Shown in pieces: positions 1 through 64,000 of a stretch of DNA of 64,000 bases. This stretch comes from Burkholderia sp. Bp8992 (GTDB lineage: Bacteria > Pseudomonadota > Gammaproteobacteria > Burkholderiales > Burkholderiaceae). Position 1 is the first letter of the stretch. Each line of letters opens with the position of its first letter. The position numbers and the translations under genes are program-made. The notes beneath the pieces are model-generated. The model did no database searches and was not told the DNA's origin. It worked only from the letters and a program-made list of their open reading frames with translations. The stretch is taken from the NCBI RefSeq assembly GCF_003853705.1, contig NZ_QTQI01000007.1:1-64000 (forward strand), given 5' to 3'.

Positions 1-110
1 TCACGACGGTGCAGGACGTCGCGCAGACGGTGCTGTTCCTGTCGGCGTTCCCGAGCGCCGCGCTCACGGGCCAGTCGTTCATCGTCAGCCACGGCTGGTT
101 CATGCAATGA
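1..110 (+). CDS. 3' end of short-chain dehydrogenase, probably 3-hydroxybutyrate dehydrogenase (partial)
   Basis: Only the last 35 codons are inside the window, read from base 3 to a TGA at 108-110. The encoded tail contains an LFL segment, then a [15 protein letters not shown] end. That matches the C-terminal strand and GW tail of SDR enzymes of the D-3-hydroxybutyrate dehydrogenase group, which interconvert 3-hydroxybutyrate and acetoacetate. The stop overlaps the next start (ATGA at 107-110), so it is translationally coupled to the patatin gene. That pairing fits polyhydroxybutyrate or lipid turnover. The catalytic Ser-Tyr-Lys lies outside the window, so the substrate is inferred. Confidence 0.7.
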
Positions 111-1324
111 AGCCGCACGCCCGCACCGAAAAGCAGGCCGTCGATGCGGCGGACCTGCAACACGAAGCCGGCGCACCGGCCCCCGCGCGGTCGCTGCCGT
201 ACGAAACGATCGCGCTCGTCCTGCAGGGCGGCGGCGCGCTCGGCGCGTATCAGGCCGGCGTGTTCGAAGGGCTGCACGAGGCGGGCGTTCCGCTCGACTG
301 GATCGCGGGCATCTCGATCGGCGCGCTCAACACCGCGCTGATCGCCGGCAATGCGCCCGAGCATCGCGTCGAGCGCCTGCGCGAATTCTGGGAAACGATC
401 TGCCAGCCGGCGTTCTTTCCCGCGATTCCGGCCGCGTTCGAATTCGCGCTGTTCAACAGCATCGACCAGGTCCGCACGTTCTTCACCGCGTCGCAGGCAG
501 CCAGCGCGATGATGCAGGGCCAGCAAGGATTCTTCGTGCCGCGCTTTCCGCCGCCGCTGCCGGGCGTGGCCGATCATCCGGAAAAGATCAGCTGGTACGA
601 CACGTCGCAACTGCGCGCGACGCTGCTGAGGCTGTGCGACTTCGACCGGATCAATTCGGGCGAGACGCGCGTGTCGGTCGGCGCGGTCAACGTCGGTACC
701 GGCAACTTCGTGTACTTCGACAACTCGCGCATCCGTCTCGAGCCCGAGCATTTCATGGCGTCCGGTGCGTTGCCGCCCGCGTTCCCGCCCGTCGAGATCG
801 ACGGCGAGTACTACTGGGACGGCGGTGTCGTGTCGAATACGCCGCTGATGGAAGTGCTCCGCGCCCGGCCGCGCCGCGACACGCTCGCGTTCCAGGTCGA
901 TCTGTGGAGCGCGCGCGGGCCGCTGCCGCGCACGATGGCCGACGTGGCCGAGCGCACGAAGGACGTGCAGTATTCGAGCCGCACGCGTTTCGTCACCGAC
1001 ACGCTGCAGCGCGAACAGCGCTACCGCAACGTGCTGCGCCACGTGCTCGAACAGGTGCCGGAAGAGCAGCGCAAGAACGACCCGTGGTGCGTCGAGGCTG
1101 ATGCGATGTCGAGCGGGAAGAAGTACAACATCCAGCACCTGATCTACCAGCAGAAGGCGTACGAGCACCACTACAAGGACTATCAGTTCGGTCTGTCGAC
1201 GATGCGCGACCACTGGTCCGCGGGTCTCGACGACATCCGCAAGACGCTCGCAGTGAAGGACGGCCTCGCGCTGCCCAACAACGACGCGGGCTTCGTCACG
1301 CACGACATTCACCGCCGCCGGTAA
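107..1324 (+). CDS. Patatin-like phospholipase (DUF3734 type)
   Basis: The 405-residue protein carries the patatin hallmarks: an oxyanion loop [12 protein letters not shown] near residue 42, the nucleophile elbow GISIG (GxSxG) near residue 68, and the catalytic aspartate in DGGVVSNTP near residue 238. Patatins are Ser-Asp dyad acyl hydrolases acting on phospholipids or other acyl esters. The C-terminal third ([11 protein letters not shown] region) is typical of the DUF3734 extension seen in proteobacterial versions. It overlaps the preceding dehydrogenase gene by four bases, implying an operon. No signal peptide is visible, so a cytoplasmic role in membrane lipid or polyhydroxyalkanoate metabolism is likely. 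Confidence 0.85.
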
Positions 1325-1384
1325 TGCCGTGTCCGGCGGCCCGGCGCGATGCTTGCGCCGGGCCGTTCTCTTTTCCGATTCGAC

Positions 1385-1849
1385 ATGCCGATTTTCATTG
1401 CGCTATTCGCGCTCATCGCAATTGGATGGGGCGCGGTTCACCTGTTTCACGTCATCGCCGCGCAGTTCGGCCAGCCGGTCGCGATCGCGGCCGCCGTGCT
1501 CGCCGCCGCCATCGCGATCGCACTGGTCGCGTGGTGGATCAAGCGCCGCCGCGACATCGCACCGAATACGAAGGAAGACGGCTGGACGCACATCGTGCAT
1601 CGCGCATGGGGCGAGTTGCGGCTTTCCGCGACGCAAGGGCTGCTGTGGCTGTCGCATGACGGCGCAGACGGCCGCTATACGCTGTCGCAGCTCGACGGCT
1701 GCCAGGCCGCGCCGATCGGCGGCCGCTGGCATCTCGTCGTGCGCGTGCGCGACGCCGTACGCAGCGAATGGAAGCTGCCGATGACCGACAAGCGCGATGC
1801 GCAGCGCTGGGCGCGCGTGCTCACGCTCGCGAAGGACAACCGGCTCTGA
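1385..1849 (+). CDS. Small two-helix membrane protein of unknown function
   Basis: This 154-residue protein is not a family I recognise. Starting at the ATG at 1385 gives an N-terminus MPIFIALFALIAIGWG, a clear membrane helix, followed by a second helix of alanine, valine and isoleucine at about residues 36-55 ending in KRRR (positive-inside stop). The remaining 100 residues are soluble and contain WTHIVHRAWGEL and a Trp-rich segment. An in-frame ATG at 1349 exists, but it would add a charged leader before the first helix. The gene lies 60 bases after the patatin gene on the same strand and may be cotranscribed. Confidence 0.6.
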   Translation: MPIFIALFALIAIGWGAVHLFHVIAAQFGQPVAIAAAVLAAAIAIALVAWWIKRRRDIAPNTKEDGWTHIVHRAWGELRLSATQGLLWLSHDGADGRYTLSQLDGCQAAPIGGRWHLVVRVRDAVRSEWKLPMTDKRDAQRWARVLTLAKDNRL

Positions 1850-1892
1850 ACGACGCGCGTCCGACCCGCACGGGCCGCCGCGCCGCGATCCG

Positions 1893-2771
1893 CTATCGCG
1901 CGCCGAGCAGCGCATCGAGCACGTGCTGCGTCGCCCGTTCGACCGGGCCGGCGCGATGGGCAATACCCAGCTCGCGCCACAACGCCGGGCGTAGCGGCCG
2001 CATGACGATGCGCGCATCCGGCAGTGGCGCACCGGCCTCGTGCGGCAGCAGCGTCGCACCGTAGCCTGCGGCGACCAGGCTCTTGATCGCATCGTTGTAG
2101 TTGAGCTCGATCCGCGGCTCGGGCCGGTGGCCGCCGAGCGCGAACCATTCCGTCGTGAGCCGTGACAGGCGCGTTGTCGCGTCGTTGAGAATCAGCGGGC
2201 GCGCAGCCAGATAGGCCGGCGTCACGCGCGCCGGAAGCCGCCAGTCGGCGGGCAGGAAGGCCATCACCGGATCGCGCCGCCATGCGCGGATCGACAGCCC
2301 CGCGACCGGCGCCTGCGGCAGCGCGACCAGCCCGACGTCGAGCGTGCCCTGCGCAATGCGCGCCAGCGTGTCCTGCGACGTGAGCACCGCGATCTGCACA
2401 TCGATATCCGGATGCTGTTCGCGCAGCCGCGCCACCGCCTGCGGCAGCAGGTGTGCGATCGCACCGGTCGACGCGCCGAGGCGCACCCGTCCGGTCAACC
2501 CCTGCACCTGCCGCTGCACGTCGTCGAGCGTGGATTCGACCTCGGCCAGCAGGCGCCGCGCCCGTTCGACCAGCACTTCGCCGATCGTCGACGGCCGCAC
2601 GTTTCCGCGCGTACGGGACAGCAGCGGCGCGCCGACGCGACTTTCCAGTTCGGCAATATGAAGACTGACGGTCGGCGGTGCGAGATGCAGCCATTGCGCC
2701 GCCGCGACAAAGGATCCGTGGTCCGCGATCGCGACCAGCGTACGCAGGCGGTCGAGACTGATTTCGCGCAT
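1893..2771 (-). CDS. LysR-family transcriptional regulator
   Basis: The 292-residue protein opens with a LysR helix-turn-helix: LDRLRTLVAIADHGSFVAAAQ, then PTVSLHIAELESRVGAPLLSR, followed by a substrate-binding domain from about residue 90. The ATG at 2771 has a GAGAGG ribosome site seven bases upstream; a TTG one codon earlier is less likely. It is transcribed away from the argC gene across a 120-bp gap, so argC is the probable target. The inducer is unknown. Confidence 0.85.
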   Translation of the reverse strand: MREISLDRLRTLVAIADHGSFVAAAQWLHLAPPTVSLHIAELESRVGAPLLSRTRGNVRPSTIGEVLVERARRLLAEVESTLDDVQRQVQGLTGRVRLGASTGAIAHLLPQAVARLREQHPDIDVQIAVLTSQDTLARIAQGTLDVGLVALPQAPVAGLSIRAWRRDPVMAFLPADWRLPARVTPAYLAARPLILNDATTRLSRLTTEWFALGGHRPEPRIELNYNDAIKSLVAAGYGATLLPHEAGAPLPDARIVMRPLRPALWRELGIAHRAGPVERATQHVLDALLGAR

Positions 2772-2892
2772 CAAACACCTCTCGTTCAGGAAAGCTGAAT
2801 CAGATTGTCAGTAAATTCAACTTTTCCTATTCTATGCGCCGGCGGACGATACGGCTTTCCCCCGACGACCGAACGCGAGGAACACGACCATC

Positions 2893-3834
2893 ATGAGCTT
2901 CCCCACTGTCTTCATCGACGGCGACCAGGGCACGACCGGGCTGCTGATTCACGAGCGCCTGCGCGAGCGCACCGACGTGCGGGTGCTCACGCTTCCGGCA
3001 GCCGAACGCAAGGACCCCGCGCGGCGTGCCGATGCGCTCAACGCCTGCGATATCGCGATCCTGTGCCTGCCCGATGCGGCCGCGCGCGAAGCGGTCGGCT
3101 TCATCCGGAACCCGGCGGTGCGCGTGATCGATGCGAGTTCCGCTCATCGCATGCAGCCCGAATGGGTCTACGGCTTTCCCGAGATGGCCGACGGACATGC
3201 GCAGAATATCGCGCACGCGAAGCGCGTCACCAATCCGGGCTGCTACCCGACGGGTGCGATCGGCCTGCTTCGCCCGCTGCAACAAGCCGGCCTGCTGCCG
3301 CGCGACTACCCGGTGAGCATCCATGCGATCTCCGGCTACTCGGGGGGCGGAAGGGCGGCCGTCGACGCATTCGAATCGGCTGACGCCGACGCGCGCGCGC
3401 TGCCGCTGCAGGTGTACGGCCTCGCACTCGAGCACAAGCATGCCCCCGAGATCGCGCTGCACGCCGGGCTCGCGCACCGCCCGTTCTTCGTGCCGGCCTA
3501 CGGTGCCTATCGACAGGGCATCGTGCTCACCATACCGATCGAGCTGCGCCTGCTTGCGGCCGGCGTGACCGGTGAGCAGCTGCATGCCTGCCTCGCGCAC
3601 CATTACGCCGGTGCGCGTCACGTCGACGTCACGCCGCTTGCCGACGCGCACGCGACCACGCATCTCGATCCGCAAGCGCTGAACGGCACCAATGACCTGC
3701 GGCTCGGCGTGTTCGTCAACGAAGCGCGCGGCCAGGTGCTGCTGTCCGCCGTGTTCGACAATCTCGGCAAAGGCGCATCGGGCGCAGCCGTGCAGAATCT
3801 CGACCTGATGCTCGGTGCGTCGAGCGTGGCGTGA
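2893..3834 (+). CDS. argC: N-acetyl-gamma-glutamyl-phosphate reductase (short, type 2 ArgC)
   Basis: The protein (313 residues) reduces N-acetylglutamyl phosphate to the semialdehyde with NADPH, the third step of arginine synthesis. [13 protein letters not shown] near the N-terminus is the nucleotide-binding loop of the short ArgC group. The catalytic cysteine sits in [13 protein letters not shown] near residue 117, and [11 protein letters not shown] near residue 145 is the second conserved block. Length fits the roughly 310-residue class rather than the 345-residue class. It stands alone next to a divergent LysR gene and apart from any other arg genes, so it may be a second copy with a specialised role. 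Confidence 0.9.
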
Positions 3835-3916
3835 GTCTTCCGCAGGCATCGTCGGAGTCCGGTCCGGCAAGCGGATCGGCGTCGCATCCAGCGCTGCGTC
3901 GGTGCCTGCGCACGCC

Positions 3917-3933
3917 TCCCGCAAAAGCTCACC
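3917..3933 (-). repeat. Distal iteron copy, inverted relative to the origin array
   Basis: On the minus strand this reads GGTGAGCTTTTGCGGGA, matching the origin iteron GGTGAGGTTTTTCGGGA except at two positions in its central run. It lies in the 110-bp gap between convergent argC and dmlR, about 11.7 kb left of the main array. It is a probable binding site for the replication initiator. Confidence 0.6.
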
Positions 3934-3944
3934 TTTAGCCGAAT

Positions 3945-4868
3945 TCAGGCCGTATCGTCAGCCGCTGCGGCATTCGAGGCGGCGAGCGTCTCCGCCAGAA
4001 AGTCCACGCACACGCGCACCTTCGCCGACGCCGCGACGCGTTCCGGATATACGGCCCAGATGTTCGCGGGCTGGATCGCGTCCGGCAGCACGCGGCACAG
4101 TTCACCGCGCTCGATCAGCGGCGCAGCCTCCCAGATCGAACGCAACACGATCCCGCGTCCGGCCAGTGCCCATTGCACGGCCACCTCGCCATGGTTCGTC
4201 GACAGGGCGCCGCCGACCTTCACCGTGACCGTCTCGCCGCGCACGTTCAGCCGCCATACACCGAACGGATGGTCGCGCTCCTTGATTGCAAGACAATCGT
4301 GCGAAGCAAGGTCCGCGAGCGAGCGCGGCGTGCCGCGTCGTGCGAGATAGTCGGGCGACGCGCAGAGCACGCGATGGTTCGCGGCGAGGCGGCGCGCGAT
4401 CAGATGATCGGCGATCTCGTCGCCGATGCGCACGTCGAGGTCGTAGCCTTCGCCCGCGACGTCGACGAGCCGGTCGAACAGATCGAGCCGCACGTTCAGT
4501 TGCGGGTAGCGCGCACTGAAGTCGAGCAGCGCCGGCGCGACGACGTGCCGGCCGAAGCCGAAGCTGCTGGAGATGCGCAGCGTGCCGCGCGGCACCGTGC
4601 GGGTGGTCGACACGTCCTCGACGAGATGATCGACGTCGTCGAGAATCTTCTCGGCACGCGCGAACACGCGTTCGCCGGCCTCCGTGACGGTGACGCGGCG
4701 CGTCGAGCGATGCAGCAGGCGCGTCCCGAGCTGCGCCTCGAGCAGCGCGATGCGCTTGCTGACGTACGCGGGCGACACCGCGAGCTGCTCGGCGGCCGCG
4801 CTGAAGCTCGTCAGGCGGACGACCAGGCTGAACACGCGCAGGTCGTCGAGATTCGGCGATTTATTCAC
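3945..4868 (-). CDS. LysR-family regulator, DmlR-like
   Basis: The protein has a LysR helix-turn-helix (DDLRVFSLVVRLTSFSAAAEQ, then SPAYVSKRIALLEAQLGTRL) and an effector domain of the CrgA/DmlR subgroup with GTLRISSSFGFGRH. I place the start at the GTG at 4868, giving 307 residues. The only ATG upstream lies at 4994, inside the divergent dehydrogenase gene, and would add a 42-residue tail unlike LysR proteins. Escherichia coli DmlR activates the D-malate dehydrogenase gene dmlA. The divergent dehydrogenase here, 115 bp away, makes the same pairing likely. D-malate or tartrate is the expected inducer. Confidence 0.85.
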   Translation of the reverse strand: MNKSPNLDDLRVFSLVVRLTSFSAAAEQLAVSPAYVSKRIALLEAQLGTRLLHRSTRRVTVTEAGERVFARAEKILDDVDHLVEDVSTTRTVPRGTLRISSSFGFGRHVVAPALLDFSARYPQLNVRLDLFDRLVDVAGEGYDLDVRIGDEIADHLIARRLAANHRVLCASPDYLARRGTPRSLADLASHDCLAIKERDHPFGVWRLNVRGETVTVKVGGALSTNHGEVAVQWALAGRGIVLRSIWEAAPLIERGELCRVLPDAIQPANIWAVYPERVAASAKVRVCVDFLAETLAASNAAAADDTA

Positions 4869-4983
4869 GATTCGTGGAAAGTCGATTAACCTTTCGTGTG
4901 ATTCTAATCCAGATGGAAATAAATAGAATGGCGTGACAGGCCGTTGCCTCCCCGCAGCCGGCCAACCAGCCAAGGAGATTTGC

Positions 4984-6069
4984 ATGACCGACAAGACCTA
5001 CAGGATTGCCGTGATCCCCGGCGACGGCATCGGCCGCGAAGTGATGCCCGAGGGCCTGCGCGCGCTCGCCGCCGTGACCGCGCGCTTCGGCATCCGCTTC
5101 GATTTCGTCGAGATCGACTGGGCGAGCTGCGACTACTACGCGCAGCACGGCAAGATGATGCCGGACGACTGGAAGGCGCAGCTGTCGGGCATGGACGCGA
5201 TCCTGTTCGGCGCGGTCGGCTGGCCCGCGACGGTGCCTGATCACATCTCGCTGTGGGGCTCGCTGCTGAAATTCCGCCGCGAATTCGACCAGTACATCAA
5301 CCTGCGGCCCGCGCGCCTGTTCGACGGCGTGCCATCGCCGCTCGCCGGCCGCCGCGCGGGCGACATCGACTTCATGATCGTGCGCGAGAACACCGAGGGC
5401 GAATATTCGTCGGTGGGCGGCACGATGTTCGAAGGCACCGAGCGCGAAGTCGTGATGCAGCAGTCGATCTTCACGCGGCACGGCACCGAGCGCGTGCTGA
5501 AATTCGCGTTCGAGCTCGCACAGCGGCGCGCGAAGCGTGTCACCGTCGCGACGAAGAGCAACGGCATCGCGATCAGCATGCCGTGGTGGGATGCGCGTGC
5601 GGCCGACATGGCCGAACGCTATCCGGAGATCGCCGTCGACAAGCAGCACATCGACATCCTGTGCGCGCGCTTCGTGCTGCAGCCGGACCGCTTCGACGTC
5701 GTCGTCGCGTCGAACCTGTTCGGCGACATCCTGTCGGATCTCGGGCCGGCCTGCACGGGCACGATCGGCATCGCGCCGTCGGCGAACCTGAACCCCGACC
5801 GCACGTTCCCGTCGCTGTTCGAGCCCGTACACGGTTCGGCACCCGACATCGCGGGGCAATACATCGCGAACCCGGTCGCGATGATCTGGTCGGCGGCGAT
5901 GATGCTCGACTTCCTCGGCAACGGCGCGGGCCGCGAACGTGAAGCGCACGACACGATGATCGCCGCGATCGAGGACGTGCTGCGCACGGGGCCGCATACG
6001 CGCGATCTCGGCGGCAACGCAGGCACGCAGGAAGTGGGCGAGGCGGTCGCCGCGCGGATCGCGGGCTGA
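4984..6069 (+). CDS. dmlA: D-malate / tartrate dehydrogenase (decarboxylating)
   Basis: The 361-residue protein belongs to the isocitrate/isopropylmalate dehydrogenase superfamily. It starts RIAVIPGDGIGREVMPEG, and has the ENTEGEYSSVGG block that replaces the isocitrate phosphate-binding serine region in tartrate/malate enzymes. It also has the metal-binding aspartates in NLFGDILSDLGPA and the NAD-binding PVHGSAPDIAGQ. These enzymes oxidise D-malate to pyruvate and CO2, or L-tartrate, with NAD and a divalent metal. AAGGAG lies seven bases before the ATG at 4984. The divergent LysR gene is its likely activator. Confidence 0.88.
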   Translation: MTDKTYRIAVIPGDGIGREVMPEGLRALAAVTARFGIRFDFVEIDWASCDYYAQHGKMMPDDWKAQLSGMDAILFGAVGWPATVPDHISLWGSLLKFRREFDQYINLRPARLFDGVPSPLAGRRAGDIDFMIVRENTEGEYSSVGGTMFEGTEREVVMQQSIFTRHGTERVLKFAFELAQRRAKRVTVATKSNGIAISMPWWDARAADMAERYPEIAVDKQHIDILCARFVLQPDRFDVVVASNLFGDILSDLGPACTGTIGIAPSANLNPDRTFPSLFEPVHGSAPDIAGQYIANPVAMIWSAAMMLDFLGNGAGREREAHDTMIAAIEDVLRTGPHTRDLGGNAGTQEVGEAVAARIAG

Positions 6070-6078
6070 AGCGCGAGG

Positions 6079-6106
6079 GTGATGCCCGGCGCGCGCCGGG
6101 CATCAC
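6079..6106 (+). terminator. Hairpin after dmlA
   Basis: A perfect 14-bp inverted repeat (GTGATGCCCGGCGC and its complement) begins ten bases after the dehydrogenase stop. There is no strong T run, so it may act as a factor-assisted terminator or RNA 3' stabiliser. Confidence 0.5.
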
Positions 6107-6192
6107 TTCATGAATCGCTCGGCGGTGAGCAACGCACGACGCGTTTGCGCACTCGTGCAGATTCGTTGGAAGCCTACGTGGTGAAGTCGATC

Positions 6193-6265
6193 CGATCGGT
6201 GAGATGCACGTCACGCGCGCGCACACCGATCGTCGACGCTTCACCGGTGCGATCGGTGAGATGCA
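6193..6265. repeat. Pair of short direct repeats between dmlA and the DUF1348 gene
   Basis: CGATCGGTGAGATGCA occurs at 6193-6208 and again at 6250-6265, each followed closely by TCACGCG. The 395-bp gap holding them (6070-6464) contains no credible gene. The repeats contain GGTGAGAT, the left half of the origin iteron, but lack the CGGGA right half. Their role is unknown. Confidence 0.45.
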
Positions 6266-6369
6266 TCACGCGATAAAGCACACCGCTGCACGTCGACATG
6301 CGTGCTTTACCCGTGCGATGCCGCGTCGACCTGCTCGAAGCACACAGTCCGACACGCCATTCCACCGCG

Positions 6370-6416
6370 TCCCGAAAAATCTCACCTCAGCGTAGCAACT
6401 CCCGAATTTCCTCACC
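6370..6416 (-). repeat. Two distal iteron copies, inverted relative to the origin array
   Basis: Minus-strand copies GGTGAGATTTTTCGGGA (6370-6386) and GGTGAGGAAATTCGGGA (6400-6416) lie 30 bp apart in the gap between dmlA and the DUF1348 gene, about 9 kb left of the main array. The first differs from the array consensus at one base. Confidence 0.7.
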
Positions 6417-6464
6417 ATTGGACCGCGGTGATGCGTTCGCCGCTCCGCTGAATCGACGTGAACC

Positions 6465-6944
6465 TCACAGCCCGAGGTCGGACAGCCCCGGATGATCGTC
6501 CGGACGACGACCGAGCGGCCAGTGATAAAGACGGTCGGCCTCGCGAATCGGCAGATCATTGATGCTCGCGTGACGATGCGCCATCAGGCCGTTTTCGTCG
6601 AACTCCCAGTTCTCGTTGCCGTACGAGCGGAACCAGTTGCCCGCATCGTCGTGCCATTCGTACGCAAAGCGCACCGCGATGCGATTGCCGTCGAACGCCC
6701 ACAGCTCCTTGATCAGACGGTAGTCGAGTTCGCGCGCCCACTTGCGCTGCAGCAGCCCGACGATCTCGTCGCGGCCCGTCACGAACTCGGCACGATTGCG
6801 CCACCGGCTCTGCGGCGTATAGGCGAGCGACACGCGCTGCGGGTCGCGCGTGTTCCACCCGTCCTCGGCGGCGCGCACCTTCTGGCGCGCCGTTTCGAGC
6901 GTGAAGGGCGGAACGGGCGGGCGGACTTCGGGGGAATCGGACAT
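6465..6944 (-). CDS. DUF1348 protein with NTF2/SnoaL-like fold
   Basis: The 159-residue protein resembles the DUF1348 group of nuclear-transport-factor-2-like proteins. It has an N-terminal [22 protein letters not shown] helix, a [19 protein letters not shown] segment, and a Trp-rich second half ([29 protein letters not shown]). Members are small barrel proteins, often uncharacterised, sometimes linked with oxidative metabolism. AGGAG precedes the ATG. It lies 63 bp downstream of a TetR gene on the same strand and is probably controlled by it. Confidence 0.8.
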
Positions 6945-7007
6945 GAGTTGCTCCTGTTCAGGTTCTGGCCGCGAACGAACGCAGCCGGTTCGGATTCGCT
7001 GCGTCGG

Positions 7008-7613
7008 CTACCGCGACACGGTATCGAGCAGCAGTTCGGCCGTCGCGCGCGCATCGCGCGCGGCGTTTGCATCGCCGCTGACGAGCGCCACGCCGATCGC
7101 GCCGTCGATCAGCACGAGCCACTGGCGTGCGATGCGCGCAAGCCCGCGACGCTCGATGCCGGCTTCGTCGGCATACGCATCGAAGCGCTCGCGCACGAAC
7201 GCCAGCAACCGTGCCTTGTGTTCGCGCGCGACGACACGGACGGGACCGTCGGCATCGGGGATCTCGCCCGATGCGTTCAGGAACGCGCAGCCGTGAAAAT
7301 CGGGCTGCCCGAACCAGTCGCGCAACACGTCGAACATGCCGAGCAGCTGCGTGCGGGGCGCCTTGCCGCGCGCCAGCGTAGCGTCGACGAACCAGCGCAT
7401 CCAGCGTTCGTCGCGACGCTCGAGCGCGGCGACCACCAGCGCCTCTTTCGATTCGAAATGCGAATAAAAGCTCTTTCGTGCCGCGCCGGAGCGCTTGACG
7501 ATCGCATCGACACCCGTTGCATGGATGCCGCCCGAATAGATCAGCGCTTCGGCCGCGTCGAGCAGCCGGTCGCGAACGCCCGGTTCGCCGGAGGAGTCGT
7601 GAGGTGTATTCAT
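7008..7613 (-). CDS. TetR-family transcriptional regulator
   Basis: The 201-residue protein has a TetR N-terminal helix-turn-helix (RDRLLDAAEALIYSGGIHATGVDAIVKRSGAARKSFYSHF, residues about 10-50) and a divergent C-terminal ligand domain. I use the ATG at 7613. A start at 7655 would place a perfect 14-bp palindrome (7625-7638) inside the coding region, whereas with 7613 it sits 12-25 bases upstream as expected for an autoregulatory operator. The DUF1348 gene downstream is the likely co-regulated partner. Confidence 0.83.
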   Translation of the reverse strand: MNTPHDSSGEPGVRDRLLDAAEALIYSGGIHATGVDAIVKRSGAARKSFYSHFESKEALVVAALERRDERWMRWFVDATLARGKAPRTQLLGMFDVLRDWFGQPDFHGCAFLNASGEIPDADGPVRVVAREHKARLLAFVRERFDAYADEAGIERRGLARIARQWLVLIDGAIGVALVSGDANAARDARATAELLLDTVSR

Positions 7614-7624
7614 GGGTTTACGGT

Positions 7625-7638
7625 AGAACGATCGTTCT
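7625..7638. promoter_or_regulatory. Probable TetR operator
   Basis: AGAACGATCGTTCT is a perfect 14-bp palindrome located just upstream of the TetR gene start. Its position and symmetry fit an autorepressor site. This is inferred from sequence only. Confidence 0.6.
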
Positions 7639-7781
7639 CCATCGTCAATACCCATGTGAAAGGCCCTGTCGGTGAGAGGGCTGATGCGCGGCCTGGCGGC
7701 GCGCGTTTACGACATTTTTTCTTGAAGCCGATACGGGACGCTCACTACACTTCGGTCACCCTGTCTGGGCACAAGGACATC

Positions 7782-8420
7782 ATGCAGCGACCGGAATCCG
7801 CGCGCCCCGCGCGCGCCTATGCGGCTTATGCGAAGCGGCTCGACGGCCGCGTCGTCGTGCGGCGCTTCGATCCGCGCAGCGATTCGTACGACGCACTGAC
7901 CGCGCTGCTGCATCGCGCGTTCGCGCCGCTCGGCGCACTGGGCTTCAATTGCCCGGGTGTCGATCAGCCGGCGTCGGCGACGCGCGAACGCATGCTCACC
8001 GGCGAGTGCTTCGTCGCGCTCGGCAACGCGCATCTGGTCGCGACGATGACGCTGCAGTCGCACGATCCCGATTCCCGCTGCGATCCGTATCGCAGCCGGC
8101 GCGTCGCGACGCTCGGCCAGTTGGCCGTCGATCCCGTCTGGCAGGACCGCGGCATCGGTCGTTCACTGCTCGCGTTCGCACAGCATCGGGCCGCCGCGCG
8201 CGGCGCGACGCACCTGGCGCTCGACGCGCCGCATGCGGCGGTCCGGCTCATCGATTTCTATCGTCGCGCAGGATTTCAGCCGGTCGACGTGATGCGTTTT
8301 CCGGGGCACAACTACGACAGCGCGATCCTGTGCAAGGCCGTCAGCATCGCGAACGACCGCATGCGCGCGGTCGGCACGATGCAGATCGAGGTCGCACGGC
8401 AAGCCGGTGCGGCGACATGA
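7782..8420 (+). CDS. GNAT-family N-acetyltransferase
   Basis: The 212-residue protein has the GNAT core: VATLGQLAVDPVWQDRGIGRSLLAFA, in which QDRGIG is the acetyl-CoA pyrophosphate loop, followed by IDFYRRAGFQPVD, the usual end of the fold. The acceptor substrate is unknown. The ATG at 7782 is chosen because the upstream in-frame sequence back to 6492 is antisense to the TetR and DUF1348 genes. It overlaps the next gene at ATGA (8417-8420), so the two are coupled. Confidence 0.82.
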   Translation: MQRPESARPARAYAAYAKRLDGRVVVRRFDPRSDSYDALTALLHRAFAPLGALGFNCPGVDQPASATRERMLTGECFVALGNAHLVATMTLQSHDPDSRCDPYRSRRVATLGQLAVDPVWQDRGIGRSLLAFAQHRAAARGATHLALDAPHAAVRLIDFYRRAGFQPVDVMRFPGHNYDSAILCKAVSIANDRMRAVGTMQIEVARQAGAAT

Positions 8421-8833
8421 GACACGAGGTGCCGAAGCGCGACGACGGCGACGATCGCACCCGGCTCGACGCCCGGCAGGCCCGCGTGCGTGCCGCTCTG
8501 CGGCTGCGCGGCGTGATGAAGCTGACGATCGTCACGATCGCGGTCGCGCAGGCGCTTGCGTTCGCGTTCGAAAGCCTGCTGGTTGCGGCCGGATTCGCGC
8601 CGGACGCCGCGACGGTGCTGCTGTTCCGCTTCGTGACGTGTGCGCTCGTCAGCTTCTGGCTGCAGGCCGATGCATTGCGTGCGTATCAGTACGCGGCGCA
8701 GCACGGGTTCATCACGATTCCCGGCACGCATGGCGATCCGGTCGACATTGCGCCTCAATGCCCGAAGCGCTGGCTAGTCGTGTTGAATCTTCAGCTCGAA
8801 CCGCGATGGATGAAGGGTGAACGGAGCAAGTAG
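8417..8833 (+). CDS. Small membrane protein of unknown function
   Basis: The 138-residue product is not recognised. After a charged N-terminal 34 residues rich in Arg and Asp, two hydrophobic segments follow: LTIVTIAVAQALAFAFESLL and VLLFRFVTCALVSFWLQA. A soluble tail contains ITIPGTHGDPVDIAPQCPKRWLVVLNLQ. The start codon overlaps the GNAT stop. The pairing suggests a membrane-linked partner of the acetyltransferase, but no function can be assigned. Confidence 0.6.
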   Translation: MRHEVPKRDDGDDRTRLDARQARVRAALRLRGVMKLTIVTIAVAQALAFAFESLLVAAGFAPDAATVLLFRFVTCALVSFWLQADALRAYQYAAQHGFITIPGTHGDPVDIAPQCPKRWLVVLNLQLEPRWMKGERSK

Positions 8834-9091
8834 TGATCTGCGCACCGTTGGACGCCGTGCGCCATGCGCATGAGTGAGTCGCAACGAGGTTTGCGGGCTC
8901 ACGGTTGATGTTCCGGTTCGGTTCGGCGCCGCATGCGGTGCGTCGCGAACGATCACCCGGCCAGCGAAGTAGCAACTCATGTGGAAGGGCGTGGAAGGGA
9001 CTAAGCGAAGCGGAGGCAGACAGGTGAAGCGAACGTGCGCTTGCAATTCACCGATGCCGAAACGCGTCGCGATTCGGCGCACAAACACAGC

Positions 9092-9108
9092 TCCCGAATA
9101 TTCTCACC
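9092..9108 (-). repeat. Distal iteron copy, inverted relative to the origin array
   Basis: The minus strand reads GGTGAGAATATTCGGGA. Its surroundings (CACAGC before and TCAAGCGT after, on the plus strand) are the same as those of the copy at 13934, so a longer unit than 17 bp is conserved. It lies in a 373-bp gap (8834-9206) that otherwise holds only the tdh terminator. Confidence 0.65.
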
Positions 9109-9158
9109 TCAAGCGTTGAATCACGCGCTTCGGTGCGACGGTACGCACGTAAACGAAA

Positions 9159-9193
9159 GCGGGGCAGGCGGCCAACATGCCGCGCTGCCCCGC
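9159..9193 (-). terminator. Terminator of the kbl-tdh operon
   Basis: A 9-bp stem (GCGGGGCAG with CTGCCCCGC) ends 14 bases after the tdh stop and is followed on the minus strand by TTTCGTTT. Confidence 0.6.
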
Positions 9194-9206
9194 CTCGACA
9201 CTCGAC

Positions 9207-10235
9207 TCAGGCCGTCCAGTCGAGAATCACCTTGCCGCTTTCGCCGGACAGCATCGCGGCGAAGCCTTTCTCGTAATCGTCGGCCGCGAAGCGATGCGTG
9301 ATGATCGGCGACAGGTCGAGGCCGCTCTGCAGCATCGCGACCATCTTGTACCAGGTCTCGAACATCTCGCGGCCGTAGATGCCCTTGATCTCGAGGCCCT
9401 TGAAGATCACCTGGTTCCAGTCGATCGCCGTCTGCGCGGGCGGGATGCCGAGCAGCGCGACCTTGCCGCCATGGTTCATCGCCTCGAGCATGCTCGTGAA
9501 CGCGCTCGGCACACCCGACATCTCGAGACCGACGTCGAAGCCTTCGGTCATGTGCAGGTCGGCCATCACGTCGCGCAGCGACTCGCGTGCGACGTTGACC
9601 GCGCGCGTCGCGCCCATCTTGCGCGCGAGCTCGAGCCGGTAGTCGTTGATGTCGGTGATCACGACGTTGCGCGCGCCGACGTGTTTCGCGATCGCGACGG
9701 CCATGATGCCGATCGGGCCCGCGCCGGTGATCAGCACATCCTCGCCGACGAGGTTGAACGACAGCGCCGTGTGCGTCGCGTTGCCGAACGGATCGAAGAT
9801 CGACGCGAGATCGTCGGAGATCTCCGGCGGAATCTTGAACGCGTTGAACGCCGGGATCGCCAGATACTCGGCGAACGCGCCTTCGCGGTTCACACCGACA
9901 CCGACCGTGTTGCGGCACAGATGCCGGCGCCCCGCGCGGCAGTTACGGCAGAAACCGCACGTGATGTGGCCTTCGCCGGACACGCGATCGCCGATCGCGA
10001 AGCCGCGCACTTCCTGCCCCATCTCGACGATCTCGCCGACATATTCGTGACCGACGTGCATCGGCACGGGAATCGTCTTCTGCGCCCAGTCGTCCCACTT
10101 CCAGATATGGATGTCGGTGCCGCAGATCGCCGTGCGGTGGATCTTGATCAGCACGTCGTTGTGGCCGACTTCGGGACGCTTCACGCGCGTGAGCGTCAGG
10201 CCGGGGCCGCGTTCGAGCTTTGCCAGTGCTTTCAT
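9207..10235 (-). CDS. tdh: L-threonine 3-dehydrogenase
   Basis: The 342-residue zinc alcohol-dehydrogenase-type enzyme oxidises L-threonine to 2-amino-3-ketobutyrate with NAD. It starts [15 protein letters not shown]. It contains the catalytic zinc cysteine in [17 protein letters not shown], the structural zinc cysteines in [15 protein letters not shown], and the Rossmann loop [13 protein letters not shown]. Length equals that of characterised Tdh. The gene follows kbl after 13 bp, and Kbl cleaves its unstable product, so the pair forms the threonine-to-glycine pathway. A GGAGG site precedes the ATG. Confidence 0.95.
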
Positions 10236-10248
10236 GGTCGCGCCTCCG

Positions 10249-11448
10249 TCAGATGATGCCGAGCGACTTGCCGACGCGCACGAACGCGGCGACCGTCTGG
10301 TCGATCTGCTCGGGCGTATGCGCGGCGCTCATCTGCGTGCGGATGCGCGCGCGGCCGCGCGGCACGACGGGGAACGAGAAGCCGATCACGTAGACGCCTT
10401 CGCCGAGCAGCTTGTCGGCCATGTTCGTCGCGAGCTGCGCGTCGCCGAGCATCACCGGAATGATCGGGTGTGCGCCGGGCACGAGCGTGAAGCCCGCTTC
10501 GGTCATCTGCTGGCGGAACCGCGCGCCGTTCTCGCGCACGCGCTCGCGCAGCTTCGCACCTTCGTCGCTGCCGAGCAGTTCCAGCACCTTCAGCGATGCC
10601 GCGGCGATGCTCGGCGTGAGCGTGTTCGAGAACAGGTACGGGCGCGAGCGCTGGCGCAGCAGCTCGATCACCTCGCGACGCGCGGCGACATAGCCGCCCG
10701 ATGCACCGCCGAGCGCCTTCCCGAGCGTGCCCGTGATGATGTCGACGCGGCCTTCGACGCCGCAGTACTCCGGCGTGCCGCGACCGTGCGTGCCGATGAA
10801 GCCGACCGCATGCGAATCATCGACCATCACGAGCGCGCCGTAGCGATCGGCGAGATCGCAGATGCCTTTCAGGTCGGCGATGATGCCGTCCATCGAGAAC
10901 ACGCCGTCGGTCGCGATCAGCTTGTGGCGCGCGCCGGCCGCGTCGGCTTCCTTGAGCTTCGCCTCGAGGTCGGCCAGGTCGTTGTTCTTGTAGCGGAAGC
11001 GCTTCGCCTTGCAGAGGCGAATACCGTCGATGATGCTCGCATGGTTCAGCTCGTCGCTGATGATCGCGTCGTTCTCGTCGAGCAGCGTCTCGAACAGCCC
11101 GCCGTTCGCGTCGAAGCAGCTCGAATAGAGGATGCTGTCCTCGGTGCCGAGAAACGCGGCCAGCGCGCTTTCCAGTTGCTTGTGGACGGTTTGCGTGCCG
11201 CAGATGAAGCGGACCGATGCCATGCCGAAGCCGTCCTGGTCGAGGCCGGCCTTCGCCGCCGCGATCAGGCGCGAATCGTTCGCCAGACCCAGATAGTTGT
11301 TCGCGCAGAAATTGAGCACGCCGGCACCGCCGGCGAGCCGCACGGCTGCCGCCTGGGGACTCGCGATCTCGCGCTCGGTCTTGTAAAAACCGTCCGCGCG
11401 GATCTGGTCGAGCGTCCCGCGCACCTGGGCGAGAAAGGCATCACGCAT
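10249..11448 (-). CDS. kbl: Glycine C-acetyltransferase (2-amino-3-ketobutyrate CoA ligase)
   Basis: The 399-residue pyridoxal-phosphate enzyme converts 2-amino-3-ketobutyrate and CoA to glycine and acetyl-CoA. [12 protein letters not shown] near residue 50 and the PLP lysine in [18 protein letters not shown] near residue 240 mark the alpha-oxoamine synthase family. The ATG at 11448 has AGGAG upstream and gives the family length; an in-frame ATG at 11487 would add 13 unneeded residues. It is first in the kbl-tdh operon. A divergent XRE-cupin regulator gene lies 160 bp away. Confidence 0.95.
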
Positions 11449-11553
11449 CGCAAAGCTCCTGACAGGGATTCGCATTCCGCGGCGCACCGCTCGTGGCGGC
11501 GGCGCAACGGCCTGCTACTGTTATAGTCGGTCGTTCGGTTGACCGCATTTATC

Positions 11554-11583
11554 CGATATTCCGAACTAGAATTCGAAATATCG
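11554..11583. promoter_or_regulatory. Inverted repeat between kbl and the XRE-cupin gene
   Basis: CGATATTCCGAA, a six-base spacer, and TTCGAAATATCG form a 12-bp inverted repeat with one mismatch. It lies 26 bases before the XRE-cupin ATG in an unusually AT-rich intergenic stretch, and fits an operator for that regulator. Confidence 0.6.
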
Positions 11584-11609
11584 AACAACTCTAAGCGAAC
11601 GGAATCCAA

Positions 11610-12221
11610 ATGGCAAGTTCCTCCGGGCCGCGGCGCACGCCTGCCGGCGCCGCGCCGCAGCCGCCGGCCATCACGCCGCCGCGTGTGGGCGAGCAGATCC
11701 AGCGGCTGCGCAACGAGCGCAAGCTGACGCTCGACGACCTGTCGCGCGCGGCCGGCGTATCGAAATCGATGCTCTCCGAGATCGAACGCGACAAGGCCAA
11801 CCCGACGATCGCCGTTGCGTGGCGGCTGACGAATGCGCTCGGCATCACGCTCGACGAGCTGTTCTCGCAGCCGAAGGCGCCCGAGACGATCCGGGTGGAC
11901 GGCCCGCATGACATCCCGACACTCGCCGGCCACGACGGCCGGTACCAGTTGCGCGTATGGGGCCCGATCGACCTCGCCGGCAAGTTCGAGTGGTACGAAC
12001 TGACGCTGCCGGGCGGCGGCGCACTGGTGTCGAACGCGCACGAACCCGGCACGCGCGAGCACCTCACCGTGCTGCAGGGCGCGATGGAAATCGAGGCCGC
12101 AGCGGCCAGCCGGCGCCTGAAGGCGGGCGACACGGCACGCTACCCGGCCGACGAGCCGCATGCGATCCGCAACCCCGGCAAGGCCGAAGCGCGTGCATTG
12201 CTGATCGTGATCCATCGCTGA
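11610..12221 (+). CDS. XRE-family regulator with C-terminal cupin domain
   Basis: The 203-residue protein has a proline/alanine-rich leader, then an XRE helix-turn-helix (IQRLRNERKLTLDDLSRAAG, then SKSMLSEIERDKANPTI) at about residues 30-85. A single cupin domain follows at about 130-195 (EWYELTLPGGGALVSNAHEPGTREHL and RYPADEPHAIRNPG). Such HTH-cupin proteins sense small metabolites, often amino acids or polyamines. Divergence from kbl-tdh points to control of threonine breakdown, with threonine or glycine as a possible signal. That link is inferred from position. Confidence 0.85.
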   Translation: MASSSGPRRTPAGAAPQPPAITPPRVGEQIQRLRNERKLTLDDLSRAAGVSKSMLSEIERDKANPTIAVAWRLTNALGITLDELFSQPKAPETIRVDGPHDIPTLAGHDGRYQLRVWGPIDLAGKFEWYELTLPGGGALVSNAHEPGTREHLTVLQGAMEIEAAAASRRLKAGDTARYPADEPHAIRNPGKAEARALLIVIHR

Positions 12222-12270
12222 CGACGCGGATAGTCGGCCGAAAGGTCAATCGCAGGCCAGTTGCGGAAAA

Positions 12271-12290
12271 TACTGTATGTTTGTACAGTA
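12271..12290. promoter_or_regulatory. LexA-type SOS box
   Basis: TACTGTATGTTTGTACAGTA has the full TACTGTA-N6-TACAGTA arms of the classical LexA site (CTGT-N8-ACAG core at 12273-12288). It lies 73 bases before the start of the small gene at 12363. Confidence 0.7.
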
Positions 12291-12362
12291 TACGGACATT
12301 CCGCCATGCACGGGCCGGAGCCGGCGCACCGAGGCGCCCGTCCCGGTCGACAGGAGCCTGCA

Positions 12363-12740
12363 ATGACAGAAGAACAAGATTTGGCCGCGCTCAGCTTCAA
12401 GGCTGCCGCGCATGATCTCGAGCTGATCGTCCGGCATATCGCCGGGCGCTACATCCGCCAGCGCGTGCCGCTCACGTGGCGCCTGCTGCACGCGATCGAA
12501 GCCGAGGCGCTCGCCGATCTCGGCTTTGCCAGCCGGCACGACGCCGGCATGCGTCAATTATTCGAACGGCCGTCGGACATGACGTTTCCCGAAACGGACG
12601 ATCCGATCGACTTCGGGCGCTCGAATGCGCTGCCCGCCGTCTTTTCGTTCGCGGTCCTCGCGTACGAGGCCGCGGCAACGTCGCACGGCACGGCACCCCG
12701 CGAGCGCGCTCACCGTCAGTCCAAGGCGTGGGGCGACTGA
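12363..12740 (+). CDS. Small protein of unknown function behind a LexA box
   Basis: The 125-residue protein is not recognised. It is acidic, probably mainly helical (LSFKAAAHDLELIVRHIAGRYI and LTWRLLHAIEAEALADLG), with a middle section LFERPSDMTFPETDDPIDFGRSN and no membrane helix. The ATG at 12363 has AGGAG seven bases upstream. An earlier ATG at 12261 would place the LexA box inside the coding region. Position behind a near-consensus SOS box, and 102 bp before a recombinase-fold gene, suggests a damage-inducible role near the origin. This is inference. Confidence 0.6.
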   Translation: MTEEQDLAALSFKAAAHDLELIVRHIAGRYIRQRVPLTWRLLHAIEAEALADLGFASRHDAGMRQLFERPSDMTFPETDDPIDFGRSNALPAVFSFAVLAYEAAATSHGTAPRERAHRQSKAWGD

Positions 12741-12842
12741 CGGCCAGGCTCCGGCCGCGGCGCACGGCGGCCGGTTCAGTCCCTTGCTGCCCGACATGTT
12801 GCGGAAAGGGCTACCATATACGCAACTAACGGAATTAACACC

Positions 12843-13862
12843 ATGTCCCTTCCCGCCTCTCCCGACACCGCTGCACGCCCGGAAGAAAAGGATCTGTTCG
12901 ACCGCGGTGCGTCCGACTGGATCCTCTCACCCGAAACCGCGTTCGACGCGTGGCTCGCGATGCAGGACTATCGCCGTTCGTCAGCCGACGTCTATCGCGC
13001 GCAATGGGGCGCCTTTCTCGCGTGGATGCGTGCGCATCAGAAGAATCTGGCCACGGTCGACACGGCCACCATTGCAAACTTCGTCGGCGAACTGCCGATC
13101 AAGAAGACGCAGCGCATGCGCTATTTGCGGCTGATCGAGCGTGTGCTCGACCACATCCGGCGTACCGAATACGCATCGACCAACCCGGCCCGTTTCATTG
13201 CTCAGGATGGCGAAGCGAACTGGCGCCAGGCACGCGACAACGAGCCGACCGGTTTCCTCACGCCGGCCGAACGCGCGACGTTGCTCGCCTATCTGTTCTC
13301 ACCGATCGGCGTATCGGGTTCCGCGTACTGGAAAGAGCGGCGCGACCGCGCGCTCGTTGCCGCGTTTCTCGGTGCCGGCATCAAGACCGGCGAAGCGCGT
13401 GCCCTCACCATTAGTTGCATCAATACGACCGGCACGTCATTGCAGATCGAGTCGACGCATCCGGATTACGCGCGCGAAACCCATCTGGCCTCGTTTGCAA
13501 TCGCGCTGCTCGAAGCATGGCTGACCGAGCGCAAGCGCCAGGAGATCCCGGGAGAACTCGTATTCCCCGCATCGCATGCCGGGCGGCCGATGCACAAGGC
13601 CACAATGCTGCGCGCGATCGACGCGATCGTCGAATCGGCCGGGCTCACGTCGTCGCGCACCGCACGCGCGAGCCCGCAAACGCTGCGCAATACCTATGCG
13701 GCCGAGCTGTTCGAACATGACGTGCCGCCCGAGCGCGTCGGCAAATGGCTGGGCTTCATGCGGCCGATCTCGTCGAACCGCCTGCATCGCGCGTGGAAGA
13801 ACTGGCGCGATGGCTTGGCCGACCACAACGGTGACGCGACCGACAGCGACGAAACTCACTGA
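12843..13862 (+). CDS. Tyrosine-recombinase-fold protein lacking catalytic residues
   Basis: The 339-residue protein has the two-domain layout of XerC/XerD: an N-terminal core-binding domain (FDAWLAMQDYRRSSADVYRAQWGAFLAWM, residues about 35-110) and a C-terminal domain from about 140. Catalytic positions are altered. The first arginine motif reads GAGIKTGEARAL, with Lys where GLRxSEL has Arg. The HxLRH box reads SPQTLRNTY, keeping only its Arg. LGH reads LGF. No tyrosine follows, since the usual YTHV position reads LHRAW. It is therefore unlikely to cut DNA and may be a DNA-binding or structural protein. It is transcribed towards the origin, after the LexA-box gene. Confidence 0.75.
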   Translation: MSLPASPDTAARPEEKDLFDRGASDWILSPETAFDAWLAMQDYRRSSADVYRAQWGAFLAWMRAHQKNLATVDTATIANFVGELPIKKTQRMRYLRLIERVLDHIRRTEYASTNPARFIAQDGEANWRQARDNEPTGFLTPAERATLLAYLFSPIGVSGSAYWKERRDRALVAAFLGAGIKTGEARALTISCINTTGTSLQIESTHPDYARETHLASFAIALLEAWLTERKRQEIPGELVFPASHAGRPMHKATMLRAIDAIVESAGLTSSRTARASPQTLRNTYAAELFEHDVPPERVGKWLGFMRPISSNRLHRAWKNWRDGLADHNGDATDSDETH

Positions 13863-13933
13863 TCCTGATGCGGCTGCTCACGCGATACCATCCGTGAGCA
13901 GCCTTGCGTGGCGCAGCCTCATCGTTCCACAGC

Positions 13934-13974
13934 TCCCGAAAAACCTCACCTCAAGCGTCCCGAATCGTCTCACC
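13934..13974 (-). repeat. Two distal iteron copies, inverted relative to the origin array
   Basis: The minus strand reads GGTGAGGTTTTTCGGGA at 13934-13950, identical to the array consensus, and GGTGAGACGATTCGGGA at 13958-13974. They are 24 bp apart in the 137-bp gap between the recombinase-fold gene and the convergent KfrA-like gene. Confidence 0.8.
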
Positions 13975-13999
13975 TGTGCGGGTGCCGCCGATCTCCGGG

Positions 14000-15199
14000 T
14001 CAGGAATGCGCAAAGCGCGCGACGGCTTCGAACCGCGACGGCCACGCGCCCGAAGCGTGTTCGCATTCCGGGCACGCCACTTCAAATCCTTCGTCACCGT
14101 GCGACAGTTCCGGCTCCCCATCGCAATGCGGGCACCGGGCCGGCACCGGAATATCGTGATCCAGCGCGGTACCGATCGCGGAAAACGCTTCCGCATCCAG
14201 TTGCCCGGCATCGGCCAGGCGCCGGATCAGCGCGGCGATTTCCGGATTCATCCCTCGGCTCGCACGTAACGAACTCACGTCGCGCGTCGCACGTTCCAGT
14301 TCATCGCCCTGCGTACGCAACTGTTCTTCGAGCCGATCCGCGCGGGCCTTGGCCGAACTCAATTGCTGCAGGAAATCGAATTCCTTGCGCTGAACGTCGC
14401 GCAAGCCACTCTGGTAGGTCGACGCCATGCTGCGCAACGAATCCAGCTCGACCAGCATCGGTTTCACGCGGCGCTCGGCTTCGGCCACGGCGTCCTTGAT
14501 TTGCTGAGCGTAGTGCTCCGTGCGTTGCTGCAATTCAGCTTGCAATGCATCGATGCGGTCGCGAAGCGTCGCGTTTTGCGCCTGCTCGGTGTCAATGCGG
14601 GCCGCTGCCGCGGCGAGTTCCTTCTCCAGTCGGGCGACTGTGGTGAGTAACGTCGCTTCGCTTGCCGAACCGTGTGTCGATTGCGACGCCAGTTGAACCT
14701 CGAGTTCGGTCACGCGGGCCTGCAGCTGTTCGTTTCGGGTTTCGCCGCGGGCGAGCGCCGCTTCGAGCGTTTCCTGGCGGACGGTTGCGTCGCGCAACCG
14801 CTGCTCGGCGTCGGCCACGCTGGCCCGAACCTGTTCGCGATCGCTATCGAGGCTGTCGCGGGCTGCTTTCAGTGCTTCTTCATAGAGTGCACCGAGCAAG
14901 GCGCCGGCTTTTTCCTCGACGGCCTTCGGGATGGCTGCTCCGTCGAGCCGGATCTTGGACGCGGAACGGATGCGCTCCCAGAAATGGTCGATATCTTTCG
15001 GAATGTCGCTGGCGCTGCCGGTCTGGGTGAGATCGCGAACGTTGGCGGCCGACGGGCGGATGCCGAGATCGAAGAACAAACGCTTGCAGGCATGCAGCGA
15101 CAATTCCTGACGGCGTGCACCGCTGGCACGCAGCGATTCCAGTTCGTCGCGAATGACTTGGCGCATTTCGTCCAGGGTCATGACAGTGCTCACAGACAT
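14000..15199 (-). CDS. KfrA-like coiled-coil DNA-binding protein with C-terminal zinc ribbon
   Basis: The 399-residue protein begins with a KfrA-type N-terminal DNA-binding region (ELSLHACKRLFFDLGIRPSAANVRDLTQTG, residues about 28-60). A very long coiled coil follows, about residues 100-330, full of Glu, Gln, Ala and Arg heptads. It ends in a zinc ribbon: CPHC at about 358 and CPEC at about 378. KfrA proteins of plasmids bind DNA and form filaments that aid segregation. The gene borders the origin and is transcribed away from it. Start is the ATG at 15199; one at 15181 is also possible. The zinc ribbon is not part of plasmid KfrA as I know it. Confidence 0.75.
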   Translation of the reverse strand: MSVSTVMTLDEMRQVIRDELESLRASGARRQELSLHACKRLFFDLGIRPSAANVRDLTQTGSASDIPKDIDHFWERIRSASKIRLDGAAIPKAVEEKAGALLGALYEEALKAARDSLDSDREQVRASVADAEQRLRDATVRQETLEAALARGETRNEQLQARVTELEVQLASQSTHGSASEATLLTTVARLEKELAAAAARIDTEQAQNATLRDRIDALQAELQQRTEHYAQQIKDAVAEAERRVKPMLVELDSLRSMASTYQSGLRDVQRKEFDFLQQLSSAKARADRLEEQLRTQGDELERATRDVSSLRASRGMNPEIAALIRRLADAGQLDAEAFSAIGTALDHDIPVPARCPHCDGEPELSHGDEGFEVACPECEHASGAWPSRFEAVARFAHS

Positions 15200-15576
15200 T
15201 GAAATGTGGCAATCATAACGAAATACGTATTTCTTGATACTTGTTTTGTGCGGACGTGGTGAATTTACGTCGCTTCGCACAGAAATCGGATCTGTGAGCC
15301 GATCTGGTCGACTGTGCTCAAGGATTCCGTGAAACAAAGCGAAGAAAGTCAGCCAAGTCTTTGTCTTACAAGCGTTTTCCTGCAGACCCCGAATTTCGGC
15401 ATTTGTTTCACATGACAACGGATCCCGTTGCCTGTGGGTGTTCAGGGGTTGAGGTGTCTGTGGAAAACTCGTCAGCCGATGTCTTGAGAGTATTAGAAGT
15501 AAACACCCTTGAACCCTTAGTTAAAAACGTTAACGCCACGGCACAGCCTTACGTAGCAAGGCTTTCCGGCCGACAA

Positions 15577-16883
15577 GGTGAAGTTTTACGGGAGCCAAGG
15601 TGATCTTCTGCGGGAGCTGACGTGATGGGGTTCAGGGAGCAGCGTGAGCCGTTGCAGGAAAGATCGTGAGCGGATTCGGGATCACAGTGAAACACGAGAT
15701 TTCCCAAAGGTGAGGGTTTTCGGGGCCGCACAGCCACGGAACCCGCGCTATGCCTGTCTGCACAGTTTTCTGCCTGTGCAGACACAGGTGAGAACTTGCG
15801 GGACCTTCTTCGCGCCCCGATTCTGCCCATCTTTTGGGCAGTTTTGGCGAAAGGTGAGGTTTCACGGGACTCCGCGGGATTTTGCTGTGAGGATTTCCGG
15901 GAAGCGAGCGCCATTTTGCACAGCAAAAGTGCGCACAGGGGCCTGTGATGCCCTAAAGGTGAGGTTTTTCGGGAGGGAAATCCGGGTTTTCCTGCCCTGA
16001 TCCCACTAAGGTGAGCTTTTTCGGGGCATGGATCAAAGGCTTTGCACGTGCCCACAGGTGAGGCTTTTCGGGAATGGAATTTGCCCGAAAAATGGTCACA
16101 GGTGAGGTTTTTCGGGACCTGTGATCGGCCGGATTCGCCGAAAAGCCCGCCAGGACTGGAAGAAATCTCGTTTTTGCTGTGCCACTTTTTGGCACAGGTG
16201 AGATTTTTCGGGGGCTGACATACCGTTGTCGTATGAAGGATTCCCGTCTAAAGGTGAGGCTTTTCGGGGGATGTCCGCGATGCACAGCCAAATGCCTTCT
16301 GAGCATAAGTATCGGAACGCATTGAGGTTTTTGATACTGTGGCGGTTACGGTGAGGTTTTTCGGGAGCCATTTCCGTGCCCGTTGCGGCACAGCATTTTT
16401 TCCGAAAGGTGAGCGTTTTCGGGAGGCTTTGCCAGCCAATCCCGCGCGTGCCGGGCATTCGTCGGCATCCGGACGAAAGAACTTGCTGTGCTCAGGGTGA
16501 GTATTTTCGGGACCTGATCCTATTGGTGCGCTGTACAATGCGCGCCCAGGCCTGCAAATCAGGTCCGGTCGGGCCGTACGGGCCGGTTTCGGCGGTGTCT
16601 TTTCGAGCGTCGGACCCGATCCCTGTCCCTCCGCGAACCGTGCCTGTACATGCATACAGGCGCCCGTGGGCGATCGGGGACGCACAGCGACGGACAATCG
16701 CAACCCTGTGCAAAACGCACGGCCGTGCAGTCGCAAAATTACGACAAATTCAAAGGTGAGCCGATACGGGAGCGAATTCCGCACGTGTCGTGCACAGGTG
16801 AAATTCTGTGAATCCGCGCATCCCGCGGCACGTCTGGAAGAGTCCGGAACGCTGCAATGGCGGACCGGTGAGGGTTTTCGGGA
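15577..16883 (+). repeat. Iteron array, consensus GGTGAGGTTTTTCGGGA
   Basis: Seventeen-base direct repeats start at 15577, 15599, 15665, 15709, 15787, 15853, 15886, 15958, 16010, 16057, 16101, 16197, 16253, 16350, 16408, 16496, 16755 and 16867. Copies at 15958, 16101 and 16350 are identical to the consensus; the first few and the one at 16755 are more degenerate. Most are preceded by A or CA. All point the same way, towards rep. Several left-end spacings (22, 66, 44, 66, 33) are multiples of 11, near helical phasing. They are the expected binding sites of the initiator encoded next to them. Confidence 0.9.
16644..16659. promoter_or_regulatory. LexA-like palindrome inside the origin
   Basis: CTGTACATGCATACAG fits CTGTA-N6-TACAG. 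It lies in the 240-bp iteron-free gap between the copies at 16496 and 16755, upstream of rep. Confidence 0.45.
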
Positions 16884-17002
16884 GTGGTTGGGGTGAGCGC
16901 CGTTTTGCATGCGCGCTTCACCGGCTATGGTGAGCATGTCGTTCTGGACGCACATCACCGCAGGCGCTATCCTTCCGGGAAACTTCACCTCCGACCCGAC
17001 GT

Positions 17003-18370
17003 ATGGCCACGACGAAGCGCGCCAAGAAAACCGATGTGGATGTGGTGAGTGCCAGTTCAGCCGAATTGCGCAAGGCCGTCGAGGCGATTGCCATTCAGCC
17101 GAAAAGCGGCAAGATCACGCTCCTCACTCGCAAGCTGTTCAATGTCCTGCTGGCCGTCGCGCAGCAGGCCGACGACTCGGGCGACACGTATCGCGCGCTG
17201 CTGTCGGACATCGTCGCCAACTCCGCTTTCGATTCGAACGACACCGCGCTGGTGAAGGAACACCTGCGCCGCATGGTGTCGGTGCAGGTCGAATGGAGCA
17301 CGGGGACGTCGAGCCAGAAGCCTGGCCGCAAGTGGGGGATCTCGACGCTGATCGCCGACGCGGAAATTCTCGAGGATCCGACGACCCGCCGCGTGTGGGT
17401 CGAATTCTCGTTCGCACCGAAGATCAAGAAGAAGCTGCTCGACCCGGTCCAGTACGCGCGCCTGAGCCTGCAGTTCCAGAGCCAGCTGCGCAGCAGCGCC
17501 GGTCTCGCGCTGTACGAGATCTGCGTGCGCTACCTGACGAATCCGAGCCACCTGACGATGCGCGAGCCGTGGGAATGGTGGCGGCCGATCCTGTCGGGTA
17601 CGCCCGATACGGAAGCCGGCGACGAGGCGAAGCGCGAGTACAAGTACTTCAAGCGCGACTACCTGCGTCCCGCGATCGCGGAAGTCAACGCGGTCACCAA
17701 CATCTTCGTCGAGCTGATCGAGCACCGCGAAGGGCGGCGGGTGGCCGAGATCCAGTTCCGCGTGACCGAACGCAAGCAGCCGATGCTCGCGCTCGATGAA
17801 CACCCGAACGTGTTCGACAGCACGCTGGTCGACCGGATGGTCAAGCTCGGGATCCCGCTGAAGGAAGCGCAGACGCTCTATGCGGACAGCGAGGAGAACC
17901 GGATTCGCGCCGCCCTGCAGATGACCGAACAGCGGATGCGCAGTACGACGCTGCCGCCGGTGCGCAGCGCGCCGGCGTTGTTCAAGGATGCGCTGAAGAA
18001 GGGCTATGCGCCGCCGGTCGAGTCGGTCGACGCGCTGCCTGCCGGCACGCCGTCCGCGAAGGTCGCGGCGGCCCAGCCGGACGATCTGAAGGCACGCTTA
18101 CTGAGCGAGTTCGCGGCGTTCCGCCGCAAGGAAGCGAAGGTGCTCTACGAAGAGCAGGGCGACGCGGAGCGCGAAGTGGCGCGCGAGTCGTTCGAATCGG
18201 AGGCGCTGCCGACGATGGGCTCGCATCTGCGCGACGACTGGCGCAAGCGCGGCCTCGATTCCAAGCTGGCCGAGACGGCCTTTTTCGACTGGCTGGCCCA
18301 GAAGACCTGGGGCGAGCCGACGGACGGCGACCTGCTGTCGTTCACACTGAACCAGTCGCGGGCCGCCTGA
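17003..18370 (+). CDS. rep: Replication initiator of the secondary chromosome (Rep_3/RepB type)
   Basis: The 455-residue protein matches plasmid-type initiators with paired winged helices. The first (LLTRKLFNVLLAVAQQ, then VKEHLRRMVSVQVEWS) covers about residues 35-150, and the second (SSAGLALYEICVRYLTNPS, then YKYFKRDYLRPAIAEVNAVTNIFVELIEHREGRRVAEIQFRV) about 165-260. A charged C-terminal region of some 190 residues follows, longer than in plasmid Reps. It is expected to bind the iterons upstream and open the origin with DnaA. A reverse iteron-like sequence ends 13 bases before its ATG and could mediate autorepression. It converges on parB. Confidence 0.9.
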   Translation: MATTKRAKKTDVDVVSASSAELRKAVEAIAIQPKSGKITLLTRKLFNVLLAVAQQADDSGDTYRALLSDIVANSAFDSNDTALVKEHLRRMVSVQVEWSTGTSSQKPGRKWGISTLIADAEILEDPTTRRVWVEFSFAPKIKKKLLDPVQYARLSLQFQSQLRSSAGLALYEICVRYLTNPSHLTMREPWEWWRPILSGTPDTEAGDEAKREYKYFKRDYLRPAIAEVNAVTNIFVELIEHREGRRVAEIQFRVTERKQPMLALDEHPNVFDSTLVDRMVKLGIPLKEAQTLYADSEENRIRAALQMTEQRMRSTTLPPVRSAPALFKDALKKGYAPPVESVDALPAGTPSAKVAAAQPDDLKARLLSEFAAFRRKEAKVLYEEQGDAEREVARESFESEALPTMGSHLRDDWRKRGLDSKLAETAFFDWLAQKTWGEPTDGDLLSFTLNQSRAA

Positions 18371-18462
18371 GGCCCGCTCAGGCCCGCTGACGGGCCGCCG
18401 CCGGCCTTGCCCCTCAGTGGGGCGGGCCCGGTGTCCTCACCAGGCCCTGCCGGCCGTTTCCA

Positions 18463-19524
18463 TCACTCCGACAACAGCATCCGCTCGAGCTGCTCGAGAA
18501 TCGCGTCGCGCTTGTCCTTCGGGAGGCCGCGCAGGCGCAATTCGATGCGATCTTCGCCATACGACTTCAGGTCGCCGACCGATTTACCGCCGAGCTTGAT
18601 CTCGAGACGCTGCGCATAGCGCTGACGGCCTGCAGCCTTCGGCGTTTCCTGCGCTGCGACGCGGCCCTTGACGATGTCCGACACCTGGCGCGTGCTCAGG
18701 TCGTCCGACACGATCTTGTTGATCAGCCGCAGCGTCGCCTCGGTACCGCGCGCGTTGTGATAGCGGCCGACCTGATACGCCATGTTCGAACCGAAGCGGT
18801 CGGGGCGCGCGACCATTTCCTGCATGATCGCTTCCGGCAGCTTGCCGATCGACAGCGCGACGGCCACCGTCGACTCGTCGAGGCCGAGGTGCTCGGAGAG
18901 TTCCTTCTGGCTCTGGAAATGCTTGTCGTCGAGGAAGCGGCGCCACACGACGGCGTTGTCGAACACCGTCTGCGAATCGCGCTGGACGTTCAGGTCGTAG
19001 CCGAGCTTGTAGCTCTGGATGCCGATCGGCACGTCGATCACGATCGCCTTGACCGACTCCTTGTTCGCTTCCTTCAGCGCCCGCACGCGGCGCCCGCCGT
19101 CGCTGACAAAATACGTGCCCGGGTTGTCGTAATCCGGAATCACGTGGATGGCCTGCTGCTGCCCCTGCTTGGCAAGGTTGACCGCGAGTTCGGCAATCGA
19201 CGACTTCAGATAGAAGTGCCGCGGGTTGAACGGGCTATGCTTGATCGCCTTCAGCGACAGCTCGATCACCTGGCCCGGCGCGTAGCGATTCTCGAGGCGC
19301 CACGCGCGATATTGCGGCGACTCGTCGATCGACGGATCGATCGTCAGTTCCGGAGCGGGCGGCGGCGCGATGTCTTTCTTGGCGGATTTGGTCGGCGTCG
19401 GCGTGGGTGTCTCGGACTTGACGATGCCGTCGATCGCATTGAGCCGGTCGAGCGCCGTGCGCTTCTCGCTCGTCGTGATATCCGGGCGCGCTTGGAATCC
19501 TTTGGCAAATTGGGAGGGTTTCAT
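18463..19524 (-). CDS. parB: Chromosome-partitioning protein ParB
   Basis: The 353-residue CTP-dependent clamp and parS-binding protein has a low-complexity N-terminus (TPTPTPTKSAKKD). The ParB nuclease-like domain reads ELSLKAIKHSPFNPRHFY, then YFVSDGGRRVRALKEA, where GGRR is the CTP-binding motif, near residue 148. A helix-turn-helix follows (SQKELSEHLGLDESTVAVALSIGKLPEAI, about 205-235). Its ribosome site AAAGGAG overlaps the end of the parS palindrome between parA and parB, so ParB bound there could block its own translation start or transcription. It lies downstream of parA, 23 bp apart. Confidence 0.93.
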   Translation of the reverse strand: MKPSQFAKGFQARPDITTSEKRTALDRLNAIDGIVKSETPTPTPTKSAKKDIAPPPAPELTIDPSIDESPQYRAWRLENRYAPGQVIELSLKAIKHSPFNPRHFYLKSSIAELAVNLAKQGQQQAIHVIPDYDNPGTYFVSDGGRRVRALKEANKESVKAIVIDVPIGIQSYKLGYDLNVQRDSQTVFDNAVVWRRFLDDKHFQSQKELSEHLGLDESTVAVALSIGKLPEAIMQEMVARPDRFGSNMAYQVGRYHNARGTEATLRLINKIVSDDLSTRQVSDIVKGRVAAQETPKAAGRQRYAQRLEIKLGGKSVGDLKSYGEDRIELRLRGLPKDKRDAILEQLERMLLSE

Positions 19525-19531
19525 GTGACTC

Positions 19532-19547
19532 CTTTATGCGCATAAAG
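19532..19547. promoter_or_regulatory. parS: parS site between parA and parB
   Basis: CTTTATGCGCATAAAG is a perfect 16-bp palindrome filling most of the 23-bp parA-parB gap. Its outer bases form part of the parB ribosome binding site. Confidence 0.85.
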
Positions 19548-20210
19548 TCAGGGCAGCATGGCGACGATTTCGTCGGCACATGCGCGTATTTCGGTGGCGG
19601 CCAGCTTGCCGCCGCGATCGTTCATCTGCAGCACGGTCTGACCGAGCGCCATCGCCTGCTTGTACGCTTCCCGTGTCGGGATCTGCGTTTTCAGCAACGG
19701 GAAGCCGAGCTCCTCGAGCGCGCGCTTCAGCTCGCGGGTCAGCATGCGCTTCTCTTCGGTCTTGTTCAGCAGGAAGACCGCGCGGAGGTCTTCGTTCATG
19801 ACCTGCGCCTGCTGGATCAGCTTGACCAGCCCGACGCTCGACCAGTAGTCGGCCGGCGACGACGAAGTCGGGATCACGGCAATCGATGCGGCCAGCAGGA
19901 CGACGCCGGAGACCTTCTCGGTGATCGACGGCGGGCAGTCCACGACGATGATGTCGTAGTCGTTGATGAACTTCTTGATCTCGCGATGGATCTGGCCGTC
20001 GGCTTCGGCAAGGTTGACGACCGGAAACGGGATGCCGTTTTCGCTGTCGCCGGCCGCGCTCGACCAGTGAACCAGCGTGTTTTGACGGTCTGCGTCGATG
20101 ACGAGGACGCGCTTCCCTTTTTCATGGAACGCGGCGCCGAGGTGCATGGCAATCGTGCTTTTGCCGACGCCACCTTTTTGTTGAGTGACTGCAATGATTT
20201 CCGCGGCCAA
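19548..20210 (-). CDS. parA: Chromosome-partitioning ATPase ParA
   Basis: The 220-residue protein is a small (type Ib-like) ParA without an N-terminal DNA-binding domain. The deviant Walker A KGGVGKST lies near residue 12, the Walker A' DADRQN near 42, and the Walker B VVDCPPS near 80. ParA dimers bind the nucleoid and move ParB-parS complexes. The start is a TTG at 20210, supported by GGAG six bases upstream and by the absence of any ATG before the Walker motif. Weak initiation may keep ParA low. It is first in the parA-parB operon, with five parS copies upstream. Confidence 0.93.
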   Translation of the reverse strand: MAAEIIAVTQQKGGVGKSTIAMHLGAAFHEKGKRVLVIDADRQNTLVHWSSAAGDSENGIPFPVVNLAEADGQIHREIKKFINDYDIIVVDCPPSITEKVSGVVLLAASIAVIPTSSSPADYWSSVGLVKLIQQAQVMNEDLRAVFLLNKTEEKRMLTRELKRALEELGFPLLKTQIPTREAYKQAMALGQTVLQMNDRGGKLAATEIRACADEIVAMLP

Positions 20211-20309
20211 TTTTCACTCCTGTTTTGGTCGTTGGAATTCTACAGGACGATATTTGAATTTCAATGAAATTGTCGTTCGACAACTACGCATTAGCCATTC
20301 GGGCTATCG

Positions 20310-20325
20310 GTTTATGCGCATAAAC
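20310..20325. promoter_or_regulatory. parS: parS site
   Basis: GTTTATGCGCATAAAC, perfect 16-bp palindrome, 100 bp upstream of parA. Confidence 0.85.
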
Positions 20326-20503
20326 GAGCCTGAGGAGATCGGTGACTCGATTGGATGGTGTCGCGGATGCCTTGCTTCGTCGATGGACTGCTGGATGGAT
20401 GTGTCATCGTGTGCGGTGTCGTCGGGCGAGTGATCGCGCTCTGCGATATCCCGTATGCACTGCCCTTTCGACGGATGGCGTGGGTGTGTGGGAAAGCCGG
20501 TGA

Positions 20504-20519
20504 GTTTGTGCGCATAAAC
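20504..20519. promoter_or_regulatory. parS: parS site (one mismatch)
   Basis: GTTTGTGCGCATAAAC, one base off the palindrome (A to G in the left arm). Confidence 0.75.
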
Positions 20520-20678
20520 TCGACCGAGATCGAGCGGCCAATCTTGTGCTGCAACGGCTGGGCATTCGCGAGCGTGGGTTGTGGTTAGCGTACGTCGCGC
20601 CGCGCGTTACGCATCGGTGGAGCGTGTCGTTGAACGTGAACGCGCATGCGCGGATGTGAGGTCCTGTTCAGACGCGAC

Positions 20679-20694
20679 GTTTATGCGCATAAAC
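20679..20694. promoter_or_regulatory. parS: parS site
   Basis: GTTTATGCGCATAAAC, perfect palindrome in the gene-free parS cluster. Confidence 0.85.
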
Positions 20695-20865
20695 TGATGG
20701 CGCTAGATGGCGAGCAGCGATGGGCCATATGCCGCGCCGCGTGAATCCGATGCACGATGATGCTGTGGCGAGTCCGCGTATCGATGCAGCGATCCCTCGG
20801 TGCCGTGGCGTTATCGACATACGGTCCGCCATGGATCGCGATACATGGCCCCCGACGATCGCCGG

Positions 20866-20881
20866 CTTTATGCGCATAAAC
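20866..20881. promoter_or_regulatory. parS: parS site
   Basis: CTTTATGCGCATAAAC, palindromic except for the outermost base pair. The surrounding 970-bp gap (20211-21180) contains no credible gene; parS sites are its only recognisable content. Confidence 0.85.
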
Positions 20882-20987
20882 CAATCGGCTTACGCTATCC
20901 CCCGTACCACTCATTCAGCGCTGCGGCCGTCACGAGGAATTGGCTCGCAGATCCATCCCCCTCGTCCCGCAACAATGCACCGCCCGT

Positions 20988-21003
20988 CTTTATGCGCATA
21001 AAC
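20988..21003. promoter_or_regulatory. parS: parS site
   Basis: CTTTATGCGCATAAAC, palindromic except for the outermost base pair; last of the six copies, 1.46 kb from the first. Confidence 0.85.
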
Positions 21004-21180
21004 ACATCCATTCGTCGACGCGCGCTTTCCGGACCGTACTCCCCTGTCGAGCCTTCAGGCCGTGATCCGTCGCCCCGCCGCTCACCTCAGAGATTCAACG
21101 AATCCATACCCGACCGCGTCCCTCCGAATCCCCATCCCAGACTGGCTACAATACAGGGCTCTACCATCCAGGCCTGAATG

Positions 21181-21537
21181 ATGATCACGATCTACCACAA
21201 CCCCCGATGCTCGAAGTCGCGCGAGACGCTTGCGTTGGTCGAGTCGCTGAATACCGCCGGCACGCCGTTGAATGTCGTCGAGTACCTGAAAACGCCGCCG
21301 ACGGTCGAGGAACTGGAAACGCTGCATCGGCAACTCGGCCGCCCGGTCCGTGACATGCTGCGTGACGGCGAGGAGCCGTACAAGGCGCTGGATCTGGCGC
21401 GCGCCGATCTGACCGACGCCGAAGCCTATGCCGCGATTGCCGCGCATCCGATTCTGCTGCAGCGGCCCATCGTCGTGTATCGCGGCAAGGCAGCCATTGG
21501 CCGGCCGCCCGAATCGGTGAAGGCGCTGTTCGAATAA
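21181..21537 (+). CDS. arsC: ArsC-family reductase (glutaredoxin-type arsenate reductase)
   Basis: The 118-residue protein starts ITIYHNPRCSKSRETL, the ArsC active-site motif with the catalytic cysteine near residue 11. It continues with YLKTPPTVEEL and ends with LLQRPIVVYRGKAAIGRPPE, where the arginine in LQRPIV is part of the arsenate-binding set. It would reduce arsenate to arsenite with glutathione and glutaredoxin. No arsenic efflux or regulator genes are nearby, so another thiol reductase role is possible. A second ATG directly upstream (21178) is equally usable. Confidence 0.85.
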   Translation: MITIYHNPRCSKSRETLALVESLNTAGTPLNVVEYLKTPPTVEELETLHRQLGRPVRDMLRDGEEPYKALDLARADLTDAEAYAAIAAHPILLQRPIVVYRGKAAIGRPPESVKALFE

Positions 21538-21661
21538 TTCTTGCCCGCCGTATTTTTCTTATTGCATCAGCCCGGCGTAAGCACCGGCATTCACCGCCGG
21601 CGCGATCGCCGGGCAATCCTCCGCCCGCGACGCGAACGGTAGCGGCAACACGAACCGAGTC

Positions 21662-21877
21662 TCAACGCTCCCCGGACGACGCACCGCCGTCGCCCGGCTC
21701 CTGCCCCGCCGCCGCTTTCGCGGCCGTCCGCAACAGCGAAATCTGCCCGCGATAGGCTCTGCATCCGCTGCAGGTCGGCAGATGCACGCGCACCTGCAGT
21801 CGCTCGTGCAGTGTCAGATGCCGGTCGAGCGAATCCGACAGCAGTCGCGTGATGTCAGTACATTTCCCCGGCAGCAT
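21662..21877 (-). CDS. Zinc-finger anti-sigma-like protein
   Basis: The 71-residue protein has the zf-HC2 pattern HLTLHERLQVRVHLPTCSGC (His with CxxC, residues about 21-38) found in anti-sigma factors of the ZAS group. It has no membrane helix, so any inhibition would be cytosolic. Its start overlaps the end of the sigma factor gene by 23 bases, implying coupled synthesis. It very probably binds and restrains that sigma factor, possibly releasing it on thiol oxidation. Confidence 0.8.
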   Translation of the reverse strand: MLPGKCTDITRLLSDSLDRHLTLHERLQVRVHLPTCSGCRAYRGQISLLRTAAKAAAGQEPGDGGASSGER

Positions 21878-22454
21878 CTTCGGTCGTCAGTCCTTTTTCG
21901 CTCAGGCAGGTTCGCAGGCGCGTGCGCGCCCGATACAGCAGCACGCTGCAATGATTCGTCGTCAGCGTCAATTCGCTGCAGATGTCCGGAATCTCGACAT
22001 CGAGAAATTCGCGCATCATGAACACGCGCCCGATCTGCTCCGGAAGGTGGTCGAGGCAGACCTGGAACAGCGTCCAGAACTGCTGCTGCTGCAACAGCGT
22101 CTCGGGCTTCGGCCACGGTCGCGGCTTCGCATGCGCGGCCCAGTGCCCGTTCTCCTTGAACAGTTCGCGATCGAGCAGCGATTCGCCGTCGAGTTCGGCG
22201 TCGAGCGCGGACAGGTTGACCGTCCGCTGCCGCGCGCGCAGCACGTCGATCAGCTTGTTGCGCAGGATGCCGAACACCCAGGTCTTGTGGGCCGACAGCC
22301 CGGCGAAATCGCCTGCGTGCGACCACGCGGCGGTCAGGGCTTCCTGCACGGCGTCTTCGGCCGCGTCGGCATCGCGGAGCTGGAGTCGCGCGAAGCGCAG
22401 CAGGTCGCGCCGCAGTTGCGCGAGATAAACGGGATCGTCGTAGTCGGACGGCAT
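21855..22454 (-). CDS. ECF-type RNA polymerase sigma factor
   Basis: The 199-residue protein has region 2 (LLRFARLQLRDADAAEDAVQEALTAAW, then FAGLSAHKTWVFGILRNKLIDVLR) and region 4 (LPEQIGRVFMMREFLDVEIPDICSELTLTTNHCSVLLYRARTRL). No other sigma regions are present, so it is group 4. The ATG at 22454 gives the usual length; the ribosome site is weak. The zf-HC2 gene overlapping its 3' end is its likely anti-sigma factor. Target promoters are unknown. Confidence 0.88.
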   Translation of the reverse strand: MPSDYDDPVYLAQLRRDLLRFARLQLRDADAAEDAVQEALTAAWSHAGDFAGLSAHKTWVFGILRNKLIDVLRARQRTVNLSALDAELDGESLLDRELFKENGHWAAHAKPRPWPKPETLLQQQQFWTLFQVCLDHLPEQIGRVFMMREFLDVEIPDICSELTLTTNHCSVLLYRARTRLRTCLSEKGLTTEDAAGEMY

Positions 22455-22671
22455 GTCTGGGTTGGGGTGTTTCGAAACGATCGCGCCTGCGCCACCGCGC
22501 GCGCATCGTGGTGCGAGCAGCTTACTGGGCGCGCCGCCTGCCCGCAACGCATGTTCCGTCACGATTTCACGAAATCGGCCGGCGCGCTGCGCTATGCTTG
22601 CCGAACCCCGGCTCGCGCGTCGACGGCGCCGGGCGGCGGGCAATCTGTAACGTCAGAACATAACGGTCGAG

Positions 22672-22680
22672 TTATCCACA
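22672..22680 (+). promoter_or_regulatory. Perfect DnaA box
   Basis: TTATCCACA, followed two bases later by TTCTGTGGAAAA, whose TGTGGAAAA (22685-22693) is an inverted near-DnaA box. The pair lies in the gap between the sigma factor and FMN reductase genes, 4.3 kb beyond rep. Confidence 0.5.
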
Positions 22681-22819
22681 ATTTCTGTGGAAAACCTTGT
22701 GGAAAGTCGGCCGGACGGCCCCGTGGGACGGCTCGCGGGCTGGCTTGCCTATAAACAGACCTTTGTCGCCCATTCGGAAGCAATCGATCCGATTCCTCAC
22801 TCACCGGAAGGAGAATGCC

Positions 22820-23374
22820 ATGTCCTATCGTATTGCGGTCGTCGTCGGCAGCCTGCGCCGTGCTTCGACGAACCGTGCGCTCGCGCACGCCGTGATTTCG
22901 CTCGCCCCCGCCGATTTTTCGTTCGAGTTCGTCGAGATCGGCGAACTGCCGCTGTACAGCCAGGACTACGACGCGGATTTCCCGGAAGTCGCGAAGCGCT
23001 TCAAGCAGTCGATCGAAGCCGCCGACGCGCTGCTGTTCGTCACGCCCGAGTACAACCGGTCGATTCCGGGCGTGCTGAAGAACGCGCTCGACTGGGGCTC
23101 GCGCCCGTGGGGTTCCAACTCGTGGTCGGGCAAGCCGGGCGCGGTACTCGGCACGTCGCCGGGCGCCGTGGGCACCGCGCTCGCACAGCAGCACCTGCGC
23201 AACGTGCTCGCGTACCTCGACGTGAAGACGCTCGGCCAGCCCGAGATGTTCATCAAGCATGATCCGGCACGCATTGACGATCAAGGCCAGATCGTCAGCG
23301 AGGACACCCGCAAGTTCCTGCAGGGCTTCGTCGATCGCTACGCGGGCTGGGTGCGCCTGCTGAAATCGGCCTGA
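22820..23374 (+). CDS. NADPH-dependent FMN reductase family protein
   Basis: The 184-residue flavodoxin-fold protein begins YRIAVVVGSLRRASTNRAL, the FMN phosphate loop. It contains LFVTPEYNRSIPGVLKNALDWGSRP, the family signature in which PEYNxSxPGxLKNAxDW contacts the flavin, near residues 75-98. Members reduce quinones, azo dyes or chromate using NADPH. GGAG precedes the ATG by nine bases. No operon partner is evident. Confidence 0.88.
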   Translation: MSYRIAVVVGSLRRASTNRALAHAVISLAPADFSFEFVEIGELPLYSQDYDADFPEVAKRFKQSIEAADALLFVTPEYNRSIPGVLKNALDWGSRPWGSNSWSGKPGAVLGTSPGAVGTALAQQHLRNVLAYLDVKTLGQPEMFIKHDPARIDDQGQIVSEDTRKFLQGFVDRYAGWVRLLKSA

Positions 23375-23433
23375 TGACGCCGGCCTGAGCGTCACGCCCG
23401 TTCAGCCGCCGGCGCCGGCCCGCATGCCGCGGG

Positions 23434-25719
23434 TCACGCGCCGGCGTGCCGCGCGTCGCGTGCCTCGCGGATGCCCAGCAGGATCTCGTCGAGCAGCGCG
23501 ATGTCGAACGGCTTCGACAGCACGCGGACGTTGACGGTGCGCGTGCGGTCGAGCTCCTCCGCGTAACCCGTGACGAGAATCACGGGCAGCTTCCCCGGCC
23601 GCTTGTCGACCGCTTCCGCGAGGTCGATGCCGTTCAGGCGGCCCGGCATGTGGATATCCGAAATCACGAGGTCGAACGCATCGTTCGCGGCCGCGCCCTC
23701 GATCAGGCGCAACGCGTCGTCGGCGGTGGGCGCATAGGTCACGCGGTGTCCGAGCAGCGACAGCAGCGCCTCCGTGCCGGCCGCGACTTCGCTGTTGTCC
23801 TCGACGAGCAGCACGTGCAGGCCCGCGAGCGCGCCGGTGCCTGCGTCGTGCGCGACGGCCGGCGGCCGCGCGACGACGTCCTCGGCACGTGCGCGCGGCA
23901 GATAGAGGCGCACCGACGTGCCGGCGCCGACCGCGCTGTCGATCGTCGCAAGGCCACCCGAGCGTTCGCAGAACGCGAACACCTGCGGCAGGCCGAGCCC
24001 CGTCCCCATCCCCTGCGCCTTCGTCGTGAACAGCGGTTCGAAGGCGCGCGCGAGCACTTCGGGCGCCATGCCCGAACCCGTATCGTCGAGCGAGATCTGT
24101 ACGAAATCGCCGGTCAGCGGGAAGCCGTCCTCGCGACGCAGCGTCACGTTGCGCGCACCGACCGTGAAGCGCCCGCCCGTCGCCATCGCATCGCGCGCGT
24201 TGACGGCGAGGTTGATCACCGCGAGCTCGAGTTCCGCGACGTCGACGCGGATCGGCCAGACGCCGGGCTCGATCGCGACGACCAGCGACGACGTCGAACC
24301 GAGCGACGTCTTGAGCAGTTCGCGGCAGGTGCCGACCCATTGGCCGACGTCGATCGTCTCGTTGTGCAGCGGCTGCTTGCGCGCGACGCCGAGCAGCTGG
24401 CGCGTGAGCGACTGCCCGTTCTTCAGCGCGCGTTCGATCGCGCCGAGTTCCTTGTCGAGATGCTGGACGCCGCGCCGCCGCGCGATCTGCACGTTGCTCG
24501 AGATGATCATCAGCAGGTTGTTGAAGTCGTGCGCGACGCTGCCGACGAGATTGCCGAGCGCCTGCATCTTGCGCGACTGCCGGTATGCCGACTCGATCGA
24601 ACGCCGCATCGATGCTTCGGCCTGCCAGCGATCCCACGCCTCCTCTTCCGCCTTCAGCCGCTTGAGCGACAGCCAGATCACCGACCACAGCGCGATCGAC
24701 GGCGCGAACATCGAGAGGAACAGCACGCTCAGGTGTTCGTACCATTCATGCCAGATCGCCGACGTGCGGTACGAGCAGGTCACGTACACGGGATAGCTGC
24801 CGACCTGGCGGTACGCGACGATCTCGCTGCTCGCGCCGTCGTGGCGTACGCGTACGACACCTGCACGCGCATCGTTGCGCGCGTTGCCGAACGTGACCGA
24901 GCGATCGGTGTGCGCGAGCGACGGCGGCGGCGGATACGACGCGATCACCGCGCCGTCCGAGCGCGCGAGCGCCATCGTCATCGGCGTGCTCGCACCGCCG
25001 AGCAGGTCGCGATAGAACGCATTGAAATACGACGACTTCAGCGCGATCGACACCATTCCGGCGAACGAACCGTCGCTATGACGGCGCGCGACGCCCGTGT
25101 TGAACACCGGAATGTTCTCGAGCTTGAGCGGCCCCATCATCAGCCGCGAGATGTGTTCGATGACCTTGCCGTCGCGGATGCCCGCGAAGTCGTCGCGGTT
25201 CGCGATCGACGCATACGGCGCCGGGTAGTAGAGGCTGTTGGCGAGCAGCATCCCGCTCGCGCCGAAGATCGACACGGCGGCCACCTGCGGATAGCCGCCG
25301 CCGATCGTGTTCAGCGCTTCGTGGATGTCGGATTCCTTGTTGCGCACGGTGGCGTCGTCCATGTCCTGCACGAGGTCGACGATGCGCGCATCGAGCGTCT
25401 CGCTCAGGTCGAACACCTTGAGCGCATGCTCCTCGGCGACCCGCACCGTGCGCATCGTCACGTCGCTCGCGGCGGCCTCGCGGGTCTTCAGGTCGTTGTA
25501 CGCCATCACCACCACGTAGATGCACGGCAGCACGATCGCCGCGACGAGCAGCACGATCAGCGTCACGCGGCGCACCGCGAAATCGTGTTCGGGTGCGCCG
25601 GACGCGTAGCTGCCGTCGTCCTGCCAGTCGTCGGCGGGCGGGGAGGCGGGAGCGTGGGAGTCGGCAGGCCGGTCGGACGTCATCGAAGCAGAGGGTGAAG
25701 CGGAGGTGCCTGCCATCAT
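23434..25719 (-). CDS. Hybrid sensor histidine kinase with C-terminal receiver
   Basis: The protein (about 761 residues) has a membrane helix at about residues 57-80 (VTLIVLLVAAIVLPCIYVVVMAY), a long periplasmic dCache-like sensor, and a second helix (LSVLFLSMFAPSIALWSVIWLSL). The dimerisation domain has the phosphoacceptor His in LVGSVAHDFNNLL. The ATPase domain has LAVNARDAM (N box) and GSGMAPEV and GMGTGLGL (G boxes). The final receiver has LLVEDN, Asp in LVISDIHMP, and Lys in LSKPFD. SVAHDFNNLL marks the NtrB-like hybrid kinases that often act without a classical partner. The start is uncertain (25719, 25716 or 25683). The signal is unknown. Confidence 0.87.
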   Translation of the reverse strand: MMAGTSASPSASMTSDRPADSHAPASPPADDWQDDGSYASGAPEHDFAVRRVTLIVLLVAAIVLPCIYVVVMAYNDLKTREAAASDVTMRTVRVAEEHALKVFDLSETLDARIVDLVQDMDDATVRNKESDIHEALNTIGGGYPQVAAVSIFGASGMLLANSLYYPAPYASIANRDDFAGIRDGKVIEHISRLMMGPLKLENIPVFNTGVARRHSDGSFAGMVSIALKSSYFNAFYRDLLGGASTPMTMALARSDGAVIASYPPPPSLAHTDRSVTFGNARNDARAGVVRVRHDGASSEIVAYRQVGSYPVYVTCSYRTSAIWHEWYEHLSVLFLSMFAPSIALWSVIWLSLKRLKAEEEAWDRWQAEASMRRSIESAYRQSRKMQALGNLVGSVAHDFNNLLMIISSNVQIARRRGVQHLDKELGAIERALKNGQSLTRQLLGVARKQPLHNETIDVGQWVGTCRELLKTSLGSTSSLVVAIEPGVWPIRVDVAELELAVINLAVNARDAMATGGRFTVGARNVTLRREDGFPLTGDFVQISLDDTGSGMAPEVLARAFEPLFTTKAQGMGTGLGLPQVFAFCERSGGLATIDSAVGAGTSVRLYLPRARAEDVVARPPAVAHDAGTGALAGLHVLLVEDNSEVAAGTEALLSLLGHRVTYAPTADDALRLIEGAAANDAFDLVISDIHMPGRLNGIDLAEAVDKRPGKLPVILVTGYAEELDRTRTVNVRVLSKPFDIALLDEILLGIREARDARHAGA

Positions 25720-26153
25720 AAACGAGTTGCGATGCCCCGCCGCGCAGCCCCGCAACGACGCGATCCTGTCGGTTCCGACAGGGGGAGAATGTCAGATTGA
25801 AAACGCGACGAATCCGGCAGCGCAAACGTACACAAGGAAAAATCTTGCGTGCTTATCTCGAAAATAATCGGGACTGTTTCCGGAATGGCGCGCGATCGGA
25901 GCGATTCTGTTCGAAATGGTGAAAATGGCGAGTTGCATCGCCTCCGGTTTACTCCGAGAATCGCGCCTTGCTTTCCCTATGACAGATATATGCGCCCGCC
26001 GGCGATCGCCGCGCGGGCATCGCGCGCACCTGCGTCGCGACGCCCGCGCACGGCTGCAAGGCGGTTGCCTGCGCCCGATCGCACGGCCCCCTAAAGAAGT
26101 GCGCCGCGCGGTCGTTAACGCGAGAGAGACCATTCCGTATACTGCATCGCCCC
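25720..26153. other. Intergenic gap without recognised features
   Basis: This 434-bp gap separates the divergent hybrid kinase and the CheY-like operon. It presumably contains both promoters. I see no repeat, operator or small gene that stands out. Confidence 0.4.
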
Positions 26154-26522
26154 ATGCCTTTGCCGATTGTAATTGCCGACGATTCGCTGCTCGCTCGCAA
26201 ACTTCTGACAAAGGCGCTGCCGGGAGACTGGGACGTTGAAGTCGCGTATGCCGCGAATGGTCGCGAGGCCTTGGCGCTCTATCGTGACGGCAAAGCTTCC
26301 GTGATGTTTCTGGACCTGACGATGCCCGACATGAGCGGATATCAGGTCCTCGAGACACTGCGCCACGAAGATCTGAACACGTTCGTGATCGTGGTATCCG
26401 CCGATATCCAGCCGCAGGCGCAAGCACGCGTGCGTGAATTGGGCGCGATCGCATTCGTAGCCAAGCCCGTGACGTCGGAGGCATTGCTGCCCATTCTCAA
26501 GGAGTATGGGTTGTATGCCTGA
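26154..26522 (+). CDS. Single-domain response regulator (CheY-like)
   Basis: The 122-residue receiver domain has the acidic pair in IVIADDSLLARKLL, the phosphoacceptor Asp in MFLDLTMPDMSG near residue 56, the switch Ser in VIVVSADIQ and the conserved Lys in FVAKPVTSEALL. There is no output domain. It overlaps the following CheC-type phosphatase gene by eight bases, which suggests that its phosphorylation is tuned by that protein. It is the first gene of a three-gene operon ending in a diguanylate cyclase. Confidence 0.88.
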   Translation: MPLPIVIADDSLLARKLLTKALPGDWDVEVAYAANGREALALYRDGKASVMFLDLTMPDMSGYQVLETLRHEDLNTFVIVVSADIQPQAQARVRELGAIAFVAKPVTSEALLPILKEYGLYA

Positions 26523-27141
26523 CTCGGTGTTCACGGCGGAGCAACGCGACGCGTTGCAGGAGATCGCCAACCTTGCAATGGGCCGCGCCGCCGCGCGGCT
26601 TGCGTTGCTGCTCGGGCGCTTCATCGAGTTGTCGGTGCCGCGCGTGCGCGTCGTGAAGGCAGCCGACGCGGGCAACGCGCTGCGCGAGATGACGGGCATT
26701 CACGACAACGTGACCGCCGTGCGCCAGGGTTTCCGGTCCGACATCAAGGGCGAGGCGATCGTGCTGTGCCGCACGTCGGGCGTCGCGCGGCTCATGTCGG
26801 TCGTCGACCGCACGTTCGGCGACGGCGTCTACGGCGGGATGGCGACGCCGGACGAACTCGTGTTCGACGTTGCAAACGTGCTGATGGGCGCATGCGTCGC
26901 GTCGATCCTCGACGAGCTCGGCCGCAAGCCCGTGTTCTTCCCGCCGGGGCTGCTCGGCGCGAACGTTTCGTTCGACGACGTGTTCGAGCCGAACGCGCTC
27001 GCGTGGAGCGACGCGCTGCTGCTCGAGGTGAACTTCGGGCTCGAGGACCACACGTTCCGCGCTCACTTCGTGATGCTGATGGCCGAGGATTCGATCCGGC
27101 TGATGGGTGACGCGCTCGACGCGTTGCTGTCCGCGCTATGA
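26515..27141 (+). CDS. CheC/CheX-family phosphatase-like protein
   Basis: The 208-residue protein has the two pseudo-repeats of CheC: LQEIANLAMGRAAARLALLLGR near residue 11 and DELVFDVANVLMGACVASIL near residue 112. Each carries the acidic residue and Asn spaced as in CheC/CheX active helices, which remove phosphate from CheY-P. The start at 26515 lies inside the CheY-like gene's last codons; the stop overlaps the next start (ATGA at 27138). There are no chemoreceptor or CheA genes nearby, so it probably serves the adjacent receiver and cyclase rather than canonical chemotaxis. Confidence 0.8.
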   Translation: MPDSVFTAEQRDALQEIANLAMGRAAARLALLLGRFIELSVPRVRVVKAADAGNALREMTGIHDNVTAVRQGFRSDIKGEAIVLCRTSGVARLMSVVDRTFGDGVYGGMATPDELVFDVANVLMGACVASILDELGRKPVFFPPGLLGANVSFDDVFEPNALAWSDALLLEVNFGLEDHTFRAHFVMLMAEDSIRLMGDALDALLSAL

Positions 27142-28076
27142 CGGCCGCCGCTCCGTCGCTGAGCGACCTCGTGATCGAGCGGGTCGGCTTCGGGCTGTTC
27201 GTGCTCGACCGCTCGATGACCGTGCTGATGTGGAACCGCTTCATGCAGGATCACAGCGGCATTCCGGCGGCCGACGTGATCGGCCGCAACCTGTTCGACT
27301 GCTTTCCGGATCTGCCGCACGCGTGGCTGTCGCGCAAGCTCGAGAGCGTGTTCCAGCTCGGCAGCTTCGCCTTCAGCTCGTGGGAGCAGCGGCCCTACCT
27401 GTTCCGCTTCGAGCACGACCGCCCGATTACCGGCGGCGTCGACTACATGCAGCAGGACTGCACGTTCATGCCGCTCACGCGCGGCCGCGACGTCGAGGCC
27501 GTGTGCGTGACGATCTCGGACGTCACGCACGTGAGCGTGATGCAGCGCGAGCGCGAGGAAGCGGTCGCGAAGCTGCGCGAACACGCGAATCGCGACGGGC
27601 TGACCGGCATCGCGAACCGGCGCTTCTTCGAGGCTCGGCTCGGCGACGAATTCGCGCGCTGGCAGCGCTACGGCGGCGACATGTCGGTGCTGCTGTTCGA
27701 CCTCGACCACTTCAAGACGATCAACGACCGCTTCGGGCATGCGGCCGGCGACGCCGTGCTGCGCGAGACGGCGCGCCGCGTCTCGTCGATCGTGCGCGCG
27801 CAGGATACGTTCGGCCGCTTCGGCGGCGAGGAATTCGCGCTGCTGCTGCCGTGCACGAATCTCGACGAGGCGATGCGGGTGGCCGACAAGGTGCGCGACG
27901 CGATCGGCAGCGTGCCGGTCGATGCCGAGGGTGTCAGCGTGCCGGTGACGGCGAGCGTCGGCGGCACGTGTGCGAAGGCGGGCGTGCCGACCAGCGACGT
28001 GCTGGTCAACGAGGCCGACGCCGCGCTCTATCGTGCGAAGCGCCTCGGGCGCGATCGTTCGGTGGCCTACGCGTAG
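27138..28076 (+). CDS. PAS-GGDEF diguanylate cyclase
   Basis: The 312-residue protein has an N-terminal PAS domain (VIERVGFGLFVLDRSMTVLMWNRFMQDHSG, about residues 10-125) and a C-terminal GGDEF domain from about 152 (RDGLTGIANRRFFEARLGDEF). The active loop FGRFGGEEFALLLP is GGEEF, which is active in known cyclases. No RxxD inhibitory site is seen four residues before it, so product inhibition may be weak. It makes cyclic di-GMP in the cytoplasm; no membrane helix is present. Coupling to the CheY and CheC genes suggests a phosphorylation input. Confidence 0.9.
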   Translation: MTAAAPSLSDLVIERVGFGLFVLDRSMTVLMWNRFMQDHSGIPAADVIGRNLFDCFPDLPHAWLSRKLESVFQLGSFAFSSWEQRPYLFRFEHDRPITGGVDYMQQDCTFMPLTRGRDVEAVCVTISDVTHVSVMQREREEAVAKLREHANRDGLTGIANRRFFEARLGDEFARWQRYGGDMSVLLFDLDHFKTINDRFGHAAGDAVLRETARRVSSIVRAQDTFGRFGGEEFALLLPCTNLDEAMRVADKVRDAIGSVPVDAEGVSVPVTASVGGTCAKAGVPTSDVLVNEADAALYRAKRLGRDRSVAYA

Positions 28077-28092
28077 ACCGCGCCCGCCCCGC

Positions 28093-28977
28093 TCAGCTTT
28101 TTGCGATGTCGGCGAGCACGCCGGCCAGCACGGCCGGCTGCGACATGAACGGCGAGTGGCTGCTGTCGAGCTGGTGCACGTGGGTCGGATTGCCGGGCGC
28201 GAGCGTGTCGGCTTCGTCGATGAAGCGCTGCTGCAGCGCGGGCAGGATCACGCGATCCTCGAGACACTTGATGTAGTGGCGGTCGATCGCGCCCCAGCGC
28301 GCGGCGGTGGTCGGGATCGCGGTCGCGAACGGCGCGGCCGGCACGTCGCAGGTCATCAGATTCGCGACGGCGTCGAAGTCGGCCTGCGGCACGTCTTCAT
28401 ACAGCGCACGCTTCATCGTGTCGCGATACGCGGCGTCGCCGCTGTGCGGATCGATGCGCAGCGCACCGGCGACGCGCGGGCTCGCGAGCATCAGCGGGCC
28501 GAGCATCTCGCCCTTGTTCTCCGGCGCGCGCACGTAGTCGAGGCCCGGCACGCCCGAGCCCGGCATGAAGGCCGCGAGATAGACGATCTTCGCGATCTTC
28601 TCCGGTGCGCGCTCGGCGGCCGCCGTGATCGCGAGGCCGCCCATGCTGTGCCCGACGAGCACGACCTTGCCGCGACCGAGCGCATACGCGTCGTCGACGG
28701 CCTGCATCACTTGCGTCGCGTAGTCGTCGAGCGTCGTGTTCGCGACCGGCGAAGGCTCGGCGCCGAACGCATCCTTGTCGAGCGGTCGTTCGAGATACGA
28801 CGCGGGAAAGCGGGCGTTGATGCCGTGCGCGGGCAGGTCGCGCGCGATCGACAGGTAGCCGCGCGCGGCCAGCGCAGCCGCGACCTGCGTGTAGCACCAG
28901 GCGCCATGCCAGGCGCCGTGCACGAGCACGAAAACGGGATGGCCGGACTGCGGGGTGGCGGTGTCGTTCGTCTCCAT
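28093..28977 (-). CDS. Alpha/beta hydrolase (esterase/salicylate-esterase-like)
   Basis: The 294-residue protein has the HGAWHGAWCY oxyanion region near residue 20, the nucleophile elbow GHSMGG near residue 108, and a C-terminal catalytic His in QLDSSHSPFMSQP near residue 274. This combination (HGAWHGAW plus DSSHSPFxSxP) is typical of the plant methylesterase-like alpha/beta hydrolases that bacteria also carry. There is no signal peptide, so it is cytosolic. The substrate is unknown. It converges on the diguanylate cyclase gene 16 bp away. Confidence 0.83.
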   Translation of the reverse strand: METNDTATPQSGHPVFVLVHGAWHGAWCYTQVAAALAARGYLSIARDLPAHGINARFPASYLERPLDKDAFGAEPSPVANTTLDDYATQVMQAVDDAYALGRGKVVLVGHSMGGLAITAAAERAPEKIAKIVYLAAFMPGSGVPGLDYVRAPENKGEMLGPLMLASPRVAGALRIDPHSGDAAYRDTMKRALYEDVPQADFDAVANLMTCDVPAAPFATAIPTTAARWGAIDRHYIKCLEDRVILPALQQRFIDEADTLAPGNPTHVHQLDSSHSPFMSQPAVLAGVLADIAKS

Positions 28978-29157
28978 GATGTCCGTATTTTTTTCGGGAA
29001 AGGTGTCATCTTAGACGAACCGGCCGGCATCCAGATGCGGATGCGCGGCCGGTCGCGATCCGTCCCGCTTGTCTCGTGCAGGCCACATTTCGTTCGTATC
29101 CGATTTGAATTTGTGCCGAAGCACGCTAATTTGTTGCTTTACTCGCGATTGCGCCCC

Positions 29158-29490
29158 ATGAACGTCGACTATCTCTTCTACCGGAAGCCGGACAAACCCG
29201 GCCCCTATTCGCTCGACGACCTGGGCGACATCGCGCCGCCGATCGGCCCGGGCGACCTGGTGCGCGCGGGCATCGCGCGCGTGTTCGAACAGATCGATTG
29301 GAAGGAATCGGCCGACGTGCCGGGCGCGTGGTTCGGCACCGGCGGCGCGATGTTCCAGTTCACCGCGGAGCCCGACGGCCGCGTGACGAGCTTCATGGGC
29401 TCGCGCCTCGAACGCCGCTCGATGCTGCAGCTCACGCGTGAAATGGGGCTCATTGCGCTCGATCTGCAGCGCGACATCGTTTACGGCTGA
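29158..29490 (+). CDS. Small conserved protein of unknown function
   Basis: The 110-residue soluble protein starts MNVDYLFYRKPDKPGPYSLDDLGD and contains VFEQIDWKESADVPGAWFGTGGAMFQFTAEPDGRV, ending LTREMGLIALDLQRDIVYG. I do not recognise a family. Codon use matches its neighbours. It precedes the hopanoid genes by about 260 bp on the same strand but has no known link with them. Confidence 0.6.
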   Translation: MNVDYLFYRKPDKPGPYSLDDLGDIAPPIGPGDLVRAGIARVFEQIDWKESADVPGAWFGTGGAMFQFTAEPDGRVTSFMGSRLERRSMLQLTREMGLIALDLQRDIVYG

Positions 29491-29748
29491 CGCGCCGCCG
29501 GTGCCGCGCGGCGCCGTTTCCCGCCGAGGCCGGCCGCGCCGGCCTCCGGCGCCCCGCCGGGCGTGGCGCGTGTCCGCCATCGAACTTCAAAGATTGCTAT
29601 ACTTTCGCCCAATTCCGGCTTCCGGCCGGTAATTTGTGCCTGTCTGCGTCGATCGTTCGCATATCTCGCACGCATTTGACGCCCTGACCATCCCAGCCGG
29701 GCATGGCTTCTTCAATCGCCCCGCGTGGGTGTCTCCGTGGAGCTCGTC

Positions 29749-30597
29749 TTGGCCGTTTCCAATTCCGTCGTGGACGAACAAGAAACCGACGCCGCTGCCG
29801 TTACATCGGGCAGTTCTTTCTACCTGGCGATGCGCATCCTGCCGGCCGTGCAGCGCGATGCGATGTTCCAGGTCTATGCGTTTTGCCGCGCGGTCGACGA
29901 CATCGCCGACAGCGACCTGCCGCGCGCGCAGCGCAACGCGGGCCTCGATCGCTGGCGCGCGGACATCGACGCGTGCTTCGCGGGCCGCCCGCCGCGCCAC
30001 CTGGTTGCGCTCGACCGCGAGATCCGCGCGTTCAACCTGCAGCGCGCCGATTTCCACGCGATGATCGACGGGATGGCGATGGACGCGGTCGAAGACATCT
30101 GCGCGCCCGACGAGCCGACACTCGACCTGTTCTGCGATCGCGTGGCGAGCGCGGCCGGCCGGCTGTCGGTGAGGATTTTCGGGATGCCGGAAGCCGAAGG
30201 GATCACGCTGTCGCACCACCTCGGCCGCGCGCTGCAACTGACGAACATCCTGCGCGACATCGACGACGACGCGGCGATCAATCGCTGCTACCTGCCGCGC
30301 GAGCTGCTCGAGCGCGAAGGCATCGCGATCACCGATCCGGCGACGATCGTGCGCGATCCGGCGCTGCCGCGCGTGTGCGCGACGCTCGTCGAGCGCGCGC
30401 TCGAGCACTTCCGCCAGGCCGATGCCGTGATGGATACCTGCCCGCGTGCGCAGGTGAAGGCGCCGCGCATCATGTCGGGCGCGTATCGCTGCATTCTCGA
30501 AGCCGCGGTCGCACGCGGCTTTGCCGCGCCGCGCGCGCCGCTGCGCAAGCCGAAGGCGCGCATGCTGATGATCGCCGCGCGCTACGCGCTGTTCTGA
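29749..30597 (+). CDS. hpnD: Presqualene diphosphate synthase
   Basis: The protein (about 282 residues) condenses two farnesyl diphosphates to presqualene diphosphate, the first step of the HpnCDE route to squalene. FCRAVDDIADS near residue 45 and LTNILRDIDDDA near 165 are the two aspartate-rich, Mg-diphosphate-binding motifs of squalene/phytoene synthases. I chose the TTG at 29749 because GGAG lies six bases before it; GTGs at 29725 and 29737 are alternatives. Bases 30168-30184 inside the gene match the origin iteron. It leads the operon hpnD-hpnE-shc-hpnG. Confidence 0.9.
   Translation: MAVSNSVVDEQETDAAAVTSGSSFYLAMRILPAVQRDAMFQVYAFCRAVDDIADSDLPRAQRNAGLDRWRADIDACFAGRPPRHLVALDREIRAFNLQRADFHAMIDGMAMDAVEDICAPDEPTLDLFCDRVASAAGRLSVRIFGMPEAEGITLSHHLGRALQLTNILRDIDDDAAINRCYLPRELLEREGIAITDPATIVRDPALPRVCATLVERALEHFRQADAVMDTCPRAQVKAPRIMSGAYRCILEAAVARGFAAPRAPLRKPKARMLMIAARYALF
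30168..30184 (+). repeat. Iteron-like sequence inside hpnD
   Basis: GGTGAGGATTTTCGGGA differs from the origin iteron at one base. It is read as Ser-Val-Arg-Ile-Phe-Gly-Met with codons AGG, ATT and GGG, all ones the surrounding genes avoid. It points the same way as the main array and is 13.3 kb to its right. Confidence 0.55.
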
Positions 30598-30610
30598 ACC
30601 GGCCGAGTCG

Positions 30611-31864
30611 ATGCCCAGAACCGTCCATGTGATCGGCGCCGGACTCGCGGGCCTGTCGGCCGCGGTCGAGCTGCAGCGCCGCGGGCGGCGCATCGTGCTG
30701 CACGACGCGCACGCGCATGCGGGCGGCCGCTGCCGCTCGTGGTTCGACGGGACGCTGAACGCGACGCTCGACAGCGGGCTGCACACGGTGTTCGCGGGGC
30801 AAGCCGCGACGCAGCGCTACCTGCGCGCGATCGGCGCGGCCGACCAGCTCGCGGGGCCCGCGCTGCCTGAATGTCCGGTCGTCGACATCGCATCGCTGCA
30901 GCGCTGGACGCTGCGCTTCGGCAACGGGCGCTGGCCGTCGTGGCTGTTCGATGCCGCGTCGCGCGCGCCGGGCACGACACCGCTCGACTACCTCGCGCTC
31001 GCGCCGCTCGCGTTCGCGCGCACGGGCCGCTCTCTCGCACAGACGATGCGATGCGACGGCGTGCTGTGGGATCGTTGGCTGCGGCCATATTTCCTCGGTG
31101 TGCTGAACGTCGAGCCGCGCCACGCGAGCGCCGAACTCGCGCGCGCCGCGCTGTGCGGCACGTTTGCCGCGGGCGGCGCCGGCAGCCGTCCGCTCGTCGC
31201 GCGCCACGGGCTTGGCAGCGCATTCGTCGAGCCGGCGCTGCGGATGCTGCAGCACGGCGGCGCGCAGATCCGGCTGAATTCGCGACTCGACGCATTCGAA
31301 TTCGGCGCGCACGGCAACGCGGTCGATGCGGTTTCGGCCGGCGGCGAGCGCATCGATCTCGCGCCGGGCGACGCGGTCGTGCTGGCCGTGCCGCCCGAGG
31401 TCGCGCAGCCGCTCGTGCCCGAGCTCACCGCGCCCGACACGTTCAGCGCGGCCGTGACCGCGTATTTCGCGGTCGAAACGCCGGCCGGCCATCCGCTGCA
31501 GACGACCGTCGTCAACGGCGTCGTCGATGCGGTGCGCACCGGCGGCGGCCAGCTCGCGGCGACGATCCGCGACGCGGGCCGCTGGCTCGACGTGCCGCGC
31601 GACACGCTCGCGCGGCGCATCTGGGAAGACGTCGCGCGCGTGACCGGCGCGAACCCGGAAACCATCCCCGCGTGGCAGCTCGTCGTCGAGCCGCGCGCGG
31701 GCTTTGCGGCGGTGCCGTCGCAGGAAATGAAACGTCCGGCCGTGCGTACGCGCTGGACCAATCTTGTGCTGGCGGGCGACTGGATTGCCACCGGCTTGCC
31801 CGCCACGATCGAGGGCGCGATCCGTTCCGGCCAGCTGGCCGCGGACGTGCTCCAGACACAATAA
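30611..31864 (+). CDS. hpnE: Hydroxysqualene dehydroxylase
   Basis: The 417-residue flavoprotein begins with the FAD-binding motif VHVIGAGLAGLSAAVELQRRG and the adjacent HAHAGGRCRSW. It ends with the C-terminal FAD block TRWTNLVLAGDWIATGLPATIEGAIRSGQLAA, as in the HpnE/phytoene-desaturase-like family. It reduces hydroxysqualene to squalene. It lies 13 bp after hpnD and 11 bp before the cyclase gene. No hpnC is present in the window, so the hydroxysqualene synthase that should act between HpnD and HpnE must be encoded elsewhere. Confidence 0.92.
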   Translation: MPRTVHVIGAGLAGLSAAVELQRRGRRIVLHDAHAHAGGRCRSWFDGTLNATLDSGLHTVFAGQAATQRYLRAIGAADQLAGPALPECPVVDIASLQRWTLRFGNGRWPSWLFDAASRAPGTTPLDYLALAPLAFARTGRSLAQTMRCDGVLWDRWLRPYFLGVLNVEPRHASAELARAALCGTFAAGGAGSRPLVARHGLGSAFVEPALRMLQHGGAQIRLNSRLDAFEFGAHGNAVDAVSAGGERIDLAPGDAVVLAVPPEVAQPLVPELTAPDTFSAAVTAYFAVETPAGHPLQTTVVNGVVDAVRTGGGQLAATIRDAGRWLDVPRDTLARRIWEDVARVTGANPETIPAWQLVVEPRAGFAAVPSQEMKRPAVRTRWTNLVLAGDWIATGLPATIEGAIRSGQLAADVLQTQ

Positions 31865-31875
31865 GAGAGGGACCG

Positions 31876-33849
31876 ATGAACGATCTCACCGAAATGGCTA
31901 CCTTGTCCGCCGGCGCCGTGCCGGCCGGCGTCGACGCGGCTGTCGCACGTGCGACCGACGCGCTGCTGGCCGCGCAGCAAGCGGACGGACACTGGGTCTA
32001 CGAACTCGAAGCCGATTCGACGATTCCGGCCGAATACGTGCTGCTCGTCCACTATCTCGGCGAGACACCGAACCTCGAGCTCGAACAGAAGATCGGCAAC
32101 TATCTGCGCCGCATCCAGCAGGCCGACGGCGGCTGGCCGCTGTTCACCGACGGCGCGCCGAACATCAGCGCGAGCGTGAAGGCGTATTTCGCGCTGAAGG
32201 TGATCGGCGACGACGAGAACGCCGAGCACATGCAGCGCGCGCGCCGCGCGATCCACGCGATGGGCGGCGCCGAGATGTCGAACGTGTTCACGCGCATCCA
32301 GCTCGCGCTGTACGGTGCGATTCCGTGGCGCGCGGTGCCGATGATGCCGGTCGAGATCATGCTGCTGCCGCAGTGGTTCCCGTTCCACCTGTCGAAGGTG
32401 TCGTACTGGGCGCGCACCGTGATCGTGCCGCTGCTCGTGCTGAACGCGAAGCGCCCGATCGCGAAGAACCCGCGCGGCGTGCGCATCGACGAGCTGTTCA
32501 TCGATCCGCCCGTCAACGCCGGCCTGCTGCCGCGCCAGGGCCACCAGAGCGCCGGCTGGTTCGCGTTCTTCCGGGTGGTCGACCATGCGCTGCGCGCGGT
32601 CGACGGCCTGTTCCCGAGCTATACGCGCGAACGGGCGATCCGCCAGGCCGTGTCGTTCGTCGACGAGCGCCTGAACGGCGAGGACGGCCTCGGCGCGATC
32701 TATCCGGCGATGGCCAACGCAGTGATGATGTACGACGTGCTCGGCTACGCGGAAGATCATCCGAACCGCGCGATCGCGCGCAAGGCGCTCGACAAGCTGC
32801 TCGTCGTGCACGAGGACGAAGCGTACTGCCAGCCGTGCCTGTCGCCGGTGTGGGACACGTCGCTCGCCGCGCACGCGCTGCTCGAGACGGGCGATGCACG
32901 CGCGGAAGAAGCCGTGCTGCGCGGCCTCGAATGGCTGCGTCCGCTGCAGATCCTCGACGTACGCGGCGACTGGATCTCGCGCCGCCCGCACGTGCGGCCC
33001 GGCGGCTGGGCATTCCAGTACGCGAACGCGCACTACCCGGACGTCGACGATACGGCCGTGGTCGTGATGGCGATGGACCGCGCGCAGAAGCTCAAGCAGT
33101 CGGATACCTATCGCGATTCGATGGCGCGTGCGCGCGAATGGGTCGTCGGCATGCAGAGCAGCGACGGCGGCTGGGGCGCGTTCGAACCGGAAAACACGCA
33201 GTACTACCTGAACAACATCCCGTTCTCGGATCACGGCGCACTGCTCGATCCGCCGACGTCCGACGTGTCGGGCCGTTGCCTGTCGATGCTGTCGCAGCTC
33301 GGCGAGACGCCGCTGAACAGCGAGCCGGCCCGCCGTGCGCTCGACTACATGCTGAAGGAGCAGGAACCGGACGGCAGCTGGTACGGCCGCTGGGGGATGA
33401 ACTACGTGTACGGCACGTGGACCGCACTGTGCTCGCTGAACGCGGCCGGCCTGACGCCGGACGATCCGCGCATGAAGCGCGGCGCGCAGTGGCTGCTGTC
33501 GATCCAGAACAAGGACGGCGGCTGGGGCGAGGACGGCGACAGCTACAAGCTGAACTACCGCGGTTTCGAGCAGGCGCCGAGCACGGCGTCGCAGACGGCG
33601 TGGGCGCTGCTCGGCCTGATGGCGGCCGGCGAAGTGAACAACCCGGCCGTGGCGCGCGGCATCGACTACCTGGTCGCCCACCAGAACGACGAAGGCCTGT
33701 GGGACGAGACGCGCTTCACCGCGACGGGCTTCCCGCGCGTGTTCTACCTGCGCTACCACGGCTATCGCAAGTTCTTCCCGCTGTGGGCGCTGGCGCGCTA
33801 CCGCAACCTGAAGCGCGGCAACACGACGCGCGTCACGGTCGGGATGTAA
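31876..33849 (+). CDS. shc: Squalene-hopene cyclase
   Basis: The 657-residue protein cyclises squalene to hopene and diplopterol on the inner membrane. The catalytic acid motif is D389-V-D-D392 in NAHYPDVDDTAVV. Several QW repeats are visible (QQADGGWPLF, QSSDGGWGAFEPENTQ, KEQEPDGSWYGRWG, QNKDGGWGED). Length is typical. The start at 31876 follows GAGGGA. It forms an operon with hpnE before it and hpnG three bases after it. Hopanoids stabilise the outer membrane and support polymyxin and low-pH resistance in Burkholderia. Confidence 0.96.
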   Translation: MNDLTEMATLSAGAVPAGVDAAVARATDALLAAQQADGHWVYELEADSTIPAEYVLLVHYLGETPNLELEQKIGNYLRRIQQADGGWPLFTDGAPNISASVKAYFALKVIGDDENAEHMQRARRAIHAMGGAEMSNVFTRIQLALYGAIPWRAVPMMPVEIMLLPQWFPFHLSKVSYWARTVIVPLLVLNAKRPIAKNPRGVRIDELFIDPPVNAGLLPRQGHQSAGWFAFFRVVDHALRAVDGLFPSYTRERAIRQAVSFVDERLNGEDGLGAIYPAMANAVMMYDVLGYAEDHPNRAIARKALDKLLVVHEDEAYCQPCLSPVWDTSLAAHALLETGDARAEEAVLRGLEWLRPLQILDVRGDWISRRPHVRPGGWAFQYANAHYPDVDDTAVVVMAMDRAQKLKQSDTYRDSMARAREWVVGMQSSDGGWGAFEPENTQYYLNNIPFSDHGALLDPPTSDVSGRCLSMLSQLGETPLNSEPARRALDYMLKEQEPDGSWYGRWGMNYVYGTWTALCSLNAAGLTPDDPRMKRGAQWLLSIQNKDGGWGEDGDSYKLNYRGFEQAPSTASQTAWALLGLMAAGEVNNPAVARGIDYLVAHQNDEGLWDETRFTATGFPRVFYLRYHGYRKFFPLWALARYRNLKRGNTTRVTVGM

Positions 33850-33852
33850 CGC

Positions 33853-34560
33853 GTGGGCGTGTCACGACACAACGGCGCATTGCCCGTCATCGCGGTGACG
33901 GGGATGGCGTTCGAGGCGCGCATCGCGCGCGGTAACGGCGTCGAGGCCGTGTTCGCCGCGCGCGCCGACCGGCTCGAACGCGCGCTGGCCGACGCGACCG
34001 CACGCGGTTGCGCGGGCATCGTCAGCTTCGGCACGGCGGGCGGGCTCTCGCCCGACCTGGTGCCTGGCACGCTCGTGATCGCGAACGCGATCGACGGGCC
34101 GTTTGGCCGCGTGGAGACCGACGCGGGCTGGAGCACGCGGCTCGTCGCGTCGCTGCACGACACGCCGGTGTGGGCACGCGTCACGCGCGGCACGATCGCG
34201 GCCGTCGGCGCGCCGGTCGTCAGCGAACAGGAGAAGACGTCGCTGCATCACGCGAAGGGTGCGCTGGCCGTCGACATGGAGTCGCACATCGCGGCGGCCT
34301 TCGCGGCGGCGCGCGGCGTGCCGTTCGCGGTGTGCCGCGCGATCGTCGATCCGGCGTGGCGCACGCTGCCGCGTGCGGCGACAGCTGGCTTGCGCGACGA
34401 CGGCAGCACGGCGATCCTGCCGATCCTGCGCGAATTGCTGAAGCAGCCTTCGCAGCTCGGCCCGCTGCTGCAGGTCGCCAGCGACGCGCGCGCCGCGCGC
34501 ACCACGCTGATTCAGGCGCGCCACGCGTTCGAGCGTACAGGCGCGATGCGGATCGTCTGA
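33853..34560 (+). CDS. hpnG: Hopanoid-associated phosphorylase (adenosylhopane nucleosidase)
   Basis: The 235-residue protein belongs to the nucleoside phosphorylase fold: VIAVTGMAFEARIA near the start, SFGTAGGLSPDLVPGTLVIA near residue 58, and AVDMESHIAAAFAAARGVPFAVCRAIVDPA near residue 138, in which DMES binds ribose. HpnG removes adenine from adenosylhopane to give ribosylhopane, on the way to bacteriohopanetetrol. The GTG start at 33853 lies three bases after the shc stop. A strong hairpin at 34607-34635 ends the operon. Confidence 0.88.
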   Translation: MGVSRHNGALPVIAVTGMAFEARIARGNGVEAVFAARADRLERALADATARGCAGIVSFGTAGGLSPDLVPGTLVIANAIDGPFGRVETDAGWSTRLVASLHDTPVWARVTRGTIAAVGAPVVSEQEKTSLHHAKGALAVDMESHIAAAFAAARGVPFAVCRAIVDPAWRTLPRAATAGLRDDGSTAILPILRELLKQPSQLGPLLQVASDARAARTTLIQARHAFERTGAMRIV

Positions 34561-34602
34561 GCGGGCTGCGCCGCTTTCCCCCTCTTCCCGTTTCGTACGG
34601 AC

Positions 34603-34641
34603 AAAAAAAGAGCGCTGCATCATGCAGCGCTCTTTGCTTTT
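34603..34641. terminator. Bidirectional terminator between hpnG and mlaA
   Basis: AAAGAGCGCTGCAT and its complement form a 14-bp stem around one base (34607-34635). It is preceded by an A run and followed by a T-rich stretch, so it can stop both convergent operons. Confidence 0.85.
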
Positions 34642-34661
34642 GCGCGGCCGCCGTTGCAGCG

Positions 34662-35690
34662 TTACTGCGCGGCCGGACTGCTTGCAGGCACGGTCGGCAT
34701 CGCCGGCGCGATCGGCGCGCCGTTGGCCGCCGGCGCGGTCGTTGCTCCCGCCGAAGCGGCAGCCGGCACTGCGGCCGACGCCGCGGCCGGTGCCGCAGCA
34801 GGCGTACTCGCGGGCATCGCATTGTCCGCACCCGGATCGTCGTACTGCGGCAATCCCGGCGCGGCCGGCGCGTTGTTCGGCGCGGTACCCGATGCACCGC
34901 CCGACTCGCCCGGATCCTCGTAGTTCGGCAGCCCCGGCACGGCCGGCGTCGCGGCCGGCACGGCGCCGGATTCACCCGGCTCGTTGTAGGCCGGCAGCGC
35001 GGCCGACGACGACTGGCTGCGGTACGTCAGCGACTTGCGCTGCTGCAGGTATGCGTCGCGCACGAACGAATACGGATCGAGCGCGGCCTGCTTCAGCAGG
35101 TCGGTCGCGCCGAGCAGGTCCGAACGCGCGCTGATGAACTGCGCGATGTACATCGGGTTGCGTGCGGCCGGCTCGATGTAGTTCAGCAGGTTGAAACGCA
35201 CGTCCACCGCGCGGCCGACGCCGTCGCGGATCGTGCTCGGCCCGAACACGGGCAGCACGAGGTACGGGCCGGACGGCATGCCCCAGCGCGCCATCGTCAG
35301 CCCGAAATCCTGGTGGTGCTTCGGCAGCCCGGCCGGCGTCGCGATGTCGATCAGGCCGGCGACGCCGAACAGCGAGTTCATCGCCACGCGCATCAGATCC
35401 TGCGTCGCATCGGTGATGCGCAACTGCAGCAGGTTGTTGGCCATGTTGCCGAGATCGCCGAGGTTCGAGAAGAAGTTGCTGATCGCGGTACGCACCGGCG
35501 TGGGCGTCACCTTCTGGTACCCCTTCGCGATCGGCTGCGCGATATTCGTGTCGACCGTGTCGTTGAACTTGTACATCGCCCGGTTCATCGGCTCGAGCGG
35601 GTCGTTGGGATTGCGGTTCGGTCCCGTCGCGCAGCCGGTCAGCATCGCGCTGGCGGCGACGGTCGCCGCAATGATTCGCACCTTATTCAT
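34662..35690 (-). CDS. mlaA: MlaA (VacJ) outer-membrane lipoprotein with repeat tail
   Basis: The 342-residue protein has a lipoprotein signal with lipobox LTGC (Cys20), then the MlaA core: [18 protein letters not shown], and [33 protein letters not shown] near residue 130. MlaA extracts mislocalised phospholipids from the outer leaflet with porins. Unusually, the C-terminal 110 residues hold three repeats ([30 protein letters not shown]) followed by an Ala/Pro-rich tail. It overlaps hpnN by eight bases and is cotranscribed with it, linking phospholipid and hopanoid traffic. Confidence 0.92.
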
Positions 35691-38316
35691 TGATTCCTTG
35701 CGATTGGTTCTTGGCGCGTTTGACGCGCGGTTTGCCCATCAGGACGGGCTGGAACACCACGGCGCCGATCAGCGTGCAGGTCAGGGCCAGCGCGAGCAGC
35801 TTGCCCATGCTCGACGTGCCCGGATGGTGCGACAGCCACAGGCTGCCGAATGCGGTTGCCGTCGTCGCGGCGCTGAACAGCACGGCGTGCGTGAGGCTCG
35901 AGTGCAGCAACCCCGTCTGCCCCGCGCGCCACGCCATCACGAAATACACCTTGAACGCGACGCCGACGCCGAGCATCAGCGGCAGCGCGATGATGTTTGC
36001 GAAGTTGAGCGACATGCCGAGCACGACGCACATCTCGAGCGTCACGATGCCCGACACGAGCAGCGGCACCAGCGTGCGCAGCACGTCGCCGAAGCGGCGC
36101 AGCGTGATCCATAGCAGGACCGTGATCGAGATGATCGACCACAGCGCCGCGTGCAGGAACGCGTTGATGATCGTGTCGGCCGAATGCAGGATCGAGATCG
36201 GCCCGCCGGTCGCGCCCGGCTCCGCGGCCTTCACCGTCTTCGCGAAGCGGCGCAGCATCGTGTCGTCGTTCGGGTCGACGCCCTTCGGCACCTTCGGCGA
36301 GATCTGCACGAGCGCGTGGCCGTCCGGCGCGACCCAGTCGCGCACGAGTTGCGGCGGCAGCGATTCGCGCGTGACGTCCTGCGGCTGCAGCAGCGACGCG
36401 AGCTGGTTGAGCGCGATGCGCAGCGTATCGCCGAACGCGCGTTCGGCGCGGTCGCGCGTCGCGCTGTCGGCGGCCGCGAGCTTCGCCAGCGAGGCGGACA
36501 GGTGCTGCGCGGCAGCCGCGCCGGGGCCCGGGTGGTCTTCGGCAGCATAGCCCAGCAGGTCCGACACGCGCTTGAGCGCGGCGACGCGCTGCGCATCGGT
36601 CGCGGGCGGCGCGGCCGGCTGCGTCAGCGCCGGCAGCAGGTTGCTTGCGGCCGCGGCGATCGCCGCGCGCTTGGCCGGCTGGTCGGCGGGGATGAAGGTC
36701 GACAGCGTGGTCGTGCGGCCGACTTCGGGCAGCGCGTCGAGGCGTTTCGCGGCCGCGTCGGCTTCGGCGAGCGACGGCGCGAGCAGCGTCACGTCGTTGA
36801 CGGCGGCTTCCGGCGAATCCTTCAGCGCGAGCAGCGTGGCCATCGATTCGCTGTTCGGATCCTTCAGGTGCAGCGGGTTGAAGTCGAAGCGCAGGAACGC
36901 GAGCAGCGGCAGCGCGCCGATCACGACGACGAGCGTGCCGATCAGGATCGGCTTGCGATGGCGATCGAGGTAATCGTCGACCGGTGCGAGCCACGGGAAG
37001 CCCGGCGTCTTCGATTCGCCCGGCGGCGCGAACAGGCGCAGCAGCGCCGGCAGCAGCGTGATCGTGGTCAGCAGCGCGACGAACATCCCGACGCCCGCGA
37101 TCAGCCCGAGCTCGGACACGCCGCGATACGCAGTGGGGATGAACGAGAAGAAGCTCGCGGCGACGGCCGCGGTGGCCAGCGCGAGCGGCATGCCCATCGA
37201 GTGCGCGGCGCCGATCAGCGCGTGATCGATACGCGGATCGCGGAAGCGTTCCTCGCGGTACTTCACGCCGTACTGGATCGAGAAGTCGACGCCGAGGCCG
37301 ACGAACAGCACCATGAACGCGACCGAGATCATGTTCAGCGAGCCGACCATCGCGAGGCCGAGTGCCGCGGTCACGACCAGGCCGACGAACAGCGTGACGA
37401 GCACCGAGCCGATCATCCGCTTCGAGCGCAGCGCCAGCCACAGGATCACGAGCACGGCGAGCAGCGTGAGCGCGCCGTTGAGCGCGGCGCCGTCTTCGAC
37501 CGATGCGAATTCGTCGTCGGCGAGCGGCTGTTCGCCGGTCAGGCGCACGGCCGCGCCGTAGCGCTTCTCGAGGTCGAGCGCACGGGCCGCGTCGCGGATC
37601 ACCTGGCTTGTTGCCGCGCCGGCCTTCAGCGCGCCGTAGTTGACCACCGGCTGCACGGTGACGAACGCGCGCGCGGGCTGCCGTGCGGCATCGTTGTCGA
37701 CCAGTGCGCGCCACGAGAACGCGGCCGGCTTCCCGGCCAGCACGTCGTCGACCGTCGCCGCGCTGCGCGCGAGCAGCTTCGCCATCGCGGGCAGTTTCAC
37801 CTGGCCGGTCAGCAGCGGCTGGCCGAGCGTGGTGGCCAGTGTGGTGGCGAGCCCGGTCAGGCTCGGGTTCTTCGCGAGCTCGTTGACGAGCGGGCGCGCG
37901 CTCGCGAGCTGCGACGTCGTGTCGGAGACCTCCTGCGGCGACAGGAACAGCAACCCGTTGTGCTCGAAGAACGGCCCGCCGCCGGGCTCGGCGACCTGGC
38001 CGATGCGGCCGGCTTCGGCATCCTTCTGCAGCGCTTCGGTCAGCGCATGCGCGGCGGCATTCGCGAATTCGGACGCGGGCGCCTCGACGACCGCGAGGAT
38101 CGTGCCGTTGCGCTGCGGGAACGCCTTGTCGACGGCCTGGCCGAGCGCGGCCCATTGCGGTTCCGCATCGACGAGCTTGCTGATGTCGGTGTTGATCTTG
38201 AAATGCTGCGCGACGTAGACGCCGCTGACGGCGGCGATGACGAGCGACAGGACGACGACCCAGACGGGGCGGCGCACCGACCACGCAACGAGTCGGACGA
38301 TGAGAGATGTCACCAT
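35683..38316 (-). CDS. hpnN: Hopanoid transporter HpnN (RND/MMPL family)
   Basis: The 877-residue RND-type membrane protein carries hopanoids towards the outer membrane. It has an N-terminal helix ([21 protein letters not shown]), a large periplasmic domain, then a bundle of helices ([21 protein letters not shown], and [25 protein letters not shown] with the RND GxDFSI signature). A second periplasmic domain and final helix bundle ([18 protein letters not shown] to [15 protein letters not shown]) follow. The ATG at 38316 matches the family's N-terminus; longer in-frame extension upstream is out of family. Divergent from hpnM. Confidence 0.92.
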
Positions 38317-38642
38317 GTGGCGGTGGGGAGCGGCTGGCAAGGGCAAAGTAGCCAAGTATACCGGCGCGGCGTGGCGGCGGTCGTGACGTTGGGGAGATTC
38401 GGGGCGGGAAGGATATTTGCTCGCGACGGCGGAATCGATACCGGCGGCCGGTTCATTTGTATGGGGATATTTACATAATCGGCGAAGCGGTGCGTCGACA
38501 TGCCGCTGCGCCCCTGTGACAAACGGCGCTGAAAGGTAACAGTCGGTCACCGGACGGCAACCGGGCGTCGGGCCCGGTATACTTTGCTTCGCCGGCCGAC
38601 GCAAAGAGCCGGTCGTTTTTTCCCATCGAGTGCGATATCCGT
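38317..38642. other. Divergent promoter gap of hpnN and hpnM
   Basis: This 326-bp gap has lower GC than the flanking genes, notably 38440-38480 (TTTGTATGGGGATATTTACATAATC), and presumably contains both promoters. No palindromic operator stands out. Confidence 0.4.
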
Positions 38643-39239
38643 ATGAAACGTCAACTGTTTGCTTTCGTCGCGGCGGCCGCCGTGTCGGTTTCCGCTTTCG
38701 CGCAGAGCGCGCCGGTCGACATCGTCCGCAATGCGGTCGAGGGCACCGTCAATGCGATGAAGGCCGATCCGGCCGCGCGCGGCGGTGACATGGCGAAGGT
38801 CTCGGCCGTCGTCGAGCAGCGCTTCCTGCCCGCGACCAACTTCGAGCGCACGACCCGCATCGCGGTCGGCGACGCATGGAAGCAGGCCACGCCGCAACAG
38901 CAGCAGGAGCTGTACAAGCAGTTCAAGCTGCTGATGACGCGTACCTACGCCGCATCGCTCGCGCAGCTCGGCAGCCAGGACGCGAAGTTCTCGTTCAAGG
39001 CCGGCGGCGCGTCGGGCGCCGACGCGCTCGTGCAGTCGACGGTCTCGACGCCGGGCGACAGCCAGTCGGTCGGCTATCGTCTCGGCAAGGTCGGCAACGA
39101 CTGGAAGATCTACGACATCGACATGTCGGGTGCGTGGCTGATCCAGGTCTACCAGGGCCAGTTCAAGAGCCAGCTGGCGTCGGGCGGGATCGACGGCCTG
39201 ATCGCGTACCTGCAGAAGCACAATTCGCGGACGAACTGA
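38643..39239 (+). CDS. hpnM: MlaC/Ttg2D-family periplasmic protein, HpnM-like
   Basis: The 198-residue protein has a signal peptide ([21 protein letters not shown], cleavage after AFA). The mature part is of the toluene-tolerance Ttg2D/MlaC family, with [35 protein letters not shown] and a final [23 protein letters not shown]. MlaC carries phospholipids between membranes. In hopanoid clusters this position is called HpnM, thought to shuttle lipids for HpnN. It is divergent from the hpnN-mlaA operon. A terminator follows at 39272. Confidence 0.88.
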
Positions 39240-39687
39240 CGGCCGTTGCAAGGCCGCGGACCGGATGCATGAAGGGCGCCCTCGGGTGCCCTTTTTTATT
39301 CGTAGGTCGGTCGAGCGGTGGAGAGAGGATGGCTACCGCGAGATGCTGGCTCATCGAATCACATACGAAGCGAGAAAAAACAGCATCGTAGGGGCAATTA
39401 ATGTGGCCAAGGAGCACAGCACCTTTTGCGGTGTCGCCCGTCGCCGCCCTTGGTCTCCAGCCCGCAAAGGCAAACCCAAGCGATGGCCCAATCAGAAACC
39501 CGACCAGCAGAGTGACAAGCGGCCACGGCGGTGAGCACAGGTCGATCTCATGGCAACCGTCCCGGCCCGAAGGCAGTCGCAAGCCGATTTGAATTTGCCA
39601 GTCGATCCGGTTTCCGATCCAGCATGCGAGCCAAGTCGTGATCAGGCCGGCGATCCAGTACAGGAGCGAGTATCCGACGCGTCTCAT
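39163..39687 (-). CDS. Membrane protein of the T6SS cargo island, with run-on C-terminus
   Basis: The frame encodes 174 residues. The first 75 or so look genuine: two membrane helices (VGYSLLYWIAGLITTWLACWIG and WPLVTLLVGFLIGPSLGFAFAGW) separated by a loop with two cysteines (DGCHEIDLCSPPW). The last 60 residues read through the hpnM terminator and then antisense through the 3' end of hpnM (overlap 39163-39239), so the natural stop was probably lost or replaced. It lies 25 bp after the small membrane gene and may be an immunity protein for the amidase. No family is recognised. Confidence 0.5.
   Translation of the reverse strand: MRRVGYSLLYWIAGLITTWLACWIGNRIDWQIQIGLRLPSGRDGCHEIDLCSPPWPLVTLLVGFLIGPSLGFAFAGWRPRAATGDTAKGAVLLGHINCPYDAVFSRFVCDSMSQHLAVAILSPPLDRPTNKKGHPRAPFMHPVRGLATAVSSSANCASAGTRSGRRSRPTPAGS
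39272..39297 (+). terminator. Intrinsic terminator of hpnM
   Basis: AAGGGC and GCCCTT pair around a ten-base loop and run into TTTTTT, 33 bases after the hpnM stop. Confidence 0.8.
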
Positions 39688-39712
39688 TTTGAGTTGCCAG
39701 TCGGTCGGATGG

Positions 39713-39940
39713 TTATCGGGATTTCCTGCGAGTTACGGCAATTGCGCCGGCCAATGCGAAAATTAAAATCAATCCGCCCCATGCGACGAAAAATAGATTC
39801 GCAATCTCGGGGTTCGTGTCGAAGAGGCTTCCCTTGCCGCGCAGGACGAATGCCCCGTACACGTAGAGCGCTCCCCAGCAGATCATTGTCGCGAGCGCTC
39901 CACCGACAAGTGCGCCTGCTACCACGTTCACGAGTTTCAT
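39713..39940 (-). CDS. Small two-helix membrane protein, possible immunity factor
   Basis: The 75-residue protein is almost all membrane: KLVNVVAGALVGGALATMICWGALYVYGAF and ANLFFVAWGGLILIFALAGAIAV, separated by a polar loop of about 16 residues and ending RRKSR. Its ATG overlaps the amidase stop (ATGA at 39937-39940), so the two are made together. This is the position where a T6SS immunity gene is expected. It does not resemble the periplasmic Tai4 immunity protein as I know it, so the assignment is inference from context. Confidence 0.6.
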   Translation of the reverse strand: MKLVNVVAGALVGGALATMICWGALYVYGAFVLRGKGSLFDTNPEIANLFFVAWGGLILIFALAGAIAVTRRKSR

Positions 39941-40530
39941 TTGACGGGAAAAAACAAGATGGTTTTCGAATTTCGGAAATCCGACCAGATGCCCGGTAGG
40001 ACTATATTCCATGAAATCCGCACGCCTGATCCGAAGCCGGTGAGTTTGTTCCCGTTCCAGAGGTCGACGTGACCGCCACTCAAGTTGTCTGGTGAGTCGC
40101 CATCCTGCAGCCAATAGCCGTCGAAGAATATGATTCCGGTCCGCCCGGATACCTTACTCGCCCAATTCGGTCCCGTGATGTTCTCGGGAGCCAGTACTCC
40201 CGCGACCGGCCGCAGCTTCAACCACTCCGCGAACTCGTATGCGCGAGTCGCGGTCGGCTTGTCGTCGATCAGAAGTCGGCCCAGCGTCGGTTTGCCCGGC
40301 ATCGGCCGAACCTGCTTCTGCGAAAACGACTTCATTGCGATGCCGACCTTGTGCAGCGTCACGCTCATCCGGATCGCACACTGGTTCTTGTATTGTCCGT
40401 TCGGATCGTCGTATGGGTTTCCGTGCGCGTAGTTCTTCCAGAGCTCGGAAAACGTCACCGACTTCAACTCGACTTCCTTGTGCGACTTCGGCACGGCGGT
40501 CGTCTTTACGGCTGTTCTCGGGTTCGGCAT
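39937..40530 (-). CDS. tae4: Type VI secretion amidase effector, Tae4 family
   Basis: The 197-residue protein resembles Tae4 NlpC/P60-like amidases that cut peptidoglycan stem peptides in rival cells. It has VTFSELWKNYAHGNPYDDP near residue 25, the catalytic Cys in YKNQCAIRMS (C51), and the catalytic His in SGGHVDLWNG (H154). GRTGIIFFDGYW before it is also characteristic. No signal peptide is present, as expected for T6SS delivery. Its start overlaps the PAAR gene's last codon, so it is probably loaded on that tip protein. Base composition is less GC-rich than the surroundings, suggesting acquisition. Confidence 0.85.
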   Translation of the reverse strand: MPNPRTAVKTTAVPKSHKEVELKSVTFSELWKNYAHGNPYDDPNGQYKNQCAIRMSVTLHKVGIAMKSFSQKQVRPMPGKPTLGRLLIDDKPTATRAYEFAEWLKLRPVAGVLAPENITGPNWASKVSGRTGIIFFDGYWLQDGDSPDNLSGGHVDLWNGNKLTGFGSGVRISWNIVLPGIWSDFRNSKTILFFPVK

Positions 40531-41093
40531 TATGCGGCCCCCCTTGATCTGGCGAGGGCTTCGTCACCCCAGTAGACGACGTATTCATCCTCACTCGCAG
40601 TGTGAATACGCGGCAGATACCCGCTGTCGTCGAGTTGGCCCGAGTGGATGCGTCCATCCGATGTCTCGATAACGTACGGATAACCGGCCGACGCTCCACT
40701 CCCGATGGCGTGAACGGATTCGTCGTAAGTGCCCGCGATGATCGACACGACACCGCCTTCCCGATTTCTTCCGGACGTCACAACACCTGCCGTTTCCACC
40801 ATGTCGTCGCACCATGATTCACCGGCGAGAAGCGCAACGATGCGTGGCGGTGTCGGGCAGCCGCATAAGACGACGTCGCCGTCGGCGGCCGTTTCACCCA
40901 TGAATTTGAGGCGTCGTGGCCCGCCGGACTTGGCGATCGGCCCGGTACCTTGGCATGCATCGCAGAATGCCAGACCGCCGATCAGCGCAACCTGGCGGCC
41001 GGGACTGCCGAATGTGAATGTCGGCCCCGTGTAGGCAAGAATGCTTCCCCCGGTTTCCAGCGCGTCGCCGACCACCGCGATACGGCGCATCAT
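40530..41093 (-). CDS. PAAR-domain protein (T6SS spike tip)
   Basis: The 187-residue protein has an N-terminal PAAR region (GDALETGGSILAYTG near residue 9, then ALIGGLAFCDACQGTGPIAKSG and GETAADGDVVLCGCPTPPRIVA). PAAR cones sharpen the VgrG spike and carry effectors. The C-terminal half (IIAGTYDESVHAIGSGA, then YVIETSDGRIHSGQLDDSGYLPRIHTASEDEYVVYWGDEAL) is an extension seen in several proteobacterial PAAR proteins. GAGGAG lies seven bases before the ATG. The tae4 gene follows immediately. No vgrG or T6SS structural genes are in the window, so the system must be encoded elsewhere. Confidence 0.82.
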   Translation of the reverse strand: MMRRIAVVGDALETGGSILAYTGPTFTFGSPGRQVALIGGLAFCDACQGTGPIAKSGGPRRLKFMGETAADGDVVLCGCPTPPRIVALLAGESWCDDMVETAGVVTSGRNREGGVVSIIAGTYDESVHAIGSGASAGYPYVIETSDGRIHSGQLDDSGYLPRIHTASEDEYVVYWGDEALARSRGAA

Positions 41094-41302
41094 GATTTCG
41101 CTCCTCGGTTCTGGTCGCCAACCCGTGTCGGCGATGCCGTGTGCCGCGTGACGACGTCGCGCACTCGAAGGCGTGGCTCATGAAGCTGTCGCCCGCCGCG
41201 GCAAGCGAAAGAATTCCATCGCCCCCGGGGTGAGGTCGATTGGACAAGTATGAAATTTGAAGGTGAATCGCGCGTCGCGCGAGCAATCTAGGTGCGCTTG
41301 CC

Positions 41303-41947
41303 CTATCGCCGCCGATGCTCGACCGCGAACTTGATCAGCTCGGCCTGCCCTTCGATCTCCAGCTTGCGCTTCAGGTTGAGCCGGTGCGTTTCGACCGTGC
41401 GCACCGACAGCCCCGTCTGCTGCGCGATCTGCTTGCTCGACAACCCTTCCGCCAGCGCATCGAGGATGTCGCGTTCGCGCGGCGTCAGCCGGTCCAGCGG
41501 CGACGCGGTCGCGCTCGCCTGGATCATCCGCGCGGCGAGCCCTTCGCTGAAGAACGTCTGCCCGGCCAGCACCGCGCCGATCGCGCGGACGATCTCGCTC
41601 GCGGGCGAATCCTTCAGCAGGTAGCCGCTCGCGCCGGCCCGCACGGCCTGCGTCACGTATTCGACGTTGTCGTGCATCGACAGCATCAGCACGCGGATGC
41701 CAGGAAAACGATCGTGGAACACGCCCGCGAGCGTGATGCCGTTCATCCCGTTCATGCCGACGTCCATCAGCGCGAGGTCGGGCTCGAGCGACGCGGCGAG
41801 CGCGAGCGCCTCGTCGGCGTTGCCGGCCTCGCCGACCACCGACAGGTCGGCCGCTTCGAGCCGCATCCGCAGGCCGTCGCGCACGAGCGGGTGATCGTCG
41901 ACGAGCAGCAGTCGGGCGGCGGGCCGGGCGGTGTCGGGGGCGCTCAT
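41303..41947 (-). CDS. NarL/FixJ-family response regulator
   Basis: The 214-residue protein has a receiver (LLLVDDHPLVRDGLRM, phosphoacceptor Asp in LALMDVGMNGMNG, Lys in YLLKDSPAS) and a LuxR-type helix-turn-helix (LTPRERDILDALAEGLSSKQIAQQTGLSVRTVETHRLNLKRKL, residues about 150-195). The ATG at 41947 has AGGAGA upstream; an ATG seven codons earlier lacks a ribosome site. It follows the histidine kinase gene by 32 bp and forms a two-component pair with it. The regulon is unknown. Confidence 0.9.
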   Translation of the reverse strand: MSAPDTARPAARLLLVDDHPLVRDGLRMRLEAADLSVVGEAGNADEALALAASLEPDLALMDVGMNGMNGITLAGVFHDRFPGIRVLMLSMHDNVEYVTQAVRAGASGYLLKDSPASEIVRAIGAVLAGQTFFSEGLAARMIQASATASPLDRLTPRERDILDALAEGLSSKQIAQQTGLSVRTVETHRLNLKRKLEIEGQAELIKFAVEHRRR

Positions 41948-41979
41948 GCGTGAAAGGTCTCCTGTCATGGGGCGTATCG

Positions 41980-43362
41980 TCACGCCGCACTGCGCAGCGG
42001 CACGCGCGCGGCAACGATCGTATGGCCGACCTGCGACGTGATCGACAGCATGCCGCCGAGCGCGTCGAGGCGCTCGCGCATGTTGCGCAGGCCGATGCCG
42101 CGGCGCGCGTCGGCCTGCGAGCGTTCGGCGTCGAAGCCGCAGCCGTTGTCGGCGATGGTCAGCGTGACGGAATGCGCGCCGACGTCGAGCGTGACGGCCG
42201 CGCGCGACGCCTGCGCATGATGCACGATGTTGCTCAACGCTTCCTGCGCGATCCGGAACAACGCGGTGTTCACGGCCTCGGGCAGCGGCTGCGTGCCGCT
42301 GTGCGCAACCTGCGTATAGCCGATGTCGATGCCGCTTTCGGCGCCGAGCTCGCGCACGAGCTGTTCGAGCGCGGCCGCGAGGCCGAGATCGTCGAGCATC
42401 GACGGACGCAGCGCATGCGAGATGCGCCGCACTTCGCGCAGCGTGTCGCCGAGCCGCCCGACACCCGACGCGAGCGCCTGCTCGGCCTCGGGCACGCGCG
42501 ACGTGCCGCGCTCGAAGCGCGCGAGCGCGGATTCGAGCATCAGCTTCGCGGACACCATCATCTGGCTGATCCCGTCGTGCAGCTCGCGCGACAGCCGCGC
42601 CCGCTCCTGCTCCTGCGATTCGACGACGCGCTGCGCGAGCAGCTTGAGCTTCGCGTCGGCGCTGCGCGACTCGCTGACGTTCAACACCAGGGCGCACACG
42701 GCGATCGCCGCCGCGCCGGTCAGTGCGATCGCGGTGAGCCAGCTCATCGTGCGCTCGATGTTCGCGGACGCGCGCGCGTCGATGCGTTGCAGCGCGGTAT
42801 CGACATCGTCGAGATAGATGCCGGTGCCGACCATCCAGCCCCAGCGTTCGAGCGCGACGACGTAGCCGAGCTTCGGCGCGACGCGGCCGGTGGACGGCCG
42901 CTGCCACGCATAGCGCACGTAGCCGCCGCCGCTCGACGCGGCGCCGATCAGCTGCTGGATCGTCAGCGCGCCCTGCGGGTCGCGCATCGACCAATAGTTG
43001 TGGCCGACGCGTTCGGGCTCGCGCGGATGCATCAGCGAATTGCCGTGCAGGTCGTACACGAAGAAATAGCCGTCCGGGCCGAAATCCATTTTCTGCAGCA
43101 TCGCGAGCGCCTGCGTGCGCAGCAGCGCGTCGTCGCGCGCGTTGCGGCCGCTCGCGTCGTAGAGCGGCATGATCGCGCTCGTCGCGAGCTCGACGTAGTG
43201 CTTCAGCTCGACTTCCTTGCTCGACAGGTACGCGGCCTGGATCGTCGCGTGCTGCGTACGCGCAAGCGACGTAGCCTGCTGGCGCACGCCGAAGCCGATG
43301 CCGGCGATCGCGAGCAGGAACGGCACGATGGCCAGAAGGAAGATCTTTGCCTTGAGTCTCAT
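41980..43362 (-). CDS. Cache-domain sensor histidine kinase (NarX/DegS-type)
   Basis: The 460-residue kinase has an N-terminal helix (KIFLLAIVPFLLAIAGIGFGV). A single-Cache periplasmic domain follows, with FGPDGYFFVYDLHGNSLMHP near residue 95 and GWMVGTGIYLDDV near 173. A second helix lies at about 205-228. The HisKA_3 domain has His in RARLSRELHDGISQMM, and the ATPase domain has NIVHHAQAS and NGCGFD, GIGLRNMRERL. The Cache type with YFFVYD often binds small organic acids. It pairs with the NarL-type regulator downstream. Confidence 0.9.
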   Translation of the reverse strand: MRLKAKIFLLAIVPFLLAIAGIGFGVRQQATSLARTQHATIQAAYLSSKEVELKHYVELATSAIMPLYDASGRNARDDALLRTQALAMLQKMDFGPDGYFFVYDLHGNSLMHPREPERVGHNYWSMRDPQGALTIQQLIGAASSGGGYVRYAWQRPSTGRVAPKLGYVVALERWGWMVGTGIYLDDVDTALQRIDARASANIERTMSWLTAIALTGAAAIAVCALVLNVSESRSADAKLKLLAQRVVESQEQERARLSRELHDGISQMMVSAKLMLESALARFERGTSRVPEAEQALASGVGRLGDTLREVRRISHALRPSMLDDLGLAAALEQLVRELGAESGIDIGYTQVAHSGTQPLPEAVNTALFRIAQEALSNIVHHAQASRAAVTLDVGAHSVTLTIADNGCGFDAERSQADARRGIGLRNMRERLDALGGMLSITSQVGHTIVAARVPLRSAA

Positions 43363-43497
43363 GGTGGTGCGAAGCGGCCGCGAACCGGCGCGGGCCGGCC
43401 GGGCGCATCAGCCGCGCGGCGGCGTGGTGGCGGATCGAGCCGACATTGTCGGCGATTTTGCGCGCGGGCGGCTGCAGCGGCCCGGGCACCCGGGCGC

Positions 43498-45084
43498 TCA
43501 GGCCCGGCGCGATTCGAGATGGCTGGCGGACGCGGCCGTCTGCACGACGATGCGGTTGCGCCCGGCTTCCTTCGCGCGATACAGCGCGTCGTCGGCGAGC
43601 TTCAGCGCGCCCTGCATGTCGTCGTCGCGTTCGGGATAGCTCGTCGTCACGCCGATGCTCACGGTCAGGCGGCCGGCCGTGCCGGCGTCGTGCCGGATGC
43701 CGAGATCGAGGATGCCCGTGCGGATCGTTTCGGCGATCGTCACCGCGCCGTCCGTGTCGATGTCGGGCAGCACCACGACGAATTCCTCGCCGCCGTAGCG
43801 TGCCGCGTAGTCGGCCGGGCGGCGCAGGCAGCCGGCGATGCAGTGGCCGACCGCGGCGAGCGCGTCGTCGCCGGCCTGGTGGCCCTGCGTGTCGTTGTAG
43901 CGCTTGAAGTAGTCGACGTCGATGAACAGCAGCGACAGCGCGTGCTGCGAACGGGCGGCGCGGCGCCATTCGCGCGCGAGCGTGACGTCGAGCATCCGGC
44001 GGTTGTCGAGGCCGGTGAGGCCGTCGGTACGCGCGAGCGCCTGCAGTTCGGTTTCCGCGCGGTGGCGCTTGCGCAGCTGCACGTCGAGCAGCAGCGACAG
44101 GCCGACGAAGCCGATCGCGAGCGCGGCCATCGCGGAGCCGATCGGAATCGCGCGGTCGTACCACGCGGCGTAGGTGTCGGCTTCCGAGCGCGCGACCATG
44201 ATGATGAGCGGCAGGTGCTCGAGGTGCCGGAACACGTACAGGCGCCGCACGCCGTCGATCGACGCGGTGTCGGCGAAGCTGCCTTCGTTGGCCATCATGA
44301 AGCGCCGGAACGTGCTGGCATGGCTGATGTCGCGGCCGACGATCTTGGGGTCGTACGGCTCGCGCGCGAGCATCTTGCCGTCCGTATTGATCAGCGCGAT
44401 CGAGCCGCGATCGCCGAGCGACAGCCGCGAGAACAGGTTCTGGAAATATTCGAGCCGGATCGACATCACCGCGACGCCGCCGAACGACCCGTCGGGTTTC
44501 GTGATCCGCCGGCTGAGCGCGATGCTCGGCGAGCCGCCGCGCAGCCGCGAATGGTATGGCGGGCTGACGTACAGGCCGACGTCGGGGTGGTCGCGAGGCA
44601 CGGTGAAGTACGGTTCGTTGGCGAAGTTGGCCTTGCGCGGCACGTCGCCCTTGCCGTCGACCGAGATGTCGCCCTTCGCATCGAGCACGTAGATGCCGCC
44701 GAGGTACTTGGCCGTCGTCGCCCGGTCGAACAGCACCTGGCGGCGCAGCGGCATCGGCAGCTTGACGACGTCGGGGTCGTTCTCGCCTTCGACGACGGCC
44801 TGCAGCGACAGCGAGTAGATCTCGATGTTGCGTTCGATGTCCCACGACGCCATCAGTGCGAGATTCTGCTGCATGGCGATCGAGCGGTCGCGCGCGTCGA
44901 TGCGGCCTTCGTACAGCACGATCCCGCACAGGAGCAGCAGGATCAGTGCGATCAGCAGCCCCGTATAGAAGATCAGGTGCGGCAGCAGGAACCTGCGCAA
45001 ATGAGCGGCGACACGGCTCGTCAGGCCGGATTCGCTGGGCATTGCGTAGTCGGTTTCTGCCATGGTCCGAGGATCGATGGGCAT
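43498..45084 (-). CDS. Membrane diguanylate cyclase with dCache sensor
   Basis: The 528-residue protein has a membrane helix at about 35-58 (LIFYTGLLIALILLLLCGIVLY), a periplasmic dCache-type sensor, a second helix near 310-330 (SAMAALAIGFVGLSLLL), and a GGDEF domain (RTDGLTGLDNRRMLDVTL; active loop ARYGGEEFVVVLPD near residue 440). It makes cyclic di-GMP in response to an external signal. The start may be 45084 or the ATG at 45063; neither has a strong ribosome site. It lies 135 bp upstream of the two-component pair on the same strand. Confidence 0.88.
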   Translation of the reverse strand: MPIDPRTMAETDYAMPSESGLTSRVAAHLRRFLLPHLIFYTGLLIALILLLLCGIVLYEGRIDARDRSIAMQQNLALMASWDIERNIEIYSLSLQAVVEGENDPDVVKLPMPLRRQVLFDRATTAKYLGGIYVLDAKGDISVDGKGDVPRKANFANEPYFTVPRDHPDVGLYVSPPYHSRLRGGSPSIALSRRITKPDGSFGGVAVMSIRLEYFQNLFSRLSLGDRGSIALINTDGKMLAREPYDPKIVGRDISHASTFRRFMMANEGSFADTASIDGVRRLYVFRHLEHLPLIIMVARSEADTYAAWYDRAIPIGSAMAALAIGFVGLSLLLDVQLRKRHRAETELQALARTDGLTGLDNRRMLDVTLAREWRRAARSQHALSLLFIDVDYFKRYNDTQGHQAGDDALAAVGHCIAGCLRRPADYAARYGGEEFVVVLPDIDTDGAVTIAETIRTGILDLGIRHDAGTAGRLTVSIGVTTSYPERDDDMQGALKLADDALYRAKEAGRNRIVVQTAASASHLESRRA

Positions 45085-45558
45085 CGTCGCCAGGCGGCGG
45101 GCCGATGCGATTGTTCGTATGACGTGTCGGCGGCGATCCGGCGTGCGGCCCTTCCGGCGCCTCTCAGCCTTTCAGCGGAGAAAATGGACACCGATTATCG
45201 GCAATCGCGGCCAGATAAACCGGTAAATCATCGATTCACCGGCAACATCTGCCGCGATTCGACGATCCGGAGAATCGGGCGGCGCGGATTCAACGGAGTA
45301 TAACGCGCGCGTTCGCGTACGCGGAAAATGTTGCAGCCCGTTGATCCGGATCAAATTACCGTGAATACCCGAACTTGCAAATATCGGGGAAAGCGTTGCG
45401 GCGCAAGGCTCCGTGGGGTGGCGGATGCGTCCGCGATGCGCAAGACCGGCGATTTCGCCGGTTTAACGGCGCGCACGCGTGAAACTTGAATGCGGAAGAT
45501 GCGTACCGATTATCGGTTTCAACGGACGATTTCAACGGCCGTACGAAAGTGAATATGA
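45085..45558. other. Intergenic gap upstream of the cyclase, no gene seen
   Basis: This gap between the diguanylate cyclase start and the malate synthase terminator is noticeably more AT-rich than its surroundings. I see no gene or RNA in it; it should contain the cyclase promoter. Confidence 0.4.
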
Positions 45559-45587
45559 AAACGGGCGGCCGCGCGGGCCGCCCGTTT
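45559..45587 (-). terminator. Terminator of the malate synthase gene
   Basis: A perfect 12-bp stem (AAACGGGCGGCC and complement) with a five-base loop lies 45 bp after the glcB stop and leads into TTTTCAT on the minus strand. Confidence 0.75.
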
Positions 45588-45631
45588 CATGACGCCGGCT
45601 GGCATGCGGGCCGGGCCCGCATGCGCTTGCC

Positions 45632-47806
45632 TCAAGCGCCGTGCTGTTGCGCCTTGAATGCGAGGCGGAACTGGTGCAGCAGCGGCTCGGTGTAACCGCT
45701 CGGCTGCGACGTGCCCTGCAGCGCGAGCGCGCACGCGGCCTTGAACGCGGTCGACTGGTCGTAGCCGGGCGCCATCGGTCGATAGTTCGGGTCGCCGGCG
45801 TTCTGCTGGTCGACGACGCGCGCCATCCGCTTGAACACGTCGAGCACGAACGCCTCCGTGATCACGCCGTGGCGCAGCCAGTTCGCGATGTGCTGGCTCG
45901 AAATGCGCAGCGTGGCACGGTCTTCCATCAGGCCGACGTCGTGGATGTCGGGCACCTTCGAGCAGCCGACGCCCTGCTCGACCCAGCGCACGACGTAGCC
46001 GAGGATGCCCTGCGCGTTGTTCTCGACTTCGCTCAGGATCTCGGCCTCGCTCCACGCGGCGCGCTCGACGACCGGCACGGTCAGCAGGCCTTCGAGCAGC
46101 GTGTCGCGTTCGCTCGCGTACGGCGTCTTCTCGAGTTCCTGCTGGACGGCCTGCACGTCGACGAGGTGGTAATGCAGCGCGTGCAGCGTCGCGGCGGTCG
46201 GCGACGGCACCCAGGCGGTGTTCGCGCCGGCGCGCGGATGCGCGATCTTCTGCTCGAGCATCGCGTGCATCAGGTCCGGCATCGCCCACATGCCCTTGCC
46301 GATCTGCGCGCGGCCGCGCAGGCCGGCCGACAGGCCCGCGAGCACGTTGTTGCGCTCGTACGACTGGATCCACGCCGACGATTTCATGTCGCCCTTGCGG
46401 ATCATCGGGCCCGCTTCCATCGCGGTGTGCATCTCGTCGCCGGTGCGGTCGAGGAAGCCGGTGTTGATGAACGCCACGCGCGCGGCGGCGGCGGCGATAC
46501 ACGCGGCGAGATTCACGCTGGTGCGTCGCTCCTCGTCCATGATGCCCATCTTCAGCGTGTTGCGCGGCAGGCCGTACAGATCCTCGATGCGCGCGAACAG
46601 CGTATCGGCGAACGCGACTTCGACCGGGCCGTGCATCTTCGGCTTCACGATGTAGATCGAGCCCGTGCGCGAATTGCGTTTCGCCTTCAGGTCGTGCAAC
46701 GCGCACAGCGTCGTGACGACGCCGTCGAGGATGCCTTCCGGAATCTCGTTGCCGTCGCGGTCGAGCACGGCGCCGTTGGTCATCAGGTGGCCGACGTTGC
46801 GCACGAACAGCAGCGAGCGGCCGTGCAGCGACAGCGTGCCGCCGTCGGGCGTCGTGTACTCGCGATCGGCGTTCAGGCGGCGCGTGAAGCTTTTGCCGCC
46901 CTTCGCGACTTCCTCGACCAGCGTGCCCTGCATCAGGCCGAGCCAGTTGCGGTAGAGCTGGACCTTGTCTTCGGCGTCGACCGCCGCGACCGAATCCTCG
47001 CAGTCGATGATCGTGCTGACCGCGGCTTCGAGCACGACGTCCTTCACGTTCGCGAGATCGGCGCGGCCGATCGGCGTCGAGGCATCGATCTGGATCTCGA
47101 GGTGCAGCCCGTTGTGCTTCAGCAGGATCGCGGACGGTGCGTCGGCGGCGCCCTGGTAGCCGACGAACTGCGCCGGCTGCGCGAGATGCACGACGCCCTT
47201 GCCGGTTTCGACGGCGAGCTGGCCGTCCTGCACGCGATAGCGCAGCGCGTCGCGGTGCGAGCCGCTCGCGAGCGGCGCCGCGTTGTCGAGCACGTCGCGC
47301 GCGTAGTCGATCACGCGCTGGCCGCGTGTCGGGTTGTAGGCGGCGGTGCGTTCGGCGCCGCCGTCTTCGGGCAGCGCGTCGGTGCCGTACAGCGCGTCGT
47401 ACAGGCTGCCCCAGCGGGCGTTCGCGGCATTCAGCGCGTAGCGCGCGTTCGACAGCGGCACGACGAGTTGCGGGCCGGCCTGCGTGGCGATCTCGCTGTC
47501 GACGTTCGCGGTGGCTGCCGCGACGTTCGACGGGACCGGCACGAGGTAGCCGATTTGTTTGAGGAACGCGCGGTACGCGGCATGGTCGCGTACGGGGCCC
47601 GGGTGTGCACGGTGCCACGCGTCGAGTTCCTGCTGCAGGCGGTCGCGTTCCGCGAGCAGTTCGCGGTTGCGCGGCGCGAGATCGTGCACCAGGGCCGAGA
47701 AACCGCTCCAGAACGCGGCCTTGTCGATGCCGGTGCCCGGCAGCGCTTCGTTTTCAATGAACTGGCTCAGCGCTGGCGCGACTTGCAGTCCTGCTTGGTC
47801 GATCAT
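45632..47806 (-). CDS. glcB: Malate synthase G
   Basis: The 724-residue enzyme condenses glyoxylate with acetyl-CoA to malate, consuming the glyoxylate made by glycolate oxidation. Length and sequence are those of the G isoform: [15 protein letters not shown] near residue 125, [20 protein letters not shown] near 273 (active-site region), [18 protein letters not shown], then [30 protein letters not shown] and [14 protein letters not shown] precedes the ATG. The next gene upstream is a GlcG-like gene and then a glcF remnant, so this was once a fuller glycolate locus. Confidence 0.95.
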
Positions 47807-47850
47807 CGTGATTCCTCCCGGGGAATGAAAAACGCGCGCACGTTGGCTGG

Positions 47851-48255
47851 CTATGCCACGACGCTTTGTGTACCGGCGCGGGCGATCTGCGCGTCCTGTT
47901 CGGACTTTACGCCAGACACACCGATCGCGCCTGCGATCCGGCCGCCGACCGTGACCGGCACGCCGCCTTCGAGCAACCCCGTCAGCGGCGCGCTGAGAAA
48001 CGCGGTGCGGCCACCGTTGATCATATCCTCATACGCCTTCGTCTCGCGACGTCCGAGCGCCGCCGCGCGCGCCTTGTCCTGCGCGATGGCGCTGCTGGCC
48101 GGCGACGCGCCGTCCAGCCGCGCGAACGCGAGCAGGTGGCCGCCGTCGTCGACGACGGCGATCGACACGGCCCAGCCGTGGCGCTCCGCTTCCGCGCGGG
48201 CGGCGGCGAGCATGCGGTCGGCATCGGCCAGTTCGAGTTCGGGTTTCGTCTGCAT
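47851..48255 (-). CDS. glcG: GlcG/HbpS-family protein
   Basis: The 134-residue protein belongs to the GlcG/HbpS (DUF336) family: [37 protein letters not shown] near residue 29, and the glycine-rich [36 protein letters not shown] near residue 93. Family members bind haem or act beside glycolate oxidase or glycerol dehydratase; the exact role of GlcG is unsettled. It lies 44 bp upstream of glcB on the same strand, consistent with a glc operon. A ribosome site AGGA is visible. Confidence 0.88.
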
Positions 48256-48275
48256 GGAGATCCTCCGGAATCAGG

Positions 48276-48470
48276 TCAGTTGACGAGTCGGTTGTCGACG
48301 AGCTCGATCCAGTGGCGCACGGGCGTGCGGCCCGCGCCGTTCAGGTGAGTCTGGCAGCCGACGTTCGCCGTGACAATCAGGTCCGGCCGCGCGGCTTCGA
48401 GCGCATCGAGTTTGTTGTCGCGCAGTGTCGTCGCGAGTTCGGGCTGCGGGCTGCGTCAGCGAATACGTGC
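48276..48470 (-). pseudogene. glcF: 3' remnant of glycolate oxidase iron-sulfur subunit gene
   Basis: Read on the minus strand, codons ending at the TGA at 48276-48278 give LRDNKLDALEAARPDLIVTANVGCQTHLN, then TPVRHWIELVDNRLVN, the conserved C-terminus of GlcF. Further upstream the frame is broken. A seven-base tandem duplication (CAGCCCG twice, near 48434-48450) interrupts the expected GTYSLTQPELAT, and beyond AGTYS the similarity ends around 48470. At least 85% of the gene is missing. The glcD and glcE genes are also absent here. The remnant follows the glcG-glcB context, so the locus lost its oxidase subunits by deletion. Confidence 0.75.
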
Positions 48471-48529
48471 CGGCCCGGTCGCGGCATCGATGGCCGTCGG
48501 CGGCATTCGTCGGATCAAATCCGGGCCGC

Positions 48530-48840
48530 GTCGGGACGCTGCAATCGCTGACCGGCCTGCTGCTCAGTTCGGTGTTCGCGTCGGTGAACAACCTCTATCA
48601 CCGCGAGCCGCTGAAGAAGCAGATCGATCGCCAGCATGCGCGGCGCTACAACGCGGTCACGGGGCGGTTGCCCGACCAGGCGCAAGGCCGCGAGCGAACC
48701 TGTCCGCCAGTGCGTCGCGTATCTGCGCGAGATCGAGCGGGAGGAACAGCGGCTCGTGCGCTCGACGTTGCGGCTCGAAGGGTGGACTCGAGCCGGCGTG
48801 GCTGCGCGGCGGGGCGCACGGGTCGCAACCCGCGCCGTAA
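48530..48840 (+). pseudogene. Remnant of an unidentified gene
   Basis: One frame gives LQSLTGLLLSSVFASVNNLYHREPLKKQIDRQHARRYNAVTGRLPD. Then another frame continues with RQCVAYLREIEREEQRLVRSTLRLEGW. Both look protein-like, and together they read as one C-terminal region with a frameshift near 48690. No intact start or family was recognised. It abuts the glcF remnant, so the two probably met by deletion. The rhlE promoter must lie within or just after it. Confidence 0.4.
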
Positions 48841-48875
48841 CCGCTAGAATTGCGGTTTTAGCCCGGAATACGTCC

Positions 48876-50321
48876 ATGTCCTTTGCCTCGCTTGGCCTGA
48901 TCGAGCCGCTGCTGCGTAACCTGCAGGGCCTCAATTACCAGACACCTACGCCGGTGCAGGCCAAGGCGATTCCCGCCGTGCTCGGCGGCAAGGACGTCAT
49001 GGCCGCGGCGCAGACCGGCACGGGCAAGACGGCCGGTTTTGCGCTGCCGCTGCTGCAACGGCTCGTGCAACACGGCCCGGCGGTGTCGAGCAACCGCGCG
49101 CGCGTGCTGGTGCTGGTGCCCACGCGTGAGCTGGCCGAGCAGGTGCTGCAAAGCTTCGTCGAGTACGGCAAGGGCCTCGATCTGCGTTTCCTGGCCGCCT
49201 ACGGCGGCGTGAGCATCAACCCGCAGATGATGAAGCTGCGCAAGGGCGTCGATGTGCTCGTTGCCACACCGGGCCGTCTGCTCGACCTCAATCGCCAGAA
49301 CGCGGTGCAGTTCGATCAGGTGCAGACGCTGGTGCTCGATGAAGCCGACCGCATGCTGGACCTCGGCTTTGCGCGCGAACTCGACGCCGTCTTCGCCGCG
49401 TTGCCGGCTCGGCGCCAGACGCTGCTGTTCTCCGCGACGTTTACCGACGATATCCGCGCGATGGCAGCGAACATCCTGCGCAATCCGGTCGATATCAGCG
49501 TCAGCGCACCCAATGCCACAGCCAGCAAGATCAAGCAGTGGGTGGTGACGGTCGACAAGCGGAACAAGCCCGACCTGTTCATGCACCTGGTGGCCGAGAA
49601 CAACTGGGAGCACGCGCTGGTGTTCGTCAAGACCCGCAACGGCGTGGATTACCTGGCGGCCATGCTGGATGAAGCGGGCTATGCGGTCGACACCATCCAC
49701 GGCGACAAGCCGCAACCCGCGCGCCTGCGTGCGCTGGAGCGCTTCAAGGCACGCGAGGTCCAGATGCTGGTCGCCACCGATGTGGCGGCGCGCGGACTCG
49801 ATATCGACGATCTGCCGCTGGTGATCAACGTCGATCTGCCGATCGTCGCGCAGGATTACGTGCACCGTATCGGCCGTACCGGCCGAGCGGGCGCCAGCGG
49901 GGTGGCGGTGTCGCTCGTGTGCGCCGACGAGGCACCGCAGCTGGCCGCGATCGAGGCGTTGATCCGGCAGACGCTGCGGCGTGAAGAAGAGCCGGGCTTC
50001 GAAGCCGAACACCGTGTGCCGGAAACGAGCGCGACGGGGCAGATCATCAAGAAGCCGAAAAAGCCGAAGAAGCCGAAGGTGCAGCAAGCGGCGCCGGTTG
50101 CCAAGCAAGCGCCGGGCAAGAAGGCGCGCCCGCAAACGCAAGGCGGGGAAGGCAAGCGCAAGCCCGCCGCGCCGCACGAGAAGCCGGCCGGTAACGGAGT
50201 GGATTACACGATCGGTAGCCCGTTCAGCGTGCAGAAGCCGCGCAGTAAGCCTGCTGGCAAGGCGGGTTCGGGGACAGGCAAGCCGGCGGGGAAACCCGCT
50301 GGTGGCCGTGGCAAACGCTAA
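48876..50321 (+). CDS. rhlE: DEAD-box ATP-dependent RNA helicase, RhlE type
   Basis: The 481-residue helicase has the Q motif (FASLGLIEPLLRNLQGLNYQTPTPVQ), Walker A AAQTGTGKT near residue 45, PTRELAEQ, DEAD near residue 155, SAT in LLFSATF, and C-terminal motifs TDVAARGLD and HRIGRTGRAG near residue 330. A basic Lys/Pro/Gly-rich tail of about 100 residues (KKPKKPKKPK and GKPAGKPAGGRGKR) is typical of RhlE and binds RNA nonspecifically. It acts in ribosome assembly or RNA decay and cold tolerance. Third-position GC looks slightly lower than in neighbours. Confidence 0.93.
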   Translation: MSFASLGLIEPLLRNLQGLNYQTPTPVQAKAIPAVLGGKDVMAAAQTGTGKTAGFALPLLQRLVQHGPAVSSNRARVLVLVPTRELAEQVLQSFVEYGKGLDLRFLAAYGGVSINPQMMKLRKGVDVLVATPGRLLDLNRQNAVQFDQVQTLVLDEADRMLDLGFARELDAVFAALPARRQTLLFSATFTDDIRAMAANILRNPVDISVSAPNATASKIKQWVVTVDKRNKPDLFMHLVAENNWEHALVFVKTRNGVDYLAAMLDEAGYAVDTIHGDKPQPARLRALERFKAREVQMLVATDVAARGLDIDDLPLVINVDLPIVAQDYVHRIGRTGRAGASGVAVSLVCADEAPQLAAIEALIRQTLRREEEPGFEAEHRVPETSATGQIIKKPKKPKKPKVQQAAPVAKQAPGKKARPQTQGGEGKRKPAAPHEKPAGNGVDYTIGSPFSVQKPRSKPAGKAGSGTGKPAGKPAGGRGKR

Positions 50322-50336
50322 CCCTGATCCGAAATG

Positions 50337-50358
50337 AAAAAAGCCCGCCAAGGCGGGC
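50337..50358 (-). terminator. Terminator of the sugar-transport operon
   Basis: GCCCGCC and GGCGGGC pair around AA; on the minus strand the hairpin is followed by TTTTTT. It lies 50 bp after the last permease gene. Confidence 0.8.
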
Positions 50359-50406
50359 AACCTCACGATGCGGAGGGGGAGATACGAAAACGCCGGCCGT
50401 GCGCGT

Positions 50407-51258
50407 TCAGCCTTTCGTCGCGCCGAACGTGAGCCCTGCGACGAAATGCTTCTGCATCGCGAAGAACATCGCGACCGACGGCAGCGCGGCGAGAATCGAG
50501 CCGGCCGATACGAGATTCCACGACGTCGTCCATTGCCCCTTCAGCGCCGCGACACCCGCCGTGATAGGTGCGGCCTCATCGCCTTGCGTGAGACACAGCG
50601 CCCAGAAGTAATCGTTCCACACGAACGTGAACACCAGGATCGCCAGCGCAGCCAATGCAGGCCGGATCAACGGCAGCACGATCCGCCAGAACACCGTCCA
50701 TTCGCCGGCGCCTTCGATACGCGCGGCCTCGATCAGCTCGAACGGCAGCTGCTTGATGAAGTTGCGCAGGAACAGTGTGCAGAACCCCGTCTGAAACGCG
50801 ACATGAAACAGGATCAGCGCTTCGACGGTATTGAACACGCCGAGCCTCAAGGACAGATCGCGCACCGGAATCATCAGCACCTGCACGGGCACGAAGTTGC
50901 CGGCGACGAACGTGCCGAACAGCGCGACATTGCCGCGAAACCGGTAGGTCGCGAGCGCGAAGCCGGCCATCGACGCGAGCGCGATCGAGCCGATCACGGA
51001 CGGCACCGTGATCTGCACGCTGTTCCAGAAGTAATGCAGCATCGGCGACGTGGTGAGCGCATCGCGATAGTTCTCGATCATCGAGAAATGCCGCGGCCAG
51101 CCCCAGTAGTGGCCTTCGACGAGTTCTTCGGTCGAGCGCACCGACGTGACGAACACCGCGATCATCGGCAGCAGCCAGATCAGCAGCGCGACGGGCAGCG
51201 ACAGCTTGTACAGCCGGCGCGATACCGGTTTCCAGTGGGCAACGGGTGTCGGAAACAT
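50407..51258 (-). CDS. ABC sugar transporter permease (MalG type)
   Basis: The 283-residue inner-membrane protein has six predicted helices (LSLPVALLIWLLPMIAVFVTSV at the start) and the EAA cytoplasmic loop ELIEAARIEGAGEWTVFWRIVLPLIRPALAAL, which contacts the ATPase. It ends in FVAGLTFGATKG as in CUT1 family permeases. It is the last gene of a five-gene operon with ATPase, beta-galactosidase, binding protein and the second permease, all on the minus strand, so it probably imports a galactoside. Confidence 0.9.
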   Translation of the reverse strand: MFPTPVAHWKPVSRRLYKLSLPVALLIWLLPMIAVFVTSVRSTEELVEGHYWGWPRHFSMIENYRDALTTSPMLHYFWNSVQITVPSVIGSIALASMAGFALATYRFRGNVALFGTFVAGNFVPVQVLMIPVRDLSLRLGVFNTVEALILFHVAFQTGFCTLFLRNFIKQLPFELIEAARIEGAGEWTVFWRIVLPLIRPALAALAILVFTFVWNDYFWALCLTQGDEAAPITAGVAALKGQWTTSWNLVSAGSILAALPSVAMFFAMQKHFVAGLTFGATKG

Positions 51259-51279
51259 GGTGAATGAACTCCCGAAAGG

Positions 51280-52221
51280 TCACTGTTCGTTGCGCAGCAT
51301 GCGGCGCAACTGGAACACGATGTAGACGAGCATGATCGCGAACAGCACGACCGCGATCGACGCGGAATAGCCGAGCCGGTAGTACTTGATCGCCTGGTCG
51401 TACATGTAATACGCGAGCACGGTCGAACTCTCGAACGGGCCGCCGCTCGTCATCACCGAGATCAGGTCGAAGCTGCGCAGCGCGCCGATCACCGTGACGA
51501 CGATCGCCATGAACGTGGTCGGCCGCAGTTGCGGCAGCACGACGTGCCACAGCAGCGCGAAGCCGCGCGCGCCTTCCATTCGCGCGGCTTCGATCTGTTC
51601 CGGGTTGACCGACGTGAGGCCGGTCAGGTACAGGATCATGCAGTACGCCGTCTGCGGCCACAGCGCGGCGAACACGACGCCGAGCGTTGCATAGCGCGCG
51701 TCGCCGAGCACCGGGATGCCGTGCCCCGCGAGCAGCGCGAGCAGCCCGAAGGTCGGATCGTAGAACCACGAGAAGATCAGGCCGACGACCACGCCGGACA
51801 GCACGAACGGCGCGAAGAACAGCGATTTCACGAGCCGGATGCCGCCGACCGCCTGGTTCAGGTACAGCGCGAGCGCAAGGCCGAGCGGCGGCGCGAGCAT
51901 GAAGAGCGCGAGCCAGATCACGTTGTTGCGCAGCGCCGTGTAGAACGTCGGCGCCTGCAGCAGTTCGGCATAGTTCGCGAAGCCGACGAAGGTGCGCTCG
52001 GTCATCCCGTCCCAGTTGTACAGGCTCAGCCACAGCGTCGACAGGATCGGCCAGATCACATAGACGGCAACCATTGCGCAGGCCGGCGCGAGAAACAGCC
52101 ACGCGGCGCGCCGTTGCCGCCGCACGGCAGGCGACGGGCGGCGCGCGGGCAACGTGGTGGCGGATGTCCCGCGCGGCGGCGCGGTGCCGGCGGGCGGGGT
52201 GGACGTGATCGGACTGGACAC
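51280..52221 (-). CDS. ABC sugar transporter permease (MalF type)
   Basis: The 313-residue permease starts at the GTG at 52221, which has AGGAGG eight bases upstream. A proline-rich cytosolic leader precedes the first helix (AAWLFLAPACAMVAVYVIWPILSTLWLSLYNWDG). The EAA loop is EQIEAARMEGARGFALLWHVVLPQLRPTTFM. The second-last helix motif and VFQLRRMLRNEQ end are as in CUT1 transporters. It pairs with the MalG-type permease 21 bp downstream. Confidence 0.9.
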   Translation of the reverse strand: MSSPITSTPPAGTAPPRGTSATTLPARRPSPAVRRQRRAAWLFLAPACAMVAVYVIWPILSTLWLSLYNWDGMTERTFVGFANYAELLQAPTFYTALRNNVIWLALFMLAPPLGLALALYLNQAVGGIRLVKSLFFAPFVLSGVVVGLIFSWFYDPTFGLLALLAGHGIPVLGDARYATLGVVFAALWPQTAYCMILYLTGLTSVNPEQIEAARMEGARGFALLWHVVLPQLRPTTFMAIVVTVIGALRSFDLISVMTSGGPFESSTVLAYYMYDQAIKYYRLGYSASIAVVLFAIMLVYIVFQLRRMLRNEQ

Positions 52222-52275
52222 GGCAAGCCTCCTGAACGGACACGGCGGCACGCGGCCGCCGGTTGGGTCACGCGG

Positions 52276-53535
52276 TCACTTCTTGTAGATCCGCTTGCGG
52301 GTCTGTTCGAGTTGCGCGAGCACCGTATCGAGCTGCGCGGGATTCGCGAGGAACTGCTGCATGCCCTTCATCCCCTCGTCGGCCATTTCCTTCGTCATGT
52401 CGCGGTCGTAGAACTGCGCGACGCCGCCCTTCGTGTCGGCGAGGATCCGGAAACCGATGCGCGAGATCGGATCGGCCGGTTCGGGCGACTTGCTGTTGGC
52501 CGACAGCGAGCCGAGGCCTTCCGCGAGCTTCGCGCCCATCTCGGGCGTTTCGACGAACGCGAGGAACGTGTGCGCGTCGGCCTTGTTCTTCGCCTTCGTC
52601 GGGATGTGCAGCGATTCGACCGGGCCGTCCTCGGCGGTCGGCACCTTCGGGTCGATGATCGGGAAGCGGTAGTAGCCCATTTCCGGCTTCACGTTCGGCG
52701 GGAAACCGGCCGCGATGAAGGTGCCCATCAGCATCATCGCGGCCTTGCCCTGGAACAGGAACGGCTGCGCGCCGTCGAGATCGTAGGACAGCGCGTTGTC
52801 GATGAAGTAGCCGGCATCGATCAGCGACTTCCACGTCGTGTAGACCTTCTTCACGCGCGGGTCGGTGTACGGCACGTCGCCGGCCATCAGCTGCTGGTGG
52901 AACGCGTTGCCGTTCAGGCGCAGGTCGAGATAGTCGAACCAGCCGGCGAGCGTCCATGCGTCGCGGCCGCCGATCGCGACCGGCGTGATGCCGGCCGCCT
53001 TCAGCTTCTTGCACGCGTCGAGAAACTGGTCCCAGGTCTTCGGCTCGTCGGCGATGCCGACCTTGCGGAACAAGTCCTTGCGGTAGAACAGCCCCCACGA
53101 GTAGTAGACGGTCGGCGCCGCGTACTGCTTGCCGTTGTACGACGACGCGCTGCGCGTCGACGCATACATCGCGTCCCAGCCGTTCTTCGTCCAGTCGCCG
53201 CTCAAGTCCTCGAACAGCCCGCGCTTCGCGTAGTACGCCATCCGCTCGCCCGCGTGCCAGTTCACGACGTCCGGCGCGACGGTCGTGAGCCACGCGGGGA
53301 GCTGCACCTTGTACGCTTCCTCGTCGACGAAAGTAGGCTTCACGTCGATGTCGGGGTGCGCCTTGTGGAACGCTTCGATCGTCGATTGCCAGACCGCGCG
53401 CTGGCTCGCGCCCTTGAACGCGATGTTGATCGTCAGCGTGCCGGCATCGGCGGGCGCGGTCATGCCGAGCGACGCGAAGGCGACGGCGGCGGCCGTGGCG
53501 AGCCGTGCGGCGGCGCGAAGGGGGCGATGTGTCAT
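52276..53535 (-). CDS. ABC sugar-binding protein
   Basis: The 419-residue periplasmic protein has a signal peptide (RLATAAAVAFASLGMTAPADAG). Its mature part is of the CUT1 extracellular solute-binding family: GTLTINIAFKGASQRAVWQSTIEAFHKAHPDIDVKPTF, then PDVVNWHAGERMAYYAKRGLFEDLS and PFLFQGKAAMMLMGTFIAAGFP. It delivers a sugar or oligosaccharide to the two permeases encoded downstream. Adjacent beta-galactosidase suggests a galactoside ligand. Confidence 0.9.
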   Translation of the reverse strand: MTHRPLRAAARLATAAAVAFASLGMTAPADAGTLTINIAFKGASQRAVWQSTIEAFHKAHPDIDVKPTFVDEEAYKVQLPAWLTTVAPDVVNWHAGERMAYYAKRGLFEDLSGDWTKNGWDAMYASTRSASSYNGKQYAAPTVYYSWGLFYRKDLFRKVGIADEPKTWDQFLDACKKLKAAGITPVAIGGRDAWTLAGWFDYLDLRLNGNAFHQQLMAGDVPYTDPRVKKVYTTWKSLIDAGYFIDNALSYDLDGAQPFLFQGKAAMMLMGTFIAAGFPPNVKPEMGYYRFPIIDPKVPTAEDGPVESLHIPTKAKNKADAHTFLAFVETPEMGAKLAEGLGSLSANSKSPEPADPISRIGFRILADTKGGVAQFYDRDMTKEMADEGMKGMQQFLANPAQLDTVLAQLEQTRKRIYKK

Positions 53536-53599
53536 GCGTGTCTCCAGTCCTGGGTGTCGTTGTGCGTGACCGGCGCGGCGTGGCGCCGGTGGCGGGGGG

Positions 53600-55591
53600 C
53601 TACGAACGGCTTCGATACACGGCCACGTCCTGCGGGCCGACTTGCGCGGCGCCGAGCACGAACGCCGACGGCGGTACCGCATCGATCGTGTGCGGCGCGT
53701 TGCCGTAGTTGAAAACGTAGGTCAGGCCGCCGCGCCGGCTCACGCGCACGCCGTCGCCAAGCGGCGTCGGCGCGAGGCCCGCTTCGGCCGCGACATCGGC
53801 GAGCAGCTTCACGGTGGTCGTCTCGTCGAACAGCGCGGCCCAGTAGTGCAGCGCGCCATGCGACACGCAGGCCGGATGACCATCGGCGAAGCGTGCGTGC
53901 ACGACGCTGCGCGTGTCGTCGTGCAGCTCGACGAAGTCGCGCCAGTGACGCGCGTGGCCCGCGAGCGGCGAACCGTCGCGCAGCGTGCCGTCGATCCGCT
54001 CGGTCACGTTCGGCCGCAGCGACTCGACGCGCCACACGCGCACCGGCAGGCTCGATGCGAGCGGGCCGGGCGGCAGCGTCGGCGGAATCTGCAGGTCGAC
54101 GGTCTTCGAGCCGGTGCGCGGCCCGAACACCGCATGCGCGCCCGATGCGGCGAGCCGTGCCGCGAAATCGTCCGGGACGACGGGCAGCGGCGGGACGACG
54201 ACGAGACGGTAGCCGTCGAGCGGCGCGTGGGCCGACACAATGTCGACGTCGAGGCCGAGCGAGCGCAGCGCCGAGTAGTACTCGAATGCGAAGCGCGGGT
54301 AGTGGAAATCGGCGCCCTGCGGCTGCACTTCGAGCAGCCACTTCGCCTCGTAGTCGAACACGAGCGCGACGGGGGCACGCACCGTACCGTTCGCGTCGGC
54401 ATCCGCGCCGGCGTCGAGCACGGCGGCGATCTCCTGGGCGACCCGCTGCGCTTCGCGCCCGCCTTCGTCGAGCCGGTTGTCGGGCGTGTTCAGGCCCGCA
54501 TGCATCTGCTCCTGCGCGAACGGCGCCTGCCGCCAGCGGAAGTACGACACGCAGCCGGCGCCGTGCGCGAACGCTTCCCAGCTCCACAGGCGCACCATGC
54601 CCGGCAGCGGCGCGGGGTTCCACTGCGCCCAGTTAACGGGCCCCGGCTGCTGCTCCATCACCCAGAACGGCAGCTTCGACATGCCGCGATACAGGTCGTG
54701 ATTGAACGACGCGAAATCGGGATGGCCGGTGCGCAGCCAGCGCGCCTTCACGTCGGGCGCGAACCATTGCTCCTCGAGCGCACCGAGCGGGTAGCTGTCC
54801 CACGTCGCGATGTCGAGGTCGCGCGCGACCTCGTAGTGATCGAACTCGGTGAACAGCTGCATGAAGTTGTGCGCGACGGGCCGGCCCGGCGAATGCGCGC
54901 GGATCACGTCGACCTGCATCCGGTGATAGCGCGCGACCTCGTCGGACGCGAAGCGCCGGTAGTCGAGGCGATGCGACGGATGGGCTTCGGTCACGGTGCC
55001 GATGGGTGCGTCGACTTCGTCGAAGTGGCGATATTCCATGCTCCAGAACACGGTGCCCCACGCGCGGTTCAGCGCGTCGATCGTGCCGTAGCGCGCCTTC
55101 AGCCACGCACGGAAGCGTACGAGCGCGGCCGGCGAGTAGCTGACGACCGTCTGGTGGCAGCCGAGTTCGTTGTCGGTCTGCCAGTACCGCACGGCCGGGT
55201 GGCGGCCGTAGCGTTCGGCGACCGCCGTGCAGATCTGCCGCGACGCTTCGAGATAGGTCGGCGACGAGAAGTCGTAGTGGCGGCGCGAGCCGAACGCACG
55301 CGGCCGGCCGTCCGCGCCGATCGCGAGGATGTCGGGATGGCGGTCGACCAGCCATTTCGGCGGCGTCGCGGTCGGCGTGCACATCACGATCTCGAGGCCG
55401 GCCGCGCCGAGCACGTCGACCGCACGGTCGAGCCAGCCCCAGTCGTATTCGCCCGGCGACGGCTCGATGCGGCTCCACGCGAATTCGGCGATCCGCACCT
55501 GCTCGATGCCGAGCGCTTTCATCCGGCGGGCGTCATCGGCCCACATCGATTCCGGCCAGTGTTCCGGGTAGTAGCAGACTCCGAGGCGCAT
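53600..55591 (-). CDS. GH42 beta-galactosidase
   Basis: The 663-residue cytoplasmic enzyme begins [17 protein letters not shown], the GH42 start. The acid/base Glu is in [12 protein letters not shown] near residue 147, and the nucleophile Glu is in [16 protein letters not shown] near residue 308. The trimer-forming and C-terminal beta domains follow ([11 protein letters not shown]-like region near 480-500). No signal peptide is present, so it cleaves galactosides after import by the ABC transporter encoded on both sides. A perfect LacI-type operator lies upstream of the operon. Confidence 0.92.
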
Positions 55592-55599
55592 GCCGATCC

Positions 55600-56748
55600 T
55601 TATGCGTAGTGGTGGACGTGGAGGTCGGCGCACGCGGGCACCGCGCGGCCGTCTTCGGTGAAGAGATGGCAGGCCGCGGCCGGCGCGTGCACACGGACAC
55701 GCTCGCCGGTGCGCACCTGCGCGTCGCCGGGCACCTTCGCGATCAGCGGTGCGCCGCCGGGCGTGTCGAGGTGCACGTAGGTCTGTTCGCCGAGGCGTTC
55801 GACGAGCGCGACGTCGCGCGCGAGCGTCGTGGCGTCGAGCGCGGCGCCGAGCGTCAGGTGTTCGGGGCGAATGCCGAGCGTCACGGCGGCGCCGGCACCG
55901 AGCGCAGAGCCGTCGCGCGGCAGTGTGAAGGTTTCGCCGGACGGCACGAGCGTGACCGTCGTGCGACGTGCGTCGCACGCGGTGACGACGGCCGGCAGGA
56001 AATTCATCCGCGGCGAGCCGATGAAGCCCGCGACGAAGCGGCTGGCCGGGTGGTGGTAGAGGTCGAGCGGCGCACCGACCTGCGCGATGCTGCCGTGTTG
56101 CGCGGTGTCCGCGCCGGCGTGCAGCAGCACGATCTTGTCGGCGAGCGTCATCGCCTCGGTCTGGTCGTGCGTCACGTAGACGACGCTCGCGCGTTCGAAC
56201 TGCCGGTGCAGCTTCGCGATTTCGACGCGGGTCTGGCCGCGCAGCGCCGCGTCGAGATTCGACAGCGGTTCGTCGAAGAGGAACACGCCGGGCTCGCGCA
56301 CGATCGCGCGGCCGATCGCGACCCGCTGCCGCTGGCCGCCCGACAGCGCCTTCGGCTTGCGCTCGAGCAGCGCGTCGAGCTGCAGGATGCGCGCGGCGTC
56401 GCGCACCTTCCGGTCGATCTCGGCTTTGGGCACGCGGGCGAGCTTCAGCCCGAACGCCATGTTCTCGTACACCGTCATGTGCGGAAACAGCGCGTAGCTC
56501 TGGAACACCATCGCGACGCCGCGCTCGGCGGCCGGCACGTCGTCGACGCGGCGGCCGTCGATCGACAACTCGCCCGCGCTCAGGTCCTCGAGGCCGGCAA
56601 TCATGCGCAGCAGCGTCGACTTGCCGCATCCGGACGGCCCGAGGAACACGCAGAACTCGTGCGCGCCGATCTCCAGATCGACGTCGCGTATGACCGGCGC
56701 GTGCTCGCCGTAGGCTTTCTGCACGCGCCGCATCGAGATGCTCGCCAT
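55600..56748 (-). CDS. ABC sugar transporter ATP-binding protein (MalK/UgpC type)
   Basis: The 382-residue ATPase has Walker [10 protein letters not shown] near residue 38, the signature [19 protein letters not shown] near residue 135, Walker [16 protein letters not shown], and the switch His in [13 protein letters not shown]-terminal regulatory TOBE/OB region ([11 protein letters not shown] near 275) follows, as in CUT1 ATPases. It powers the two permeases. It is first in the operon, with GGAG before the ATG at 56748 and the operator palindrome 36 bp further upstream. Confidence 0.93.
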
Positions 56749-56783
56749 TGTCTCCGCTCCATGTTTTAATGCGCCGTACAGCT

Positions 56784-56801
56784 TGATTAAGCGCTTAATC
56801 A
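56784..56801. promoter_or_regulatory. LacI-family operator
   Basis: TGATTAAGCGCTTAATCA is a perfect 18-bp palindrome with the central CG step typical of LacI/GalR-family operators. It lies in the 189-bp divergent gap between the transporter operon and the LacI-type gene. Confidence 0.8.
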
Positions 56802-56937
56802 TCGCGATCAAAAAAAGGGGCGATGCGATCGCGGCCGAGTCGCGCCCGTCGGTCGGGCGGCAAGGTGTGCGACGATAGTGCGCCGCTTCGGTGAGCGAAG
56901 CAAATACTGGATCGGTGTCTCATATAGTGAGCAAACG

Positions 56938-57963
56938 ATGGCAACACTGGATGAAGTGGCGCGCCGCGCCGGCGTGACGGCCGCGACGGTGTCGAACGTG
57001 CTGCGCGGCCGTGGCCGAGTGGGCGACGCGACGCGTGCGCGCGTGCTGGAGGCCATCGAGGCGCTCGGGTACCGGCCGCATCTCGCCGCGCGGGCGCTGG
57101 CGGAAGGGCGCGCGCCGACGGTCGCGCTGATGGTGTCGAGCATCGCGAACCCGTTCTATCCGGAGTTCGCGCTGGCGGTCGAGCGGGCGGTGCGCCGCAA
57201 CGGGCAGTTCCTGATCGTCTGCAATACGAACGAAGATCCGTTGCAGGGGCGCGCGTATCTCGACCAGATCGCCGGCACGATTTCCGAGGGGATACTCGTG
57301 ACCAACGCGAACCTGCACCTGCCGGATCTGCTCGACGTCGCGCGGCGCGGCGTGCCGGTCGTGCTGTGCCTGTGGGAGCGGCCCGAGGCGCCGCCCGACG
57401 GATTGCCGTGCGTGGCGATCGATTTCCGCGAGGCGGGACGGATCGCGACGCGGCATCTGCTCGAACTCGGCCACGAGAAAATCGGTGTGATCATCGGCGG
57501 GTCGGCGAGCGGCGTGCAGGCGGCACGCTACGACGGCTTCGTCGACGTGATGCGCGAGGCCGGGCTCGATGCGTCGATCGTCGCGGCCGAGCCCGATTCG
57601 ATCGAAGGCGGCGTGCGCGCGGCGGGGTGGCTGCTCGATGCACATCCGCAGCTGACCGCGCTGGTGGCAACCAACGACCTGCCGGCGATCGGCGCGCTGC
57701 ATGCGGCGGCCGATCGCGGCAGGCGCGTGCCCGATGATCTGTCGATCGTCGGGATGACCGACATTCACCTCGCCAGCGATACGCGCCCCACGCTGACGAC
57801 CGTCGCGATCCCGACCGCCGAAGCGGCCGGCCTTGCGGTCGAGCTGCTCAATACGTTGCGCGAGGCGGGCGGCCAGAGTGACGAGGCGTCGCGCGTGCGT
57901 GTCGCGTCGTTGCCGAAACTGAGGGTGCGCGGGACGACCGGGCCGGTGCCGCGCGCGGTATAA
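56938..57963 (+). CDS. LacI-family transcriptional repressor
   Basis: The 341-residue protein has a LacI helix-turn-helix with hinge (MATLDEVARRAGVTAATVSNVLRGRGRVGDATRARVLEAIEALGYRPH, residues 1-50). A periplasmic-binding-protein-like effector domain follows (PTVALMVSSIANPFYPEFALAVERAV and IAIDFREAG-like segments). It is divergent from the galactoside transport and hydrolysis operon and should repress it through the palindrome at 56784 until a sugar binds. Confidence 0.92.
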   Translation: MATLDEVARRAGVTAATVSNVLRGRGRVGDATRARVLEAIEALGYRPHLAARALAEGRAPTVALMVSSIANPFYPEFALAVERAVRRNGQFLIVCNTNEDPLQGRAYLDQIAGTISEGILVTNANLHLPDLLDVARRGVPVVLCLWERPEAPPDGLPCVAIDFREAGRIATRHLLELGHEKIGVIIGGSASGVQAARYDGFVDVMREAGLDASIVAAEPDSIEGGVRAAGWLLDAHPQLTALVATNDLPAIGALHAAADRGRRVPDDLSIVGMTDIHLASDTRPTLTTVAIPTAEAAGLAVELLNTLREAGGQSDEASRVRVASLPKLRVRGTTGPVPRAV

Positions 57964-57984
57964 CGGCACGCGGGCGAGCCGGGC

Positions 57985-58626
57985 TCAACTGCCTTCGACG
58001 AGCCGCATCACGATGCTTCTCGCCGACTCGAGATGCGCGATCGTCATCGAGCGTGCCGCACGCGCATTGCGTTCGCGACATGCCCGCAGAATCTCTTCGT
58101 GCTCGACCTGGAACGACGGCGTATCGGCGAGCAGCGTGGTCTGCAGGCGCTCGTAACGTTCGACCTGGCTGCGCAATTCGGCAATCGACTTCAACTGTCG
58201 CGCGTTACCGCAGCACGAGTAAAGCAACGCGTGGAATTCGCGGTTCAGTTCTCCCTGCCTGCGCGACACGGTCGCATCGCCGAGCAGGCGATGCACGAGT
58301 TCGGCGCGCGCCAGCGTTTCGTCGTCGAGCCGCTTCACGCTCCGGTAGATCGCGTCGCCTTCGAGCAGCACGCGCAAATCGTAGATTTCCTGCACGTCGG
58401 ACGCACTCAGCATCCGCACGACCGCGCCGCGATTCCTGAAGATATCCAGCAAGCCTTCGCGTTCCAGCCGCTGGATCGCCTCGCGCATCGGAATCCGGCT
58501 GATGCCGAACCGCTCGGCCAGGTCGCGCTCGACGAGCCGTTCGCCGGCCGAAAGCTCGCCGTTGATGATCATGTCGCGCAGCGATGCGGCGACGGCGTCC
58601 GCCGTGGAGTCGAGTTTGGCTTCCAT
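57985..58626 (-). CDS. GntR-family regulator (FadR/VanR subgroup)
   Basis: The 213-residue protein has a winged helix (LRDMIINGELSAGERLVERDLAERFGISRIPMREAIQRLEREGLL, residues about 16-60) and an all-helical FCD effector domain with metal-type His residues (RREL-like stretch near 125, EFHALLYSCCGN, and HEEILRACRERNARAARSMTIAHLESA). A TGGTATACCA palindrome 28 bp upstream is a plausible own operator. It is divergent from an OsmC-family gene, which it may control. Confidence 0.87.
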   Translation of the reverse strand: MEAKLDSTADAVAASLRDMIINGELSAGERLVERDLAERFGISRIPMREAIQRLEREGLLDIFRNRGAVVRMLSASDVQEIYDLRVLLEGDAIYRSVKRLDDETLARAELVHRLLGDATVSRRQGELNREFHALLYSCCGNARQLKSIAELRSQVERYERLQTTLLADTPSFQVEHEEILRACRERNARAARSMTIAHLESARSIVMRLVEGS

Positions 58627-58654
58627 GCCTGCGTGTTTCGTCAATTTGGAATAA

Positions 58655-58664
58655 TGGTATACCA
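58655..58664. promoter_or_regulatory. Probable GntR operator
   Basis: TGGTATACCA is a perfect palindrome of the GntR FadR-subgroup type, in the divergent gap between the GntR and OsmC genes. Confidence 0.6.
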
Positions 58665-58758
58665 AACGGCAATCCAGTGCCACAATGACGGCACACAGGC
58701 GGGTGCTGCAAAACGGCATCCGGCACGGTCGAAGCAACCGACATCAATGGAGAGCGAG

Positions 58759-59235
58759 ATGGCATCAGGTGAACACACGTATCGCGTCGCAGTGGAGTGG
58801 ACGGGCAATCGCGGCACCGGCACGTCGGGATATCGCGAGTACGGCCGCGATCATGTGATCCGCGCCGGATCGAAGCCGGATATCCCCGGTTCGTCGGACG
58901 CGGCGTTCCGCGGCGATGCCGCGCGCTGGAACCCCGAGGACCTTTTGGTCGCGTCGGCATCGGCGTGCCACAAGCTCTGGTATCTGCACCTGTGCGCCGA
59001 GGCAGGCATTCGCGTGCTCGGCTATGTCGACGACGCGGAAGGCACGATGGTCGACAACGCCCAGGAAGGCCGCTTCACCGAAATCGTGCTGCGCCCGCAC
59101 GTGACCATTCAGGCGGGCGACGATCGCGAAAAGGCGGCGCATCTGCATCACGATGCGCATGCGAAGTGCTATGTCGCGAACTCGGTCAATTTTCCGATCC
59201 GCTGCGAGCCGGTGATCGAGTTTGCTGCGGCGTAA
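58759..59235 (+). CDS. OsmC-family peroxiredoxin-like protein
   Basis: The 158-residue protein has the two reactive cysteines of OsmC/Ohr proteins: SASACHKLWYLHLCAEAG near residue 75 and HHDAHAKCYVANSVNFPI near residue 140. RWNPEDLLVAS before the first is also conserved. Such proteins reduce organic hydroperoxides with dithiols. I use the ATG at 58759, which has GGAG six bases upstream; an ATG at 58747 is alternative. Its divergent neighbour is a GntR regulator, not OhrR, so a metabolite rather than peroxide may be its signal. Confidence 0.87.
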   Translation: MASGEHTYRVAVEWTGNRGTGTSGYREYGRDHVIRAGSKPDIPGSSDAAFRGDAARWNPEDLLVASASACHKLWYLHLCAEAGIRVLGYVDDAEGTMVDNAQEGRFTEIVLRPHVTIQAGDDREKAAHLHHDAHAKCYVANSVNFPIRCEPVIEFAAA

Positions 59236-59253
59236 GAAACCGCAGCCGCATCG

Positions 59254-60204
59254 TCACTGCACGACCCCATAAACCTCCCGCGCAGCCGCACGAATCGCAT
59301 CGGCCATCATCGCGACGGCCGGCGAATGCAGCCGGTCGGTGCGCGTGATGATCCCGAAATCGTCCATCCGGCAATCCATCTCCAGCGGCAGCAACGTGAC
59401 GATCCCGTGCCGCGCGTAATAGCGCGCGACGTCCTCGGCGAGCACCGCGATCATGTCGCTCTGCTCCAGCAGTTGCGTGATGAACAGCAGCGCCGCCGTT
59501 TCGACGAGGTTCGCCGGCGGCGCGAGGCTCGCGCGCTGGAACACGAGCTCGAAGCGGTGCCGCAGCACGCTGCCGGCCGGCGGCACGACCCACGCGGCGC
59601 GCTGCACGTCCGCGAGCGACAGCGGCGCCTGCGCGAGCAGCGGATGGCCGGGCCGCACGACGGCGGCGACCGACTCGCCGGTCAGCGGCTCGTAGCGCAG
59701 GCGCAGCTTGTCGTGTTCGGCCGAGAGCCGGCCGAGCACGATGTCGATCTTCTCCTGCGCAAGATGTTCGAGCAGCACGTTGCTGGTGTCGATCTCGACC
59801 GACACGTGCAGGCCCGCGTGCGTGCCCTTCACCGCGGCGACGGCCGGCGGCACGAGCCGCAGCCCCGGCGACGTGATCGCGCCCACCGCCACGTGGCCGA
59901 GATGGCCGGCCTTCAGCGCGGCCAGTTCCTCGTGCGCCTGGTCGAGGCTGCCGAGCGCCGCACGCGCGTGGCGGATCAGCGCGTCGCCGTACAGCGTCGG
60001 CCGCATCCCGCGCGGCAGGCGTTCGAACAGCACCGCGCCGATCGATTCCTCGAGTTCGCGCAGCAGCTTCGACGCGGCCGGCTGCGTCATGTTCAGCGCG
60101 GCCGCCGCGCGATGAATGCTGCCTTCGTCGGCAAGCGCGACGACCAGCAAGAGCTGGCGCGTCTTCAGGCGGCCACGGTTTCCCCACGGACTGGCTTCGG
60201 GCAT
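59254..60204 (-). CDS. LysR-family regulator of the sugar-acid operon
   Basis: The 316-residue protein has a LysR helix-turn-helix (LKTRQLLLVVALADEGSIHRAAAALNMTQPAASKLLRELEESIG, residues about 13-57) and an effector domain with VAVGAITSPGLRLVPPAVAAV. It resembles the GbpR subgroup of galactose-binding regulators. It is divergent from the dehydratase gene by 114 bp. That gap contains TATATCGATATCGG and TCTATATCGTAATCG, AT-rich elements fitting LysR binding. The pathway genes are its likely targets. Confidence 0.87.
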   Translation of the reverse strand: MPEASPWGNRGRLKTRQLLLVVALADEGSIHRAAAALNMTQPAASKLLRELEESIGAVLFERLPRGMRPTLYGDALIRHARAALGSLDQAHEELAALKAGHLGHVAVGAITSPGLRLVPPAVAAVKGTHAGLHVSVEIDTSNVLLEHLAQEKIDIVLGRLSAEHDKLRLRYEPLTGESVAAVVRPGHPLLAQAPLSLADVQRAAWVVPPAGSVLRHRFELVFQRASLAPPANLVETAALLFITQLLEQSDMIAVLAEDVARYYARHGIVTLLPLEMDCRMDDFGIITRTDRLHSPAVAMMADAIRAAAREVYGVVQ

Positions 60205-60318
60205 CGTACGGGTTTATATCGATATCGGAATCTATATCGTAATCGCCAAAAACGTCATTAGCCAGTTATCAAAATTCTGCCTAGACTGCGCCGGTATCCC
60301 GTCACCACAGGACTGACG

Positions 60319-62070
60319 ATGTCGGCAACAAAACCCAGGCTGCGCTCCGCCCAATGGTTCGGCACGAACGACAAGAACGGCTTCATGTACCGGAGCTGGA
60401 TGAAGAACCAGGGCATCCCCGATCACGAGTTCGACGGCCGGCCGATCATCGGCATCTGCAACACGTGGTCCGAACTGACGCCGTGCAACGCGCACTTCCG
60501 CAAGCTCGCCGAGCACGTGAAGCGCGGGATCTCCGAGGCGGGCGGGTTCCCGGTCGAGTTCCCGGTGTTCTCGAACGGCGAATCGAACCTGCGTCCGTCG
60601 GCAATGCTCACGCGCAACCTCGCGTCGATGGACGTCGAGGAAGCGATCCGCGGCAACCCGATCGACGCGGTCGTGCTGCTCGCCGGCTGCGACAAGACGA
60701 CGCCCGCGCTGCTGATGGGCGCGGCGAGCTGCGACGTGCCGGCGATCGTCGTGTCGGGCGGCCCGATGCTGAACGGCAAGCTGGAGGGCAAGAACATCGG
60801 CTCCGGCACGGCCGTGTGGCAGCTGCATGAAGCGCTGAAGGCCGGCGAGATCGACGTGCATCACTTCCTGTCGGCCGAAGCAGGGATGTCGCGCTCGGCC
60901 GGCACCTGCAACACGATGGGCACCGCATCGACGATGGCGTGCATGGCCGAGGCGCTTGGCGTCGCGCTGCCGCACAACGCGGCGATTCCGGCCGTCGATT
61001 CGCGCCGCTACGTGCTCGCGCACATGTCGGGCATCCGCATCGTCGAGATGGCGCTCGAAGGGCTCGTGCTCTCGAAGATCCTGACGCGCGCGGCATTCGA
61101 GAACGCGATCCGCGCGAATGCGGCGATCGGCGGCTCGACGAACGCGGTGATCCACCTGAAGGCGATCGCCGGCCGCATCGGCGTGCCGCTCGAACTGGAA
61201 GACTGGATGCGCATCGGCCGCGACACGCCGACGATCGTCGACCTGATGCCGTCGGGGCGTTTCCTGATGGAGGAGTTCTATTACGCGGGCGGGCTGCCGG
61301 CCGTGCTGCGCCGGCTCGGCGAAGGCGGGCTGCTGCCGCACCCGGACGCGCTGACGGTGAACGGAAAGTCGTTGTGGGACAACGTGCGCGAAGCGCCGAA
61401 CTACGACGAGGAAGTGATCCGCCCGCTCGACCGGCCGCTGATCGCGGACGGCGGCATCTGCATCCTGCGCGGCAATCTCGCGCCGCGCGGCGCGGTGCTG
61501 AAGCCGTCGGCAGCGAGCCCCGAACTGCTCAAGCATCGCGGTCGCGCGGTGGTGTTCGAGAACCTCGACCACTACAAGGCGACGATCAACGACGAAGCGC
61601 TCGACATCGACGCGAGTTCGGTGATGGTGCTGAAGAACTGCGGGCCGCGCGGTTATCCGGGCATGGCCGAGGTCGGCAACATGGGGCTGCCGCCGAAGCT
61701 GCTGCGCCAGGGCGTGAAGGACATGGTGCGGATTTCCGACGCGCGGATGAGCGGCACCGCGTACGGCACGGTCGTGCTGCACGTCGCGCCGGAAGCCGCC
61801 GCCGGCGGGCCGCTCGCGGCCGTACGCAACGGCGACTGGATCGAACTCGACTGCGAGGCCGGCACGCTGCATCTCGACATTACGGATGAAGAGCTGCAGC
61901 GCCGCCTGTCGGACGTCGATCCGACCGCGGCGCCGGGCGTGGCCGGCCAGCTCGGCAAGGGCGGCTACGCGCGGCTGTACATCGATCACGTGCTGCAGGC
62001 CGATGAGGGGTGCGACCTCGACTTCCTGGTCGGCACGCGCGGCGCGGACGTGCCGAGCCATTCGCATTGA
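60319..62070 (+). CDS. Sugar-acid dehydratase of the IlvD/Edd family (L-arabinonate dehydratase-like)
   Basis: The 583-residue protein has the IlvD/Edd cysteines of an iron-sulfur cluster: GICNTWSELTPCNAHF near residue 46, LLAGCDKTTPALLMGA near residue 122, and SAGTCNTMGTASTM near residue 195. KNCGPRGYPGMAEVGNMGLPPKLL near residue 439 is the substrate-binding block. Length and the MYRSWMKNQG start match pentonate/hexonate dehydratases such as L-arabinonate or galactonate dehydratase rather than IlvD. It should yield a 2-keto-3-deoxy sugar acid, the substrate of the next gene's product. Confidence 0.85.
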   Translation: MSATKPRLRSAQWFGTNDKNGFMYRSWMKNQGIPDHEFDGRPIIGICNTWSELTPCNAHFRKLAEHVKRGISEAGGFPVEFPVFSNGESNLRPSAMLTRNLASMDVEEAIRGNPIDAVVLLAGCDKTTPALLMGAASCDVPAIVVSGGPMLNGKLEGKNIGSGTAVWQLHEALKAGEIDVHHFLSAEAGMSRSAGTCNTMGTASTMACMAEALGVALPHNAAIPAVDSRRYVLAHMSGIRIVEMALEGLVLSKILTRAAFENAIRANAAIGGSTNAVIHLKAIAGRIGVPLELEDWMRIGRDTPTIVDLMPSGRFLMEEFYYAGGLPAVLRRLGEGGLLPHPDALTVNGKSLWDNVREAPNYDEEVIRPLDRPLIADGGICILRGNLAPRGAVLKPSAASPELLKHRGRAVVFENLDHYKATINDEALDIDASSVMVLKNCGPRGYPGMAEVGNMGLPPKLLRQGVKDMVRISDARMSGTAYGTVVLHVAPEAAAGGPLAAVRNGDWIELDCEAGTLHLDITDEELQRRLSDVDPTAAPGVAGQLGKGGYARLYIDHVLQADEGCDLDFLVGTRGADVPSHSH

Positions 62071-62186
62071 GCGGCGGGCGGCGCGACATGCGCCACCGCC
62101 GGTTGCGGACCGTTCCGGTCCGCGCAACGTGAAACCGTGAACGCAAGACGGCCGGCCATTACCGAGGCCGGCGCAGGACGCGAAAC

Positions 62187-64000
<1,814 letters not shown>

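Follow-up and report, generated by a model that had tools for sequence, protein, structure and literature searches.

Dispersed and conserved copies of the chromosome 2 origin iteron in Burkholderia as candidate off-origin sites of the RepA initiator

Organization of the Chromosome 2 Origin Region

The window described here is a stretch of 64,000 nucleotides from Burkholderia sp. Bp8992 (contig NZ_QTQI01000007.1, positions 1 to 64,000). Its origin array, comprising about 18 direct iterons with irregular spacing (15577..16883, + strand), lies upstream of repA (17003..18370, +), which encodes the chromosome 2 initiator. The product matches the Pfam models Rep3_N (PF01051, 3.5e-12) and Rep3_C (PF21205, 7.7e-10) and, weakly, the pi initiator 2nra (E 0.0073). 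Both an adjoining Rep_3 gene and direct repeats of about 17-22 bp upstream of rep, two of the features by which Rep_3 iteron origins are recognized, are therefore present. The first-pass annotation of the same DNA had counted 18 array copies, and the number agrees with the one found here, namely 16 copies with at most 4 mismatches and two more at 15665 and 16755. A weak inverted copy just before the start of repA (16973..16989, -, matrix score 15.1), absent from that annotation, is possibly the repA operator.

The array is preceded by a kfrA-like gene (14000..15418, -; Pfam KfrA_N, 4.7e-20) and a gene of a phage-integrase-type recombinase (12843..13862, +; PF00589, 8.8e-16). On the other side, repA is followed by parB-like (18463..19524, -) and parA-like (19548..20210, -) genes, named from their translations by inspection. 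Gene boundaries in the window are those of a codon-usage script rather than of a curated annotation.

Iterons to the Left of the Array

Six copies of the iteron are found on the minus strand to the left of the array, at precisely the positions reported earlier, and none of them lies within a gene. The site at -13 kb (3917..3933, 2 mismatches to the consensus) occupies the gap where a semialdehyde-dehydrogenase gene (2893-3834, +) converges with a LysR gene (3945-4994, -). The -10 kb pair, with members 30 bp apart (6370..6386, 1 mismatch; 6400..6416, 3 mismatches), is placed in the convergent gap between an Iso_dh gene (4933-6069, +) and a DUF1348 gene (6465-6944, -), whereas the -8 kb site (9092..9108, 3 mismatches) has a small called ORF (8429-8833, +) on its left and a zinc-dehydrogenase gene (9207-10235, -) on its right. 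The -3 kb pair, whose members start 24 bp apart, is located in the convergent gap between the recombinase and kfrA-like genes; its first member (13934..13950) is identical to the consensus, as had been claimed, and its second (13958..13974, 4 mismatches) has the lowest matrix score of the six (15.0). An ORF spanning this pair (13904-14269, +) was dropped as the product of a cruder gene caller, since it clashes with the kfrA-like gene. The intergenic placement of all six copies, in four different gaps, was thus borne out. The flanks shared by the copies at 9092 and 13934 are real, although the other four copies do not carry them in full.

Matches of this quality are not expected by chance. The window contains 20 matches with at most 3 mismatches, the array included, compared to 0.05 per window in shuffled sequences, and a matrix built from 16 array copies identifies 7 off-array sites with a score of at least 14, against 0.4 expected from 20 Markov simulations. 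Together with the reversed-pattern controls given below, these figures rule out a chance origin of the copies.

Comparable gaps in other genomes were recovered via their flanking genes. A minus-strand site is present in 46 of 48 gaps at -3 kb (40/42 among loci chosen by RepA), in 22/23 at -8 kb (17/18 of the RepA-chosen ones) and in 10/10 at -10 kb (4/4). The window itself is part of the full counts, as are five loci (L119, L121, L127, L129, and L130) fetched as regions once the motif lists were known; for the -13 kb gap, the copy is present in 6/6, which are the window and these five loci, none of them chosen by RepA alone. Since the genomes are related, the counts are not independent. Independently of the gaps, 74 of 78 RepA loci, representing four genera, have a minus-strand site 2.8-4.0 kb before repA. 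In the gap alignments, columns identical to the window account for 0.89-0.93 of those inside the sites and for 0.58-0.73 of those outside, with a site mask that is about 1 base off the 17-mer. Among 13 genomes with complete match lists, in which positions were matched by hand from distance and sequence rather than by alignment of each gap, the sites in register are limited to those at -3 kb and in hpnD in G007, the -8 kb site is missing from G030, and the site at +120 kb is missing from both G035 and G007 (the hpnD and +120 kb sites are described below).

A Site Embedded in Coding Sequence

The first-pass annotation had described all scattered copies as inverted relative to the array. This holds on the left side, but a strong copy on the plus strand (30168..30184, score 28.4), about 13 kb to the right, had been overlooked. 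It lies inside a gene of the squalene/phytoene synthase type (29725..30597, +; codon-usage gene call), which we take to be hpnD-like from inspection of its translation, and it reads V-R-I-F-G with the rare codon AGG for arginine. AGG accounts for only 12 of the 1354 arginine codons in the genes of the window, and yet it is used at this position in the window and in 25/25 same-genus genes found by protein (26/26), whereas five different codons are used for the arginine four places upstream among the same-genus genes. The codon is also AGG in 6/6 genes of Paraburkholderia-type and Trinickia genomes, which were located via motif lists. Low synonymous variability of this stretch is not extreme by itself (rank 27 of 286 five-codon windows), so that the case for the coding site rests on the rare codon.

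Distribution over the Genome and the Remote Locus

In the complete genome of Burkholderia sp. MS389 (G022), 39 strict matches are found, including 35 on chromosome 2, 1 on chromosome 1, and 3 on the third replicon, compared to a single match of the reversed pattern. As many as 33 of the 35 chromosome 2 matches fall inside 166 kb of this 3.0-Mb replicon, and such clustering rules out a polar motif distributed over the genome in the manner of KOPS or Chi. Each of 13 same-genus genomes has 27-50 matches (0-2 in controls), whereas 8 genomes of other families have 0-6 (0-3 in controls). The sites thus exceed chance, cluster around the origin and, in the gaps, are conserved in related genomes; equally common and unconserved matches elsewhere are not what is observed.

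The set extends well beyond the window, from about -18 kb to about +120 kb, the latter being one site at about +90 to +140 kb. In addition, a second tandem array of 5-14 units, each 23 bp long, is typically located 125-170 kb from repA, and 2-3 inverted sites are positioned about 3 kb before it, upstream of an acyltransferase gene. When this locus was searched for by the adjoining acyltransferase protein, and not by the motif, the same-strand cluster was present in 30/30 returned loci, as were the inverted copies on the other side. With contigs taken as circular, the remote locus is found on the right arm, 123-271 kb from repA, in 24 of 27 genomes having both on one contig, and on the left arm, 101-252 kb from repA, in the other three (G007, G040, and G057). 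These distances correspond to about 4-9 min at about 30 kb/min, as calculated by us from the C period and the size of c2 in PMC4948915. Being that near to the origin, the remote sites would be duplicated early. The limits set originally, six sites within 10 kb, were too narrow for a set that spans more than 100 kb, enters coding sequence, and reaches the third replicon.

Two further places with matches were seen on chromosome 2 or at a distance: a site between mechanosensitive-channel and sulfate-permease genes of chromosome 2 (L135, L149, and L150), and far pairs in Paraburkholderia-type and Trinickia genomes (L133, L134, and L136-L138). A recurrent match in a CDP-alcohol-transferase gene (L139 and L140) is coding.

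It could be supposed that the copies are neutral leftovers of an origin duplication or mobile repeats. A tandem array of 23-bp units can indeed grow by slippage, and the five most divergent genomes hold only a pair instead of an array at the remote locus. Nevertheless, neutral remnants would hardly leave sharp footprints in fast-changing gaps, a frozen rare codon, and sites in the same places across genera; this explanation is disfavoured by the conservation and is scarcely credible.

Orientation and Gene Context of the Sites

The inversion of the left copies relative to the array, although correctly noted before, follows from a simpler rule. An outward orientation, away from the origin, is common to the left sites, the site in hpnD, and the remote array, and the left sites are inverted because they are located to the left of the origin. 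This orientation persists in genomes that have the remote locus on the opposite arm; the 2-3 sites preceding the remote acyltransferase gene break the rule. Constancy of this kind goes beyond the needs of simple titration, and it might be taken to indicate that RepA binds the sites in order to fold or position the origin domain through loops joining the array, the left sites, and the remote array, for example in segregation or to maintain an open origin, re-initiation being little affected. However, an inversion across the origin would equally produce the outward orientation, the remote locus is found at variable distances from repA (about 101 to 271 kb), and iterons outside plasmid origins are described in the introduction of PMC3937223 as only inhibitory. 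We consider a folding role rather unlikely.

Three of the four gaps of the window, all but that at -8 kb, are convergent (3'-3') both in the window and in 5/5 other annotated loci. The -8 kb gap is convergent in the window, L119, and L127, and tandem in L121, L129, and L130. In 4/4 genomes annotated, the gap with the -18 kb sites is divergent. That with the inverted sites beside the acyltransferase gene is tandem, and that of the remote array is 3'-3' in 8/8 loci annotated. By chance, three robust convergent gaps of three would be met with P = 0.023, and all four in the window with P = 0.006. The intergenic position of the copies could suggest transcription operators or terminator parts of the adjoining genes, and the -8 kb site in some genomes, the -18 kb sites, and those upstream of the acyltransferase gene could touch promoters. 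The convergent context argues against operators at the three window gaps, where such a role is disfavoured, as does that of the remote array; moreover, the genes beside the sites are mutually unrelated and one site is found in coding sequence. As a general explanation, regulation of neighbouring genes is thus highly improbable.

Iterons at the Origin of the Third Replicon

The presence of chromosome 2-type iterons at origins of the third replicon (c3) was unexpected. Such an iteron, single or paired, is found in 29 of 32 c3 origins chosen by their Rep protein, about 0.6-0.7 kb outside the replicon's own iterons and always facing the c3 rep gene. The own iteron of c3 is similar in build but different in sequence, and it is located next to a Rep_3 gene of its own, with a product 34% identical to the chromosome 2 RepA. 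In the reciprocal direction, no strict match to c3-type iterons was found near the chromosome 2 origin in 39 loci.

These origins also bear on the identity of the binding protein. In the window, the -3 kb pair and the array lie on either side of the kfrA-like gene, and it is conceivable that KfrA, or another protein, binds the array and the scattered copies. In c3, however, a different iteron accompanies a different Rep_3 gene, which indicates that the type of iteron follows the rep gene, and no KfrA match was found among 9 ORFs scanned near one c3 origin, one of these ORFs being antisense to parB. KfrA as the binder is disfavoured by this replicon, and we regard binding by a protein other than RepA as very unlikely.

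A Proposed Role of the Off-Origin Sites

We propose, with a probability of roughly 0.6, that the scattered copies serve as RepA sites off the origin and, upon their early duplication, titrate RepA or handcuff it, in a manner similar to the remote RctB sites of Vibrio. The proposal is based on the identity of the sites with the origin iterons, on the conservation of their position, orientation, and bases, on the 3'-3' context of most left sites, and on the Rep_3 type of the initiator. The off-origin sites very probably bind RepA; a net inhibitory role is less certain, although we favour it. Selection maintains both the off-origin and the c3-adjacent copies, which likely have a role in the timing of chromosome copying. 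According to this mechanism, the whole set would be duplicated within minutes of initiation, and the extra copies would then bind free RepA, while RepA-bound origins would pair with RepA-bound remote sites. A second round would be held off until RepA builds up again. Sites of the origin type are more numerous off the origin than chance predicts, and they share its replicon and lie near it, as anticipated for a titration locus.

The closest parallel is provided by the remote RctB iterons of V. cholerae, which bind RctB in vitro and lower the copy number of ori2 plasmids (Baek and Chattoraj 2014, PMC3937223), and for which a titration sink comparable to datA was proposed in the same paper. In both cases, iterons of the origin type are found away from the origin, on the same secondary chromosome and in a region duplicated early. 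In Vibrio, according to the description given there, the initiator is RctB and a 39-mer is included among six sites, whereas the initiator here matches Rep_3 models and the set is larger. The tandem array of 5-14 units, the site embedded in coding sequence, the mostly outward orientation, and the sites at the origin of another replicon also distinguish the Burkholderia set. The datA locus of E. coli is likewise a cluster of initiator sites off the origin that is duplicated early and acts negatively on re-initiation (PMC3937223, PMC6090056), but it consists of DnaA sites and acts through hydrolysis of DnaA-ATP, not through iterons of a plasmid-type Rep.

Off-origin initiator sites may also be positive, as is evident from crtS of V. 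cholerae (PMC6090056, PMC3937223), and the present sites might similarly activate or license chromosome 2 in the manner of DARS or crtS. The sites reported here, however, share a replicon with the origin and match its iterons, as do the inhibitory sites of Vibrio, whereas crtS is located on chromosome 1. In 8 genomes with few contigs, 0-5 strict matches fall on the presumed chromosome 1 (0 in G002 and G007), and the one recurrent match examined lies inside a D12-methylase gene (L122-L124). No conserved chromosome 1 copy was found in the match lists of these eight genomes, so that a crtS-type placement is lacking for this motif, and for this motif only. An activating role appears quite unlikely.

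Low-copy plasmids such as P1 carry inc iterons (incA and others), extra copies located beyond the minimal origin, through which copy number is reduced by titration and handcuffing. These are close to the plasmid origin, whereas the set considered under the titration and handcuffing proposal extends across more than 100 kb of chromosomal DNA.

Part of this picture is already in print. In B. cenocepacia J2315, a second cluster of c2 iterons is separated from the c2 origin by 140 kb (Du et al. 2016, PMC4948915); both the iteron and the second cluster appear in legends of that paper, the iteron in the S2 Fig legend with the same consensus as here, and its S1 Table marks reverse copies, as stated in the table legend. 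The portions of the paper that deal with the J2315 cluster are silent on conservation, gene context, a site within coding sequence, a link to c3, and function, and its main text contains no occurrence of "titrat" or "handcuff". Our literature search showed no earlier description of the dispersed set as conserved, of the site within coding sequence, or of the link to c3.

Implications

Segregation of chromosome 2 in B. cenocepacia follows the cell cycle as strictly as that of chromosome 1, from which the authors of PMC4948915 inferred, in the passage on this subject, that a plasmid-like origin was brought under regulation untypical of plasmids. A passage in a 2026 survey (PMC13342612) lists the search for "timers" other than crtS and methylation as open. 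A short list of conserved sites with exact coordinates makes this question testable by deletion and binding. The site at c3 is a concrete candidate for coupling between replicons, and we can tentatively speculate, from the iterons at its origins, that the chromosome 2 RepA may also act there and tie the initiation of c3 to the state of chromosome 2. To our knowledge, no such inter-replicon element has been described for Burkholderia. If this were so, the off-origin iterons would constitute a two-replicon timing system that links the two secondary replicons with each other, and not chromosome 1 with chromosome 2. If the proposed explanation is true, Burkholderia would represent a second lineage, with an initiator of the Rep_3 type, that uses remote initiator sites like those of Vibrio.

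Gene Order and Off-Origin Sites

The window carries a Burkholderia chromosome-2 origin region, and the closest to it among the 38 loci compared is L118 from genome G001 (95.2% identical). The gene order starts with a recombinase gene (12843–13862, plus strand), followed by a kfrA-like gene (14000–15418, minus strand), the origin array of about 18 direct iterons (15577–16883), repA (17003–18370, plus strand), and then the parB-like and parA-like genes. RepA matches the Rep_3 models (Rep3_N, 3.5e-12; Rep3_C, 7.7e-10) and has a weak match to the pi initiator 2nra (E 0.0073). The sign of the GC skew changes from negative to positive close to the origin array. The iteron is the published chromosome-2 iteron of B. 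cenocepacia, as its consensus appears in the S2 Fig legend of PMC4948915. A weak inverted iteron directly 5' of the repA start (16973–16989, minus strand, score 15.1) is a possible autorepression operator of repA, as judged from the sequence. The palindrome TTTATGCGCATAAA occurs five times at 19533–21002, adjoining the parA/parB-like genes, and these copies are probably parS sites.

The first-pass annotation had listed six minus-strand copies of the iteron, at 3917, 6370, 6400, 9092, 13934, and 13958, all intergenic and spread over four gaps. A search of the window sequence found them at exactly these coordinates, and the gene calls made here agree with the intergenic placement. Scanning the window with a matrix built from 16 copies of the origin array gave seven off-array sites scoring at least 14, against 0.4 expected, namely the six minus-strand copies and one at 30168 on the plus strand.

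All four site-bearing gaps, denoted here by their distance from the origin as −3 kb (13934/13958), −8 kb (9092), −10 kb (6370/6400), and −13 kb (3917), are convergent in the window according to the same gene calls; 11 of the 36 window gaps of at least 40 bases are convergent, so that four of four corresponds to P = 0.006. The −3, −10, and −13 kb gaps are convergent in all five other annotated loci each (three of three, P = 0.023); of these five loci, two have a convergent and three a tandem −8 kb gap. Since the sites in convergent gaps lie 3' of both flanking genes, they are poor operator candidates. The sites found at −18 kb in other genomes are located in a divergent gap in 4/4 loci, and the inverted sites near a remote acyltransferase gene are in a tandem gap; local roles are therefore possible for these two groups.

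Conservation across Genomes

The first-pass annotation had proposed that the dispersed copies could serve replication control, and the copies proved to be conserved when the gaps of relatives were recovered via their flanking genes, without use of the motif. Minus-strand sites occur in 46/48, 22/23, 10/10, and 6/6 copies of the −3, −8, −10, and −13 kb gaps, the window included, or in 40/42, 17/18, 4/4, and 0/0 after removal of the window and five loci fetched by region, with a plus-strand site in a single recovered gap (−10 kb). Identity to the window per column of the Burkholderia rows is 0.89–0.93 inside the sites versus 0.58–0.73 in the rest of the gaps. Among 80 RepA loci of Burkholderia, Paraburkholderia, Caballeronia, and Trinickia, 78 cover the stretch 2.8–4.0 kb before repA, which contains a minus-strand site in 74 of them and a plus-strand site in 11. 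In Trinickia diaoshuihuensis (L076), six more iterons form a cluster some 9.5 kb to the left of repA, between about −9.8 and −9.3 kb.

Complete lists of matches are available for 13 Burkholderia genomes (G001, G002, G003, G004, G006, G007, G009, G012, G022, G030, G034, G035, and G042). The left sites keep the same order in all but G007, and in these 12 genomes the −3, −10, −13, and −18 kb sites are each present in 12 and the −8 kb site in 11 (it is missing from G030). The −18 kb sites of G001 are on a separate contig and were matched by sequence, the sites past −8 kb in G006 have moved about 7 kb outward, and G030 has one −10 kb copy reversed and its −18 kb sites closer to the origin. G007 has a −3 kb site and four other left sites at 15–30 kb to which no position was assigned. 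On the right, the site in the hpnD-like gene and the inverted sites beside the acyltransferase gene are found in 13/13 genomes and a tandem remote array in 12 (with a pair in G007); 11 genomes (all but G007 and G035) also have a single site between +90 and +140 kb. Apart from one G030 copy, every left site in the 13 genomes faces away from the origin, and the hpnD site and the remote locus also point outward; titration by itself would not require such an orientation.

Burkholderia sp. MS389 (G022), whose genome is complete, has 39 strict matches, of which 35 are on chromosome 2, three on the third replicon, and one on chromosome 1. Of those on chromosome 2, 33 lie inside 166 kb, 21 of them beyond the 12-site origin array. 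A lone iteron close to genes of the mechanosensitive-channel and sulfate-permease types (L135, L149, L150) is located on chromosome 2 in G002 and G022, at more than 1.1 Mb from the origin, and in G004 on a contig without replicon assignment. The Paraburkholderia-type loci L141 and L145–L148 have loose groups of two to five iterons tens of kb either side of the origin and no tandem remote array.

No conserved copy of the chromosome-2 iteron motif was found on presumed chromosome 1 in the genome match lists, so that by sequence the motif is not a crtS equivalent. One genome has an iteron pair with 22-bp spacing on its presumed chromosome 1 (G009:C1:235564–235602).

A Site within a Coding Sequence

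The plus-strand iteron at 30168 forms part of an hpnD-like gene and reads V-R-I-F-G (GTG AGG ATT TTC GGG). AGG accounts for 12 of the 1354 Arg codons in the genes of the window, and it is present at the iteron in the window and in 25/25 same-genus hpnD-like genes found by protein. The GGG that follows is likewise kept in the window and all 25, with Val replacing Ile in L175, and the Arg codon four positions before the AGG takes five forms among the same-genus genes. Both RepA loci that reach this gene (L026 and L038) agree with AGG. The codon is also present in 6/6 Paraburkholderia-type and Trinickia genes, in loci fetched at motif matches; each of these six genomes, which are all of that kind with a complete match list (G030 apart), has a match 14–18 kb right of the array. 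In five distant homologues from other families (34–38% identical) this position is not AGG, and two of them encode Arg there with CGC. A counterpoint is that, ranked by low synonymous variability, the stretch is only 27th of 286 five-codon windows. We read the stretch as coding sequence under putative DNA-level constraint.

The Remote Tandem Array

Remote loci were located via the neighboring acyltransferase-type protein. In all 30 returned loci the 3' side of the acyltransferase gene carries a same-strand cluster of 6–15 sites, and its 5' side has two or three inverted sites, with the outer two separated by about 300 bp. The array (L111:5949–6218, with equivalents in L112–L117, L143, and L181–L211) has a repeat unit of 23 bp in 245/303 spacings and lies between convergent genes in 8/8 annotated loci. 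Among the seven other genomes of the genus, the array is present in G037 and G042, whereas only a pair (L212–L216) occurs in G007, G032, G056, G059, and G060, located in the same gap and accompanied by three inverted sites; these five are the most divergent (72–75% protein identity). A pair may have grown into the array.

The remote locus is on the right arm, 123–271 kb from repA, in 24 of the 27 genomes that have both on one contig; 22 of these distances are within 126–170 kb, those of G059 and G060 being 123 and 271 kb. In G030 the array is about 107 kb from repA. With contigs treated as circular, the locus is on the left arm in G007 (~252 kb), G040 (~103 kb), and G057 (~101 kb), as would result from an inversion spanning the origin. 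A table legend of Du et al. (PMC4948915) already mentions a second chromosome-2 cluster at a distance of 140 kb from the origin, along with further ones across the genome; in that paper, the slightly under-represented arm near the chromosome-2 origin is apparently the anticlockwise one, and the legend puts the second cluster there.

Chromosome-2-Type Sites at Third-Replicon Origins

The third replicon (c3) encodes a Rep_3 protein of its own, which shares 34% identity with chromosome-2 RepA, and carries its own iterons of the GGTA.....TTATGGG type, with 8–14 loose matches per locus. After the chromosome-2 motif had been noticed there in the match lists, 32 c3 origins (L228–L259) were picked by the c3 Rep protein. 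In 29 of them a strict chromosome-2-type iteron, oriented toward the c3 rep gene, is located about 0.6–0.7 kb outside the c3 array (~2190–2380 of each oriented locus; 374–407 in L243), as a pair 33–34 bp apart in 15 and as a single site in 14; the chance expectation from simulation is 0.003 per locus. The c3-origin alignment contains two sharp conserved blocks within a weakly conserved stretch. A strict chromosome-2-type iteron was not found in L249, L255, and L259, which are natural controls for this link, and no strict c3-type iteron was found in 39 chromosome-2 loci. Since the c3-origin sites bear the bases that distinguish the chromosome-2 consensus from that of c3, chromosome-2 RepA would be their likelier reader than the c3 Rep.

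Proposed Role of the Off-Origin Sites

In the literature searched, which included few subscription papers, PMC4948915 was the one paper found to treat the chromosome-2 iterons, including the second cluster. Neither the conserved dispersed set nor the coding-embedded site nor the c3 link was found to be described there or elsewhere in that literature.

Plasmid initiator sites outside the origin are described as inhibiting via titration and pairing with origin sites (PMC3937223). For V. cholerae RctB, five remote iterons and a 39-mer are reported in a region of ~74 kb that lies ~40 kb away from the chrII origin, and these remote sites bind RctB in vitro and reduce copy number (PMC3937223, PMC6090056). 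With the 3.21-Mb chromosome 2 and the 54-min C period given in PMC4948915, forks move at ~30 kb per min, doubling the left sites within ~1 min and the remote array mostly in 4–6 min. Because of the plasmid and RctB precedents and this early doubling, we infer that the off-origin sites may inhibit re-initiation through predicted RepA binding. The duplicated sites would take up RepA, RepA-bound origins would pair with RepA-bound remote sites, and the draw-off of RepA together with this pairing would block an early second round of initiation.
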